The notes under the pieces are model-generated. The model had not been told where the DNA came from. It was given only the letters and a program-made list of their open reading frames with translations, and did no database searches. Position numbers and translations under genes: made by a program. This document shows, in pieces, positions 1 through 64,000 of a DNA stretch of 64,000 bases; within the stretch, counting starts at the first letter, position 1, and the number at the start of each line of letters is the position of its first letter. This DNA is from Heloderma charlesbogerti (lineage: Eukaryota > Chordata > Lepidosauria > Squamata > Helodermatidae). The stretch covers positions 682,001 through 746,000 of the forward strand of contig JANEZZ010001497.1 of the NCBI GenBank assembly GCA_026122225.1, written 5' to 3'.

Positions 1-1400
1 CCCTTTCTCCCTTGCTTTTTGCTTCCCTTCTTTCCTCCGCTACTTGTAAAGCCTCATCAGACAGCCACTTGGCTTTCTTGCATTTCTTTTTCTTTGGGAT
101 GGATTGAGTTGCTGCCTCCTGAACAATGTTACGGACCTCCGTCCATAGTTCCTCAGGCACTCTGTCTATCAGGTCTAATCCCTGAAATCTATTCATCACC
201 TGCACTATATATTCATAAGAGATATGATTTAGGTCATACCTGAATGGTTTAGTGGTTTTCCCTACGGTCTTCAATTAAAGCTGAAATTTTGCAAGAATCA
301 GCTCATGATCTGAGCCACAGTCAGCTCCAGGTCTTGTTTTGACTGACTGTATAGAGCTTCTCTATCTTTGGCTGCAAAGGACATAATCAATCTGATTTCG
401 ATATTGACCATCTGGTGATGTCCATGTGTAGAGTCGCCTCTTGTGCTGTTGGAAAAGAGTGTTTGCTATGATCAGCGTGTTCTCTTGGCAAAACTCTATT
501 AGCCTTTGTCCTGCCTCATTTTGTACACAAAGGCCATGCCTGCCTGTTATCCCGGTGATTTCTTGACTTCTTACTTTAGCATTCCAATCCCCTATGATGA
601 AGAGGACATCTTTTTTGGGTGTTAGTTCTAGAAGTTGTTGTAGGTCTTCATAGAACCAATCAACTTCAGCTTCTTCGGCCTCAGTGGTTGAGGCATAGAC
701 TTGAATTAATGTGATGTTGAATCGTTTGCCTTGGATTCGTACTCAGATCATTCTATCATTTTTGAGATTGTACCCCAGTACTGCTTTTCCCACCCTTTTG
801 TTGACTATGAGTGCTACTCCATTTCTTCTAAGGGATTCTTGGCCACAATAGTAGATATGATGGTCACCTGAATTAAATTCACCCATTCTTGTCCATTTTA
901 GTTCACTGATTCCCAAGATGTCGATGTTCAATCTTGCCATCTCATGTTTGACCACCTCCAGCTTACCTTCATTCATTGATCTGACATTCCAGGTTCCTAA
1001 ACAATATTGTTATTTACAGCATCGGATTTTCTTTTCACCACCAGACACATCCACAGCTAAGTGCCCTTTCGGCTTTGGCCCAGCTGCTTCACTCTTTCTG
1101 GTGCTACTTGGAAATACCCTCTGCTCTTCCCCAGTAGTATATTGGATACTTTCCGACCTGAAGGTATCATCTTCCGGCGTCATCTCTTTTAGCCTTGTGA
1201 TACATTCCATGGGGTTTTCTTGGCAAGAATACTGGAGTGGGTTGCCATTTCCTTCTCCAGTGGACCACATTTTGTCAGAACTCTCTGCCATGACCTGTCC
1301 GTCTTGGGTGTCCCTGCACGGCATAGCTTATGGCTTCACTGAGTTACGCAAGCCCCTTCGCCACAACAAGGCAATGATCCATGAAGGGGTCTTTGAGCAG
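1..1400 (-). mobile_element. BovB (RTE clade) LINE, 5' part, runs off the window start
   Basis: Read on the minus strand, the piece at 976-743 begins MNEGKLEVVKHEMARLNID and contains GISELKWTRMGEFNS and the CGQESLRRNGVALIVNKR motif. This is the start of the apurinic-like endonuclease domain of BovB/RTE elements. The stretch 1400-1010 matches the BovB 5' leader, including the GEEQRVFPSSTRKSEAAGPK region. Near 110-60 the reverse strand reads like the Lys-rich KKCKKAKWLSD segment further into the ORF. Stops interrupt the frame downstream of position 743, so the copy is dead. The reverse transcriptase half would lie left of the window. The hAT element starting at 1401 is inserted at or beside its 5' end. 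Confidence 0.85.
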
Positions 1401-2080
1401 TAGGGATGTACAAATTGTGCTCATACCATTCCGCTTGACTTCCGCAGTTGGCGTCCTCTGTCCCGTCCCGCTGTCCACAAACCCCCGAAATACTGTGTTT
1501 TTTTCCCCGCCTCGAAATTTACGTAAATAAAATCACAGCAAATGTCGAAAAATCCTCCGCGCCCAACAGCCGCCCGTCCCATTCCGCCATTCTGCGAAAG
1601 ACTATTCATCGCAGATATTTACATAGTTTCCGTTGGCCGGCATTGACCCTATGTAACTTCCGCCACACTCTCCCTTGTTGTGATTGCTTACGTATTTCCT
1701 CCCTAGGGGGGAATCCCCCCGTAGCTTCCGCCACACTCTCGCCATTGTTGGGATTGCCTTGGCCAGAACGTTCCCACTATTTTCGTAATTATTTACGTAT
1801 TTTTTCATTGCTGCCCGAAATGTTTCCCAGCCTTTGTGCGCTCCCCCGCTGTCTTGTTTTCTCGGACAGGGACAGGGACTGTGATTTTATTAATTTCTGT
1901 GTATTTGTGCTTGATGATCCTCGCCTTTACTGGTCTTGTTAACCTAACCGCCTCACAAATAAAAAAAAAATGGGGCTGCAGCTCCGCTTCCGCAAAATCT
2001 GTCGTCAACTTCCTGCTAACTTCCTGAATGTCGTCTGCATTTGCGCTTGCGTAAATTTGTGGGTGGAGTTCTGTTGTGTG
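1401..2080 (+). promoter_or_regulatory. Outer hAT: accessory-gene-side terminus and presumed promoter
   Basis: The terminal TAGGGATGTACAAATTG is followed by about 650 bp upstream of the accessory gene. It contains short TTTACGTAA-like palindromic motifs near 1520 and 1790. The part from about 1680 to 2050 reappears as the reverse complement at about 13340-13700 in the inner copy, which shows it belongs to the element. I see no clear TATA box. Confidence 0.5.
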
Positions 2081-2375
2081 GTGGTGGTGGTGTGTTAGTG
2101 GTGGTGCTTAGTGGATTTCCTTGTATCAGTGTTGTTTGTGCATTGTGGTGGTTTTGTCTGGTCCGTGTGTGTGTGTGTGTGTGTGTGTGTAGTTGTGCAT
2201 TGTGGTGTTTTTGTCCGGTTTGGTCTGTGTAGTTAAGTGGTGGTTGTGCATGGCTGTCTGGTGTGTGTGTGTGTGTAGTTGTGCATTGTGGTGTTTTTGT
2301 CCGGTTTGGTCTGTGTGTGTGTAGTTAAGTGGTGGTTGTGCGTGGCTGTCTTGGTGTGTGTGTGTTTGTGTGTAG
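2080..2375. repeat. GT-rich microsatellite region upstream of accessory gene
   Basis: GTGTGT runs (longest about 2163-2192) alternate with imperfect copies of a unit containing GTTAAGTGGTGGTTGTGC. The same GT/AC-rich block precedes the accessory ORF in the inner copy (about 13100-13320, opposite strand) and the third copy (53540-53715). It is therefore an old part of the transposon. Confidence 0.8.
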
Positions 2376-2388
2376 TAGCTGCTCTAAA

Positions 2389-2721
2389 ATGGCAGCTGGA
2401 GGTGGGACCATGAGGAGACCAAGGCCCTCCTCATCAACATTAAGAGCAGTGAGGCGGTGGCAGTGCTGTTTGGCAGCTGCTCCTGCCGCAATGAACTTTA
2501 TTGGGCACGGATAAAGAGGAGGATGGAGCGAGCGGGCCACCATCGCACAATTGGACAATTGAGGTCCAAATGGAAGGCACTAAAGCAGTCCTTCATCAGA
2601 GAGGGGATTGCTGCTGCCGAGAGGAGGGCACTGCTGTCCAACCCCCCTGCCTACTACTGGTGTATCCACAGAGTGTGGGTCAAAGCAGGCCAGCCCCCAT
2701 TTTCGCAGAGGGATATGCCCA
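2389..2721 (+). pseudogene. Myb/SANT-like accessory protein, exon 1, broken copy (outer hAT)
   Basis: The frame starting with TGG near 2403 encodes WDHEETKALLINIKSSEAVA and continues with the NELYWARIKRRM and QLRSKWKALKQSF motifs. This is the trihelix or Myb/SANT-like fold used by transposon and MSANTD-type DNA-binding proteins. Compared with the inner copy, a small deletion just after the ATG at 2389 puts the start codon out of frame. The exon still ends at a GTAAGT donor (2722), although the preceding base differs from the CCTG|GTAAGT of the other two copies. The downstream exons are absent from this element. Confidence 0.7.
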
Positions 2722-3224
2722 GTAAGTTATAGTTATCCCATCCCATCCCATCATCAAGTTTAACTAAATATGAAGAGAAGGATGTGTACCGAAAATGAAG
2801 CTATCTCTTTGTGGTCTCATGTGGAAACAAACAAATCCTGACATTTAGCCTGCAATCCTATGCTTGCTGAACTCGGACAGAAAAAGGTCCCATCATCTTC
2901 CAGCCACTTTGACTGGTTGAAGAAGGGATGCTGGGAACTGCGTTGTTTTTCCCTGTACAACCACATGCATAGGATTATGCGGGCCTGGCTACTACAACTC
3001 ATATTACACACTGACACACTGTCCATTTCCAGGGAAATGCTGCTGCTGCCGGTCTCTGCACAGTGCACACAGGGGGACTGGCACCACCCCAGCAGCAACA
3101 GGACCAGCCTCTCGGTGTGTGCACGTCATCCTTCTTTATGTAGTGATTGCTGAATTTTTGCACCCCACCCACCCCACTTTCTACCAAGACATTGGCACTC
3201 CAGTCAACTCATGAGCAAGTGTTC

Positions 3225-3440
3225 ATCTGAGAGCTTGGAGATCTGGGTATAGTCCACTCAGCCATGGAAGCTTGCTGGGTGACTTTGGCCCAGTCAGAAA
3301 GCCCCAGCCTACCTCAGTGTTGTTGTTGTGAGCGAAGAAGAGGCTAATGTGAGCCGCCTTGTGTTCCTTGCACTAGGAAAAAAGGTGGCATTTATGCAAT
3401 GCATCAATAGAATAAAAAAATACCATGGCATTGCAAATAT
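3225..3440 (+). repeat. SINE/LINE-tail fragment captured in the accessory-gene intron (outer copy)
   Basis: The text around GGTGACTTTGGCCCAGTCA, then a GTTGTTGTTGTGAG block, then AGGTGGCATTTATGCAATGC resembles the 3' portion common to many amniote SINEs and LINE tails. The same insertion sits at the same place in the inner (12030-12265, minus) and third copies (54570-54790, plus), so it was captured before the copies separated. Confidence 0.6.
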
Positions 3441-3481
3441 AGAAATGGGGTGAGTAGAAGTGCAATCCAACATGACAGCAA

Positions 3482-3920
3482 ACTATGATGAATGGCTTTG
3501 GAAACAAAGCAAGAACAAAACACTGAAGTGTTTTCCCACCGAAAAGGTGTATCGTTTGAGAAAGTATTGCAGCTCTTTTAAAGAGTTGGGGTTTTCTTTA
3601 GTACTGGAGTGCCATGTAACATTTAAATAATATGAAATATGTTCACAGCAATGAATATGAATGAATGTAAAACAGTTGTGTATGTTTTGTGGTGTTGAAG
3701 AAGAAGATCCCTTCCCCAAATGGTCCCCTCCAAAGGTTTTGGACTTCAACTCCCATCAGGCCCAGCCGGCATGACCAATGGTCAAGAATGCTGGGAGTTG
3801 TAGCCCAAAACATCTGGAAGGCTGCAGGTTGCAGAAGGCTAATGTAGGGACTATTCAAATATTTGAAGATATTTATTTGTATCCAGATATTTACAAGCAC
3901 CTGTGATGACAGAGTCTTAC
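3482..3920 (-). pseudogene. Outer hAT transposase gene, first-intron fragment
   Basis: This is the reverse complement of about 6590-7040 in the inner element, intron 1 of the transposase gene, with about 90% visual identity. Its reverse strand contains the CTACATTAGCCTTCTGCAAC and ACTTCAACTCCCATC stretches, the latter typical of old LINE tails. The accessory intron joins it at about 3475. Confidence 0.75.
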
Positions 3921-3942
3921 CAGATTCATCCTTTGGAATGAT

Positions 3943-4853
3943 TAGGGATGGTGGAGAATTTCTCCCCGAAACTTCGGGGGGCCAAGCGCCAACGTATTCG
4001 GCCCCCCGAACAAGTTTCGGGGAGAAATCCTCCGCCCCCGCCCCCCCCCGGGACGGGACTTACCTTCCCTGAATGTCCCTCCCGGCGGAGGGTCCGGCTG
4101 GCGGTTCGTCGGGTGTTCGAGCGGGGCGGGAGCGGCAGCTGGTCTTTCGACCGGCTGCCGCCCCCGCCATTGCAATAAAAGAAAAAAAAACGTCCCCTGA
4201 TAGGCTACGTGACGATTCACATAGCCTATCACGGCTAGATTTGCAAAGTCAGCCGTGATAGGCTACGTGAATCATCACGTAGCCTATCACGGGTGACTTA
4301 AAAAAAAAAAAAAGTGTGTACGGATAATGGCAGCCCCCATAGGGAGCCGCCATTTCCGTTCCTTATTTGGTGGCTGTAGTCTACGTAAATGTTTACGTAG
4401 ACTACGGCGAAAATAAGGGCAACGCTATTTGCGTTGCCCTTATTTTCGCCATAGTCTACATAAACATTTACGTAGACTACAGCAACTAAATAAGGAACGC
4501 GAATGGCGGCTCCCTATGGGGGCCGCCATTCGCGTACGCGCTTTTTTTTTTTTAAAGTCACCCGTGATAGGCTACGTGATGATTCACGTAGCCTATCACG
4601 GCTGACTTTGCAGATCTAGCCGTGATAGGCTACGTGAATTGTCACGTAGCCTATCAGGGGGTGTTTTTTTTTTTTTTTTACTTCCGCGTTCGCGGCCGGG
4701 CGAGGCGAGGCGCCTCCTCCCCGGCCTGAATTTCAGCCGGGCGAGGTGGGAAGCCTCCCCCCCCGGCCTGAACTTCGCGGGGGGAGCAGCGAAGCGCTCC
4801 CCCCCACCGTGAACAAGCTGCGAGAAAAGGTAAGTGACTTTCGTCCACCCCTA
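3943..4853. mobile_element. Palindromic non-autonomous hAT copy 1 (911 bp)
   Basis: It begins TAGGGATGG and ends CCACCCCTA, with perfect 8-bp duplications GGAATGAT at 3935-3942 and 4854-4861. It sits in exon 1 of the outer transposase gene. One end has the AGAATTTCTCCCCGAAAC motif, the other GGTAAGTGACTTTCG. The middle (about 4191-4663) is a large palindrome built from smaller palindromes. Consensus GGTAAGT donors occur near 4829 (plus) and 4056 (minus). Confidence 0.92.
4191..4663. repeat. Hierarchical palindrome core (type example)
   Basis: The whole core reads as an imperfect inverted repeat centred near 4427, and each arm holds four shorter inverted repeats. In the left arm they are: CTGATAGGCTACGTGACGAT with its mate (about 4197), GTGATAGGCTACGTGAATC with its mate (about 4255), the GCCCCCATAGGGAGC box (about 4330), and GTAGTCTACGTAAATG with its mate (about 4377). 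The right arm mirrors this order, ending at the GTGATAGGCTACGTGAATTG unit (about 4622). Poly-A and poly-T runs separate the units symmetrically. Confidence 0.9.
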
Positions 4854-5100
4854 GGAATGATGTCGATATCTTGACTTTCATTCTGCCTCTGTAGAGTCTC
4901 CTTGGGAACATTTTCATCCACTTTGGAGACACTGCCCTTCTGCTCACCATCCATGAACTTTCTTCCTCTTCCTCTGGAGTTGTGGCCGGCTGTGCCTGTG
5001 CCACTTTCTGTAGCGGAAATTGGTGGTGTGTGCTGCTTATGGGTGCGGGGTGGACTGGGGCTGGGGCTGCTGTCGCTGCTGGTCACACCTTGGGCTTCCT
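4854..5100 (-). pseudogene. Outer hAT transposase exon 1, middle part
   Basis: The minus strand encodes SSDSSPSPSPPRTHKQHTPP, then the GHNSRGRGRKFMDGE and DENVPKET motifs, as in exon 1 of the inner copy (6330-6550). It is cut on the left by palindromic copy 1 and on the right by the inner hAT element. The start-codon part lies at 14263-14388. Confidence 0.8.
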
Positions 5101-5450
5101 TAGGGATGTCAGAGAAATTCCCTCAAAAGTGAAATGGGCTCGAAAACAGTCACTTTCGGTTCGCCGAACCCTTTCCCGAGAAGGGGCGCCCAGGTCTACC
5201 CGAACGTGAGCTCACGCGACCCTTTTTTTTTTTAATCTGCCGAAAGTTTTACGAAGGTATTTACGAAGGCAACTTCGCAAATTAGGACGAAAGATGGCGA
5301 AAGGGATTACATGAAACTATTTAATAAACATTCAGTTTCCTTCCCTGCTACGACGCGGCTTTCTTTTGCTGGGAGGGACGGGGTCACGAAGTGCACGTAG
5401 CCTGCCAGCCCTGAGGCTGAGCTGCATAGCCTCATCTTTTGTTTTATACT
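5101..5450 (+). repeat. Transposase-side terminal region of the inner hAT
   Basis: About 350 bp here match, as reverse complement, the right end of the outer element (15331-15709). Shared segments include the TAGGGATGTCAGAGAAATTC terminus, a TTTTACGAAGGTATTTACGAAG motif region near 5250, and the AGGTCAGGTTCAGGTCAG run near 5466. The match defines the transposase-side end of the family. The TGAGGTCA-like direct repeats near 5465-5500 lie just upstream of the gene and could be promoter elements (inference). Confidence 0.75.
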
Positions 5451-6185
5451 TTTATTGTATGTGTGAGGTCAGGTTCAGGTCAGGTGAGGTCACCTGAGCG
5501 AGATCCCTCCAGGCCACCCCCCCACCCCACCAGGAAGATAGTTGAGGGGAGGGAACTCATTGACCATTTATCCCCTGGATTCCCACATAGTTCACATAGG
5601 ACGGCGGTCGTGCAGCAGCCTCACTTGCTCCAAGCTAGACTCCACAGTCCAGAGACAGACTAGAACAGGCGCCGCTGCTGCTCCGTCCCAGCTGCTGCAA
5701 CTTTCTTTCTCTGCATCCCTGTGTTGCACTGCAGTTCAACCTTTTTTCTTTTTTCTTTATTACAGTGAAGGTATGTTTACTTTACCTGAATGTGCCCTTA
5801 TGCTTAGTGATTTTGGGGTGAGATGGAGGAGCAGGGGGAACTGGGGGGGAAGGCATCCTGCAAGGACTCCATCCCCCATCCTCCTGGGCTTCCCAGGATT
5901 CACCCATGTGCCTGCCTGCCTATGTATTTCTTTCTGGGGAGGGGGGAGGGGGAGGGGGGAGCTGGAAGGCCTCCATCCATCCCCTATCCTCCTGGGCATG
6001 GATGGGCCACATCCTCCATCCTGGGCTTTTCAGCCTAGTCTGCTGTACAATATGCCCCTGTTTAGTTAGCACTGAATGGCTGGATTGGAGGGTAACTACT
6101 TCTACACTGTACTATATCTGCGATTAGGCTGTTCACATGATTTCAGCTTTGCCACATGCATTTATGTCTCCTTCTGCCCAGAGAC
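5451..6185 (+). promoter_or_regulatory. Transposase promoter and 5' untranslated region
   Basis: There is no ORF of note. It contains CT-rich stretches and diverged copies of the GGATGGAG-type unit that forms a three-copy minisatellite in the outer element (about 14540-15010). Just before the ATG, TTCTGCCCAG|A looks like a 3' splice site, so a 5' non-coding exon is likely. Confidence 0.4.
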
Positions 6186-6576
6186 ATGAACATGGAGAAA
6201 AGAGGAACCCGTGGTCAATCCGGCACTCAAAAGAGGCGTGGACGCCTGGCAAGAACATACACCGCTGAGCTTGCATTTCAGCAGTATTTTAATAATGAGA
6301 TGGAAGTGGAGGAAGCCCAAGGTGTGACCAGCAGCGACAGCGGCCCCAGCCCCAGCCCACCCCGCACACGTAAGCAGCGCACACCGCCAATTTCCGCTAC
6401 AGAAAGTGACACAGGAACAACCGGCCACAACTCCAGAGGAAGAGGAAGAAAGTTCTTGGATGGTGAGCGGAAGGGCAGTGTCTCCAAACCCAAAGCGGAT
6501 GAAAATGTCCCCAAGGAGACTCTGCAGCAGTGGGATGAATGTCAAGATATCTACCTCATTCCAAAGGATGAATCTG
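6186..6576 (+). pseudogene. hAT transposase exon 1 (inner copy)
   Basis: The ATG at 6186 opens 130 codons (MNMEKRGTRG...), rich in Lys/Arg at first, then Ser/Pro, then the acidic DENVPKETLQQ region. The exon ends GAATCTG|GTAAGA, leaving a phase-1 junction. The next exon at 7812 restores the frame. It has no recognisable domain and may act in nuclear targeting or dimerisation (inference). This exon itself is open; the gene is dead because exon 2 has two frameshifts. The same exon is present, broken, in the outer (minus, 3921-14388) and third copies (minus, 62227-63135). Confidence 0.75.
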
Positions 6577-7811
6577 GTAAGACTCTGTCACCACAGGTGC
6601 TTGTGAATATCTGGATACAAACAAATGTCTTTGAATATTTGAATAGTCCCTACATTAGCCTTCTGCAACCTGCAGCCTTCAAGATGTTTTGGGCTACTAC
6701 TCCCAGCATTATTGACCATTGGTCATGCTGGCTTGGCCTGATGGGATTTGAAGTCCAAACCTTTGGAGGGGAGCATTTGGGGAAGGGATCTTCTTCTTCA
6801 ACACAACAAAACATACATGACTGTTTTACATTCATCCATATTCATTGCTGTGAACATATTTCATATTATTTAAATGTTACATGGTGCTCCAGTACGAAAG
6901 AAAACCCCAAGTCTTTAAAAGAACTGCAATACTTTCTCAAACAATACACCTTTTCGGTGGGAAAACACTTCAGTGTTTTGTGCTCGCTTGTTTCCAAAGC
7001 CATTCATCATAGTTTGCTGTCTTGTTTGGGCTTGATCTCTTTTAACTAGAGCTGCGATGTGAATTGATTAAGCAATTACATTTCTGAGGATGGTTTTTAA
7101 AATGTTGCAGAAATCTGAGTCAGAGACTTATTTAGTCCCTTTAGTCTGACCCCCGATATGGCTACTACAAAAAGAGGGCCTGACTAATCAGGCACTGCTC
7201 CTGGGGGACCACAAATGCACCCTTGAAAAAGGCAGTGGGATTCGCCAAGTATGTGCTCAGGTCAGGACCAGCCCTATCGTTAGGGAGCCTTGCAGCTCCT
7301 CAGCCAGCTTGTTGTCCTCTGGTGTGGTGGAAGAGGCTTTCCCATTGTCACTGTTCAAGTAAGATTCAGCTATCGCCCTATGTAGGATGGAGGGGTGCTA
7401 TTTTACCCTTTGCCTCAGGAAGCAAAACGCGTTGGGCCAGCCCTGTGGGGGATGAGTCCCACACAATGGTGTAATAGAGCTGATGAAAGGAGTGGACCTT
7501 GCAAGGGAGCCAGATATCTCCTCCCCCATGCTTTTCAGACTTTCACCAGTGAGGTCACGTTTAGATAACTCTCGTTGAGTTTCCCAGTCTGTACAGTACC
7601 TTTTTTTTGCACCTAATGTGTTTTCTCAGTGCTCAGTAGTGCAGGAGTAGCTTACAACTGCACCTTGTGTCATGTGGATTGATTGCGAGTCCTCCAAGCT
7701 ATGTTTCATAGATTGCTACAACAACACAGTTTTATTTGCTTGGCTATTGCTCATGTGTAAAAGTCGTATTTCTCATGAAACTCTGCTTCTATGTATTTTG
7801 AATCTTTACAG
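6577..7811 (+). other. Intron 1 of the inner hAT transposase gene
   Basis: GTAAGA at 6577 and TTTACAG at 7811 delimit it. An open frame runs from exon 1 to 7049 but is not conserved in frame in the other copies, so I treat it as read-through of the intron. The intron contains a segment repeated in the other two copies and an old LINE-tail-like stretch (CCAGCATTATTGACCATTGG). Confidence 0.65.
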
Positions 7812-10416
7812 AGACACCCACAACCGTCCTCCCTGCATCTGACAGCGGAGGTGGGACAGGTGAACTAGGTCCACAGCTGCCCGCTGATGATCACCTCGTG
7901 GGCGGCGGCTCAGGTGATTTTGAAAAAAATGCCGGAGGACTTAGTGTCATCAGTGATCTGGACAGCGAAGATGATGAGGAGCTCTTCTATATCAATGATG
8001 TCCCTGCTGAGACTGGGTCTGACTCTGTTCTCCACTTCCAGCCTTCTGCGTTCTGCGGGACCAATCCCAAACCTCAGGAACAAACGTCCCCTGCCAAGCA
8101 CTGGTCAGCACCATCAACAACACCATCCACAGATGAGTGGAAACATGCAGCTACAGCTGCCACCTCATCTGGAACCGAAGGCCCCATTCCCCAAAGAAGA
8201 AATGGTGGTGGCAGGGTGAGCTCCTATGTGTGGCGCTTCTTCAAATATGCAGAGAACGACCGCTATGTCGTGATGTGCGATATTTGTCGAAGCCATGTGC
8301 GGCTAGGAAAAGAAGGGGGCTGTCCACGAGTGGGCACGTCTGCCATGAGGCAACACATGGAGGTGCATCATCTGCTTCTTGTGCCCAAAGATAGCGACGG
8401 GAAGCCACAACCATCCAAAAAGAACAGTACCGCCTTTGCCTCATCTTCCAAAGACCTCACGCAAAGTGGTCTGGGTGGGAAGGGCACAGAAGGCAGCTTT
8501 GCTAAGAGGCAGGTCTCACTGGAGAAATGCCTTGCGCTGACACAGAAATTACCCTCTGACAGTGCCCAGGCACGACAGTGGAATCACCTCCTGACAGTGG
8601 CCATTGCAGCACGTATGCTTCCCTTCTCCCTGGTGGAAGATGAAGACTTTTTGACCTTACTTAAGAGCATCTGCCCTCGGTGGGATGTCCCCTCTCGTCA
8701 CTACATTAGTGGCGTAGCCATTCCAGCCCCGGCTTCTGCAATCAGACGGGTGATCCAACAGGATTTGAAATGTGCAGTTGGAGGAAGTGTACATTTAACG
8801 AGTGACACATGGACAAGTAACCAAACAAAGTCTTATCTGTGTGTCACCGCGCACTGGGTATCCATCAGTGCGAGCAGCCGACTGAGTCGTAGAACAGCGA
8901 CATTGTCCCTCACAATGCTCTCTGGAACACACACAGCGGAAAACATCAGCAGCAGCATCAGTGGTGTTGTTCAGTCCTGGTTGGCCCCCTTAAATCTTAC
9001 AGTGGGCTGTGTAGCAACAGACAATGCCTCCAACTACCTAAAAGCAGCCCGCATTGCATGGCTAAACCACGTTCCGTGCGTTGCGCACTGCTTGAACCTT
9101 GTGGTGCGTTCTGGATTGAGCAACGCCTCCCCCAAAATTGGCAAGCTACTTAAGGTGGCCCGATCCATTTGCACCCACTTCCGGCAGTCCTGCTCAGCAA
9201 TGTAGCCGTGGCCTTCCAGAACACAAATTCATTTTGGATGTGTCCACACGCTGGAACAGCACATTGCATATGCTTCAGAGACTCTGTGAGCAGAGACCAG
9301 CTATAAATGACTACATCACTGAGAAGCAACACCACTCCAAATTTTTTGTCACACCACATCAGTGGCTCTGGATGCAAGATCTGGTGGACATTTTAAAAAT
9401 TTTCGATGAATGCACAGCGGTACTGAGTGCAGACTATGCCACACTGGGCCAAGTGCTACCTGTGCTAAGGATCATAGAGGGGGTGCTGAGAAAACGCCAT
9501 TCTGAGATTTGTGAGCGCACCAGTGCTGGAGGCAGGGAATTATTCCCCAATCCTGCAGTTAGGCTTGCAGAATTCCTTCTGCAGGAGCTGGGCACCAACA
9601 AACACATAACTTCAATCAGGGGGGACATGAAATACGTTGCTGCTGCATTCCTTGAACCACGGTTCAGGGATAGCACAACAAGTGCGGAGCCTCCAAACGA
9701 CAACCCTGACTTCCAAAGTTTAAAAAAATATTTGACTGAGAAAGTCATGGAGTGCTTCCAGAGAGATGGGCTGGATGAGAAGGAGCTGGGTGAGGCTAGT
9801 AGGACCACTACCTCCCCTGAAGACAATATCTGCAGCAGTAGCACCATCACCAGCAGGAGGGGCAATGATGACGCCACAGCAGCTGCACCACCAACAGAGT
9901 CAGACCCAGGGGCATCTTGTCTCGTTCAGCTTTTACTCCTCAATGGCAGTGGAGCTTGGTGTAAGTGGGTGCAGGCGGGGGGAATGTGCCAAAGCAGTCA
10001 GGAAAGCATCAGCCTATGATGTGCTTGTCCGGGAACTTGAAGGTTATTCAAGAGAGAGTTTCTCGGGAACACAGATCAGCCCAGAGAGTGATCCTCTCCT
10101 ATACTGGGATACGAAACGTGGCGTTTGGCCATATCTGAGCAAAGTCGCCATTTGGCATCTATCTTGCCCTCCCTCAAGTGTGGCCTCTGAAAGGCTTTTC
10201 TCCACCACAGGCAACATTGTCACTGCCCACCGAAGCAGACTCACGCCACAACATGTCTCCACCCTCGCCTTCATACGCTCCAACAGGGGATGGATTCCCA
10301 AGGAGCACCTCCCCCAAGCTGTCAGCAGCAGAGTAGAGCAGTCATCAAGTGACGAGGAGGAACCCTGGGATGATGACACTGCTGCTAGTGTGAGCCAGAG
10401 TTCTGAGGGACAATGA
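7812..10416 (+). pseudogene. hAT transposase main exon, two frameshifts (inner copy)
   Basis: A hAT superfamily cut-and-paste transposase acting on TAGGGATG ends. In order it shows an acidic N-part; a BED zinc finger (CDIC near 8275, then the HMEVHH cluster near 8355); the SDTWTS motif with the first catalytic Asp near 8805; ATDNASNYL with the second near 9020; CVAHCLNLVV near 9080; and the C-terminal dimerisation region DPLLYWDTKRG...SERLFSTTGN (about 10090-10220). Compared with the third copy, about 23 bases are missing near 9203, giving a TAG, and the frame shifts again near 9915. The two defects make it non-functional. It ends with an acidic tail and TGA at 10414-10416. Confidence 0.88.
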
Positions 10417-10612
10417 GGCAGAATGATACAACTTGTGAGTGGTCACACGGAGGTGTCCCTCAGAACTTTGTCCAAACCTGCAGTCCCTGTCTGGCCTGGG
10501 CAGAGCCCAAAGCACTGGCGATATGTGGCGGAGCTTAATAATACCTCACATGCAGAATCCAGTTGCGCTATCCGACTGTGTGTGGCGGACTACGCAACAG
10601 CGTACATCGCTA

Positions 10613-10613
<1 letters not shown>

Positions 10614-10648
<35 letters not shown>
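10614..10648. repeat. (CA)n microsatellite
   Basis: About 17 uninterrupted CA units in the transposase 3' region. The third copy has only a short TGTGTGTGTAG remnant at the matching place, so this array expanded after the copies separated. Confidence 0.95.
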
Positions 10649-10651
<3 letters not shown>

Positions 10652-10967
10652 TCTCTATGCGGATGTACTCCGCTATCGACTGTATATGTGTATCTTTACC
10701 CCTCTGAATGTTAGTATGATTCTGATTCCCCAAATGTATGTATAGTTCTATTTCTCTTGATGTTGATGTATGCATTTAATTCATTTAAAATTCTTTCATA
10801 AATCACGGAATTGCTTTCAAAGACCTTGTTGTGGTCTCTCCCTGGACTCCCTCAGCTTTTGGGTTTTCCTAAGGACCGAGAGCTCTATGTGAAAAGATCC
10901 CTCTGGTATGCATCCAGTTTGCAGGTATGTGATATGCACCTACACGTAAAACAAAGCATACTTCATA

Positions 10968-11130
10968 GAATCGTAGAGCCACAGAATCATGGGGTTGGAA
11001 GGGGCCTACAAAGCCATCGAGTCCAACCCCCTGCTCAAATTAAGGTGTCCAAGTCAGAGCATCCCTGGCAGCTGGCTGTCCAGCCTCGTCTTGAATGCAC
11101 TCATTCATAACATCAGGGATGCGGACTGTC
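10968..11130 (-). mobile_element. CR1 LINE 3' end fragment
   Basis: It reads ATAGAATCGTAGAGCC, then GGGGTTGGAAGGGGCCTAC and AGCATCCCTGGCAGCTGGC. This is the reverse complement of the CR1 3' untranslated end. Confidence 0.85.
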
Positions 11131-11453
11131 CATCTCCCTATGAGGGAAGCTGTTCTTGTTTGGCTGGGATTCTGGGGAGGCATTCTTGTTGCGGTTAACA
11201 GTAAGCAAACACAGAGATCATTGTGTACAATGATCTAGATTTAAGAAATTATATCTGTGGACTTGAACCAAGGAATTGTAACCTATTTTTTAGAAAGAAC
11301 TTTATATACAAACAGAACAGATCAAGACAAAACACAAAAACAATTCAACAATTCAAAAACAATGTTGGGCTGGCTGGCTGTGGCTGCAGGCCTCAGCTCG
11401 TAGGAGGAGGATGGCTTTCCCGCTCCAGGGCCTCCACCCTCCTTCAAAGGTCA

Positions 11454-11677
11454 TCACCTGTGTGTAGAAAGAAAGAGAAGAATAAAGCACAATGGTAATA
11501 TGCATCTTGCAGGCAGAGTTGTTAGCTCAGGTCAGGTGCCATTCTGTAGTACTACTTACAGGTCCTCCTGAGCATCCGGACGTCTCTTATCAGACGCGTC
11601 AGGATCACAAGAGGAGGGGCTTCATCTGTGGAAGAAGGGTGGCCTTCCTCCACAGATGCTGCTCCTCTTGCTGCTGG

Positions 11678-11716
<39 letters not shown>

Positions 11717-13093
11717 CTCTGTCCTCTCCCTCTCCGCGGCCCTCAGTGCCTCCTCCACCAGCAAGGCACGATGCGCAGCTGTGGGATGTCACAGTAACAG
11801 AATGAATGCCTTTATATATGTGGTAATTGAACAAAACCACAGTCACTGATCTGTCAATCACCATCCCCACTACCATAAGGACCACTGATTCTGTCCTCCC
11901 ACCACAAGGTCTAATTATGAGGGGATAATTAGGGAGGCAGATTATACAGTACTGAAGGTTTTGGTGTGATGGGGACTGTTGGACTTCTGTAAACATGCAC
12001 AGGATTGCACTTCTACTCACCCCATTTCTACATTTGCAATGCCATGGTATTTATTCATTCTATTGATGCATTGCATAAATGCCACCTTTTTTCGTAGCGC
12101 AAGGAACCCAAGGCTGCTCACATTAGCCTCTTCCTCTCCATTCAATTCTCACAACAACAACATTGAGGTAGGCTGGAGCTTTCTGACTGGGTCAGAGTCA
12201 CCCAGCGAGCTTCCATGGCTGAGTGGACTATACCCAGATCTCCAAGCTCTCAGATGAACACTTGCTCATGAGTTGACTGGAGTGCCAATGTCTTGGTAGA
12301 AAGTGGGGTGGGTGGGGTGCAAAAATTCAGCAATCACTACATGAAGAAGGAAGATGACACCGAGAGGCTGGCCCTGTTGCTGCTGGCCTGGTGCCAGTCC
12401 CCCTGTGTGCACTGCAGAGACCGGCAGCAGCAGCATTTCCCTGGAAATGGACAGTGTGTCAGTGTGTAATATGAGTTGTAGTAGCCAGGCCTGCATAATC
12501 CTATGCATGTGGTTGTACAGGGAAAAACAACGCAGTTCCCAGCATCCCTTCTTCAACCAGTCAAAGTGGCTGGAAGATGATGGGACCTTTTTCTGTCCGA
12601 GTTCAGCAAGCATAGGATTGCAGGCTAAAAATGTCAGGATTTGTTTGTTTCTCCATGAGAGAGACCACAAAGAGATAGCTTCATTTTCGGTACACATCCT
12701 TGTCTTCATATTTAGTTGAGCTTGATGATGGGATAACTATAACTTACCAGGCATATACCTCTGCAAAAATGGGGGCCGGCCTGCTTGGACCCACACTCTG
12801 CGGATGCGCCAGTAGTAGGCGGGGGGGTTGGACAGCGGTGCCCTCCGCTCAGCAGCAGCAATCCCCTCTCTGACGAAGGACTGCTTGAGCGCCTTCCATT
12901 TGGACCTCAATTGTCCAACTGTGCGATAGTGGCCCGCTCCCTCCATCCTCCTCTTTATCTGGGCCCAATAAAGTTCATTGTGGCAGGAGGAGCTGCCAAA
13001 CAGCACTGCCACCGCCTCGCTGCGCTTAATGTTGCTGAGGAGGGCCTTGGTCTCCTCATGGTCCCACCTCCTGCCATGCACTGGTGCAGCCAT
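11454..13093 (-). CDS. hAT-borne accessory protein: Myb/SANT-like domain, acidic tract, coiled coil
   Basis: Three exons on the minus strand: 13093-12748, 11778-11560 and 11467-11454 (346, 219 and 14 nt; 192 residues). Junctions are CCTG|GTAAGT to CCCACAG|CTG and ACCT|GTAAGT to CACACAG|GTG, both phase 1 and in frame. Exon 1 (MAAPVHGRRWDHEETKALL...) carries a Myb/SANT-like DNA-binding domain with the KRRMEGAGHYRTVGQLRSKW helix. Exon 2 has about 15 consecutive Glu, then a Ser/Thr stretch, then hydrophobic repeats. The third copy extends these in exon 3 (CDDLQRRVEATEWEL), suggesting a coiled coil; here exon 3 stops after CDDL. It may bind element ends or recruit partners, by analogy with the Myb-like second protein of Harbinger elements (inference). 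A host MSANTD gene is unlikely, because all three copies lie inside transposons. Confidence 0.72.
12030..12265 (-). repeat. Captured SINE/LINE-tail in accessory-gene intron (inner copy)
   Basis: Reverse complement of 3225-3440, with the intact GAGAGGAAGAGGCTAATGTG segment. It lies in accessory intron 1. Confidence 0.6.
12266..12747 (-). other. Accessory-gene intron 1, conserved part
   Basis: It shows no coding capacity that keeps its frame between copies. It is highly similar to 2725-3220 and 54080-54560 (both plus strand) and so belongs to the ancestral transposon. ORFs of about 90-150 codons here are chance. Confidence 0.55.
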
Positions 13094-13726
13094 TTTGCAA
13101 TTTGCACACAAACAAACACACACACCAAGACAGCCACGTGCACAACCACCACTTAACTACACACACACAGACCAAACCATACAAAAACACCACAATGCAC
13201 AACTACACACACACACACAGACCAGACAAAACCACAACAATGAACAAACAACAGAGGAAATCCAATAATAAGCAAGCACCACCACTAACACACCACCACC
13301 ACCACCACACCACAGAACTTCACCCACAAATCCCCACGCAGACGCAAGCAGACGACATTCAGGAAGTTAGCAGGAAGTTGACGACAGATTTTGTGGAAGC
13401 GGAGCTGCAGCCCCGTTTTTTTTTTATTGTGACTGTGTGAGGCGGTTAGGTTAACAACAAGACCAGTAAACGCGAGGATCATTAAGCACAAATACACAGA
13501 AATTAATAAAATCCCTGTCCCTGTCCGAGAAAAGAAGACAGCGGGGGAGCGCACAGAAGGTGGGAAAGTGGGAAACATATTTCGGGCAGCAACGAAAAAT
13601 ACGTAAATAATTACGAGAATAGTGGAAAAGTTCTGGCCAAGGCAATCCACCTTCCGAGAGTACGGCGGAAGCAACGGGGGGATTCCCCCCTACGGAGGAA
13701 TCACAACGTAATATTTACAATTACAA
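13094..13726 (-). promoter_or_regulatory. Accessory-gene promoter side of the inner hAT
   Basis: Reverse complement of about 1680-2385 of the outer element, including the AC-rich microsatellite block and the GACAGGGACAGGGATTTTAT stretch. Similarity stops near 13727, where palindromic non-autonomous sequence begins. Confidence 0.55.
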
Positions 13727-14262
13727 TATTTTACAATAACGTTGTCCTTATTTTCGCCGTGGTCTCCGTAAAGATTTACGGAGACTACAGGGGTCAAATA
13801 AGGGCAATGCAAATAAAGTTGTCCTTATTTTCTCCATGGTCTCCGTAAAGATTTATGGAGACTACGGGGGTCAAATAAGGGCAATGCAAATAAAGTTGTC
13901 CTTATTTTCGCCGTGGTCTCCGTAAAGATTTACGGAGACTATGGGGGTCAAATAAGGAATGCAAATGGCGGCACCCCATGGGCGCCGCCATTTGCATACA
14001 TGCTTTTTCTTCCCCCAAAGTCACCCGTGATAGGCTACGTAACGTAATTTACATAGCCTATCACGGCCACGTGGTCTTTCCCCCCCCCTTTCGTAGTTCG
14101 CGGTCCGGCGAGGCGGGAAGCTTCTCCCCAGGCCTGAATTTCGGCCGGGCGAGGTGGGAAGCCTCCACCCCTTTGCCTGAACTTCGGGGGGAGAAGCGAA
14201 GCGCCTCCCCCCCACCGCGAAGCAAGCTTCGAGGACAGGTAAGGGACTTTCGTCCATCCCTA
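13727..14262. mobile_element. Palindromic non-autonomous hAT sequence, one end only
   Basis: Three tandem versions of the unit CCGTAAAGATTTACGGAGAC occur (about 13765, 13845, 13920), where other copies have CTACGTAAAGATTTACGTAG. The AAATGGCGGC palindrome box and the terminus with AGGTAAGGGACTTTCG...CATCCCTA follow. The opposite terminus is missing. The compensatory change TACGTA to CCGTAA...TTACGG keeps the hairpin intact. Confidence 0.75.
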
Positions 14263-14388
14263 CTCCTCTTCCATGTCATTCTTAAAATACCGCTGAAATG
14301 CAACCTCAGCGGTGTATGTTCTCGCCGGGTGTCCATGCCTCTTTTGAGTGCTGGATTGACCACGGGTTCCTCTTTTCTGCATGTTCAT
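14263..14388 (-). pseudogene. Outer hAT transposase exon 1, start-codon part
   Basis: On the minus strand the ATG at 14388 begins MNMQKRGTRGQSSTQKRHG and continues to the AFQRYFKNDMEEE region, parallel to 6186-6310 of the inner copy. The exon resumes at 5100 on the far side of the inner element. Confidence 0.8.
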
Positions 14389-14539
14389 GTCTCTGGGCAG
14401 AAGGAGACATAAATGCATGTGGCAAAGCTGAAATCATGTGAACAGCCCACAATCGCAGATATAGTGCAATGTAGAAATAGTTACCCACCAATCCAGCCAT
14501 CCAATGCTAACTAAATAGGGGCATATTGTACAGCAGATT

Positions 14540-15010
14540 AGGCTGAAAAGCCCAGGATGGAGGATGTAGTCCATCCATATGGCCTGAAAAACACAAGCCT
14601 ACAGTACACACAGGATGCTGGAGGATGGAGCCCTTCCCAGCAGGCCTAACAAAGGCTGCTGGAGGATGCCTTCCCAGTTCCCCCTGCCCCAACCCACCCA
14701 GAAACACTAGGGGCACATGCACATGGAGTTGAAAAGCACATGGATTAATCTTGGAAAGCCCAGGAGGATGGAGTCCTTCCCGGCAGGCCTAACAAAGGCT
14801 GCTGGAGGATGCCTTCCCAGTTCCCCCCATCCCAACCCACTCAGAAACACTAAGTACATAGGGGCACATGGAGTTGAAAAGCACATGGATTAATCCTGGA
14901 AAGCCCAGGAGAATGGAGGATGGAGTCCTTCCTGGCAGGCCTAACAAAGGCTGCTGGAGGATGACTTCCCAGTTCCCCCTGCTCCTCCAACCCACCCCAA
15001 AATCACTAAG
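14540..15010. repeat. Minisatellite, three units of about 145-150 bp
   Basis: Copies of a unit with GGATGGAG at about 14622, 14766 and 14918, followed by GGCAGGCCTAACAAAGGCTG and a CCCAACCCACTCAGAAACAC-like segment. It lies in the 5' region of the outer transposase gene. The inner copy has only diverged pieces (about 5820-6060). Confidence 0.85.
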
Positions 15011-15330
15011 CATAGGGGCACATTCAAGTAAAGTAAACCTATGAAAGAACATACCTTCACTGTAATAAAAGTTGAACTGCAGTGCCATAGAATGGGGGGG
15101 ACACAGAAACACACTCCTTGCAGCTGCTGGAGACGGACACTCTGTCTGCAGCAGCGGTGCCTCTGGTCTCTAGTCTGGAGTCTGGACTGGAGCAACTGAG
15201 GCTGCTGGACACACCGCCGTCCCATGTGAAGGCGGGATAAATGGTCGATGAGTTCCCTCCCCTCAATGACGTTATCTTCCTGGGGGGGGTGGGGGGGTGG
15301 CCTGGAGGGATCCCACTCACCTGACCTCAT

Positions 15331-15709
15331 CTGACCTGAACCTGACCTCACCTTCACACACAGACAATAAAAAAAAGATGAGGCTACGTGCAGTTCGTGA
15401 CTCAGCCTCAGGCAGGCTACATGAAGTTCGTGACCCCGTCCATCCCAGCGAAAGAGAGCCGCGTTGTAGCAGGAAACTGCATATTTATTAAAAAGTTTTG
15501 TAAAATCCCTTTTGCCATCTTTTGTCCCGATTTGCGAAGTTTCCTTCGTAAATACCTTCGTAAAATTTTCGGCAGAAAGAAAAAAAAGTACCGCGTGAGC
15601 TCCGGTTCGAGTAGACCGGGGAGCCCCATCCTGGGGGAGGGTTCCGCGGACCGGATGTGTCTGAATTCGGTCTCATTTGACTTTCGAGTGGATTTCTCTG
15701 ACATCCCTA
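15331..15709 (-). repeat. Transposase-side terminal region of the outer hAT
   Basis: Reverse-complement match to 5101-5450. It ends GATTTCTCTGACATCCCTA at 15709, followed by the ATGAGCAG target duplication. Confidence 0.8.
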
Positions 15710-15889
15710 ATGAGCAGCTGCATGAGAAAGAAGGTGCTTATCAGCTATCCAGGTCCCAAGGCTGTGTGTGTCAGAAGAAGCACCTTGCACATGGCTCAGC
15801 AGCTTACTGGCATCCAGTGCAATACTGTACTGCATTCCAGGTTCATGTACTTTATTCCAGGTTCATGTACTGTAGAGTGCTTCCTCTAT

Positions 15890-16059
15890 TTTGCACACCA
15901 TGTTTTCGTATGGAGTAATGAACCAAGAGTTTTTGCCATCACAGCTTTTGCATCAGGACCATTAATGTACAGGGCTGAAGTGTCAGAATACCACAGGGCC
16001 CGATAAACAGGGAGCCATTGAGACTTTCAGAAGACGGTGGCCCTGTAATACCCAAGCAC
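15890..16059 (+). pseudogene. Promoter-like remnant of a second beta-defensin gene
   Basis: The segment AAGAGTTTTTGCCATCACAG, then ATCAGGACCATTAATG, then the GGGCTGAAGTGTCAGAATAC region matches the two promoter modules upstream of the four-domain defensin (33821-34070). The TATA position reads GATAAAC (about 16002) where the intact promoter has TATAAG. A palindromic hAT copy is inserted at 16060, about where the 5'UTR would be. With the terminal-exon remnant at 20464 it suggests a lost gene copy. Confidence 0.55.
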
Positions 16060-17020
16060 TAGGGATGTACGAAAGTCACTTACCTGGTCTCGCAGCTTGC
16101 TTCGTGGTGGGGGGGAGGCGCTTTGCTTCTCCCCCCAAAGTTCAGGCCGGGGGGGGAGGCTTCCTGCCTCACCCGGCCAAAATTTAGGCCGGGGGGAGGC
16201 TTCCCGCCTTGCCCGGCCAAAATTCAGGCCAGGGAGAAGCGCCCCATCTCCCTGGCCGCGAACTTCAAAAAAAAAGTAAAAAAAAAAAATAAAGCCCCGT
16301 GATAGGCTACGTAACGATTAACGTAGCCTATCACGGCTAGATCATAGAATCATAGAATAGTAGGGTTGGAAGGGGCCTACAAGGCCATCGAGTCCAACCC
16401 CCTGCTCAATGCAGGAATCCAAGTCAGAGCATCCCTGACAAATGGCTGTCCAGCCTCGTCTTGAAGGCCTCCAGTGTGGGAGAGCCCACCACCTCCCCAG
16501 GTAATTGGTTCCATTGCCGTATTGCTCTGACACTCAGGAAGTTTTTCCTGATGTTCAGCCGGAATCTAGCTTCCTGTAACTTGTGCCCATTATTCCGTGT
16601 CCTGCACTCTGGGATGATCAAGAAGAGATCCTGGCCTTCTTCTCTGTGACAACCTTTAAAGTACTTGAAGAGTGCTATCATATCTCCCCTCAGTCTTCTC
16701 TTCTCAAGGCTAAACATGCCCAGTTCTTTCAGTCTCTCTTCATAGGGCTTTGTTTAAAGCCCTACATAAATCTTTACGTAGCCTATCACTTTTTTTTTTT
16801 AACTGGAAATGGTGGCGGTGGCAGCTGGTCGGAAGACCGGCCGCCACAGCTGCTGCCACCCAACCGCCGCCGAAGTCGCCACCGCCAGGAAGATTCACCC
16901 AAGGTAAGTCCCGTCCTGGGGGGGCAGGGGGGCAGACCGTTTCGCCACTGATTTCGGGGGGCCAAATGTGCTGGCATTGTGCCTCCCTGAGATTCGTGGC
17001 AAAATCCTCTGACATCGCTA
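16060..17020. mobile_element. Palindromic non-autonomous hAT copy split by a CR1
   Basis: It begins TAGGGATGTACGAAAGTCAC at 16060 and ends CATCGCTA at 17020. The first part holds three GGCCGGGGGGAGGC-type direct repeats, the last part the GGAAATGGTGGCGGTGGCAG box with an AAGGTAAGTCCCGTCC donor (about 16901). The CR1 at 16341-16755 interrupts it. Flanks CCAAGCAC and CGAAGGAG agree only partly. Confidence 0.8.
16341..16755 (-). mobile_element. CR1 LINE 3' end, about 410 bp
   Basis: It starts ATAGAATCATAGAATAGTAG (the CR1 tail in reverse) and encodes on the minus strand the CR1 C-terminal KKRRLRGDMIALFKYFKG and AIRQWNQLPGEVV motifs. It is inserted in a palindromic hAT copy. Confidence 0.9.
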
Positions 17021-18296
17021 CGAAGGAGCCATCTCAATCGCAGGATAAAAGCTCCATGTGAAGAAAGCCAAAGTCATGTGGATTGTACGAGTGCTTGTAC
17101 GCAACCTCAAGCTTAGTCTTGAAGTCCGTTGGATAGCCATCTGAGCTTGGGACTCAGGTGAGTGTTATGCACATAGCAGATTCGACCCACAAGCCACTGA
17201 ATCTCAGTGGCATCAGTAGTTTTGGGATCAGGCTCTCCAGGTCTCTGAAGGCCACTTTGAACTCCTCAGGAATTTAATGTGTTCCTTTATATCTTGAGAT
17301 TTGTTTAAAAAAACCAGGATGTTAATAATAAAGTCTAACATACATTGCTTCCTTTGTGGACCCCCACCCCCCAAATATTAATCATTTGCATATCTAACCT
17401 ATACTTGAGTAGGGAAGGATGCACTTGGCACTGAAATAAAATATATCAATAACTTACCATATTACCTAAAAGGAAGCTGTCCATAGCAATGGCCCCTCGC
17501 TGCACATGGCCATAATATTTGGACGTCCGTCCGAAAGGCCATAGATTCCATTGGGCTGCGATGAGAAGCACTACTGGAAAGAGCAGGACCCCCAAACTGC
17601 GCACAGGTGATAAAGGTAGTGTGTCCAAGCATCCCACAAGTCACTGGTTGGTGCACCCTCCACAGGAATGCCTTTTGCATGGCCACGATCTTCAGGCGTC
17701 TGTCAGAATGGCCATAGGAGTGCATTGGATGCATATTAGCAGCCCTGCAGGAAACAGCAGGGGCCCTGGTGCAGCTCATGGGTGCCCCAAGGGAGTCCCC
17801 CCACCCCATATGCCAGGAAACCCATTACCACACATGAATCACAGCAATGTCTTTTCCTTCCAAATGGCCACCAAGTTCAGCTGAAGTGATAAAAGGATCC
17901 CCACGGGAAATATCCCGGAATTCCTTATGGGAGTACTGAGGGTGAACACTCAAACTATCTAACGGGTTCCAATGTCACAACTCCTCTATAGCAATGGCCT
18001 TTCTTTGGCAGAGGCAGAGGAATAAGCTGTCCTTCCCATAATGGCCACAGGAATACATTGGACTGAATAAAGACCATCAAGAAGTAAAGAAATATGTATT
18101 TAATCACACTGAATCAGATAATCTAGTCAGGCAGTAGCATATGTTTTTGACTGAGAAATGCAGTTTTTGACCTTGTGTTTTTTCTTCATTTAAGCTGCAT
18201 TGTGACACAGCTTCTCACACTTGCACTGAATGCAGGAAATGATAGAGCATTTGTGTTTTTGTGTGGCATGGTTTGCAGCTGCAATGTGGGGGCTAC
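17021..18296. other. Unassigned region with a degenerate repeated unit
   Basis: No gene found. A unit containing ATGGCC...CATTGGA recurs in degenerate form at about 17485-17590, 17665-17765 and 17990-18085. No six-cysteine pattern in frame with splice sites was found, although this is where exons of the second defensin gene would be expected. Confidence 0.4.
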
Positions 18297-19108
18297 TAGG
18301 GATGTACGAAAGGGACTTACCTTGTCCTGCAGCTTTTTTCGCAGTGGGGGGAAGGCGCTTCGCTTCTCCCCCCGAAGTTCATGCGAGCGGGGGGTGTCTT
18401 CCCGCCTCGCCCGGCTGAAATTCGGGCCGGGGGGGGAGGCTTCCCGCCTCGCCCCAGGCCAAAATTCAGGCCGGGGAGAAGCGCCCCATCTCCCCAGCTG
18501 TGAACTTCAACAGAAAAGTAAAAAAACAAAACAAAAACGCCCCCGTGATAGGCTACGTAACGATTTAGCATTACCCTTATTTTAGCGTTAATAGCTAAAA
18601 CCTTATTAAACCCTTAATAGCGTTGCCCTTATTTTCGCCGTAGTCTACGTAACCTTTACGTAGACTACAGAGACCAAATAAGGAACACGAATGGCGGCTC
18701 CCTATGGGGGCCGCCATTTGCGTACGTGCTTTTTTTTTTTTTTAAAGTCACCCGTGTTAGGCTACATGACGATTTACATAGCCTATCATGGCTGACTTTG
18801 CAAATCTAGCCATGATAGGCTACGTTAATCGTCACATAGCCTATCACGGGGGCGTTTTTTTTTTTTTTACTTTTCTTGGAATGGTGGCGGTGGCAGCCGG
18901 TCAAAAGACCGGCTGCTGCCCCCACCCCTGTCGAAGCCCTGCCGAACCACCGCTTCGACCCGCTGCCGGGAGTGACATTCGGGAAAGGTAAGTCCCATCT
19001 GGGGGGGGGGCGGGGGGCAGAGAATTTCTCCCCGAAACTACTTTGGGGGGCCGAATACGTTGGCACTCGGCCCCCCGAAGTTTCGGCGAGAAATTCTCTG
19101 ACAACCTA
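18297..19108. mobile_element. Palindromic non-autonomous hAT copy (812 bp)
   Basis: Begins TAGGGATGTACGAAAGGGAC and ends ACAACCTA. It has perfect duplications GGGGCTAC at 18289-18296 and 19109-19116. It has both end types, the GTGATAGGCTACGT palindromes, and donors near 18318 (minus) and 18986 (plus). Confidence 0.92.
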
Positions 19109-19769
19109 GGGGCTACTCCTACCATGTGTGAGAGAGCGGAGACCCTTTCACTCCACCTTCCTCAGCATACGGGAAGTAGGATGCTATGAATGTGATGCCG
19201 TTTTATTGCTATAAGCCATGGCCTTATGGAGCTAGACACTGCACTGCCCCCACCACATCTGCACTGTGGAGGATGGAGGCCAGCCTGCCAACACAGCTGA
19301 TGTTGTTGCCTTTGCAGCCAGCGGGAGCACAACCACCCCACCCAAGCCCTTAGATAACAAGAAGGAAGCTGTGCTACAACCCCTGCAGGTGTGGTGAGCC
19401 CTACCTGTGAGAGACTGTTAGAGGACTTCTGCTCCCCCGGGAGAAATTCGGTGAAAATGTTCTCCCAATTCCTGTGGCCACAAAAAGGTTGGAGAATTCT
19501 GAGAGGCCAGTTGCCCACAGCTCTCATTTTTTTCCTGCCTGCCTGAGAGTATGAAACCTGGAAATTGCCATGCACCGTTCAGACTGGAATCATAGCTTAT
19601 GAGCCATGTTCGCCTACTCCGGTTACAAGTTGTGCAGACCTGGGCAAGGTTATTGGTTATTTGAGCAATAAAACCCAAGATGGTGTCACCTACGTTCCAA
19701 GCCCTGAAGCATCAAGCACCAGCCATGCATTGTGGCCTTCAAAATGCTTGAAGCTCCAACCTCCTGTTA

Positions 19770-19965
19770 GGGAGGGGGAACCATAGGTTAGTGGTAGACC
19801 ACATGCTTTATGGATGGAGATTTCCATGTTCAACCACCATATGTGCAATCATGTGCAGCCAGAGGAGACAATACTGGATGAGATAGATGAATAGCCTGGC
19901 CTGTTTAAGGCAGATTCCATTGTGCTCAAGCATAGCAGCCTGGTGAACTGTTTTCATCCCAGTGC
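19770..19965 (+). mobile_element. Old tRNA-derived SINE inside the duplicon
   Basis: GGTTAGTGGTAGACCACATG resembles the tRNA box A region and CATGTTCAACCACC box B. A GACAATACTGGATGAGATAG-type body follows. The matching copy is at 50080-50225, so it predates the duplication. Confidence 0.65.
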
Positions 19966-20463
19966 ATTCCTACACATGCTGGCCTGATATGGGGCAGCTG
20001 GTAGGATGACTACAAATCATATTAATGGAGGAGGAGGTCCAGTGAGTGGAAAACAAAGAGACTGGTGGCAAGAGAGGCTGCAATGTTCCAGAGGCTGCAA
20101 TGTGTGGCATAGCATCCTAAACATCCTCAAAGACTTGACTGAGATGATGCTTGTGATGCTGCTGAGGGAGGAGTTACTGCAGCTCTGCAATAGGAGGTGA
20201 CAGACAATGTGCTCACTGCTCTGACTCCTCTATGCCAGGGATGGGAGCAGGAAGCTGCTGCAGCTTTTACACCGAGATGTGTACAGGAAGGCTGAGTGAG
20301 AGATCCAATCACATGTCAGTGTGAACTTACCGAATTCACACTTCCTAAAACGTCACAGGAATGGGGATGCTGTTACATGTCGAAACCTATGTTTCTGTCT
20401 CTTCTTCACTTTCTCAGCATCAGCCAAGCCCACACATTTCCGTTTCCATGTTTTCCATTTCAG

Positions 20464-20605
20464 ACCATATTAATTGAGTGGCTAACAACTGTCTCCTGAC
20501 ATCCATTTTTGGAAGCAGCAGCAGCAGCAGTGAAATCCATAGTTGTGTCACTGAAGAATCAATCCCCAATGATAATGGTCTGAAATAAATACAGCAAACA
20601 CAAAC
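20464..20605 (+). pseudogene. Terminal exon remnant of a second beta-defensin gene
   Basis: A pyrimidine tract and TTTCCATTTCAG precede 20464, exactly as before the last exon of the intact gene (52029). If entered in the same phase the exon would encode Arg-Pro-Tyr, then TAA (20471-20473). The 3' UTR is similar (CAG repeat near 20518, TGAAATCCATAG) and ends with AATAAA at 20584. No domain exon is readable upstream, so the gene is a remnant unless exons lie where I failed to see them. Confidence 0.65.
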
Positions 20606-20970
20606 ACATTTGACATTTCTCTCTTTCCTTATTGCAATTGTTTCCCCTTTTATCCTAATTATTGATTGATTTGATATGTACTTCACCTTTCCACCATCAC
20701 CTGGCCACCATCCTGTCATGGACCTTAAGGCACCGGTGTTCTCAGAGGCCAGGTGATGGCCTAGCATCCCTGTCTGCCTGTCCAGAAGGCACCACCCCTG
20801 AGGTCCCTGGACCATCTTGGGTAGTTCCAGGGTCTTCTGAGTCGCCAGCTGGATATAAAGGTTTGGAGTCCTCCTCTGAAGATGATAGCAGTGGTGGCAG
20901 AACACCTGGGATCATGACAGTTGCCACCTTCCAAGTGTCCCTATGAGGAGGCCTTCGATAATGAGCATAG

Positions 20971-21169
20971 GGTATGGGTAGGTACATGATGGACAGGCAC
21001 TCCATCAATTACTGTGGTCCCAAGCTATGTAAAGTCAAAACCAGCACCTTGAATTGGGCTTGGGAACATACAGGTAGCCAGTGCAAGCAGGCCAGAATCG
21101 GTGTTAAATGTTCAGAATTTCCTGTCCCCATTTTGAACAAGCTGCAGCAGTCTGAACCTGTGCTGTGCC
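20971..21169 (-). mobile_element. Old L2 LINE fragment
   Basis: CAAAACCAGCACCTTGAATT and GGTAGCCAGTGCAAG match the antisense of the L2 C-terminal coding region at about 24880-24930. Confidence 0.6.
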
Positions 21170-22690
21170 CAAAATTTTTCTGAATTTTTTCCCCCGACCA
21201 TTCTCATTCAATTTGATAGAAGGGAATTGCTTTTGAAAAGATATTTAGTTCTGAAGAAATTTTGGAGAAATTCTGAAGGGTTGGGGATGGGTTTCTTGGG
21301 CTTACCTTACTTTGGCGGTGAATGAGGAATGAGCAAGAAGAAAACTTTCTGGAAATTGGAGGATAGAGCACACAGCTCTAGTCTGAACAGTCTTCAAAGG
21401 CAGTCTCATGTAGGGGGCATTGCAGGAATCTAACTTAGAGGTTACAAGAGCATAGATCACCAAAGTCAGCTTAACATTCTCCAGACAAGGAGGCAGCTGG
21501 GCCACCAAACTGCATCAGTAGAAGGCACTCCAGGAACATGAGTCCACCTGAGCCTCAAGTAGGGATGTACGAAAGTCACTTACCTTTTACGAAATTTGAT
21601 TCGCGGTGGGGTGGAGGCGCTCTGTCCCTCCCCCCGAAATTCTGGCTGGGGGGGAGGCACCCCATCCCTCCCGCCATGAATCCTGCTGGCCGGGTCTGCA
21701 AATGGCGGCGGCCATAGCCACCGCCGTTTGCGTCCCTGCAGTTAGCTGTGATAGGCTACATAAATGTTTACGTAGCCTATCACGGCTGAGTTAAAACAAC
21801 AAAAAAACCCTGCATGTACGCAAATGGCGGCGCCCATGGGCGCCGCCATTTGCATTCCTTATTTTGGCACGTCTAGTCTACGTAAACATTTACGTAGACT
21901 ATGGTGAAAATAAGGGGAACGCTATTTCCCCATGGGCGCCGCCATTTGCGTACACGTAAACATTTGTAAACATTAGATATGCATATGTAAACATTTAGGT
22001 AGCCTATCATGGTATTTTTTAAAATTCTAGCTGTGATAGGCTACGTAAATCTTTACGTAGCCTATCACGATTTTTTTTTTTAAAACTTGGAAATGGCGGT
22101 GGCAGCAGCCGGTCGGAAGACCGGCCGCCGCAGCTGCCGCCGCCGCACCACCACTGAACCGCCGCCCCCGCCGCCAGGGAGATTCGCCCAAGGTAAGTCC
22201 CGTCCCAGGGGGTGGCGGAGGGGTGGCGGAGGGGTGGCAGACCATTTCGCCACCGATTTGGGGGGGCCGAATGCTCTGGCATTCGGCCTCCCCGAGATTC
22301 GTGGCAAAATTCTCTGACATCCCTAGCCTCAAGTGACAAAGATGGCTACAGAAGAACCCAAACTCCATAAGCCTGCTCATTCAGGGGGAGTGCGACCCCA
22401 TCCAGAAAACGTTGAGCACCCTCAATCAGCTGGTCTCTTGGCAGCTGAACCTGAGGGCTCTGGTGCTTAAAGTAGTCTGCTGAAATGTAGGGATGTTAGG
22501 GAATTCCTCCACGGACCTCAGAGTCTGTGGTGGAACAGACAACCCACCCCCACCACTCTGTGAAGTTGCTGCAGAACGGATCCTACCTGCTACCACCAGC
22601 CAGTCTGGTTCATCCACTGCCGTCCTGTCCAGGGGAAGAAAATGGCATCCAGTGTAGGGAACGCCATTTGCGTCCCTGTTCTTTGGAGTG
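21170..22690. repeat. Second duplicon, copy 1 (pairs with 29216-30262)
   Basis: It starts with the GGAGAAATTCTGAAGGGTTG and GGATGGGTTTCTTGGGCTTACC blocks, continues with an L2-antisense segment (about 21370-21545), and resumes after a palindromic insertion at 22326 with GACAAAGATGGCTACAGAAG. The palindromic copy at 22488 is shared with copy 2. The one at 21560 is not. Confidence 0.85.
21560..22325. mobile_element. Palindromic non-autonomous hAT copy (766 bp) with known empty site
   Basis: Perfect GCCTCAAG duplications at 21552-21559 and 22326-22333. The paralogous sequence at about 29876-29900 has a single GCCTCAAG followed directly by TGACAAAGATGG, so it is an unoccupied site. The copy contains a perfect 34-bp palindrome at 21820-21853 around GGCGCCCATGGGCGCC. 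Confidence 0.95.
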
Positions 22691-22940
22691 CAGTAATAGG
22701 CTACATAAAGATTTACATAGCCTATTACTGCAAAGAACAGGGACGCAAATGGCATCCCCTACACCGGACGCCACTTGCATCCCAGTGGCTGGAAGTCCTC
22801 CAGTGGCCGGAGTTGGCTGGCGGCTCTGCAGACTTGCCACAGAGCAGAGGTGGCCAGGGAGGATTCTGGGGGGCGGGGAGGATGGCCTTCTCCCCATGGA
22901 CCACTGCGGACTCTAGGTAAGGGGGTTTCTCACATCCCTA
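22488..22940. mobile_element. Palindromic non-autonomous hAT copy (453 bp), short type
   Basis: Perfect CTGAAATG duplications at 22480-22487 and 22941-22948. The central palindrome, around TAATAGGCTACATAAAGATT (about 22687), extends outward through TGTTCTTTG and CGCCATTTGCGTCCC. It is also present at 30037, so it was inserted before the duplication. Confidence 0.93.
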
Positions 22941-22948
22941 CTGAAATG

Positions 22949-23607
22949 CATGAACAGTCTGGGCTAATCTGGGATGGGGTTCTGAAGAGGTCAATACATG
23001 TTGTGAACTGCCCAGACAACTTTGGCTAGTCAGCTGTACAGAAATGTATTAAAATAAATGAGTTGATCAGAGTCTGTTTCCTGCCTCCCAGCTGCACAGA
23101 GCAGAGCAGAGCAGAGCAGAGCAGAGCAGAGCAGAGCAGAGGAAGCTGCTCCAGCTGGTCCAGGGAATACAGAAGCAAGCAAGCTCCCAGAGAGCGAGCA
23201 ATCAGAGCGAGCAAACAGGGGGAGCAAAAAGGAGTTGGCCAGGGGACTTTGGCAGGGGAGGTCAAGGGGGAGGCCCCAACACTTTTTTAAAATGTATCTG
23301 TCTTGTTTCACACACTTCCATACCAGTGGGACTCTGTTTTTTACCTCCAGTGAGGAGAGGACCAGGTGCAGGCTACTCTAGAACAACCAGGAAGCTGACT
23401 ATGAGACTATGAGCTGACTAAAGAGCCTATGGAAGGAAAGGCTGTCCAGTGGTGGTGACCTACAAGGTGTGTGCCATGTTTGTTTTCTTGCCTGAGAACA
23501 ACATGGGCTACACGTGCAACAAGTGCAAGTTGATCACGCTGCTGGAAGGAAAAGTAAGAGGACTGGAGTAGTGAGTCTCCACCCTCCAGGGAATAAGAGA
23601 ACACATA
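22949..23607. other. Unassigned region with an (AGAGC)n run
   Basis: No gene seen. A pentanucleotide array (GCAGA)n lies at about 23098-23141. The rest is not recognised. Confidence 0.5.
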
Positions 23608-24603
23608 GAATCATAGAATCATAGAATGGTAGGGTTGGAAGGGGCCTACAACTACAAGGCCATCGAGTCCAACCCCTTGCTCAATGCAGGAATCCAAGTC
23701 AGAGCATCCCTGACAGATGGCTGTCCAGTCTCATCTTGAAGGCCTCCAGTGTGGGAGAGCCCGCTACCTCCCTAGGGAATTGGTTCCATTCTCGTATTGC
23801 TCTTATAGTCAGGACGTTTTTCCTGATGTTCAGCCGGAATCTGGCTTCCTGTCACTTGAGCCCATTCTTCCATGTCCTGCACTCTGGGATGATGGAGAAG
23901 AGATCCTGGCCTTCCTGTCTGTGACAACCTTTCAAGTACTTGAAGAGTGCTATCATATCTCCCCTCAGTCTTCTCTTTTCAAGGCTAAACATGCCCAGTT
24001 CTTTCTGTCTTTCCTCATAGGGCTTTGTTTCCAGTCCCCCGATCATCTTCGTTGCCTTCCTCTGAACCCTCTCCAGTTTGTCTGCATCCTTCTTAAATTG
24101 TGGTGCCCAGAACTGGACACAGTACTCCAGATGAGGCCTAAGCAGCGCTGAGTAGGGGGGAACTTGTACTTCCTTGGATTTGGAAGCTCTGCTTCTATTA
24201 ATGCAGCCCAAAATAGCATTTGCCTTTTTTGCAGCCACATCACATTGTTGGCTCATGTTCAGCTTGTGTTCGAGAACAATTCCAAGATCCTTCTCGCTTG
24301 CAGTGTTGTTGTGCCTCATATTCCCCATCTTTTAACTGTGCATTTGGTTTCTTTTTCCTTGGTGCAGAACTTGGCATTTATCCCTATTAAATGTCATGCT
24401 GTTGTTTTCTGCCCAGCACTCCAGTCTATCAAGGTCACTTAGAATTTTGTTTCTGTCTTCCAAAGTATTAGCTATTTATTTATTATTAAATGTATTAAGC
24501 ACCCATCTGGCTGGTCACCCAGCCACTCTGGGCGATGTACAACATACAATAAAAACAGTTTAAAACAATAAAATTCTACAATAAAAACATTTTCTAAAAT
24601 ACC

Positions 24604-27526
24604 CTAACCCACCCCAAATGCCTGCCTGAACAACAACGTTTTTAATGCATGACGGAAGCTCGTTAAAGAGGGGGCATGATGGAGTTCCCTAGGGAGGGAG
24701 TGCCACAGAGTGGGGGCCACCAAAGAAAAGGCCCTCTCCCTCGTCTTCACCAGTCTAGCTGTCCTGGCTGATGGGGCAGAGAGAAGGCCATCCGAGGCTG
24801 ATCTTGTTAAGCGGCCTGTCTGGTGCTGCTGGAGGCGCTCCTTAAGATAGGCTGGGCCGGAACCATATAGGGTTTTAAAGGTCAAAACCAACACCTTGAA
24901 TTTGGCCCAGAAAACAACTGGTAACCAGTGCAACTCCTTCAGCACTGGAGTGATGTGATCTCGCCGGCGGCTGCCTTTAATCAGGCGAGCCGCCGCGTTC
25001 TGTACCAGCTATAGTTTCTGAACCATCTTCAAGGGTAACCTCACGTAGAGCGCATTACAGTAGTCTAAATGAGAGGAGACCAGGGCATGTACTACCGATG
25101 GGAACAGATGGTCGGGAAGGAAGGGGCGCAGCCGCCGTATCAGATGGAGTTGATACAGCGCTGTCCGGCTCGCAGCTGCCACCTGAGCCTCCATGGACAG
25201 CTGGGAGTCCAAAATGACCCCCAGGCTGTGGACCTGGTCTTTCAAGGGTAGCCGTACCCCATTCAACACCAGGTCAACATCCCCTAGCCTCCTCTTGTAT
25301 CCCACCAAAAGTACCTTGGTCTTGTCAGGGTTCAGCTTCAGCCTATTCCTCCCCATCCAGCCACTCACCGTCTCCAGACATTTGGACAGGGATTCTACGG
25401 CCAACCTTGGTGAAGATTTAAATGAGAGGTAGAGCTGCGTGTCATCCGCATATTGATGACACTGCACCCCAAACCTCCTGATGATAGCCCCCAGCGGCTT
25501 CACATAGATGTTAAATTGCATCGGGGAGAGGATGGAACCCTGTGGCACCCCACAAGTAAGTGGCCACGGGTCCAAAACCTCCTCTCCCAGAGCTACCCTC
25601 TGGTACCTGCAGGAGAGGAAGGACCGGAACCACTGCAATACGGTGTCCCCAACGCCCAACCCCTCCAGGCGGTCCAGGAGGATACCGTGGTCAATGGTAT
25701 CGAAAGCTGCTGAGAGGTCGAGGAGAACAAGGAAGGAGCATTCACCCCTATCCAGAGCCCTCCTCATATCATCTACCAAGGCGACCAAGGCCGTTTCTGT
25801 CCCACGCGCAGGCCTGAAGCCTGACTGAAATGGGTCTAGATAATCAGTTTTTTCCAAGTGTGCCTTCAACTGCACCGCCACCACCCACTCAATCACCTTG
25901 CCCCCAAATGGCAGATTTGAGACTGGGCGAAAGTTGTTCAAAACTTGAGGATCCAAGGAAGGCTTCTTTAAGAGCGGTCTTATCACTGCCTCCTTGAGGG
26001 CTGATGGCATCACTCCCTCCTCAAGGGAGGTGTTCACCACCGCCTTGATCCCCTCACCCAGTCTCTCTCTGCAGCTCATAATGAGCCAAGATGGGCAAGG
26101 ATCAAGTAAGCAGGTGGTTGGCCGTACCGATGAAAGCACCTTGTCCACTTAATCAGGAGGAAGAAGCTGGAACCGATCCCACAAAACCAGTTTGCCACAG
26201 GCCACCTCTTGCTCACTAACTGTATCCACAGCGTGCAGAGTAACACACCTAATCTGATCAATTTTATCTGCAAAGTGTCTTGCCAAGGCCTCACAGGAGG
26301 CCTTAGAATGCTCCAGTGGTTCCGGAGCCACAGGACCGACCAGGCTCCAGACTACTTGGAACAGCCTCCTGGGACAGCACTCTGCAGACGCGATGGAGGC
26401 AGCATAATATTCCTTTTTTGCTGCCTTCACCGCCACGTGAAGATACAGCTCTAGCCCGTGTCTGATCGTCTTTGGAGCGAGACTTCCGCCACCGGCGCTC
26501 TAGCCGTCTCACCTCCTGTTTCAGAGCTCGTAACTGCGGATTGAACCATGGTGCAGTCCGAGCCCTGTTCAGGGGGAGAGGGCGTTTCGGAGCCACCTGA
26601 TCTAATGCCCCAGTGATTGCGGCATTCCAGCCACCCACCAGGGTCTCGACCGAGTGGCCGTTGGCATGCCCCAGAGAATCCCCAAGCACGTTCAGGAATC
26701 CATTTGGATCCGTAAGATGCCTGGGGCGGACCATTTTAATGGGTCCTCCACCCCTGCAGAGGGGTTGTGGAACCGAGAAGTCCAACGTCACCAGATAGTG
26801 ATCTGACCATGACAAGGGGGTGGTGGATATACCCCCGACTTCCAGATCACTCCCCACTTCTCCAGAAACAAACACAAGGTCTAGTGCATGACCGGCTACA
26901 TAGGTGGGCCCAGTTAGAATATGGTGCAGCTCCCAGGAGGCCATGGTCTCCATGAAGTCCCGAGGTGCTCCTGTGAGGATGGCCTCCAAATGTACATTGA
27001 AGTCCCCCAACACCAGTAAGTTAGGGGACTGTACACGCACATCAGAGACCACCTCAAGCACCTCGGCCAGGGAGTCAGTCGTGCAGCGGGGTGGACGGTA
27101 CACGAGCAGAATCCCCAGACTGCCCTTCGGGCCCAACCTCCAGTACATGCACTCAGCAACCTTGGTCTCCTGGAGAGGGGGTCTGGTGAAGACCAAGGAC
27201 TCTCGGTATATAACAGCCACTCCCCCTCCCCGATCCCCAGCCCTCGGCTGCTGTGCATACGAAAATCCAGCTGGACACATGGCTGCAAGGGTTGGAGCAG
27301 CAGCCTCGGCCAGCCAGGTCTCCATAATACATGCCAGGTCTGCATCCTCATCCAGGATCATGTCATGGATGAGGGAGGTTTTCTGGGTAACAGACCTGGC
27401 ATTGCAGAGCAGCAAACGAAGGCCAGAAGATGGGGTCATGCCTCCCCCAGCCATCCTTTGGCTCTGGACAGGCCCAGAGCAGGGGACAGATACTACACAT
27501 CTCTCCTTGTTCCCCTTACCTGGCAT
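24604..27526 (-). pseudogene. L2 LINE polyprotein (endonuclease-reverse transcriptase), three lesions
   Basis: It copies its RNA into the genome by target-primed reverse transcription. The endonuclease part (27526 to about 26440) has LLCNARSVTQKTSLIHDM, LVLGDFNVHLEA and SWSDHYLVTLDF. The reverse transcriptase (about 26150-25010) has NFRPVSNLPFGGKVIEWV, FRPARGTETALVALVDD, the LDLSAAFDTIDH catalytic block, GVPQGSILSP and QYADDTQLYLSF. The C-terminal segment (24945-24604) has LHWLPV and LWHSLPRELHHAPS. Lesions: a frameshift near 26440, a TAA near 26152 just before VDKVLSSV, and a TAG near 25010 before LVQNAAARLI. The NFRPVSNLPF-type motif points to the L2 clade, not CR1. Confidence 0.88.
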
Positions 27527-27734
27527 GGCCTGCCCCTAGTGATCCGCCAGCGCCTGCCGCCCAGCCTCAGTATCTTCTGGCCCCCAACATTCCCCCCACT
27601 GCCTCCATCAGGTGGACACATGCCCCCTCGCTCCCGCCTATCAGGCAGGCTACCCACCCCTAAAACCACACCAAAATCCCCCAGGAAAAAGAAAACACAC
27701 ACACACAAAAGAATTAAAAATCCCCTTAAAAATA

Positions 27735-28178
27735 ATGCCAGGCCGGAGTCCACAGGGAAGGCCAGGTGGTGGTGGTGGTGGTGGTGGCGGCAGCGGTGGC
27801 GGCAGCAGCAGCTGCCGCCACCGCCGCAGGCCCAGCAGCAGCAGGCCCGCCTCTTCCCCGGTGATGATGATGGTGGTGGTGGTGGCCTCTCCTGCAGGCC
27901 CTGGCTCTCCCAGGCCACCTCAGCCAGCCAGCTTATGTAGCCCCTCCAGGGAGGGCAGGTGGAGCAGCACAGCCGGCTCTGTACCTGGGGGCCTGGTCCT
28001 GCAGGGACTGGCAGTCTGCCAGGCAGAAGTCTCCAGGGAAGGCCTGGTGGTGGTGGCAGCGGCGGCAGCGGCAGCAGCAGCAGCAGCAGGCCCAGCAGCA
28101 GCAGGCCCGGCAGCAGCAGGCCCGCCTCTTCCCCAGTGGTGGTGGTGGTCTCTCCTGCAGGCCCTGGCTCTCCCACCA
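27735..28178 (-). repeat. Repeated 5' units of the L2 element
   Basis: Two similar units (about 27740-27910 and 28025-28175) each run from a CCAGGGAAGGCC-like start through GGTGGTGG and CAGCAGCAG runs to CTGCAGGCCCTGGCTCTCCC. They lie upstream of the L2 ORF in its own orientation and may act as promoter monomers (inference). They explain the long low-complexity open frames seen on both strands here. Confidence 0.75.
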
Positions 28179-28827
28179 ATTTTGTGTCATCTGCAAATTT
28201 GATCAGCATTCCCTGCACCTCCTCCTCCAAGTCATTAATAAAAATGTGGAAGAGCACTGGGCCCAGAACTGAACCCTGTGGTACCCCACTCGTTACCTCT
28301 CCCCAGTTTGAGAAGATCCCATTGATAAGCACTCTTGGAGTCTGATTCTGTAGCCAACTGTGGATCCACCAAATCGTTGTTTCATCTAGCCCACTTTGAG
28401 CTAGTTTGCTCATCAGGACATCATGGGGCACTTTGTCGAAAGCTTTGCTGAAGTCAAGGTATATTATGTCTACAGCATTCCCGCAGTCCAAAAGGGAGGT
28501 TACTTGATCAAAAAATGAGATCAGATTCATCTGGCAGGATTTGTTCTTGACAAATCCATGTTGGCTTCGAGTAATCACTGCATTGTTTTCAAGGTGCTTA
28601 CAGATGGATTGCTTTAGAATCTGCTCCAGAATTTTCCCAGGGATGGATGTCAGACTGACTGGTCTGTAGTTCCCAGGTTCCTCCTTTTTACCCTTTTTGA
28701 AGATAGGGACAACATTGGCCCTCCTCCAGTCATCTGGCACTTCACCCATCCTCAATGATTTCTCAAAGAGAATAGACAGTGGTTCTGAAAGTTCTTCTGC
28801 CAGTTCCTTTATTACTCTAGGATGCAA
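28179..28827 (-). pseudogene. CR1 reverse transcriptase fragment
   Basis: The minus strand encodes [20 protein letters not shown], the [19 protein letters not shown] block, the [15 protein letters not shown] catalytic motif, [13 protein letters not shown] and [10 protein letters not shown]. This segment is open, but the element is split and 5' truncated. Confidence 0.92.
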
Positions 28828-28867
28828 TTGATCTGGCCCTGGAGATTTGAACTCAAATCTCCAGGGC

Positions 28868-29212
28868 TCTTCAACACGAAGTTCTTGGACAGAACGGTAG
28901 AACTACAGCAGCAAAGCGAAGAACAGAAGCTAGAAGAGCAAGAGCAAGCTGAGGCAGAAGAGGAAACTGCTGAGGTAAGAAAAAATGTAGAGGATACTCC
29001 TTGGAAAAGGGTGACAGTTAGGAGCAGAAGACCGAGAAGCCACTGGGCACCAGTGGTGGCAGTGGAACTAGGGAACCGTTTCCAGGTACTTGAGGATGAG
29101 ACTGGAGGACAGCCTGCAGAGGAAGAATTACAGGGGAACCTGCATGAGAGCGAGCAAGAGGCTGAAGGTCAGTCAAGCAGACTTGTTGCTGCGTGGGATC
29201 AAAACCCAAGTA
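28868..29212 (+). pseudogene. LINE ORF1-like fragment (CR1 type)
   Basis: The plus-strand frame has a Gln/Glu-rich helical segment (LEEQEQAEAEEETAEV), then KRVTVRSRRPRSHW and VELGNRFQVLEDE. The NRFxVLxxE motif after a basic patch is typical of ORF1 proteins of CR1-like LINEs. It is oriented opposite to the CR1 on its left and starts where that CR1 ends. Confidence 0.5.
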
Positions 29213-29215
29213 CAT

Positions 29216-30262
29216 TGCGATTCCATTTCGAAGAGAAATTGCTTTTGAAAAGATATTTAGTTCTGAAGAAATTTTGGAGAAATTCTGAAGGGTTGGGGAT
29301 GGGTTTCTTGGGCTTACCTTTCTTCGGGGGAGGATGAGGAGTGAGCACAAGAAGAAAACTTTCTGGAAATTGGAGGATAATTTTTGGCAAAGCACTAACT
29401 CCACCTCATCCCTGGAGCTTGAGACAATACTGCCCCCCCCCCGAGACACACGTGCATTTTGCTGGATGCAAAATGGGGGCCAGCCTGCCAACACAGTTGA
29501 TGCTGTTGCAGCACAACCCCCCGCCAACCCTTACCCCAAACAGAAGAAGCTGTGCTTCAAGCTCTACAAAGGGGGAGCCCTACCTGTGAGAAACTGCTGA
29601 GAATTTCTCCTTCCCCTGGACAAATTTGGTGAAATTATCTCCCAAATTTCTCAACCCTCAAACAAGGTGGAGAATTTTGAGAGGCCATCCACACACAGCT
29701 CTAGTATGAACAGTCTTCAAAGGCAGGCTCATGTAGGGGGCACTGCAGGAATCTAACTTAGAGGTTACAAGAGCATAGATCACCGAAGTCAGCTTAACAC
29801 TGTCCAGACAAGGAGGTGGCTGGGCCACCAAACTACATCAGTAGAAGGCACTCCAGGAACATGAGTCCACCTGAGCCTCAAGTGACAAAGATGGCTACAG
29901 AAGAACCCAAACTCCATAGACCTGCTCATTCAGGGGGAGTGCGACCCCACCCAGAAAAGGTTGAGCACCCTCCATCAGCTGGTCTCTTGGCAGCTGAACC
30001 TGAGGGCTCTGGTGCTTAAAGTAGTCTGCTGAAATGTAGGGATGTTAGAGAATTCCTCCACAGACTTCAATGAGGCTGGATTCTAAAGAATCTGGCCCCT
30101 CACAGTCTGTGGCGGAACGGACCATCCACCCCTGCCACCCTGCGAAGTTGCCGTAGAATGGATCCTACCTGCTGCCACCAGCCAGTCTGGTCCGTACACT
30201 GCCGTACTGTTGTGCAGGAGAAATTGGTGTCCGGTGTAGGGGACACCATTTGCATCCCTGTT
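29216..30262. repeat. Second duplicon, copy 2 (pairs with 21170-22690)
   Basis: It follows 21180-21559 and 22326-22660 in the same order and strand, with the GCCTCAAG site unoccupied. It also includes about 300 bp (29400-29700) related to 19210-19520 and 49540-49850, so the two duplicons share a building block. Confidence 0.85.
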
Positions 30263-30497
30263 CTTTGGAGTGCAGTAATAGGTTACATAAAGATTTATGT
30301 AGCCTATCATAACAAAGAGCAGGGACGCAAATGGCGTCCCCTACATTTGCGTTCCTTCTTTTTGGCCGTCTTAATCTAGGTAAATATTTACGTAGACTAT
30401 GATGGCAAAAATCAAGGGGAACGTAAATAGAGTAGTGGGCGCTATTTGCTTCCCTTTTTCATTCACCATTTTAGCCTACGTAAATCTTTATCTCAGA
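30037..30497. mobile_element. Palindromic non-autonomous hAT copy, right end lost
   Basis: Paralogue of the 22488 copy (TAGGGATGTTAGAGAATTCC). After the central palindrome (about 30270-30305) it continues with AATATTTACGTAGACTATG units and is cut by a CR1 at about 30498. Confidence 0.8.
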
Positions 30498-30766
30498 ATG
30501 CAGGACGTGGAAGAATGGGCTCAAGTGACAGGAAGCCAGATTCTGGCTGAACATCAGGAAAAACATCCTGACGGTGAAAGCAATATGACAATGGAACTAA
30601 TTCCCTAGGGAGGTGGTGGGCTCTCCCCCCACTGGAGGCATTCAAGATGAGTCTGGACAGCTATCTGTTGGGGATGCTCTGACTTGGATTCCTGCATTGA
30701 GCAGGGGGTTGGACTCAACAGCCTTGTAGGCCCCTTCCAACCCTACTATTCTATGATTCTATGAGT
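30498..30766 (+). mobile_element. CR1 LINE 3' end
   Basis: Starts GCAGGACGTGGAAGAATGGG and ends with CCTACTATTCTATGATTC. This is the CR1 3' UTR in plus orientation. Confidence 0.9.
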
Positions 30767-31024
30767 CCCTTAGACACTTGGGAAATCGAAAAAGGTTGCA
30801 ATGAGCTTGTAAGAGTGAGGAGGAAAGAGAGGATTTGTGAGAGGTTTCTCCTAACAAGGGGCAGTGCAAACAGGGTACTCCTTATGTATGGACACACACA
30901 TGCACACACACAATCACCATAGAAAAGAGTGCCCAGAGGAGGTGGCTACTATTTGCACCTTTTACCTTTTGAAAATTGGATAGGAATTCAAAGATACTTC
31001 TCCCTGGGTCCATGTGACCTGTTC

Positions 31025-31360
31025 ATGTAGCTGAAGTTCATGGGGGGGAGGCGTTCCGTCCCTCCCCCCGGAGACCTGCCTGGCCGGCTCTGCTCTGCGG
31101 GGATTCCGCAGAGCCACCGGCCTGCTCCGCCCGCAGCCGGACATCCGGCTGCTGGGCAGCAGGGACGCAAATGGTGGCAGCCGTAGCCTGTACTTAACCA
31201 TCATAGGCTACATAAATATTTATGTAGCCTATCACAGCAAAGTAAAAAAAAAATGCGCACGCAAATGGTGGCGGCTACACTGTCGAGGATTCCGGGGGCT
31301 GCCTCCCCCCCCACCGCGAAGCACATCCGCGAAACGGTAAGTGACTTTCGTACATCCCTA
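31025..31360. mobile_element. Palindromic non-autonomous hAT copy, one end recognisable
   Basis: It ends ACGGTAAGTGACTTTCGTAC then ATCCCTA at 31360. Inside are TAGGCTACATAAATATTTATG with its mate and the GGGGGGAGGCGTTCCGTCCC block. The left terminus is not visible. Confidence 0.75.
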
Positions 31361-33593
31361 GATCCTAGCAAGTTGGAAAAATGGGATATAAATATAACAA
31401 CAAATAGTAAAATAAAAATACAAGCACAGATATCCATTCATATATTACAAATTCTTGTAGAATTTTTGTAAGACCGAGAGTCGATATAATTGTGCATGCA
31501 TACTAGGTTTTGATTGTGGCTGTATTGTGCTTGAGAATACTCTTATTTTGGTAAGACTTGTGATGACAATGATCAAACACACGTAAGAGTTTAGAATCAC
31601 ACCCACCACATGGCAGTGAAGGCCATAAATGTTAAATGTTGCATAAATGGTGCTATTTACGGCCACCATTATGCGCAAAATCGCAATTTATGTATAGAGC
31701 TTACCCATGTTTTTCTGCAAAATGGTGGCTCATGGGGCAGCAGGATGCTGTGCGTCACTCGCCGGGAAACCAATGGACTGTCTGGCAGCTCACCGTATAC
31801 GCCAAACAGGGTTGGGCAGCCAGCGAGGTCCTGCTTGCCCAGGCAAGGAGGGTATTCCAGTCAGCCAAAGAGGGCCTGAGGTCATCCAGTGTGAAGCCGA
31901 ATTCCAGGGGAGTACCAGGGGAGAGGGGTTATGTTGCTTTATTTTGCACTTCAAAAAAACCTACGCCTGTGACCCCTTCACCCATACTTTGAATACTGAG
32001 TATTTTATATGAGCCATGGCAACAAGCACAGCAGAGACCAGCAATGAGAAGAAAAATAGAGTGCAGACACCAACAACCTGGTTCATGGCCAGCCCAGCAG
32101 GCAGAGACAAAGGCCTGTCAGGCAGGTGCTGGGATGCTGGAAGCAGGCAGGCGCAGGGACAGGGTGTGAAGAAATGCCACAGATATAGCTGTTGTGTAAT
32201 GTTTATTGTGCCTGGCCTCTGAGAGGCTGCAATGTCTCTGTGCAGACCTGAGGCTTAGCCTTGTTGCTGTGCTGAAGGCCTGTTTTGGTTAGAGTCCTAT
32301 TGCTGGCATTCTGAAGCAGGGAGAGAGAGAGAGTCACTTATACAATTATAGATGGACGCTGTATCACGTAAATTTAATTCTGATTGGCTGAGGTTTCATT
32401 TAGGTGGAAAAATATGTTTGGGAAGTGACAGTTGACATTTATGGATTTGACAGTTTGGGATGTAGAGAGTCAGAGAGGGAGAAGGTCTGTTGCTTGGTTT
32501 TATGGAGGGACTAGGAGAATGCTGAGGAGAAAGGACGGAATATTAAGCTATTCCTTCCCTGTGGATAACCACTTGTGGGTGGTGAAGATCAGGAGTAGGG
32601 AGCAGGTGGTTGTGATACGCCAGGAGGCTGCCCTAAGATCTTGCCAGAAGGTTACCCAACAGGCATTAAAACCCAGAGAAACTGCCCAAGCATCCGGGAA
32701 TACCACAGAAGGTGCTTTGGGAGTCTGAGGAAGATGGTATCCAAGAGCTGGACCTGGCTGTGTGTGTTGGCTGAGGTGGAATTCGGCCTGATGAAAAAGA
32801 AGTCATTAAGAGATTTGTAGTCGGAAGAGTCTCTCTTGAGTCCTTCAGAATTGTCACTCAGCAGTCTTTTGAAAATCCCTAAGTAAATATTAGTATTCCC
32901 TCACATCTAAATTATTAGTTCAGTAAATTATCTTGCTTAATAGTCCATCTGTTCTTTAATGTTGGTGCCTATCTCTCATACCAAGCGACTAAGAGGTTTT
33001 AAAGTATTCTAAGAGAATCGGTGGCAACAGAAAAGGGTCGGCTTGTGGAATTCTGAATTAGAGTGACAGAGAGTTCTTCAGGCCCTGAAATATAAGCATA
33101 AAAAAAAAAAATTCAACAAATTGCAAAAGAAAAGAAAAAGAAAAAGAAAAGAAAGACACCCCATAGGTGGGATTGCCCAGTGAAGGGGCGGTTTCCCCAC
33201 AGGTGGTGGCAGCAGTGTGAGAGAAACCCCCATCTGGGCAGCTCCGCAGAGCTAAGCGCCACCCTTGCCAGGCGGCATTGTCCCACTCAAGACCGGCAGG
33301 AGCAGGAGGCAGAGGGGCCAGGCAAGGAAGCAGTGGCAGCTGGAGAGGAGGCCGTCAGAGGCAGGGGGCAGTGAGAGTTACGACTATTTGTGGGGAGCTG
33401 TCTGCTCCACGCAGATCCCTCTAAGTTATATGCAAATCTCTCCCTCCGGTTTTCTACTCTACATCTGTAGTGAATTGAGTCTACTCAGCTGAGCTCATGT
33501 ATTCATTTTACCCATTGTCAATAGCACCAGACACTGGAAACCACAGAGATTCAGACCATGTTTTCCATCCACAAAAAGCATTGAACCATTGGG
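31361..33593. other. Unassigned region
   Basis: No gene or complete element is supported. A purine-rich GAAAA run lies at about 33125-33155. GTGGCAACAGAAAAGG (about 33020) and GTGGCAGCAGTGTGAGAG (about 33204) resemble the region after an LTR, so a decayed LTR element is possible but unproven. Open frames here are short and unlike known proteins. Confidence 0.4.
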
Positions 33594-33594
33594 T

Positions 33595-33805
33595 AGGGGC
33601 CGTAGTTAAGTGGCAGAGCACACGCTCTCCATGCAGCAGGCCCCAATTCCTATCCTTGCCATCTCCATGTAGGGCAGGAAAAGTCCTGCCAAATCCCTGG
33701 CGTGCTGCTGACAGTCATCGTCAACAACGCTGGGCCAGGCGGACCAAGGGTCTGACTCAGTGGCAGGCGGCTTCCTTGGATCCTATGTTCAAGCGAACCC
33801 TGAAG
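33595..33805 (+). mobile_element. tRNA-derived SINE
   Basis: GGGGCCGTAGTTAAGTGGCA (box A region), then a decayed box B, the CAGTCATCGTCAACAACGCT body and GGCGGCTTCCTTGGATCCTA end. Same family as 37621-37806. It sits directly upstream of the defensin promoter modules. Confidence 0.8.
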
Positions 33806-33820
33806 ATATTCTGCTGCCAA

Positions 33821-34110
33821 CGCCCTGTGTCTTCTTGAGGAATAACATGCCAGGAGTTTCCGCCACCTGATATATTGCATCACCATGGTTAATGAACGGG
33901 GCTTATGTGTCAGTGTACCACAGCGGTTGTGAACTTCCTCTCTCTTGCGCCCTGTGACTTCTTGGGGAATACCATGCCAAGAGTTTCTGCTGCTTGGCAT
34001 ATTGCATAAGGATCATTAGTGCCCAGGGCTGACGTGTCGGTGTATTCCAGAGCTGTATAAGTAGGTGGCCATCCAGCCCTTCGGAAGACCCAGAACCTTC
34101 AGAGGTCTCT
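33821..34110 (+). promoter_or_regulatory. Defensin promoter with a duplicated 127-bp module
   Basis: Module 1 (33821-33947) and module 2 (33948 to about 34070) both start CGCCCTGTG and share TTCTTG.GGAATA.CATGCCA, GAGTTTC.GC and TATTGCAT. Only module 2 ends in a good TATA box (TATAAG, 34056-34061), about 105 bp before the start codon. GGGGAATACC (33964-33973) is a 9/10 match to the NF-kB consensus and TGACGTG (about 34031) resembles a CRE half site. NF-kB control is known for several vertebrate beta-defensins; its use here is inference. Confidence 0.55.
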
Positions 34111-34163
34111 GCCGCCAACTTCTTCTCTGGTGCGGAACTTGAGATCCTAGTCAACCTTCAGCA

Positions 34164-34221
34164 ATGCAGATGGACTGGCTCTTCATTGCTGTCGTCTCAG
34201 CGATAGGCTTGCTTTCTTCAG
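34164..34221 (+). CDS. Defensin exon 1: signal peptide
   Basis: The ATG at 34164 (MQMDWLFIAVVSAIGLLSS) encodes a hydrophobic signal peptide. A second ATG two codons on (MDWLF) could also start it. The exon ends TCAG|GTAAGG in phase 1, the usual place for the first coding intron of vertebrate beta-defensins. Signal cleavage is expected near the SSG junction. Confidence 0.82.
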
Positions 34222-37200
34222 GTAAGGCCGCTGTTCATCAACGTTGCAGAAATGTGGACTTATTAACTTGTCGATATGTATTCTGAGTATAATTTTTGTA
34301 TGTTACCTTGAGAGGGCTCGTATGCCCAATTACCTGGGACTAAGCCCCATTGAACTCAGTGGGACTGACTTCTGAGTAGACATGCATAGAATCAAACTGA
34401 GAATTATGACCCCAATTACTGTAATTCTTCATAATTGCTTGCACTTCAGCTCCTGCAGAGATGAAGCCTGTTTGCCGATGTTCAGAACCCTTCCTTCTAC
34501 CACCACGAGGTGCAAAGGGAATTCTTTAGCTTCCACCTACCTCGGTTCTAAATCTACACTCTCTGTGTAGTCTATGCAGACCCAGAATTGGGGTGTCTGA
34601 TTGTGATTGCAGATGAACCCACAACAGAAGTGACACTTCATCAATATTAGGAGGGAGGAAGAGCTTTATAGGACCACAGGGATTTCGAGGAGGGATACTG
34701 GAGAAATGCGAGGTGGACTAAAATGAGTTTGGATTTCCAAGGATCCATCCTGCGGAATCTGCTGTGGAGTGACCCTCTCAGGACACACAGAATCCGTGGA
34801 GTTTCGGATGGAGTTTTTTTTTTTTTTTTAACCTTCCCAAAGTTTACGCGGATTTATTTGTAGGAAAATAAATACTTTTCTGCTGAATAAAATTTGACTG
34901 GAATGGGGGACAATACGCTAAATGTTACGTACTAAGGTAAATTACGCAAATTCTTAGCAAACCGCTAACAAACTTATTTGTGTGTTTTTGCGCATGACGA
35001 AAAAGAGAATTTGCATCCATCTGTGAGGATGAGGGGAGAAAAGACAGAAGAAAAGTACTTGCTGCTAGAGAACAGGAAAATATGGTATTTGGAACAAGCT
35101 CAGTTTTGGCTGTCTCACTGCTCACACACAGCAGAGACCCTGCACGGCCAGTTCTGCTGTGAAATGGGGGTCTCTCCAGTGGAGGCACGGCGGCTGCTGC
35201 AGCCCCCTCCTCCCCTGAGTCCTCTGTGGCACAGCTGCTGCTTGCACATTCCCCTTCCCCCTGTCCCAGCCGACCTCCCCACATCCCCTGTTGGTGAGAG
35301 AACAGCACAGGGGAATATGCCTCTGCGTGGCTGCAGAGCGGATAGGCGGACATCATCATCAGACACTGAATGAGACCCAGCTATCTTTGTCTGTGTCTAG
35401 GGATGTCTAGGGACATCTATGGAAGCATTTTGAGGCACATGCTACCCTCTGGGCTCCCACAGCCCACCATGAATCAAAAATACCCAACACCCATTCACCC
35501 TCCCATCCATTCACACATCAACATCCAATGTTGTACTCTCATGCATACACACGGTATCCATGCACTGCAGGGGAAGACACAGTCCCCTCCAAGCCTGAGC
35601 GTGGAGATGGAGGCTGGATCCACACTTTCCAGCAGATTTTATCTCTTTCCTCGAGGAGGGGCGAAGACAGTTCACACGCCCCTTCAGCTGACAGACGCAG
35701 GCCCTCATCACAGCTGGCTGTGTGCCTGGGTCGCCACAGTACGCAGGGTCGCCACCATCCAATTGGAGTGAGAGGAGAACTAAAGGAGAACACAGAGACT
35801 GCAGAGAAGATGAAGGAAGTATCCTCATTTGTCTTCCCTGCACAAGAGATAGGACAAATATCTGTGCCTGAAGTGATATTTTCAGGAAGGGAGTCTGAGG
35901 AACCGAAGCAAAGAGCAGTGATAAGGTTCTCCACATGATGGACAAACGGAAAGTTAATAAATCAGCAGGCCCAGATGGTATCCATCCTAGAGTTCTTAAA
36001 ACCCCCTCAAATATGAAATTGCTGATCTTCTAACCGAAATATGCAACATATCCTAAGATCAGCCTCTCTACCAGAAGTTCTGGAAGATGGCCAATGTAAC
36101 AACATTAAAAAGGGATCCAGGGGGATCTGGGAAAATTACAGGTCACCTAATGTCTATTCCAGGTAAATTGGTTGAAAGCATTATCAAAGATAACATTAGT
36201 AAGCATATAGAGGGACAAGCCCTGGTGAAAAAAAATTAGCATGGCTTCTGCAAAAGGAAGTGCTGTCTCATTAACCTTTTAGAGTTCTTTGAGAGTGTAA
36301 AAAAACATCCAGACAGGGGTGACCCAGTTAACATGTTTTCCTTGGACTTTCAAAAGGCCTTTGACAGAGTTCCTTACCAAAGAGTCCTCAACAAACATAG
36401 TGGTCATGGAATGAGAAGAGAGGTCCACTTATGGATCTGTAACTGCTTAAAGAACAGAAAGCCGAGAGTAGGAATAAGTGGGAAATTGTCCCAATGGTGG
36501 GATTTAATAGTGAGGTCCAGCAGGGAACTGCATTAGGGCCATTCTGCCTATTAGCTACTCAATCATTGTCAAGAGTTTTTTGCTGGCATATCAGTGCAAC
36601 ACACAGGGGGATGCTCTGAATCTTTGCCATAGTCGTAGATCATGAAAACAAAGAATGCATCAGAGTGGATAGAACACAGATGAAGACAGTTAAGTCTCAT
36701 GAAGTGTTTCATTGACAGCTTCTTTGTGCTTGCACAGGAGTCCCAGGAACCCAAGGAGCATACACAACTGAGCAATGTCGAGCCTTGAATGGTACATGCA
36801 GGTTTTATGCATGTTTCCCGAAGAATGTGGTAATTGGAAAATGTGATTGGTTGGGATGGGGTTGCTGTGCACGGTAAGTCCACAAAGATGGTGATCTAAG
36901 AACAACATAGTGTGGCCCAGATTCGAATTTAATTTCTCAATGTGGTGTCTTTAAATATGGGCAGGTGCCCATAGAAAAACTGCAATTTGGGAAAAGGTGT
37001 GTGTGTGTGTGTGTGTGGGGGGGGGTCAGTGATGGGAGGGGCCAAATGTGCCAAAATATTATAGGGCCATTCTTGTAGGGGGCAGCAGTAGCAGTGATTT
37101 TTTTTTTAAGTGCGTGCCACTGTGGAGCTCCTATCGGCAGTGCTCTGCCAGGGATATCATGTCTCCCCTTAATGCCCCTTAAATAATTCTACATCTTCTA

Positions 37201-40200
37201 GACCTGATCATAGAGTCATGCTGTTGAGAAGGACCTTAGAGGGCATCTAGCGCAACCCGCTGCTGAATGCTCATGCCAGAGCATCTACCCAAGGGCAGTT
37301 GGATGAGGGATGACACCTTCTGGTCGGTGAAGGAGAAGGAGATACCTACAGGTCAGGTTTGCCTAAGCTGGAGTGCATGGAGTTTTGACATCTGGGCTGC
37401 AAAGCCCCCTTAGGTTCCCCCACGTGGCAGGACTTGGCCTGAAAGCCCCAGTCTCTGGAAGAATGTCCCCTGTTGGAATCCCCACTGTCTTCTCTGGTAT
37501 CAGATCAGGGGGAACAGGGGGGACGAAGGTGGTGGTGGGGGACTGTGTCAGCACTAGGGGATTGACTGCTCCTCCCACTGCCGGCAGTCTTCCTTCACCT
37601 GCGTCCTGCAGCCCCCAATGGGAGGGGCTGTAGCTCAGTGGTAGAGCACAAGCTTTGCATGCAGAAAGTCCCAGGTTCAATCCCCGGTAGCTCCAGGTAG
37701 GCTGAGGAAAGAATCCTGCCCTGGACAGCAGCTGGCAGTCATTGTCGACGATACTGGGCTAGATGGAGTGATGGTCTGGCTCAGTATAAAGCTGCTTTTG
37801 ATATTCCTCTGGCTGGCATGGGGAGGATCTGCTCCTCTCAGCACTGGCCGGATCCTTTCATGTGCCACATGCCATCCCCACCAGGATAACAAGCAGTGCG
37901 AAGAGCCGTGGACTCAGCCAGTGGTGGGAAGATCCCCTCCTCCCAGTGACAGCTGAATCATTCCTCACACGTCTGTTGCTGCCCACAAGGGGTTCAGAAG
38001 GCTCAGCGCAGCACCAGCTGGGTCCCGCCCTTCATGCCGAGAGAGGCACAGAACTCCAGAACTCCCTGGCACGGAGAAGATTAAAATGGTCAAGAGGACA
38101 TCAGTGGGAGTGGCCATGTCCTCTCAGGTCATGCAGCTCTTGGAGAGCCCAGTGGCGGGCAATTTGCCCCCTCCCCACTCTTAGTTCTGCACCATTGCGG
38201 TAGGTGCAGAGAAGCGTGCATGATGAGGTGCAATGTTTCCCTGGTTAAGAGCTTCAAAGACACTGTACAGCAGAATAGAACAAAGTGTTGTGGAAACTGC
38301 ATTGATATGTTTGTCGGTACCATGATTAGTGGCAGCGCAATGAACACAAATCAGGAGAAGAAGAACTGCATTATAGTTGGCTTTTTGCTACAAAAGGTGT
38401 AAGAATAGAACATTGCAAAGAACTTAACAATATAATTGTTTCTGAAGCACTGTGGTCCATCTGTCTTTTCCCAGCAATTCTCTGAGATGGATTCTGTATG
38501 TAACTGGCCATAGGCCAACAATTTAACTGAACAGAGTTGATTTTCCCAGAGCCAAGTGTCTTCAAGGGGCAGTATCCAATGGGGCCATTGCGCAAAAAAG
38601 GCCACTCCCACCGATTCCATTGCTTAAGCAGGACACATCACTTGTGCAATGGAGATTGAGGGCTTCCTGGACGAAGACCTGGAATGAGCAGACAGACCCG
38701 TTTCTGTATTGAGACAGGCTGTGGTATGAGAGTGTATTATATGTATGTGTGTGTATGTATGTATTAGGGGTGGACGAAAGTCACTTACCTGTCGTCGAAG
38801 GCCGTTCGCGGTGGGGGGGAGCGCTTCGCTGCTCCCCCCGCGAAGTTCAGGCCGGGGGGGGAGGCTTCCCGCCTCGCCCGGCTGAAATTCAGGCCGGGGG
38901 GGAGGCTTCCCGCCTCACCTGGCCGAAATTCAGGCCAGGGAGGAGGCGCCTCGCCTCGCCCGGCCGCGAATGCGAAAGTAAAACAAAAAACAAAAAAACG
39001 CCCCCTGATAGGCTACGTGACGATTCACGTAGCCTATCACGGCTAGATCTGCAAAGTCAGCCGTGATAGGCTACGTCAATCGTCACGTAGCCTATCACGG
39101 GTGACTTAAAAAAAAAAAAAAGAGTGTACGGATAATGGCGGCCCCCATAGGGAGCTGCCATTCGCGTTCCTTATTTAGTTGCTGTAGTCTACGTAAATGT
39201 TTACGTAGACTACGGCGAAAATAAGGGCAACACAAATAGAGTTGCCCTTATTTTCGCCGTAGTCTACGTAAACAGTTACGTACACTACAGCGACCAAATA
39301 AGGAACGGGAATGGCGGCTCCCTATGGGGACCGCCATTATCCGTACACTCTTTTTTTTTTTTAAGTCACCCGTGATAGGCTACGTGACAATTCACGTAGC
39401 CTATCACGGCTGACTTTGCAAATCTAGCCGTGATAGGCTACGTGAATCGTCACGTAGCCTATCAGGGGGCGTTTTTTTTTTTCCTTTCATTACAATGGCG
39501 GTGGCGGCAGCCGGTCGAAAGACCGGCTGCCACTCCCGCCTCGCTCGAACACCCGCCGAACCGCTGGCCGGACCAGCCACCGGGAGGGACATTCGCAAAA
39601 GGTAAGTCCCATCCCGGGGGGTGTGTGGGGGGCGGGGGGGGGTGCGGAGGATTTCTCTCCGAAACTTGTTCGGGGGTCGAACGCATTGGCGCTCGGCCCC
39701 TCGAAGTTTCGGGGAGAAATTCTCCGCCATCCCTAGTATGTATGTATGTATGTATGTATGTATATGTATATATATAAAATATTCAACCAAAAGTATTAAA
39801 ATCAGGCCAGGTATCCAGCACACAGCCTTGTCCAGGTTTTTGGGGATGAGTTTCCATTGGTATAGCTCAAGGACATTGACCAGTTGCTTGGACGGTTCAT
39901 GAAACAACTTCCATATTGGATCCTTGCTTCTCTTGGCTTTTACATCTTGGCATGGAGGGAACAGCCACCTAGGCCAGAGAGGTGATCAATACCTCGTTCT
40001 GAGAGGGAGTCATCCTGGGCCACTGGAAAGGGGCTGCGATGGGACCATTCATGAAGAATCCCTTCCTGGATCTGGGAAATCTTAATAACTTTAGGCTGGT
40101 GGCACATATTCTTTCATGGGCAAGGCACTTTAGTGCATGGTTGCCAACCAGCTCCAGATGTTCATGGATGAGATCAATTCTCTGGATCCATTTCTGCTGG

Positions 40201-43200
40201 GGTTGAGGCTGGGCTCGTCATGGAACAGGGCAACTTGCTGCCCCTCACCTACCTGCTGCCACTGCCACCACCCCTGTGGCCAGCCACTGCCATCCGTGCT
40301 CCTGCATGTGCTCCCCCCTCTCTGCCTGGCTGGCCAGCCCACTGGCTGGCCTCTCCCTCCCTTGCTTGGCCACCTGGTTGCTTGCTCTTGCCGCCATGGC
40401 TGCTGCTCCTGCCTTGTGCCCCAGCTATCGCAAGAGGTCTGGTGAACTGCTGTGAGAGGTCGGCCAGGTAGCCTCTCAGGACAGGTCCTATGTGCCCTGC
40501 AGGCAGCTGGAGCACAAGGCAGGAGTGACCGGGCAGGCAGGAGCCAGTGGCCAGCTGGCTACCCAAGCAAATGAAGAAGCGGCTGGCAAAGTGGGTTGGG
40601 TGGGTGGGTGGGCAGGCAGGTGGGTAAGCTGTGACCCCAGCCATAGCTGCCGACAGCCACCCATGGTAGGAATAAGAGGTGGACTCTCCTGCAGGGCAGG
40701 GCAGGGCAGGGCAGGGCAGGGCAGGGCAGGGAGAGCAGCACTCTGTCCTGTTCCTCCACCTGATATGGGTGCCTGACTCCGTGTAATAGAAGGCCTGGCC
40801 CTGAACGTGACATGGAATCCATGTTTTTTTCTCATATTCTTGACAGCATACACTGAAGAAAAAGGCAACACCAAACATTATCACTTCTAAGTAAATAGAG
40901 GTGGCACCAGGAGTTCAAAATCTAAAAGGAGAAGAAACAAAACATTAGGGTTGTCAGAGAATTCCATGACGGATCTCGGTGAGGCTGAATGCCAGGGCAT
41001 TTGGCCCCCCTGAAATCCATCATGGAATGAAGCCCCTGCCCCCCCACCCCACAAAAGGCGTGCAAAACAGAGTACTTATCTGCTCCCATCTGTGCTGCTT
41101 TGTGAATGGCGGCCGTTCTACGGCTGCCATTCACTTCCTCCTCTTCAGCCGTGATAGGCTATGTAAATACTTACGTAGCCTATCATGGCTAATGCAGGAA
41201 TGCCATTTGTGTCCCTGCAGAGGCTGTGATAGGCTATGTAAGTATTTACGCAGCCTATCATGGCGGGGAGGGGGGAAACCCCAGCGTACGCAAATGGCGG
41301 CAGCTACCGCTATTTGTGTAGCCTGGGGTTTTTCCCCCTGCTGTGATAGGTTATGTAAATATTTACGTAGCCTATCATGGCTCAATACAGTGACGCAAAT
41401 GGCGGCGGCTATGACAGCCGCCATTTGTGTCCTTCCAGGGCTGCCCGGTGGCCGGATGTCTGGCTGTGGGCGGCTGGAGAAGGCCAGCAGCTCCGCAGCT
41501 TGGCCGTGGAGCGGAGCTGGCCGGGCAGCATTCCAGGGGGATGGACGGAGCACCTCCCCCCTGTGAAGGATTCGGGGGAAGGGACGGAGTGCCTCCCCCC
41601 CACCACGGATGCCCCTGCGCGGAGTTAGGTAGCTGTTTCGTACATCCCTACAAAAAATCCCCAAAGAGGAAGAAGAAAAAGGTCTTCACTTTTTAATCTG
41701 AAGTACGTTAGTGTCCATGGTGTTCTCCAAACGCCAGCTTTTCCCATTCACCTATGTGCTAGGCTTCCACTCTGGTCTAGTGACCCATGAGCTTCCTTGG
41801 CTTCCTGGGATGCCTTTCACCTGCTGTAATTTCTGTTTCTCCAGCACTCCATTAGAACGTTGTACAGCTAAAAAAGGCACGTGCACTGCATCCGGCTGTA
41901 CCGAAACTGATACCGACCATGGACCCTGTGACGGAGGAGCCCAATGCTGCCAAAGGTGAGACCCCAAGCCTGACCAGTTGATATCCCTAAGGAAAGATAT
42001 CCTGCAGGTGCTTTTGTAGTGTAAGTAGGGGCCTAGAAATGGTATGTTGCCAACAGACTTCTTAGAAACACAGAATAGTAGGGTTGGACGGCGCCGATAA
42101 GGCCATCGAGCACAACGCCCTGCTCAGTGCAGGAATCCAAGGCAACGCTTGTGCGTATAGCAAGTGCAGCCGCAGGATAATAATGGTGGGGGAAGGGAAT
42201 GATTTCAGCTGTAAAGTAAATTACAGTAAATTTTTGGCACCAGGTGAAGCAATATTTATTTTCCCAGGCATTTTACTTTTGTCAGTTCCTGTTTTACATG
42301 TGGTGTTTTAAATCTTTGCACTGCAGCTAGGTTCTATGTGGTTACTTGAAATGAACAATACCAAAGTTACCAACAACCTAATCAATACTTCAGTTTCCCA
42401 ACAGTACAATATTCTAATGAGGAAACCACTATAACAAAGAGAGAAGAAAAAAGAGAAAAAAAAGAAAAAAAGGGAAAAGAGAGGAGGAAAGGAAGTGAAG
42501 AAATAAAAATTTCCCTCCCCTCCCCTTCCCTCCCCCTCTCCCTCTCCCCCCCCTTAAAGAATTGAGTTTAAACTCCAACACCCCCTGGCCTCCGATGCCA
42601 TTCAGTTTTAAAAACTGTATCTATAACATTAACAATCTTACAGTTTAATAAACAACCTTACATTTCTATATCATATCATCAATCTTATATCAAAGAAACA
42701 GCTCTACAATTAATTCCCAAAAGCCTATATTATTAGTAGGGATGTCGGAGAATTTCTCCACGAATCTCTGGGAGGCCGAATGCCAATGCATTCGGCCCCC
42801 TGAAATTGGTGGGGAAATTCTCCAATGGCCCCCCGCCCCCCCCGGGGCGGGACTTACCATGGCCGAATGTCCCTCGCAGTGGTGGGTCCCGGCAGCGGTT
42901 CGGCGGTGTTTCGGCAGCGGCAGCGGCCAGTCTTCCGACCAGCTGCCGCCACCACAATTTCCTAGTAAACTGTAAAAAAAAAAAAAAAACCAAAACGTGA
43001 TAGGCTATGTAAAGATTTACGTAGCCTATCATGGCTAGATTTTCAAATTCAGCCGTGATAAGCTACGTAAAGATTTATGTAGCCTATCACGGCTGACTTA
43101 AAAAAAAAAAAAAAAAGCACGTACGCAAATGCCATTTGCCTTCCTTATTTGGGCACTGGTAGTCTACGTAAAGATTTACGTAGACTACAGCAAAAATAAG

Positions 43201-44720
43201 GGCAACGCTGCCCTTACACACACACACACACACACACACAGTATTATATAATAATAAAACTTAATATAAACCTTCAAACATCAGTAATATATTTTATACT
43301 AGATATATTATCTATTTTAAAATAAAAAATATAAAGAAAAGCAAGAAAAAATAAAAGATGAAAGAGAGTAAACCAATATAAATATAATCATTTATCTTCT
43401 GAATAGCCTGGATCATATAGACTAAACACAAACAGTTAACAAAGCTTGTTTAAAGATTCCAGTTCATGGGGTTGTAACAGAATTCTCATGGCTTTTTATG
43501 TTGCCTCCGCCATGAAATCATTTCATGATTTAGAAACGTCTTCATCTGACCTTCAGACACAATACAAAGTGTAGCAGGATATTTTAAGTAATAATGTAAG
43601 TTCATTTGTTTTGCCATATTCTTTGCTTTGAAAAATTGTCTTCTTTTATTCACCTCCTCTTTGATGTAGTCTGGAAATAACATAACTTTATCTTGTTTCC
43701 AGGAAAGGCTTCCAGCCTCCCTTGCCAAATGCAGGATATAATTATTTGTGGAGACTTTTGCAGATTGAGCTATGATCGTGTAATCAGTCCCTTTAGCATT
43801 TGGCACAGGAAGTGCCTGCTCAATATCAAGTAAATAATCAGATGGAATAGAGAGTATCTCATGCAAAAATTTATCCACAAAAATAGGCAATTTTACATCA
43901 TTAGGCAGATTTTTAAGCCTGATGATACGTACATTGGATCTTTTTGTGAAGGCCTCCAGCTGAGAGATAATATCAGAGATATTTCTGAATCAAATTTGTG
44001 TCGTAATTTCATTTCCTGCCACTTGGTCTTCAAGCTCATTAATTTTCGTCTCCATTTTTTGCCATGATGCATTAATTAAATCCACAGCTCCTTGCAGGGT
44101 GGTTTTGGAATTTTGGATTAAATCCAACCTTCTGACTTGTTCCGTAAATTGCAAAGATAGTCTTTATCAGTGTAAATAACTCCCCTATATCTTATGTTTT
44201 CAACACTTTTGACACAGGATGCAGGGGGAGTAGATGCCAGCTCCCTTCTTCTCCTTGGCACAGACATGTTTCTCTCAAAGTCCTCAGATGTTCTCAAATA
44301 TTGTTAACATGTCTTAAATCATCCCTCAGAGGTTGTTGATATTTCTTAAAGCATCTATTATTATGGAACACGTCAGCCCTGTTTTCTCCTATAAAATAGG
44401 AGTCCCAGTACAACTTTTTGTGTTGGTAAAGCTCTCGGAAGATATTCCTGGAATCCACCCCCCACTATCTTGTGGGGTTACTTTCCTCCAAGATGTTGTC
44501 CAGAGCATGCCTTGCGTCCCCTTTCCATTGCAGGGGGGAGATGAAAAGGTCTTTCAACCTTTTAAAAAGCTGTTTGAGAAAGCTCCCATGGAGATCCGTG
44601 GGAAGCTGCCAGAGCGACATCGGTCCCAGCCGGAAGTCGCATTTTATGGTTTTAATTGTTGTGAACTGGCCAGAGAGCATTGGCTATTGGGCAGTATAGA
44701 AATGTAATAGATAGATAGAA

Positions 44721-44758
<38 letters not shown>

Positions 44759-47700
44759 CCGGGACTAGCTGATGCTCTACACATCTCTACTAATGTTCCG
44801 TTAATTGTGAAATACAGTCCAATAGCCAAAGCTCTCCATACAATATTTCACTAGTATATGCTTGCTGATATGGAGGTGATGTGAAGTGATGTGAACCACC
44901 TATCTGGAGAATGATATCTGAAGAATCAGTCCAGATGGATAACTCCTCACTTGACATTACAGCCATCAAGTCATGAGTGTGCATGTGTGAGCCTAGCTGA
45001 GGAATTTGAAAAGGACCCTGCTGCCCCTACTGGGCTAGTGACCGATAAGCTTCAATTTCTCTGCTTGCTGGCAGGGATTTCACTTTCTGTATTTTCTCTC
45101 TCTACAGAGATCCAGTAAAATACTGTAAATTTCATGGGAATGTGTGCGGCCGAGGCAAATGTCCTATGGATCATATACCAATTGGAGAGCAGTGCACGCC
45201 AGGGTATCCATGCTGCAAAAGGTGATCCCCAAAGCCTGACCAAAGCCTGAAAAATATGATATCATGCAGCTGCATTGATATCTTAAGCAGGGGCCTATCA
45301 ATGATGTATTGCATGTGCATTTAGCAACATGTACGTTTAGCAAGCATATTATAGTTATGTAAGATATATTGTATTACTCTTATCATATGGTGGGGAAAAC
45401 ATTTTAGGATGATTGTATTAGCAGAATAACAACTTAATAAAAAGGGGGGGATGTAAAAAAAACACCCCTAAAAAAACGTAACAGCAATTGGAAAAGCCAC
45501 ATTAAAAAGATGTGTTTTGACCCCCTTCCTGAATGCAGATAAAGTGGGAACCAGTTGTAACTCCAGAGCGTGTGTGTTTCAGAGTCTGGGAGAAACGTAT
45601 GGGACAACACTTTTCCCACGTACCTGATGAGCAGGGCTCTGTATGTGAGGGTATCTTCCAAGGGCCTCTCCTGCTGGTCTTAATGACTGAACAGATTCAA
45701 CTGGTCAGGATAGGCAAGGTTTGAGCAGACAACTGGTAGCCCTCACCTCTCCAGATACCTTATCCCCGTGAGAAGCAAATGCAATTACTGGGAAACATGC
45801 TTCAGTGGATTGACGGGTCCCTGAAGCCTGACCACTGAGATCAGCCTCAGAGATGGGAGCAGGTATACTCACCTCGCTCGACCCCATGTAGGGCTACTAC
45901 TGCCCAAGAAGGCCCTTGGTTTATCTTTCACACTCCTTATGTCCCTTTGGTACAAAAGGTATGTCTATTTTTAAATTTCAGTGAGTTGGCTTCCCCTGTG
46001 ATGATGTCATCAGCTGGTTTCGTGTTAAATTGTTTTTCCTTTATTTAAGCCCCATTAAGCTACATTCTGAAGGATACATTTGTATTGTTTAAATCATTTG
46101 TGTCTAAATAACATCACTTCTTATCGAGATAAAAGTTTATAGCAACATACACATAAGAACATTTCAGAATAGGGATGTACAAAAGTCACTTACCTTTTTG
46201 CAGATGTGATTCATGGGGGGGGAGGAGCTTCTTCCCTCCCCTCAGAATCCTCAATGGGGGGAAGGAAATCTGGTCCTCCCGCCCGGAATCCTGCCCGGCT
46301 AGCTCCGCTCTGCGGCGGCTCCATGGAGCAGTCGGCCAGGGCCGTCCGCAGCTGGAGTTCTGGCCGCAGATGGGCTGCTGTGATAGGTTACGTAAGTATT
46401 TACCTAGCCTATCACGGCAGGCCAAAAAAATCCACAACAGCGTACGCAAATGGCGGCGGCTACAGCTGCCGCCCTTTGCGTTCCCTATTCTTCGCCATTT
46501 TAGCTTACATAAATATTTACGTAGGCTATTATGGTGAAAAAAAAAAGGGGAACGCAAATAGCGTAGTGGCCGCTATTTGTGTTTCTCTTTTCTTTTTCGC
46601 CATAATAGCCTACGTAAATATTCACGTAAGATAAAACGGTGAAAAATAGGGAACGCAAATGGCAACCGTCATAGCCGCCGCCATTTGCGTACACTTTTTT
46701 TTTGCTTGCTGTGATAGGCTACGTGAATACTTACGTAGCCTATCATGGCCTCCGCAGGGACGCAAAAGGCATCCCTGAGTTAGCTGTGATAGGCTATGTA
46801 AGTAGTTACGTAGCCTATCACAGCTATGAAGAAGAAACGAATGGCGGCCGCCATTCGCCAGTCAGCATGGATGGCAGCAGGTAAGTGCTCCGTTTCACGT
46901 GCCTTTCGTGGGTTGGGGCAGGCTACGTAAAGATTTACGTAGCCTATCACGGCTAGATTTTCAGTCAGCCGTGATAGGCTACTTAAATATTTACGTAGCC
47001 TATCATGGCTGACTATGAAGAAAAAAAAAAGCATGTGTGCAAATAGCGTTGCCCTTATTTTCACCGTAGTCTACATAAATCTTTACGTAGACTTCCCATG
47101 CCCAAATAAGGAACGCAAATGGCGGCGCCCATGGTCGCCACCATTTTCGTTCGCGCTTTTTTTTTTTTCGAAGTCAGCCGTGATAAGCTACGTAATGATT
47201 TACGTAGCCTATCACGACAGACTTTGAAAATCTAGCCATAATAGGCTATGTAAATCATTACATAGCCTATCACTTTTTTTTTTTTTACTTTACTGGGAAA
47301 TGGCGGTGGCGGCAGCCGGTCGGAAGGCCGGCTGCCGCCACCACAATGCTGCCGAACTGCCGCCGGGACCCGCCGCCGAGAGGGACATTCGTACGAAGTA
47401 AGTACCATCCCGGGGGGGTGGGAGTGGAGAATTTCCCCACCAATTTCGGGGGGCTGAATGCGTTGGCATTTGGCCTCCCGGAGATTCGTGGAGAAATTCT
47501 CCGACATCCCTAGTTGGGGGCTCCGTTCCGCGTGCCTTTTATGGGTTGGGGGGGTGGGGGCTTCATTACACCATGGGTTTCGGGGGGCCAAATGCCAGTG
47601 CATTCGGCCTCATTGACATCCGTGGCGGAATTCTCTGCCATCCAGAAATCCCATGACATGTGACAGGTGTATTTGTGACACCAGAATTATTTCTTCATCT

Positions 47701-50700
47701 TCATCCTGCTTCGTGAGCATCTGTTCCCAAAGCATGTATTTACAGTCTGGGAAGCTCCCTCTTGTCGTTCTGCCCTTCTTGCCCTGGAATGCCCCCAGAC
47801 ATGCCCCTTTTTGGCCACTTCACACTCCTCTTGTGAACGTGGAGGGTGGCGTTGTTCTGTGCTGCCTCAGAGGCACTGCGGAAGTGGGGGGAGGTTGTTT
47901 CCCAGAAAACCAGATATCCTATAGCCGTCTAGCCACTGTGTAGTGGCCATGGGATTGCCCCCTCCCTGACTTACATATTTATCGCATTTCTATACTGCTA
48001 TTGCGGAAGCAGCTCCATTTCTTGCCTTGCTGGCATGGATTTCACTTTCCATATTTTCTGTTTCTCCAGAGATGGACCAGCGTATTGTAAATCAAAAGGA
48101 GGCAAGTGCCTTAGAAGATGTTCTCAGATTGTACCAACCGATATCATTGGAGTGTGTGCAGACGGAGTTCCATGCTGCAAGAGGTGAGCCACAAAGCCTG
48201 ACTAGTTCATATGCAAAATGAAAAGCAGCATGCAGAAGCATAGATAGCTTAAGTAGGAGACTATAAATGACATGTTGCCAGCAGACAAAAGAAATGCTTA
48301 TAGCAAGCCTATATATAGGAAAGTGATATTAGGGGACGGGAATGATATTCTCTTAGGATGGGGCCCTCCTCACAGTTGCCCCCAGGCACTGCTGGAGCTA
48401 CCAACCCGCCAAACGTGTTTTTTTTTTAAAATCAATATATTTCCTGCCTCTCCATAATCTCTTAACAACTCATCACCAAGTCCTGAAACAACAATAACTA
48501 ATTAAATAATTTTAAATAATTAAAACCAGTTGGGTTTTGGTAGTGATGGACAAACTTATCCCAAATGAGTTTGTTCTTTCCTCAGAATGTTAAAATTGTC
48601 ATCTATGCAAACTTGGATGAGAGTTCTCCTTTAACCTGAGGTCTCCTGTTGTGTGTATGAGTTTTTGCGCATGTGTAACATCAAACTGCGTCTTAGGAGC
48701 TGTATTCTCAAATCACAGAATGAGTCATTATACACACACACACACACACACACACACCCGTACACTCATGCACAGCTCCCTGCTATGGGACCAATCCAGT
48801 GCCCCATCCCCCCCTACACACACACATGCCTGCAACTTCTAATATAAACTGGAGACCCTTAGAATTTCGATGCTACAATAGCATGGCAGGATGCTCCCGT
48901 AATTTTTTTCAGGCCTGCTACCATGTAGGCAGATTACACATTGGACTTCCCCAAGTTTGGAAGAATCCCTGTTCAAGATGGGGCTAGGAAGGCAGGTAAC
49001 AGGGCCTTATGAACCTATTTTTAGTGGTGTAGCGACGAAAAAAATTCTCACATTTTTCAACTACTCTCATTCAATTTCATAGAAAAGAAATAGCTTTGGA
49101 AAGGAAATTCAGTGGCAAACAAAAGTTTGGAGAAATTCTCACGGGTTGAGTTTGGGTTTCTCGTGCCTGCCTTACTAATGAGGTGGTCAAGGGGTGCGCA
49201 CAAGTGAGCTGTCTTTCATTGTACAAACATCTCTCCAGCAGCCTGTAGCCTCCTCGGTGTCGTGTACTTCCATTAAAGCTGAGCAGAAGACATCACAGGG
49301 TAATTCCTCCCATGGGGCTTTTTCAGGTCAGAAAATGTAGGCAGCCTGGGAGGCTGCAGAACAATGGAGAGATGTGTAATAGAAAACACACACACTCAGC
49401 GCACCCTGGCCATCTCACTGTGATTAGGTGATCGTGAGAACACCACAAAAATAAATTATAAAACACCATGAGAATGAGACAGAGCAAAGGAAGGCTCTTA
49501 TCAGGGTGGAAGAAGCATTCAGCTATTTGGAAAACAGATTTTGGCTCACCACTACCTCCACCTCTTCCCTGGAGCTAGATACAACACTGCCCCCTTCACA
49601 CTTGCATTGTGGTGGATACAAAATGCAGGCCAGCCTGCCAGAACAATTGGTGCTGTTGCCATTTGCAGTGGCACACAACCCCCCAAAAAACCCTTAGATA
49701 AAAAGAAAGAAGTTGTGCTACAACTCCTGCCAGTGGTGAGTCCTACCTGTGAACAACTGTTGAAGGATTTCTCCCACCCAGGGAGAAGTACGGTGAAATA
49801 GTATGCCCAGTTCCTGGGATGAAGAATTTGGGAGGCCATTTGCCCACAGCTCTAATTTTTACTTCTTGCCTGGGAGTATGGAAACAGGAAGTCTGCTTGA
49901 CCTGCTGGGTTGCAACCTGTGCAGACCTGGTCCAAAATTATTGGTTATTTGAGAGCAATGAAAACTGAGATGGTGTCACCCACATTATAAGCCCTAAAGC
50001 ATCAAGCCATTTATAGCCCACCAACCATGCTTTGTGGCCTTCAAAATGCTTGACCTTCCCAACCTCCTGTTAGGGAGGGGGAACCATAGGTTAGTGGTAG
50101 GCCACATGCTTTACAGTGGAACTTCCCATGTTCAATCACCATTTGTTTCATCATGTCCAGTTAGAGGATACAGTACTGGACTAGATGGTTGAATAGCCTG
50201 GCCTGGTAGAAGGCCGATTCCCTTCTGGTCAAGTGTATAAGACTGGCGATCTGTTTGCATCTTAGTGCAATACTACACATGCAGGACTGAGACAGGGCTG
50301 GTAGGATGACTACAAATCATGTTAATGGTGGAGGAGTTCCAGCGAGTGGAAGAGATTAGCCGCAAAAGCAAGGCTGTGCCTGTGCCAGAGGCTCCATGTA
50401 TGGCATAGCATCCTAAACTTCTTCAGAGACATGACTGAGATTTGAGAAGCTTGGGATGCTGATCGGGGAGGAGTTACTACAGCTCTGCATTAGAAGATGG
50501 CACACAACGTGCTATGAGATTGCTCTATGCTGGGGGTGGGAGAAGGAAGCTGCTACAGCTTTTACACTGAGATCCTTACAGTAAGGATGAGTGAGAAAGT
50601 TGTTCCATTCACATTTAAGTGTGAATTCACCAAATTTACACTTCCTAAACCCACACACGAGTCGGGATGGAGTTAGCTGTCAGAATCCATACTTTTCAGA

Positions 50701-52038
50701 AATTTGTGTTCTATGTAAGCTGCCATGGAAGGACTTCTGCCCTGAAAGGCGGCCAAGAAATATTTTCACATAAATAAATAAATAAAATGGTTAGAAATAA
50801 AAATGCATACAAAAAATCATATATTTTGTAGGGATGGCGGAGAATTTCTCCACGAATCTTCGGGAGGCTGAGTGCCGAGGCATTCGGCCCCCTGAAAGTG
50901 TTGGGGAAATTCTCCGCCGGCCCCCCGCCCCCCCGGGATGGGACTTACCGTGGCCTAATGTCCCTCTCGGCGGCGGGTCCCGGCGGCGTTTCAGTGGCGT
51001 TTTGTCAGGGGTGGGGGCGGCGGCTGGTCTCCCGACCGGCTGCCGCCGCCACCATTACAAAATAACAAAGTAACCCCCCCCAAAAAACACACACACCCGT
51101 GATAGGCTACGTGACAATTTACGTAGCCTATCACGGCTAGATTTCCAAAGTCAGCCGTGATAGGCTACGTAAATAGTCACGTAGCTTATCCCGGGTGACT
51201 GTGAAAAAAAAAAAAAAGCACGTACGCAAATGGTGGTGGCCCATGGGTGCCGCCATTTGCGTTCCTTATTTTGGCATGTCTAGTCTACGTAAAGATTTAC
51301 GTAGACTATGGCGAAAATAAGGGCAATGCAAATAGCGTTCCCTTATTTTCGCTGTAGTCTACGTAAATCTTTAGGTAGACTAGACGTGCCAAAATAAGGA
51401 ACGCAAATGGCAGCGCCCATGGGCCGCCGCCATTTGAATATGCACTTTTCCCCCCCCAAAGTCACCCATGATAGGCTACGTGACGATTTACGTAGCCTAT
51501 CACGGCTGACTTTGGAAAACTAGCCGTGATAGGCTACGGTAATCGTCACGTAGCCTATCACGGGTTTTTTTGTTTTTTTTCACTTTTTCTTTCGAGGCCG
51601 GGGAGACGGGGCGCTTCTCCCTGGCCTGAATTTCAGCCGGGCGAGGCAGGGTGCCTCCCCCCCCTCACCTGAACTTCGGGGGGAGAAGCGAAGCGCCTCC
51701 CCCCCACCGTGAATCACCCCTGCGAAAAGATAAGTGACTTTCGTACATCCCTAATTTGGGGGGGGGGGGAAATGCATGAGAAAAGAAGTATGCATTTTGA
51801 AAAAAAGTGCAATCCAGTGTGGAGGCAAGATGGAACCAATTTAAAAGTGGACAAATGAGAACCTGAGTGAAATCAAACTTGACATATTTACCCATCCCTA
51901 GATTGCAGGGAAGCTTCTCCCAGCTTCTTCAGGAGCTTCTCATTCCTCTAGCCTGAGAGCTTTCTCTTCTTCACCTCTTCAGCATCGGCCAGGCTCCCAC
52001 ATTTCAGTTCCCATGTTTTCCATTTCAGACGTCCTTAG
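34164..52038 (+). CDS. Four-domain secreted beta-defensin (whole gene, six coding exons)
   Basis: Spliced coding sequence 34164-34221, 36738-36873, 41845-41955, 45108-45221, 48070-48183, 52029-52038: 543 nt, 180 residues. Beta-defensins are cationic, disulfide-bonded antimicrobial and signalling peptides secreted from epithelia and leukocytes. After the signal peptide come four domains, each with six Cys in the pattern C-x6-C-x3/4-C-x9-11-C-x5/6-CC. All splice sites are GT-AG and phases are 1,2,2,2,2. Net charges of the cysteine cores estimated by eye are about +4, -1, +3 and +5. Every domain ends in Arg (CCAR, CCQR, CCKR, CCKR), so processing at the borders is plausible. Most family members have one domain; avian AvBD11 has two. 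The introns are full of transposons. No transcript evidence is available; single-domain isoforms by exon skipping would also be in frame. Confidence 0.82.
35000..35774. other. Defensin intron 1, first half
   Basis: No gene recognised. The 100-140-codon frames on both strands resemble nothing I know. The stretch from about 35775 is LINE-derived. Confidence 0.4.
35775..36570 (+). pseudogene. CR1-like reverse transcriptase fragment in defensin intron 1
   Basis: The frame, broken several times, reads KRKVNKSAGPDGIHPRVLK, a degraded NYRPVSL region, LDFQKAFDRVPYQRVLNKH (catalytic block) and LKNRKPRVGISGKLSQW. It is much more decayed than the CR1 at 28.2-28.8 kb. Confidence 0.85.
36738..36873 (+). 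CDS. Defensin exon 2: domain 1
   Basis: TTGCACAG|GA to CACG|GTAAGT. A short linker (GVPGTQGAYTTEQ) is followed by a textbook domain, CRALNGTC-RFYAC-FPKNVVIGKC-DWLGWGCC-AR. Spacing is 6-4-9-6 with a CC end. Core charge is about +4. The flanking introns do not resemble those of exons 3-5, so this is the ancestral-type exon. It reads into a donor where single-domain genes would have a stop. Confidence 0.87.
37205..37320 (-). mobile_element. CR1 3' end fragment, old
   Basis: GATCATAGAGTCATGCTGTT then AAGGACCTTAGAGGGCATC resembles the CR1 tail in reverse, diverged. Confidence 0.6.
37621..37806 (+). mobile_element. tRNA-derived SINE
   Basis: GGGGCTGTAGCTCAGTGGTA, CTTTGCATGCAG and GGTTCAATCCCCGG form a nearly intact tRNA-Ala-like head (anticodon TGC). 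The SINE body GCTAGATGGAGTGATGGTCT and CTCAGTATAAAGCTGC end follow. The long body shows it is a SINE, not a tRNA gene. Confidence 0.9.
38765..39735. mobile_element. Palindromic non-autonomous hAT copy (971 bp), defensin intron 2
   Basis: Perfect GTATGTAT duplications at 38757-38764 and 39736-39743. Begins TAGGGGTGGACGAAAGTCAC and ends CCATCCCTA. The full hierarchical palindrome spans about 39000-39470, flanked by three GGCCGGGGGGGAGGC-like direct repeats on one side and the ATGGCGGTGGCGGCAGCC box on the other. Donors near 38788 (minus) and 39600 (plus). Confidence 0.94.
39744..40945. other. Defensin intron 2 segment with a (GGGCA)n array
   Basis: A pentamer array (GCAGG)n lies at about 40690-40731 with a GTGGG/GCAGG-rich lead-in from 40600. 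The Pro/Leu-rich frames across it are low complexity. Nothing else recognised. Confidence 0.55.
40946..41650. mobile_element. Palindromic non-autonomous hAT copy (705 bp), defensin intron 2
   Basis: Flanks CAAAACAT (40938-40945) and CAAAAAAT (41651-41658), 7/8. It contains four GTGATAGGCTATGTAA-type palindromes (about 41150, 41226, 41339 and a diverged one) and two AAATGGCGGC boxes. It ends about 190 bp before defensin exon 3. Confidence 0.9.
41845..41955 (+). CDS. Defensin exon 3: domain 2, acidic variant
   Basis: TTTCTCCAG|CA to CCAAAG|GTGAGA, phase 2 on both sides, 37 codons. Domain: CTAKKGTC-TASGC-TETDTDHGPC-DGGAQCC-QR, spacing 6-4-9-5. All six cysteines are kept, but the loop between Cys3 and Cys4 carries E, D, D and the core has net charge of about -1, unlike the other three. 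This may be a neutralising or structural domain, or relaxed selection. The flanking intron (about 41758-42200) resembles those of exons 4 and 5. Confidence 0.85.
42066..42135 (-). mobile_element. CR1 3' end fragment, short
   Basis: AGAATAGTAGGGTTGGACGG then GCAGGAATCCAAGG matches the CR1 tail in reverse; a piece of about 70 bp. Confidence 0.7.
42430..42560. repeat. Purine-rich then pyrimidine-rich tract
   Basis: GAGAAAAAAGAAAAA-type run to about 42505, then TCCCCTCCCC runs to about 42555. Low complexity. Confidence 0.8.
42737..43214. mobile_element. Palindromic non-autonomous hAT copy, right end lost
   Basis: It begins TAGGGATGTCGGAGAATTTC and has palindromes GTGATAGGCTATGTAAAG (about 42999), GTGATAAGCTACGTAAAG (about 43055) and GTAGTCTACGTAAAGATT (about 43159). 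It stops within GCAACGCTGCCCTT, where a (CA)n run (43214-43241) takes over. Confidence 0.85.
43483..44267 (-). pseudogene. L1 LINE ORF1 protein fragment
   Basis: The minus-strand ATG at 44267 reads MSVPRRRRELASTPPASCVK. After frame breaks a coiled-coil-like LEAFTKRSNVRIIRLKNLPN region appears, then (43890-43486) the C-terminal domain with DKFLHEILSIPSDYLLDIEQ, KQDKVMLFPDYIKEEVNKRR and NLHYYLKYPATL. These match the RRM and C-terminal parts of L1 ORF1p, the RNA-binding chaperone. It lies in defensin intron 3, antisense to the gene. No ORF2 is adjacent. Confidence 0.75.
44440..44760 (+). mobile_element. LINE 3' tail with (TAA)n
   Basis: GTTGTGAACTGGCCAGAGAG, ATTGGCTATTGGGCAGTATA and a (TAA)n array at about 44727-44756. 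This is a common 3' end of squamate LINEs; the exact family is not certain. Confidence 0.6.
45108..45221 (+). CDS. Defensin exon 4: domain 3
   Basis: CTCTACAG|AG to AAAAG|GTGATC, phase 2-2, 38 codons. Linker RDPVKY, then CKFHGNVC-GRGKC-PMDHIPIGEQC-TPGYPCC-KR, spacing 6-4-10-5. Core charge about +3. The donor GTGATC is weaker than GTGAGT. The junction creates CCKR-DG at the next border, a dibasic site. About 80 bp upstream (AGTGACC, CTTGCTGGCAGGGATTTCAC) match the introns before exons 3 and 5. Confidence 0.86.
46170..47642. mobile_element. Palindromic non-autonomous hAT copy containing a second one, defensin intron 4
   Basis: It begins TAGGGATGTACAAAAGTCAC at 46170. The likely end CTCTGCCATCC lies near 47642. 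The outer copy has at least five GTGATAGG..ACGTAA-type palindromes (46380, 46712, 46786 and others) and several AAATGGCGGC boxes. A second copy is nested from 46920 to 47512. Confidence 0.8.
46920..47512. mobile_element. Nested palindromic hAT copy, left end truncated
   Basis: It ends GACATCCCTA at 47512 followed by GTTGGGGG. The left flank has GTTGGGGC (46912-46919), 7/8, and the host sequence CGTGCCTTT.GTGGGTTGGG is repeated on both sides. It contains GTAAAGATTTACGTAGCC palindromes and the ATGGCGGTGGCGGCAGCC box. The internal donor has lost its first G (ACGAAGTAAGTACC). Confidence 0.8.
48070..48183 (+). CDS. Defensin exon 5: domain 4, most cationic
   Basis: TTTCTCCAG|AG to AAGAG|GTGAGC, phase 2-2, 38 codons. 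Linker RDGPAY, then CKSKGGKC-LRRC-SQIVPTDIIGVC-ADGVPCC-KR, spacing 6-3-11-5. The Cys2-Cys3 loop is one residue shorter and the Cys3-Cys4 loop longer than in the others. Core charge about +5. Flanking introns match exons 3 and 4 (AAGCCTGACTAGTTCATATG after, CCTTGCTGGCATGGATTTCA before). Confidence 0.87.
48420..49490. other. Defensin intron 5, first part
   Basis: A (CA)n run lies at about 48733-48758. The segment 49060-49180 (CTCATTCAATTTCATAG, GGTTTCTCGTGCCTGCC) is related to 21190-21300 and 29216-29320. No gene. Confidence 0.5.
50829..51753. mobile_element. Palindromic non-autonomous hAT copy (925 bp), defensin intron 5
   Basis: Begins TAGGGATGGCGGAGAATTTC and ends TCGTACATCCCTA. Full hierarchical palindrome about 51100-51570. 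The flanks ATATTTTG and ATTTGGGG match poorly, the right one running into a G tract. Its internal donor (minus, about 50945) reads GGTAAGTCCC; the end-proximal one is changed to AGATAAGTGAC. Confidence 0.9.
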
Positions 52039-52185
52039 TCAATTGGCTAGCAACGATCTCCAAGCATCCATCTTTGAAAGCAGCAATTGCAGCAGCAGCA
52101 GCAGCACCAATGAAATCCATAGCTCTGTCATTGAAGAATCAACCACCAATGATAAAGATGTGAAATAAATGCAGGAAACTCAAAA
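52029..52185 (+). CDS. Defensin exon 6: last residues, stop, 3' UTR and polyA signal
   Basis: CCATTTCAG|ACG. In phase it completes Arg and adds Arg-Pro, then TAG at 52036-52038, so the protein ends CCKRRP. The 3' UTR contains a CAG run (about 52090) and AATAAA at 52164-52169. In another frame a Ser/Asn-rich tail is open, but the splice phase excludes it. Any of exons 2-5 spliced to this exon gives the same in-frame ending. Confidence 0.75.
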
Positions 52186-52517
52186 GCATTTGACTTTTCT
52201 CTTGCCTTATTGCTCTTGTTTCCCCCTTTATCCTATTAATTTCTTCATTTGATTTGTACTCCACCTTTCCACCATCACCTGGCCACCATCCTATCATGGA
52301 TCTTAAAGCACCGGTGCTCTCAGGGGCCAGGTGGTGGCCCAGCAACGCGCTCTGCCCCAGAAGGTGAGCTCTCTGCCTCTCCAGGAGGCAGATTTGGAGG
52401 AATTACCCCAGGGGACCCCAGACCGTCTTGGTCCCTCAGAAGACCTCAGGTTTTTTGAGGGGCCCGCTGGCTCTGAACTTTGTGGATCCTCCTCTGCAGA
52501 TGATTCCAGTGGCAGGA

Positions 52518-52767
52518 TATTTATTTATTTATTTATTTCTATACCACCCAATAGGGGAAGCTCTCTGGGTGATTCACAGAAATTAAACCCCAAAAGCACA
52601 CAGTAAAACAATATAAAATATAAAAACATTAAAATATAAAAACATTTAAATCACAATATAATAATACAACCAGAATGAAACCAGAATTAAACCTAGCAAC
52701 AATGCAGAGATTTAAAATACAGATTCAAAACAGCAAAGTCTAGAAAGCTGAAATGCTCAAATGCTAT
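52518..52767 (-). mobile_element. LINE 3' tail
   Basis: (TTTA)n at about 52518-52538, then TATACCACCCAATAGGGGAA, CTCTCTGGGTGATTCACAG and an A-rich AAAATATAAAAACATT array. This is the reverse of a common squamate LINE 3' end. Confidence 0.65.
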
Positions 52768-53353
52768 GAAATGCCCATAGGGAGCCACCATTTGCGTTCC
52801 TTATTTGGTCCCTGTAGTCTACGTAAAGATTTACGTAGACTACGGCGAAAATAAGGGCAACGCAAATAGCGTTCCCTTATTTTCGCCGTAGTCTATGTAA
52901 ATCTTTACGTAGACTACAGGGACCAAATAAGGAACGCAAATGGCGTCTCCCTATGGGGGCCGCCATTTGCGTACGCGCTTTTTTTTTTTTCAAAGTCACC
53001 CGTGATAGGCTATGTGACGATTAACGTAGCCTATCACGGCTGACTTTGGAGATCTAGCCATGATAGGCTACATTAATCGTTACGTAGCCTATCACGTTTT
53101 TTTTTTTTTTTTTTACTGCACTTGTAATGGCGAAGGCGGCAGCCGGTTGAAAGACCGGCTGCCGTCCCCGCCCCTGACGAAGACCCGACGAACCGCTGCC
53201 GGGACCCGCTGCCGGGAGGGACATTTGTGAAAGGTAAGTCCCATCCCAGGGGGGGCAGGGGGTGGCGGAGAATTTCACTGCCAATTTCGGGGGGCCGAAT
53301 GCGTTGGTACTCAGCCCCCTGAAGTTTCGGGGAGAAATTCTCCCCCATCCCTA
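52768..53353. mobile_element. Palindromic non-autonomous hAT copy, left end lost
   Basis: It starts inside CCCATAGGGAGCC, with palindromes GTAGTCTACGTAAAGATT (about 52816 and mate arm), GTGATAGGCTATGTGACG (about 53002) and TGATAGGCTACATTAATC (about 53060). It ends CATCCCTA at 53353. Internal donor AAAGGTAAGTCCC at about 53232. Confidence 0.85.
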
Positions 53354-53356
53354 CTA

Positions 53357-53531
53357 CCTTTCCCCCAGCAAGCTGGGTCCTCATTTTACCGACCTTGGAA
53401 GGATGGAGGGCTGAGTTGACCTGAGCCGGCTACCCGAGACCCAGCTTCCTCTGGGATCGAACTCAGGTCATGGGGGTGGGGGTTTCAGTTGCAATACTGC
53501 CACCTACCACTGTGCACCACACGAGGCTCTC
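53357..53531 (-). mobile_element. tRNA-derived SINE
   Basis: On the minus strand it reads GCCTCGTGTGGTGCACAGTG (box A region), GAGTTCGATCCC (box B) and AGGTCGGTAAAATGAGGACC. This is a second SINE family, different from 37621. Confidence 0.75.
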
Positions 53532-54904
53532 TTGTGGGTGGAGTTCTGTTGTGTGGTGGTGCTCCTGTGTTTGTGGTGGTGCTTAGTGGATTTCCTTGTG
53601 TCAGTGTTCTTTGTGCACTGTGGTGTTTTTGTCTGGTTTGGTCTGTGTGTGTGTGTAGTTAAGTGGTGGTTGTGCGTGGCTGTCTGGGGTGTGTGTATTT
53701 GTGTGTGTAGTAGTGTGACTGCTCTAAAATGGCTGCACCAGTGCTTGGCAGGAGGTGGGACCATGAGGAGACCAAGGTCTTCCTCATTAACATTAAGAGC
53801 AGCTAGGCAGTGGCAGCGCTGTTTGGCAGCTGCTCCTGCCACAGTGAAGTTTATTGGGCCCGGATAAAGAGGAGGATGGAGCGAGCAGGCCACCATCGCA
53901 TGACGGGACCATTGTGGTCCAAATGGAAGGCGCTGAAGCAGTCCTTTATCAGGGAGGGGATGGCTACTGCTGAGAGGAGGGCACCACTGTCCAACCCCCC
54001 CACCTACTACTGGCGCATCCACAGAGTGTGGGTCAAGGTAGGCCAGCCCCCATTTTCGCAGAGGGATATGCCTGGTAAGTTATAGTTATCCCATCCCATC
54101 ATCAAGTTTAACTAAATATGAAAACAAGGATGTGTACCGAAAATGAAGCTATCTCTTTGTGGTCTTATGTGGAAACAAACAAATCCTGACATTTAGCCTG
54201 CCATCCTATTCTTGTTGAACTTGGACAGAAAAAGGTCTCATCATCTTCTGGCCACTTTGGCTGGTTGAAGGGATGCTGGGAACTGCATTGCTTTATCCTG
54301 TACAACATGCATAGGATTATGCGGGCCTGGCTATAACTCATATTACACACTGACATGCTGTCCATTTCCAGGGAAATGCTGCTGCTGCCGGTCTCTGCAC
54401 AGTGCACACAGGGGGACTGGCACCAGCCCAGCAGCAACAGGACCAGCCTCTCGGTGTGTGCACATCATCCTTCTTCATGTAGTGATTGCTGAATTTTTGC
54501 ACCCCACCCACCCCACCTTTCTACCAAGACATTGGCACTCCAGTCAACTCATGAGCAAGTGTTCATCTGAGAGCTTGGAGATCTGGGTATAGTCCACTCA
54601 GCCATGGAAGCTCGCTGGGTGACTTTGGCCCAGTCAGAAAGCTCCAGCCTACCTCAATGTTGTTGTTGTGAGAATTAAATGGAGAGGAAGAGGCTAATGT
54701 GAGCAGCCTTGGGTTCCTTGCGCTACGAAAAAAGGTGGCATTTATGCAATGCATCAATAGAATGAATAAATACCATGGCATTGCAAATGTAGAAATGGGG
54801 TGAGTAGAAGTGCAATCCTGTGCATGTTTTCAGATGTCCAACAGTCCCCATCATGCCAAAACTGTCAGTACTGTATAATCTGCCTCCCTAATTATCCCCT
54901 CATC

Positions 54905-55099
54905 ATTAGACAAAGCCCTCTTTAATGAGCTTCCATCATGCATTAAAAACGTGGTTGTTCAGGCAGGCATTTGGGGTGGGTTAGGGTATTTAAAAAAAAA
55001 ATTATGGTAAAATTTTATTGTTTTAAATTGTTTTATGGTGGGTTGTACAGCGCCCAGAGTGGCTGGGTGACCAGTCAGATGGGCGATCAATAAATTTAA

Positions 55100-55130
<31 letters not shown>

Positions 55131-55135
55131 AATAG
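54905..55135 (+). mobile_element. L2 LINE 3' end, 5' truncated
   Basis: GAGCTTCCATCATGCATTAA, GGGTTAGGGTATTT, CCCAGAGTGGCTGGGTGACC and an (AAAT)n tail at about 55090-55133. Same family as the L2 at 24.5-28.2 kb, whose reversed 3' end matches. Confidence 0.9.
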
Positions 55136-55218
55136 ACCTTGTGGTGAGAGGACAGAATCAGTGGTTCTTATAGTAGTAGGGATGGTGACAGACAGATCAA
55201 TCAATGACTGTGGTTTTG

Positions 55219-56088
55219 TAGGGATGTACGAAAGTCACTTACCTTTTTGAAGGGTAATTCCCACACCACACATTCATGGTGGAGGGGAGGCGCTCCGTCC
55301 CTCCCCCCGAAATTCTGGCCGGGGGGGAGGCGCTCCATCCCTCCCCCCCCGAATCCTGGCCGGCCGGCGCTGCTCCGCAGGGATTCTGTAGAGCCGCCAG
55401 CCGGCTCCACCAGTGGCCGGACATCTGGCCGCTGGCTAGCAGGGACGCAAATGGTGGCGGCCGTAGCCGCCACCATTTGCGTCCCTGCAGTAACCCATGA
55501 TAGGCTATGTAAATGTTTACGTAGCCTATCATGGCTGATTTAAAAGAAAAAAAATGCACGTACGCAAATGCTATTAAATGCTATTAATAAATCTACGCTA
55601 TTTGCGTTCCCCTTATTTTCACCGTCTTAGTCTACGTAAATGTTTACATAGACTAAGACATGCCAAAATGAGGAACGGAAATGGCGGTGCCCATGGGCGC
55701 CGCCATTTGCGTACGCACATTTTTCTTCTTCTTTTAAATCAGCCGTGATAGGCTCTGTAAACATTTATGTAGCCTATCACAGTGTTTTTTAAAAATCGAG
55801 CTGTGATAGGCCACGTAAATCTTTACGTAGCCTATCACGTTTTTTTTTTTAATTGGAAATGGTGGTGGGGACAGCCGGTCGGAAGACCGGCCGCCGCTGC
55901 CACCACCTCTGAACTGCTGCCGAACCGCCGCTGGAGCCGCCGCTGCCAGGAAGATCTGCCCAAGGTAAGTCCCGTCCCGGGGGGGGGGGGGGCGGGGGGC
56001 AGACCATTCCGCCACCAATTTTGGGGAGCCCGAATGCGCTGGCATTCGGCCTCCCCGAGATCTGTGGCGGAATTCTCTGACATCCCTA
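55219..56088. mobile_element. Palindromic non-autonomous hAT copy (870 bp)
   Basis: Begins TAGGGATGTACGAAAGTCAC and ends ACATCCCTA. Flanks TGGTTTTG (55211-55218) and TAGTTTTG (56089-56096), 7/8. Donors near 55242 (minus) and 55964 (plus, CCAAGGTAAGTCCCG). Confidence 0.92.
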
Positions 56089-56565
56089 TAGTTTTGTTCA
56101 CTCACTGCATATATAAATGCATTCATTCTGTTACTGTGACATCCCACAGCTGTGCATCGTGCCTTGCTGGCGGAGGAGGCACTGAGGGCTGCAGAGAGGG
56201 AGAGGAGGAAGAGGAAGAGGAAGAAGAGGAGGAGAAAGAGGAGGAGAAGGAGACTCAGGAGGAGATCCAAGAGCCCCAACTGCAGCCAGAGCCAGCAGCA
56301 AGAGGAGCAGCATCTGTGGAGGAAGTCCACTCTTCTTCCACAGATGAAGCCCCTCTTCTTGTGCTCCTGAGGCGTCTCTTGACAGATGTCCAGAGGCTCA
56401 GCAGGACCTGTAAGTAGTACTACAGAATGGCACGTGAGCTAACAACTCTGCCTGCAAGATGCATATTACCATTGTGCTTTATACTTCTCTTTCTACACAC
56501 AGGTGATGACCTTCAAAGAAGGGTGGAGGCCACAGAGTGGGAACTGCATCCTCCTATGAACTGAG

Positions 56566-57129
56566 GCCTGCAGCCAGCCAGTGCCCAGCCCAATGTTACA
56601 ATTGTTTCTGTGTTTTGTTTTGATCTGTTCTGTTTGCTTTATTTTACGTGGAGGTGCATATCACATACATGTAAACTAGACGCATACCAGAGGGATCTTT
56701 TCACATAGAACTCTCGGTGCTTAGGGAAAACCAAAAGCTGAGGGAGTCCAGAGAGAGACCACAACAAGGTCTTTGAAAGCAGTTCCTTGATTTATGAAAG
56801 AAGAATTTAAAATGAATTAAAAGCACACATCAAGACAATTAGAACTATACATACATTTGGGGAATCAGAATCATACTAACATTCAGAGGGGTAAAGATAC
56901 ACATATACAGTCGATAGTGAAGTACACTGGGATGCATAGAAAACTCTATGTGTGTGTAGTAGGGATGTACGCTGTTGCATAGTCCGCCACACACAGTGGG
57001 GCAGTGTGAGTTATTATAAAACTCCGCCACATATCGCCAGTACTTTGGGCTCTGCCCAGGCCAGACAGGGACTGCTTGTTTGGACAAAGTTCTGAGGAAC
57101 ACCTCAGTGTGACCACACTCACAATTACA
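56566..57129. other. Region between the convergent genes of the third hAT
   Basis: Corresponds to 10417-11450 of the inner copy. No independent ORF. A TAGGGATGTACGC at about 56960 resembles an element terminus by chance or is a very short remnant. Confidence 0.5.
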
Positions 57130-57289
57130 TGATTCAGACCTTTGGCTCACATTAGCAGCAGTATCATCATCCCAGGGGTCCTCCTTGTCACTTGATGACT
57201 GCTCTACTCTGCTGACAGCTGGTGGTGGTGGAGGGAGGTGCTCCTCAGGAATCCATCCCCTGTTGGAGCATATGAAGGCAAGGGTGGAG

Positions 57290-58043
57290 TAGGGGTGGAT
57301 GAAAGTCACTTACCTTTTCTCGTAGCTTGTTTGCGGTGGGGGGGAGCGCTTCGCTGCTCCCCCCGCGAAGTTCAGGCCGGGGTGGGAGGCTTCCCGCCTT
57401 GCCCGGCCAAAATTCAGGCCGGGGGGGAGGCTTCCCGCCTCGCCCGGCCAAAATTCAGGCCGGGGAGGAGGCTTGCCGCCTCGCCCGGCCGCGAACACGA
57501 AAGTAAAAAAACAACAACAAAAAACATCCCCTGATAGGCTACGTGACGATTCACGTAGCCTATAATGGCTAGATCTGCAAAGTCAGCCATGATAGGCTAC
57601 GTGAATCATCACGTAGCCTATCACGGGTGACTTTAAAAAAAAAAAAAAAAAAGCGCGTACGCGAATGGCGGCCCCCATAGGGAGCCGCCATTCGCGTTCC
57701 TTATTTAGTTGCTGTAGTCTACGTAAAGATTTACGTAGACTACGGCGAAAATAAGGGCAACGCAAATCAGGGGACTTTTTTTTTCTTTTTCTTTTATTGC
57801 AATTGCGGCGGTGGCAGCCGGTTGAAAGACCGGCTGCCGCTCCCGCCCTGCTCGAACACCCGACGAACCGCCAGCCGGACCCGCCGCCGGGAGGGACATT
57901 CAGGGAAGGTAAGTCCCGTCCTGGGGGGGGGGTGCGGGGTGCGGGGGGGTGCGGAGGATTTCTCCCCGAAACTTGTTCGGGGGGCCGAACACGTTGGCGC
58001 TTGGCCCCCCGAAGTTTTGGGGAGAAATTCTCCGCCATCCCTA
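57290..58043. mobile_element. Palindromic non-autonomous hAT copy (754 bp) in transposase coding sequence
   Basis: Perfect GGGTGGAG duplications at 57282-57289 and 58044-58051. It splits the sequence encoding TPEHVSTL / AFICSNRGW. The palindrome core lacks part of one arm (it jumps from GCAACGCAAATC to a T-rich tract near 57770). Confidence 0.94.
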
Positions 58044-59405
58044 GGGTGGAGACATGTTCTGGTGTGAGTCTGCTTCGGCGGGTGGTGACAACGTTGCCAG
58101 TGGTGGAGAAAAGCCTTTCAGAGGACACACTCGAGGGAGGGCAAGATAGATGCCAAATGGCAACTTTGGGCAGATTTGGCCAAACTCCACGTTTTGTCTC
58201 CCAGTATAGGAGAGGATCACTCTCTGGGCTGCTCTGCATTCCCGAGAAACTCTCTCTGGCATAAGCTTCCAGTTCCTGGATAGCCACATCATAAGCTGAT
58301 CCTTTCCTGGCTGCTTTGGCACATTCCCCCTGCCTGCTCCCACTTACACCGAGCTCCACTACCATTGAGGAGTACAAGTAGAACTTTTGACAAGATGCCC
58401 CTGTGTCTGTATGTTGTGTTGGTGGTGCAGCTGCTGTGGCGTCATCATCGCCCCTCCTGCTGGTGATGGTGCTACTGCTGCAGATATTATCTTCAGGGGA
58501 GGTAGTAGTCCTACTAGCCTCACTCTTCCCCAGCTCCTTCTCATCCAGCACATCTCTCTGGCGGCACTCCATGACTTTCTCTATCAAATAGGTTTTTACA
58601 CTTTGGAAGTCAGGGTTCTGGTTTGGCAGCACCGCCCTTGTTGTGCTATCCCGGAACCATTGTTCAAGGAACGCAGCAGCAACGTATTTCATGTCCCCCC
58701 TCATCAAAGTGATGTGTTTGTTGGTGCCCAGCTCCTGCAGAAGGAATTCAGCAAGCCTAACTGCAGGATTGGGGACTTGACTGCCTACAGCACTGGTGTG
58801 CTCACAAGCTCAGCATGGTGTTTTCTCAGCACCCCCTCTATAATCTTCAGCACAGGTAGAACTTGGCCCAGTGTGGCATAGTCTGCACTCAGTAGCATTG
58901 TGCATTCATCAAATATGTTTAAAATGTCCACCAGGTCTTGCATTCAGAGCCACGGATGTGGTGTGACAAAAAATTTGGAGTGGTGTTGTTTCTCAGTAAT
59001 GTAGTCGTTTATAGCTGATCTCTGCTCACAGAGTCTCTGAAGCATATGCAATGTGCTGTTCCAGCATGTGCATACATCCAAAATGAATTTGTGTTCTGGA
59101 AGGCCATGGCTACGTTGGATGGCGCCGATTGCCTCCATTGCTGAGCAGGACTGCCTGAAGTGGGTGCAAATGGATCGGGCCACCTTAAGTAGCTTGCCTA
59201 TTTTAGGAGATGTGTTGCTCAATCCGGAATGCACCACAAGTGAATGTGGTTTAGCCGTGTGATGCGGGCTGCTTTTAGGTAGTTGGAGGCATTGTCTGTT
59301 GCTACACAGCCCACTGTTAGATTTAAGGGGGCCAACCAGGACTGAACAATGTCGCTGTTCTACAAGTCAGTCGGCTGCTCGCACTGATGGATACCCATTG
59401 CGCGG

Positions 59406-59934
59406 TGTCAGGGTGGACACTGAGCCCATAGAATCCCAGAGTAGTTCTGAGTCAGAGGAAGAGCAGTCGCTCCTGGGAGAGGAGCGCGCCCCTTTTTCCC
59501 AGGGCCTGCAGATGACAGAGATTCCTCCCACCAACATTCCTAGATTAGAAAGCAGTCCAGGGAGTGACCCAGCACCTATAGCAGACTGGTTGGATGTGCG
59601 GCTCAGACGCAGAGAGCGGCGCCAAATGGAGAGCGCGGAAAGGAGGCGTATTGCCCGGTTGGCGCTTAAAGAACGGTTGCGCCCAGAGGATCCAGGGAAA
59701 AGGGAAGGGATTCCCCCTAGTCCTTATATTCAGGGGTCTGCCAGTAACTGCCTTTCAAACGGGGACCAACTGTTCCAACTTAGGGCATAGGGATGCTGCT
59801 GCTCAGATCTAGTTGCTACCTGTAGAGTTATTAAGTTGTAAAAGAAGAATAAAGCTTTGAAAAGAATCCCTTTGTCTGTGTCTGGACTTGGCTACTAGAT
59901 TAGACTGAGAGAGCCCTCCAAGGAACCCTTAACA
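59406..59934 (+). mobile_element. Solo LTR (about 529 bp) in the hAT transposase gene
   Basis: Begins TGTCAGGGTGG and ends CCCTTAACA, with 5-bp flanks CGCGG (59401) and CGCGT (59935), 4/5. AATAAA at about 59848. No internal retroelement genes remain. It has a 160-codon open frame with an RRRERRQMESAERRRIARLA basic stretch running through it from upstream. LTR superfamily (Gypsy-like or ERV-like) cannot be settled from the LTR alone. Confidence 0.72.
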
Positions 59935-60986
59935 CGCGTTGACACACAGATAAGACTTTATTTGGTTACTTGTCCATGTGTCACTCATTAAATGTACACT
60001 TCCTCCAACTACACATTTCAAATCCTGTTGGAGTACCCTTCTGATTTCTGAAGCCAGGGCTGGAATGGCAACACCACTAATGTAGTGACGAGAGGGGACA
60101 TCCCACCGAGGGCACAATCTCTTCATGAAGCGCACAAAGACATCATCTTCCACCAGGGAGAAGGGAAGCATACATTTTGCAGTGAGCTCTGTCAAGTCCT
60201 GATTCAACCTTTGTGCCTGGACGCTGTCAGAGGGGAATTTCTGTGTCAGCGTGAGGCATTTCTCCATTGAGGCCTGCCTCTTAGTGAAGCTGCCTTCTGT
60301 GCCCTTCTCACCTGGACCACTTTGCGTGAGGTCTTTGGAAGATGAGGCAAAGAAGGTGGTACTGTTGTTTTTGGATGGTTGTGGCTTCCTGTTGCTATCT
60401 TTGGGCACAAGAAGTGCATGATGCACCTCCATGTGTCGCCTCATGGCAGACGTGCCCACTTGTCCACAGCCCCCTTCTTTTCCTAGCCACGCATGGCTTC
60501 TACAAATATCGCAAAGCATGACATAGCGGTCGTTCTCTGCATATTTGAAGAAGTGCCACACATAGGAGCTCACCCTGCCGCCACCATTTCTTCTGTGGGG
60601 AATGGGGGTATCGGTTTCAGATGAGGTGGCATCTGGAGCTGCACGTTTCCACTCATCTGTGGATGGTGTTGTTGTTGGTGTTGTTGATGTCGCTGACCAG
60701 TGCTTAGCAGGGGACGTTTGTTCCTGAGGTTTGGGATTGCTCCCAAAGAACCCAGAAGGCTGGAAGTGGAGAACAGAGTCAGACCCAGTCTCAGCAGGGA
60801 CATTGATATAGAAGAGCTCCTCATCATCTTTGCTGTCCGGATCACTGATGACACTAAGTCCTCCGGCCTTTTTTTCAAAATCACATGAGCCGCCGCCCAT
60901 GAGGTGATTATCAGCTGGCAGCTGTGGACCTGGTTCACCTGTCCCACTTCTGCTCTCTGATGCAGGGAGGACGGTTGTGGGCGTCT

Positions 60987-62226
60987 CTGTAAAGATTCAA
61001 AATAGATAGAAGCAGAGTTTCATCAGAAATGCAACTTTTACACATGAGTAATAGCCAAGAGAATAAAACTGTGTAGTTGTAGAAATCTATGAAACATAGC
61101 TTGGAATTGCGATCAATCAACATGACAGAAGGTGCAGATGTAAGCTACTACTGCACTAGCTAGCACTGCGAAAACACATGACACAAGGTGCAAAAAAAAT
61201 GTACTGTACAGACTGGGAAACTCCACGAGAATTATCTAAATGTGTCCTCACTGGTGAAAGTCTGAAAAGCATGGGGGAGGAGATATCTGGCTCCCTTGCA
61301 AGGTCCACTCCTTTGCATCAGCTCTATTATACCACTGTGTGGGACTCAGCACCTACAGGGCTGGCCCAAAGCATTTTGCTTCCTGAGGCAAAGGATAAAA
61401 TGGCACCCCTCCATCCTACATAGAGCGATAGCTGAATCTTACTTGAACAGTGACAATGGGAAAGCCTCTTCCACCACACCAGAGGACAACAAGCTGGCTG
61501 AGGAGCTGCAAGGCTCCCTAACGATAGGGCTGGTCCTGACCTGAGCACATACTTGGCGAATCCCACTGCCTTTTTCAAGGGTGCATTTGTGGTCCCCCAG
61601 GAGCAGTGCCTGATTAGTCAGGCCCTCTTTTTGTAGTAGCCATATCGGGGGTCAGACTAAAGGGACTAAATAAGTCTCTGACTCAGATTTCTGCAACATT
61701 TTAAAAACCATCCTCAGAAATGTAATTGCTTAATCAATTCACATCGCAGCTCTAGTTAAAAGAGATCAAGCCCAAACAAGACAGCAAACTATGATGAATG
61801 GCTTTGGAAACAAAGCAAGAACCAAACACTGAAGTGTTTTCCCACCAGAAAGGTGTATCGTTTGAGAAATTATTGCAGTTCTTTTAAAGAGTTGGGGTTT
61901 TCTTTAGTACTGGAGTACCATATAACATTTTAATAATATGAATTATGTTCACAGCAATGAATACGAATGAATGTAAAACAGTCATGTATGTTTTGTGGTA
62001 TTGAAGAAGAAGATCCCTTCCCCAAATGGTGCCCTCCAAAGGTTTTGGACTTCAACTCCCATCAGGCCCAGCCGGCATGAGCAATGGTAAAAAATGCTGG
62101 GAGTTGTAGCCCAAAACATCTGGAAGGCTGCAGGTTGCAGAAGGCTAATGTAGGGACTATTCAAATATTCGAAGGTATTTATTTGTATCCAGATATTTAC
62201 AAGCACTTGTGATGACAGAGTCTTAC
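60987..62226 (-). other. Intron 1 of the third hAT transposase gene
   Basis: Reverse complement of 6577-7811, same length within a few bases. No insertions and no conserved ORF. Confidence 0.75.
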
Positions 62227-63135
62227 CAGAGGCATCCTTTGGAATGATTCATTCCGCCGCTGCACAGTCTCCTTGGGAACATTTTCATCCGCTTTGGAGA
62301 CACTGTCCTTCCGCTCACCATCCATGAACTTTCTTCCTCTTCCTCTGGAGTTGTGGCTGGCTGTGCCTGTGCCACTAGGGATGGCGGAGAATTTATCCAC
62401 GAATCTCTGGGAGGCCGAATGCCAATGCATTCAGCCCCCTGAAATTGGTGGGGAAATTCTCCGCCCCCCCGCCCCCCCCGGGATGGGACCTACCTCTGTT
62501 GAATGTCCTTCTCGGCGGCAGGTCCCGGCGGCGTTTCGGCGGCGTTTCAGCAGGGGTGGGGGTGGCGGCCGGTGTTCCGACTGGCTGCCGCCACCGCCAT
62601 TTCCCCATAAAGTTAAAAACAAAACAAAATGTGATAGGCTATGTAACGATTTATGTAGCCTATCACGGCTAGATTTTCAAAGTCAGCCGTGATAGGCTAC
62701 GTAAATCGTTAAAGAGCCTATCATGGGTGACTTTGGAAAAAAAAAAGCACGTACGCAAATGGCGGCGCCCATGGGTGCTGCCATTTGCGTTCCTTATTTG
62801 GGCCTGGGTAGTCTTCGTAAAGATTTACGTAGACTATGGCGAAAATAAGGGCAATGCTATTTCTTTTAAAAAAACTTTTTTATTTCGCGGCCAGGGAGAT
62901 GGGGTGCTCCCCCCCGGCCAAAATTTTGGCGGCGAGGGATGGGGCGCCTCCCCCCCATCCTGAATTTCGGCCGGGAGGGGCGGGGCACCTCTCCCCCCAC
63001 CAAGAATTTTGGGGGAAGAACCGAAGCGCCTCCCCCTTCACCGAAAACAGCTGCGGGACCAGGTGAAGGACTTTCGTCCATCCTTATGTGCCACTTTCTT
63101 TGGCGGTAATTGGTATTGTGCGCTGCTTACGGTTG
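62227..63135 (-). pseudogene. hAT transposase exon 1, third copy, split
   Basis: 62375-62227 encodes GTASHNSRGRGRKFMDGERK and ADENVPKETVQRRNESFQR. The exon continues beyond the palindromic insertion at 63087-63135 (RC of ...CACTTTCTTTGGCGGTAATT), then is cut. The start-codon part is absent from the window. Confidence 0.75.
62376..63086. mobile_element. Palindromic non-autonomous hAT copy (711 bp) in transposase exon 1
   Basis: Perfect TGTGCCAC duplications at 62368-62375 and 63087-63094. Begins TAGGGATGGCGGAGAATTTA and ends CGTCCATCCTTA. Its palindrome core is truncated on the right (jumps at GGGCAATGCTATTTC). Confidence 0.94.
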
Positions 63136-63472
63136 GAACGTATAATAAGGAACGCAAATGGTGGTGCCCATGGGTGCCGCCATTTGCGTATGTGCTTCCC
63201 CCCCCCAAGTCAGCCGTCATAGGCTACATGACGATTTACGTAGCCTATCACGGCTGACGTTGGAAAGCTAGCCATGATAGGCTACGTTAATCATTACGTA
63301 GCCTATCACAGGTATGTGTTTTTTTTTTTCATTCACTTTGTAATGGCGGCAGCGGCAGCTGGTCCGGCGGGGGGCAGGGGGTGGTGGAGAATTTCACCAA
63401 CAATTTTGGGGGGCCGAATACGTTGGCATTCGGCCTCCCCGAGATTCATGGAGAAATTCACGGCCATCCCTA
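63136..63472. mobile_element. Palindromic non-autonomous hAT copy, left end lost
   Basis: It starts inside AATAAGGAACGCAAATGG, holds CATAGGCTACATGACGATT and TGATAGGCTACGTTAATC palindromes and ends CCATCCCTA at 63472. Confidence 0.8.
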
Positions 63473-63550
63473 GGTCAGGATTTTGGCGGGAGATGCTTTG
63501 CAACCGCGAATCACCCCATCAAAAAGGTAGATGACTTCGGTACATCCCTA
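63473..63550. mobile_element. End fragment of another palindromic copy
   Basis: AAAAAGGTAGATGACTTCGG then TACATCCCTA at 63550. Probably the outer element into which the previous copy inserted. Confidence 0.65.
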
Positions 63551-63648
63551 ATTGCATCTGAGTCTATATTCAGTCCAGAAAGTGTGAATTGGGTAAATCC
63601 TGATCAAAAATGAATTCAAACTAATTTTTCATACATTCCTACTGCACC

Positions 63649-64000
63649 TAGGGATGGTGGAGAATTTCACCACGGAACAAAATGAGGCTGGATTCTTTTG
63701 AATCTGGCCTCCAGAATCCACGGCAGAATGGATCACTTACTTCTGCCTCCCAAGGATTCCCTCCGGAACGGCACACCGGCTCTGGATCGCTGTGAGGAAT
63801 ACAGCTGCAAATGGCATAGTGGAGATCACTTGGGGCCGTAAAGCAGCTAGTTTAACCTAAATGCAGCCGTAAATGGCTGCAATTAGGTTAAACTAAGGGC
63901 TTTACGGTTGCAAGTGGCATGCACTACGCCATTTGCGGCTGTGTTTTTTCCCGCAGTAGGGATGGCGGAGAATTTCTCCATGAATCTCAGGGAGGCCAAA
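63649..64000. mobile_element. Two nested palindromic hAT copies running off the window
   Basis: A copy begins TAGGGATGGTGGAGAATTTC at 63649, with an ATGCAGCCGTAAATGGCTGC palindrome near 63863 and a wider TAGTTTAACCTAA inverted repeat around it. At 63957 a further copy starts TAGGGATGGCGGAGAATTTC and is cut by the window end. Confidence 0.75.

Follow-up and report, generated by a model that had tools for sequence, protein, structure and literature searches.

Gene model and cysteine frameworks

On the forward strand of the 64-kb stretch of DNA analysed here (the window), we rebuilt a gene from the raw sequence whose six coding parts join in one frame into a 180-residue protein (Table 1). The joined frame closes with a stop codon at 52036-52038. 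The reconstruction returned the same product as the original prediction, namely six exons encoding 180 residues with four six-cysteine domains. It likewise bore out the predicted junctions, as five of five are GT-AG and the single frame is kept throughout; only the exon label 33738 has to be corrected, the proper coordinate being 36738. A polyadenylation signal had been proposed at the 3' end, and AATAAA is indeed present there. For the TATA box that had been proposed at the 5' end, the sequence at 34056 reads TATAAG, short of a full TATAAA or TATATA, and the stricter pattern TATA[AT]A has no match in 33564-34163. Scanning the same upstream stretch for NF-kB and C/EBP consensus patterns returned none, and a single match to the AP-1 consensus lies at 33753.

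Table 1. Features of the four-domain gene, with splice phases, cysteine spacing, net charge and matches of each part
Feature	Position	Strand	Phase	Spacing	Charge	Remarks
TATA box candidate TATAAG	34056..34061	+				108 bases before ATG; sole TATAA in 33564-34163
Exon 1 coding part, signal peptide MQMDWLFIAVVSAIGLLSS	34164..34221	+	ends in 1			two in-frame ATGs
Exon 2, defensin domain 1	36738..36873	+	1-2	6-4-9-6	+3	PF00711 6.7e-6
Exon 3, defensin domain 2	41845..41955	+	2-2	6-4-9-5	-1	PF00711 0.032 (below cut-off); best Komodo match VkBD39 second domain (VkBD39b)
Exon 4, defensin domain 3	45108..45221	+	2-2	6-4-10-5	+3	PF00711 0.21 (below cut-off); donor GTGATC 2.9 bits; best Komodo match VkBD39 third domain (VkBD39c)
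Exon 5, defensin domain 4	48070..48183	+	2-2	6-3-11-5	+4	no Pfam match alone; best Komodo match VkBD43 second domain (VkBD43b)
Exon 6 coding part, then 3' UTR	52029..52038	+				completes Arg, adds Arg-Pro and stop; protein end CCKRRP; acceptor 4.7 bits
Polyadenylation signal AATAAA	52164..52169	+				pattern match

The part of the protein that follows the signal exon comprises 161 residues, including 24 cysteines, and carries a net charge of +10 (K+R-D-E), with domain 2 being the only one of the four domains that is not cationic. All four follow the vertebrate beta-defensin pattern C-x6-C-x(3-5)-C-x(8-10)-C-x6-CC when variations are allowed. The third gap of exon 5, with 11 residues, extends beyond the strict 8-10; a last gap of 5 is listed for 42 of the 66 beta-defensin genes of the Komodo dragon (PMC6716921). 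A six-frame scan of the 64 kb with a broad beta-defensin cysteine pattern returned four matches, which are these four domains, all on the plus strand, compared to one match over 40 Markov-simulated windows (0.025 per window). The Pfam family Defensin_beta (PF00711) matched the whole protein at 3.5e-8 over three stretches. When the domains were taken one by one, exon 2 was recognized, exons 3 and 4 fell under the curated cut-off, and exon 5 gave no match to this family. Searching solved structures with the whole protein (phmmer) retrieved human beta-defensin 3 at 1.9e-4, aligned over exon 2, and spheniscin-2 at 0.021, aligned over exon 4; with a profile of the four domains, the two structures scored 5.6e-4 and 7.8e-4, respectively. 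Identity between the domains ranges from 24 to 41% in the pairs reported. Vertebrate beta-defensins are marked by a three-stranded fold with 1-5, 2-4 and 3-6 disulphides; for domain 4 (exon 5), AlphaFold gave a poor model from the four-row alignment (pLDDT 56.2, pTM 0.28). A protein search of 5.8 billion sequences, a set whose reptile content is not stated, yielded 14 candidates with shared words and none at E<=10.

A probable single transcription unit and its possible products

On the strength of its sequence, we consider the locus likely to be one gene that encodes a secreted four-domain beta-defensin ('polydefensin'), with all domains on one transcript. Under strict settings, a scan for signal exons found a single plus-strand site that has a good donor, which is exon 1, and three candidates on the minus strand. 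The loose settings gave nine distinct donors on the plus and 12 on the minus strand, and candidates at this setting are at the background rate. The splice phases add a constraint of their own: as exon 1 ends in phase 1 and exons 3-5 begin in phase 2, the latter need exon 2 ahead of them to be in frame, and splicing of one single domain between exons 1 and 6 is possible in frame for exon 2 only.

Separate promoters for the individual domain exons had been set against the single gene, and no second signal-exon place emerged for them on the plus strand at strict settings. The corresponding reading, a cluster of separate single-domain genes in which each domain exon has its own start, is highly improbable. 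It would agree with the usual clustering of beta-defensin genes (PMC6716921) and with the loose phase-2 start candidate at 39899-39981 on the plus strand; yet this candidate sits at the donor threshold and falls within the background rate, and exon 1 alone passes the strict scan on that strand. Retention of the intron after any domain exon yields an Arg-stop ending (CCxR-stop), which would suit independent genes or shorter forms of one gene, but these endings say little because they follow from a phase-2 end placed before GTRA. Exons 3-5 also lack the glycine start shown by 32 of 43 Komodo domains, and the domains of VkBD39 and VkBD43 make up five of the 11 that lack this glycine. Of the readings considered, a single four-domain gene has the best support, from the one strict signal exon, the phases and the tandem 2-2 exons 3-5; the single transcript is still inferred.

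A different question is whether one gene delivers mainly a product with one to three domains, either because exons 3-5 are optional cassettes or because transcription ends after exon 4. We regard this as unlikely. Being symmetrical (2-2), exons 3-5 can be skipped in any combination, and two and three domains are given for the relatives in the Komodo dragon and the anole (PMC6716921). Scored in bits with position weights, the donors of exons 1, 2, 3 and 5 reach 5.8-7.5, whereas the exon 4 donor (AAG/GTGATC) is the weak one; this site reads GTGAG in exons 3 and 5, and a good G at position +5 seems to have been lost from exon 4. The acceptor of exon 6 is the lowest of the five, and 215 bases past exon 4, at 45436, there is an AATAAA. 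Given the weak exon 4 donor, this AATAAA and the weakest acceptor at exon 6, a three-domain form that stops after exon 4 or forms skipping exon 4 are possible, and the gene model is least certain at the exon 4 donor and at the tiny exon 6. However, the plus strand of the window holds 53 AATAAA, so that its presence near exon 4 carries little weight, and none of the four cysteine frameworks is broken or interrupted by a stop, which argues that each of them is translated.

Duplication history and lizard relatives

The sequences around the domain exons point to the origin of the repeats. Compared with shuffles, the 3' flanks of exons 3, 4 and 5 (100 bases, first six excluded) are homologous with z values of 7.1-10.6 and the 5' flanks (85 bases, last 20 excluded) with z values of 3.5-5.9. 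These scores were equalled by 0-2 of 3000 shuffles and by 7-13 of 4000 random pairs drawn from the window itself, the latter being taken for repeats. When exon 2 was compared with exons 3-5, the upstream flank proved unrelated (z 0.4-0.7) and the downstream flank weakly similar (z 2.3-3.7). According to these values, exons 3-5 are tandem copies of one exon and the sequence flanking it, to which exon 2 is more distantly related.

In a cysteine-anchored alignment of the non-Cys codons, identity at codon positions 1/2/3 was 0.23/0.32/0.48, 0.47/0.33/0.57 and 0.39/0.42/0.45 for the pairs among exons 3-5, identity at the third position being no lower than at the other two. The dN/dS values, obtained from 23-24 synonymous sites near saturation, were 1.02/1.04, 0.70/0.69 and 0.72/1.28; they hint at fast protein change in exons 3-5 and, given the near saturation, do not firmly support positive selection. 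Aligned with MAFFT, the exons were 48-57% identical as compared to 64-76% for the 80-base flanks. With pairwise alignments that allow free gaps, the exons reached 61-70%, the 3' flank 68-71% and the 5' flank 60-74%, and since the contrast nearly disappears under free gapping, there is only a hint that the exons diverge faster than the introns.

Each of the four domains was scored against a panel of 43 Komodo domains, which covers 39 of the 66 genes given in Table 2 of PMC6716921. In that source, VkBD39 is described as a three-domain gene and VkBD43 as a two-domain gene, and these two supply the best match for each of exons 3-5 (Table 1). All five of their domains rank within the top seven of the 43 for each of exons 3, 4 and 5, and take ranks 11-29 for exon 2. 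In a domain tree, which has few columns, many open forks and a bootstrap that had not settled, exons 3-5 join the five VkBD39/43 domains and the long-branch VkBD15 in a nine-row group with a support of 91/80. Within it, the three window exons are not united in a clade: exon 3 pairs with VkBD39b, and exons 4 and 5 are placed at the base. If real, this arrangement would date the exon copies to before the divergence from the Komodo lineage. Shared details fit the kinship as well. Five residues precede Cys1 in VkBD39/43 and in exons 3-5 (and also in VkBD8 and VkBD11), the domains start with D-P, D-L or D-G in both, except for window exon 3 (T-P), and R-D or K-D borders are common to VkBD39/43 and the window gene. 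By these sequence likenesses, exons 3-5 belong to the VkBD39/VkBD43 repeat type, and a squamate is the likely source of the window; its repeats would also appear to be of squamate kind. What sets the window gene apart is the joining of three repeats behind a differing first domain in one frame, the Komodo table listing VkBD39 and VkBD43 without such a first domain.

That first domain, encoded by exon 2, has no clear partner among the 43 Komodo domains, its top score being VkBD56. The anole genes LzBD52, LzBD53 and LzBD55 are described as having two non-homologous defensin domains in their second and third exons, the former VkBD40-like and the latter a homologue of the VkBD39/43 repeats (PMC6716921). 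Judged by this published description, the anole genes resemble the window gene in placing a repeat-type domain in the third exon and a differing one in the second, but have one repeat exon as opposed to three here. A relationship of exon 2 to VkBD40 was considered and dismissed, VkBD40 ranking 31 of 46 for exon 2 and both being long branches in the tree. Accordingly, we do not class the whole gene as an orthologue of LzBD52/53/55, exon 2 not being VkBD40-like.

Multi-domain defensins are known from the anole, the Gila monster and the Komodo dragon (PMC9138766). The helofensin gene of the Gila monster (Fry et al. 2010) is described as having four tandem defensin domains in one gene, produced by internal duplication of one ancestral domain (PMC9138766). 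Helofensin is a venom protein, and its reported action is toxic (PMC4280549). It is very unlikely that the window gene is the counterpart of this Heloderma four-domain venom defensin instead of an immune peptide. Compared by description only, the two have the domain number and the arrangement of four tandem beta-defensin motifs in one lizard gene in common (PMC9138766), and a lizard source is probable for the window. On the other hand, among the 43 domains tested, exons 3-5 are nearest to domains published as immune defensins, and exon 2 represents another exon type, in contrast to the single-domain duplication described for helofensin. Avian AvBD11 offers a further comparison, as it also assigns each domain its own exon and has more than one domain per secreted chain; however, AvBD11 has just two domains, and their spacings, 6-5-9-6 and 6-6-7-6 (PMC9138766), are absent from all four window domains.

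In the light of these relatives, the original prediction overstated the rarity of the gene, given that the two- and three-domain lizard genes VkBD39, VkBD43 and LzBD52/53/55 (PMC6716921) and the four-domain helofensin (PMC9138766) have been published. The top literature matches listed, mostly papers outside subscription journals, include no description of this four-domain gene. The gene is a new four-domain addition to the known 'polydefensins' of lizards, and its history of exon duplication is clear.

Proposed mechanism and implications

In the reading we propose, the signal exon leads into a defensin exon of phase 1-2. Next comes a second kind of defensin exon, beginning and ending in phase 2, of which copies can be gained or lost with the frame kept; three such copies are present here, ahead of the short last exon. 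Transcribed as an epithelial or granulocyte gene, it would give rise to one secreted chain, in which four beta-defensin folds, with 12 disulphides between them, may be strung together in the way reported for the domain pair of AvBD11. The chain would exert antimicrobial action on microbial membranes, with linked domains binding together and presenting more than one binding face simultaneously. In AvBD11, both domains are reported to be needed for antiviral activity, other activities residing mainly on the first (PMC9138766). Proprotein convertases could cut at the KR of the domain 3-4 border and at the KRRP end, the AR and QR at the remaining borders probably being poorer cleavage sites; our default reading is the uncut chain.

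The same features would allow for a splice-modular gene, in which three fast-changing 2-2 exons are included, skipped or made terminal, so that one promoter supplies secreted defensins of one to four domains and the dibasic border may release single peptides. We find this version quite doubtful and keep the uncut four-domain chain as the preferred product.

How 'polydefensins' emerge, and what they gain over single defensins, have been named as unanswered questions (PMC9138766). The toxic helofensin implies that a multi-domain defensin can take on another job. The present gene shows a simple route by which such proteins may arise: once a defensin exon with the same phase at both ends lies within an intron of a defensin gene, there is no limit to how often it can be duplicated along with its flanks. 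From this route we would predict that the number of domains differs among lizards through gain and loss of exons, and that VkBD39 and VkBD43 of the Komodo dragon may carry a first domain of the phase-1 type upstream in the same gene.

Transposase and retrotransposon remains

Among the transposon-related features of the window are two hAT-type transposase relics, which lie on opposite strands and are each broken into several ORFs; two other pieces tested gave no Pfam match. The Myb/SANT-like ORF is probably transposon-derived, and resembling peptides, as judged by eye alone, were seen at 12737-13156 (-) and 53504-54079 (-). For the non-LTR relic, the reverse transcriptase and endonuclease are located in neighbouring ORFs.

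Transposon-related features in the window
Feature	Position	Strand	Match or detail
Myb/SANT-like DNA-binding ORF	2388-2732	+	PF13837, 3e-11; probable transposon origin
hAT-type transposase remains	7802-10416	+	BED zinc finger, PF02892, 2.7e-4
DNA element, large palindromes	21560-22325		perfect 8-bp target-site duplication
DNA element, large palindromes	22488-22940		perfect 8-bp target-site duplication
Non-LTR retrotransposon remains	25009-27535	-	reverse transcriptase PF00078, 1.5e-35; endonuclease PF03372, 2.1e-15
L1 ORF1-type fragment	43486-43989	-	PF17490, 4.7e-5; defensin gene intron 3
DNA element	46170-47512		defensin gene intron 4
DNA element	50829-51753		defensin gene intron 5
hAT-type transposase remains	57583-60996	-	hAT dimerisation domain, PF05699, 5.8e-16

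Palindromic DNA elements

All four DNA elements have the ends TAGGGATG...CATCCCTA and contain large palindromes; across the whole window there are 41 occurrences of the core, TAGCCTATCA. For the two copies in introns of the predicted four-domain beta-defensin gene, a target-site duplication was sought at a match of at least 7/8 and not found.

Similar stretches upstream of the defensin gene

The promoter region of the defensin gene contains two similar stretches of ~110 bases (33801-33920 and 33941-34065), the second of which extends to the TATA candidate (TATAAG, 34056-34061).
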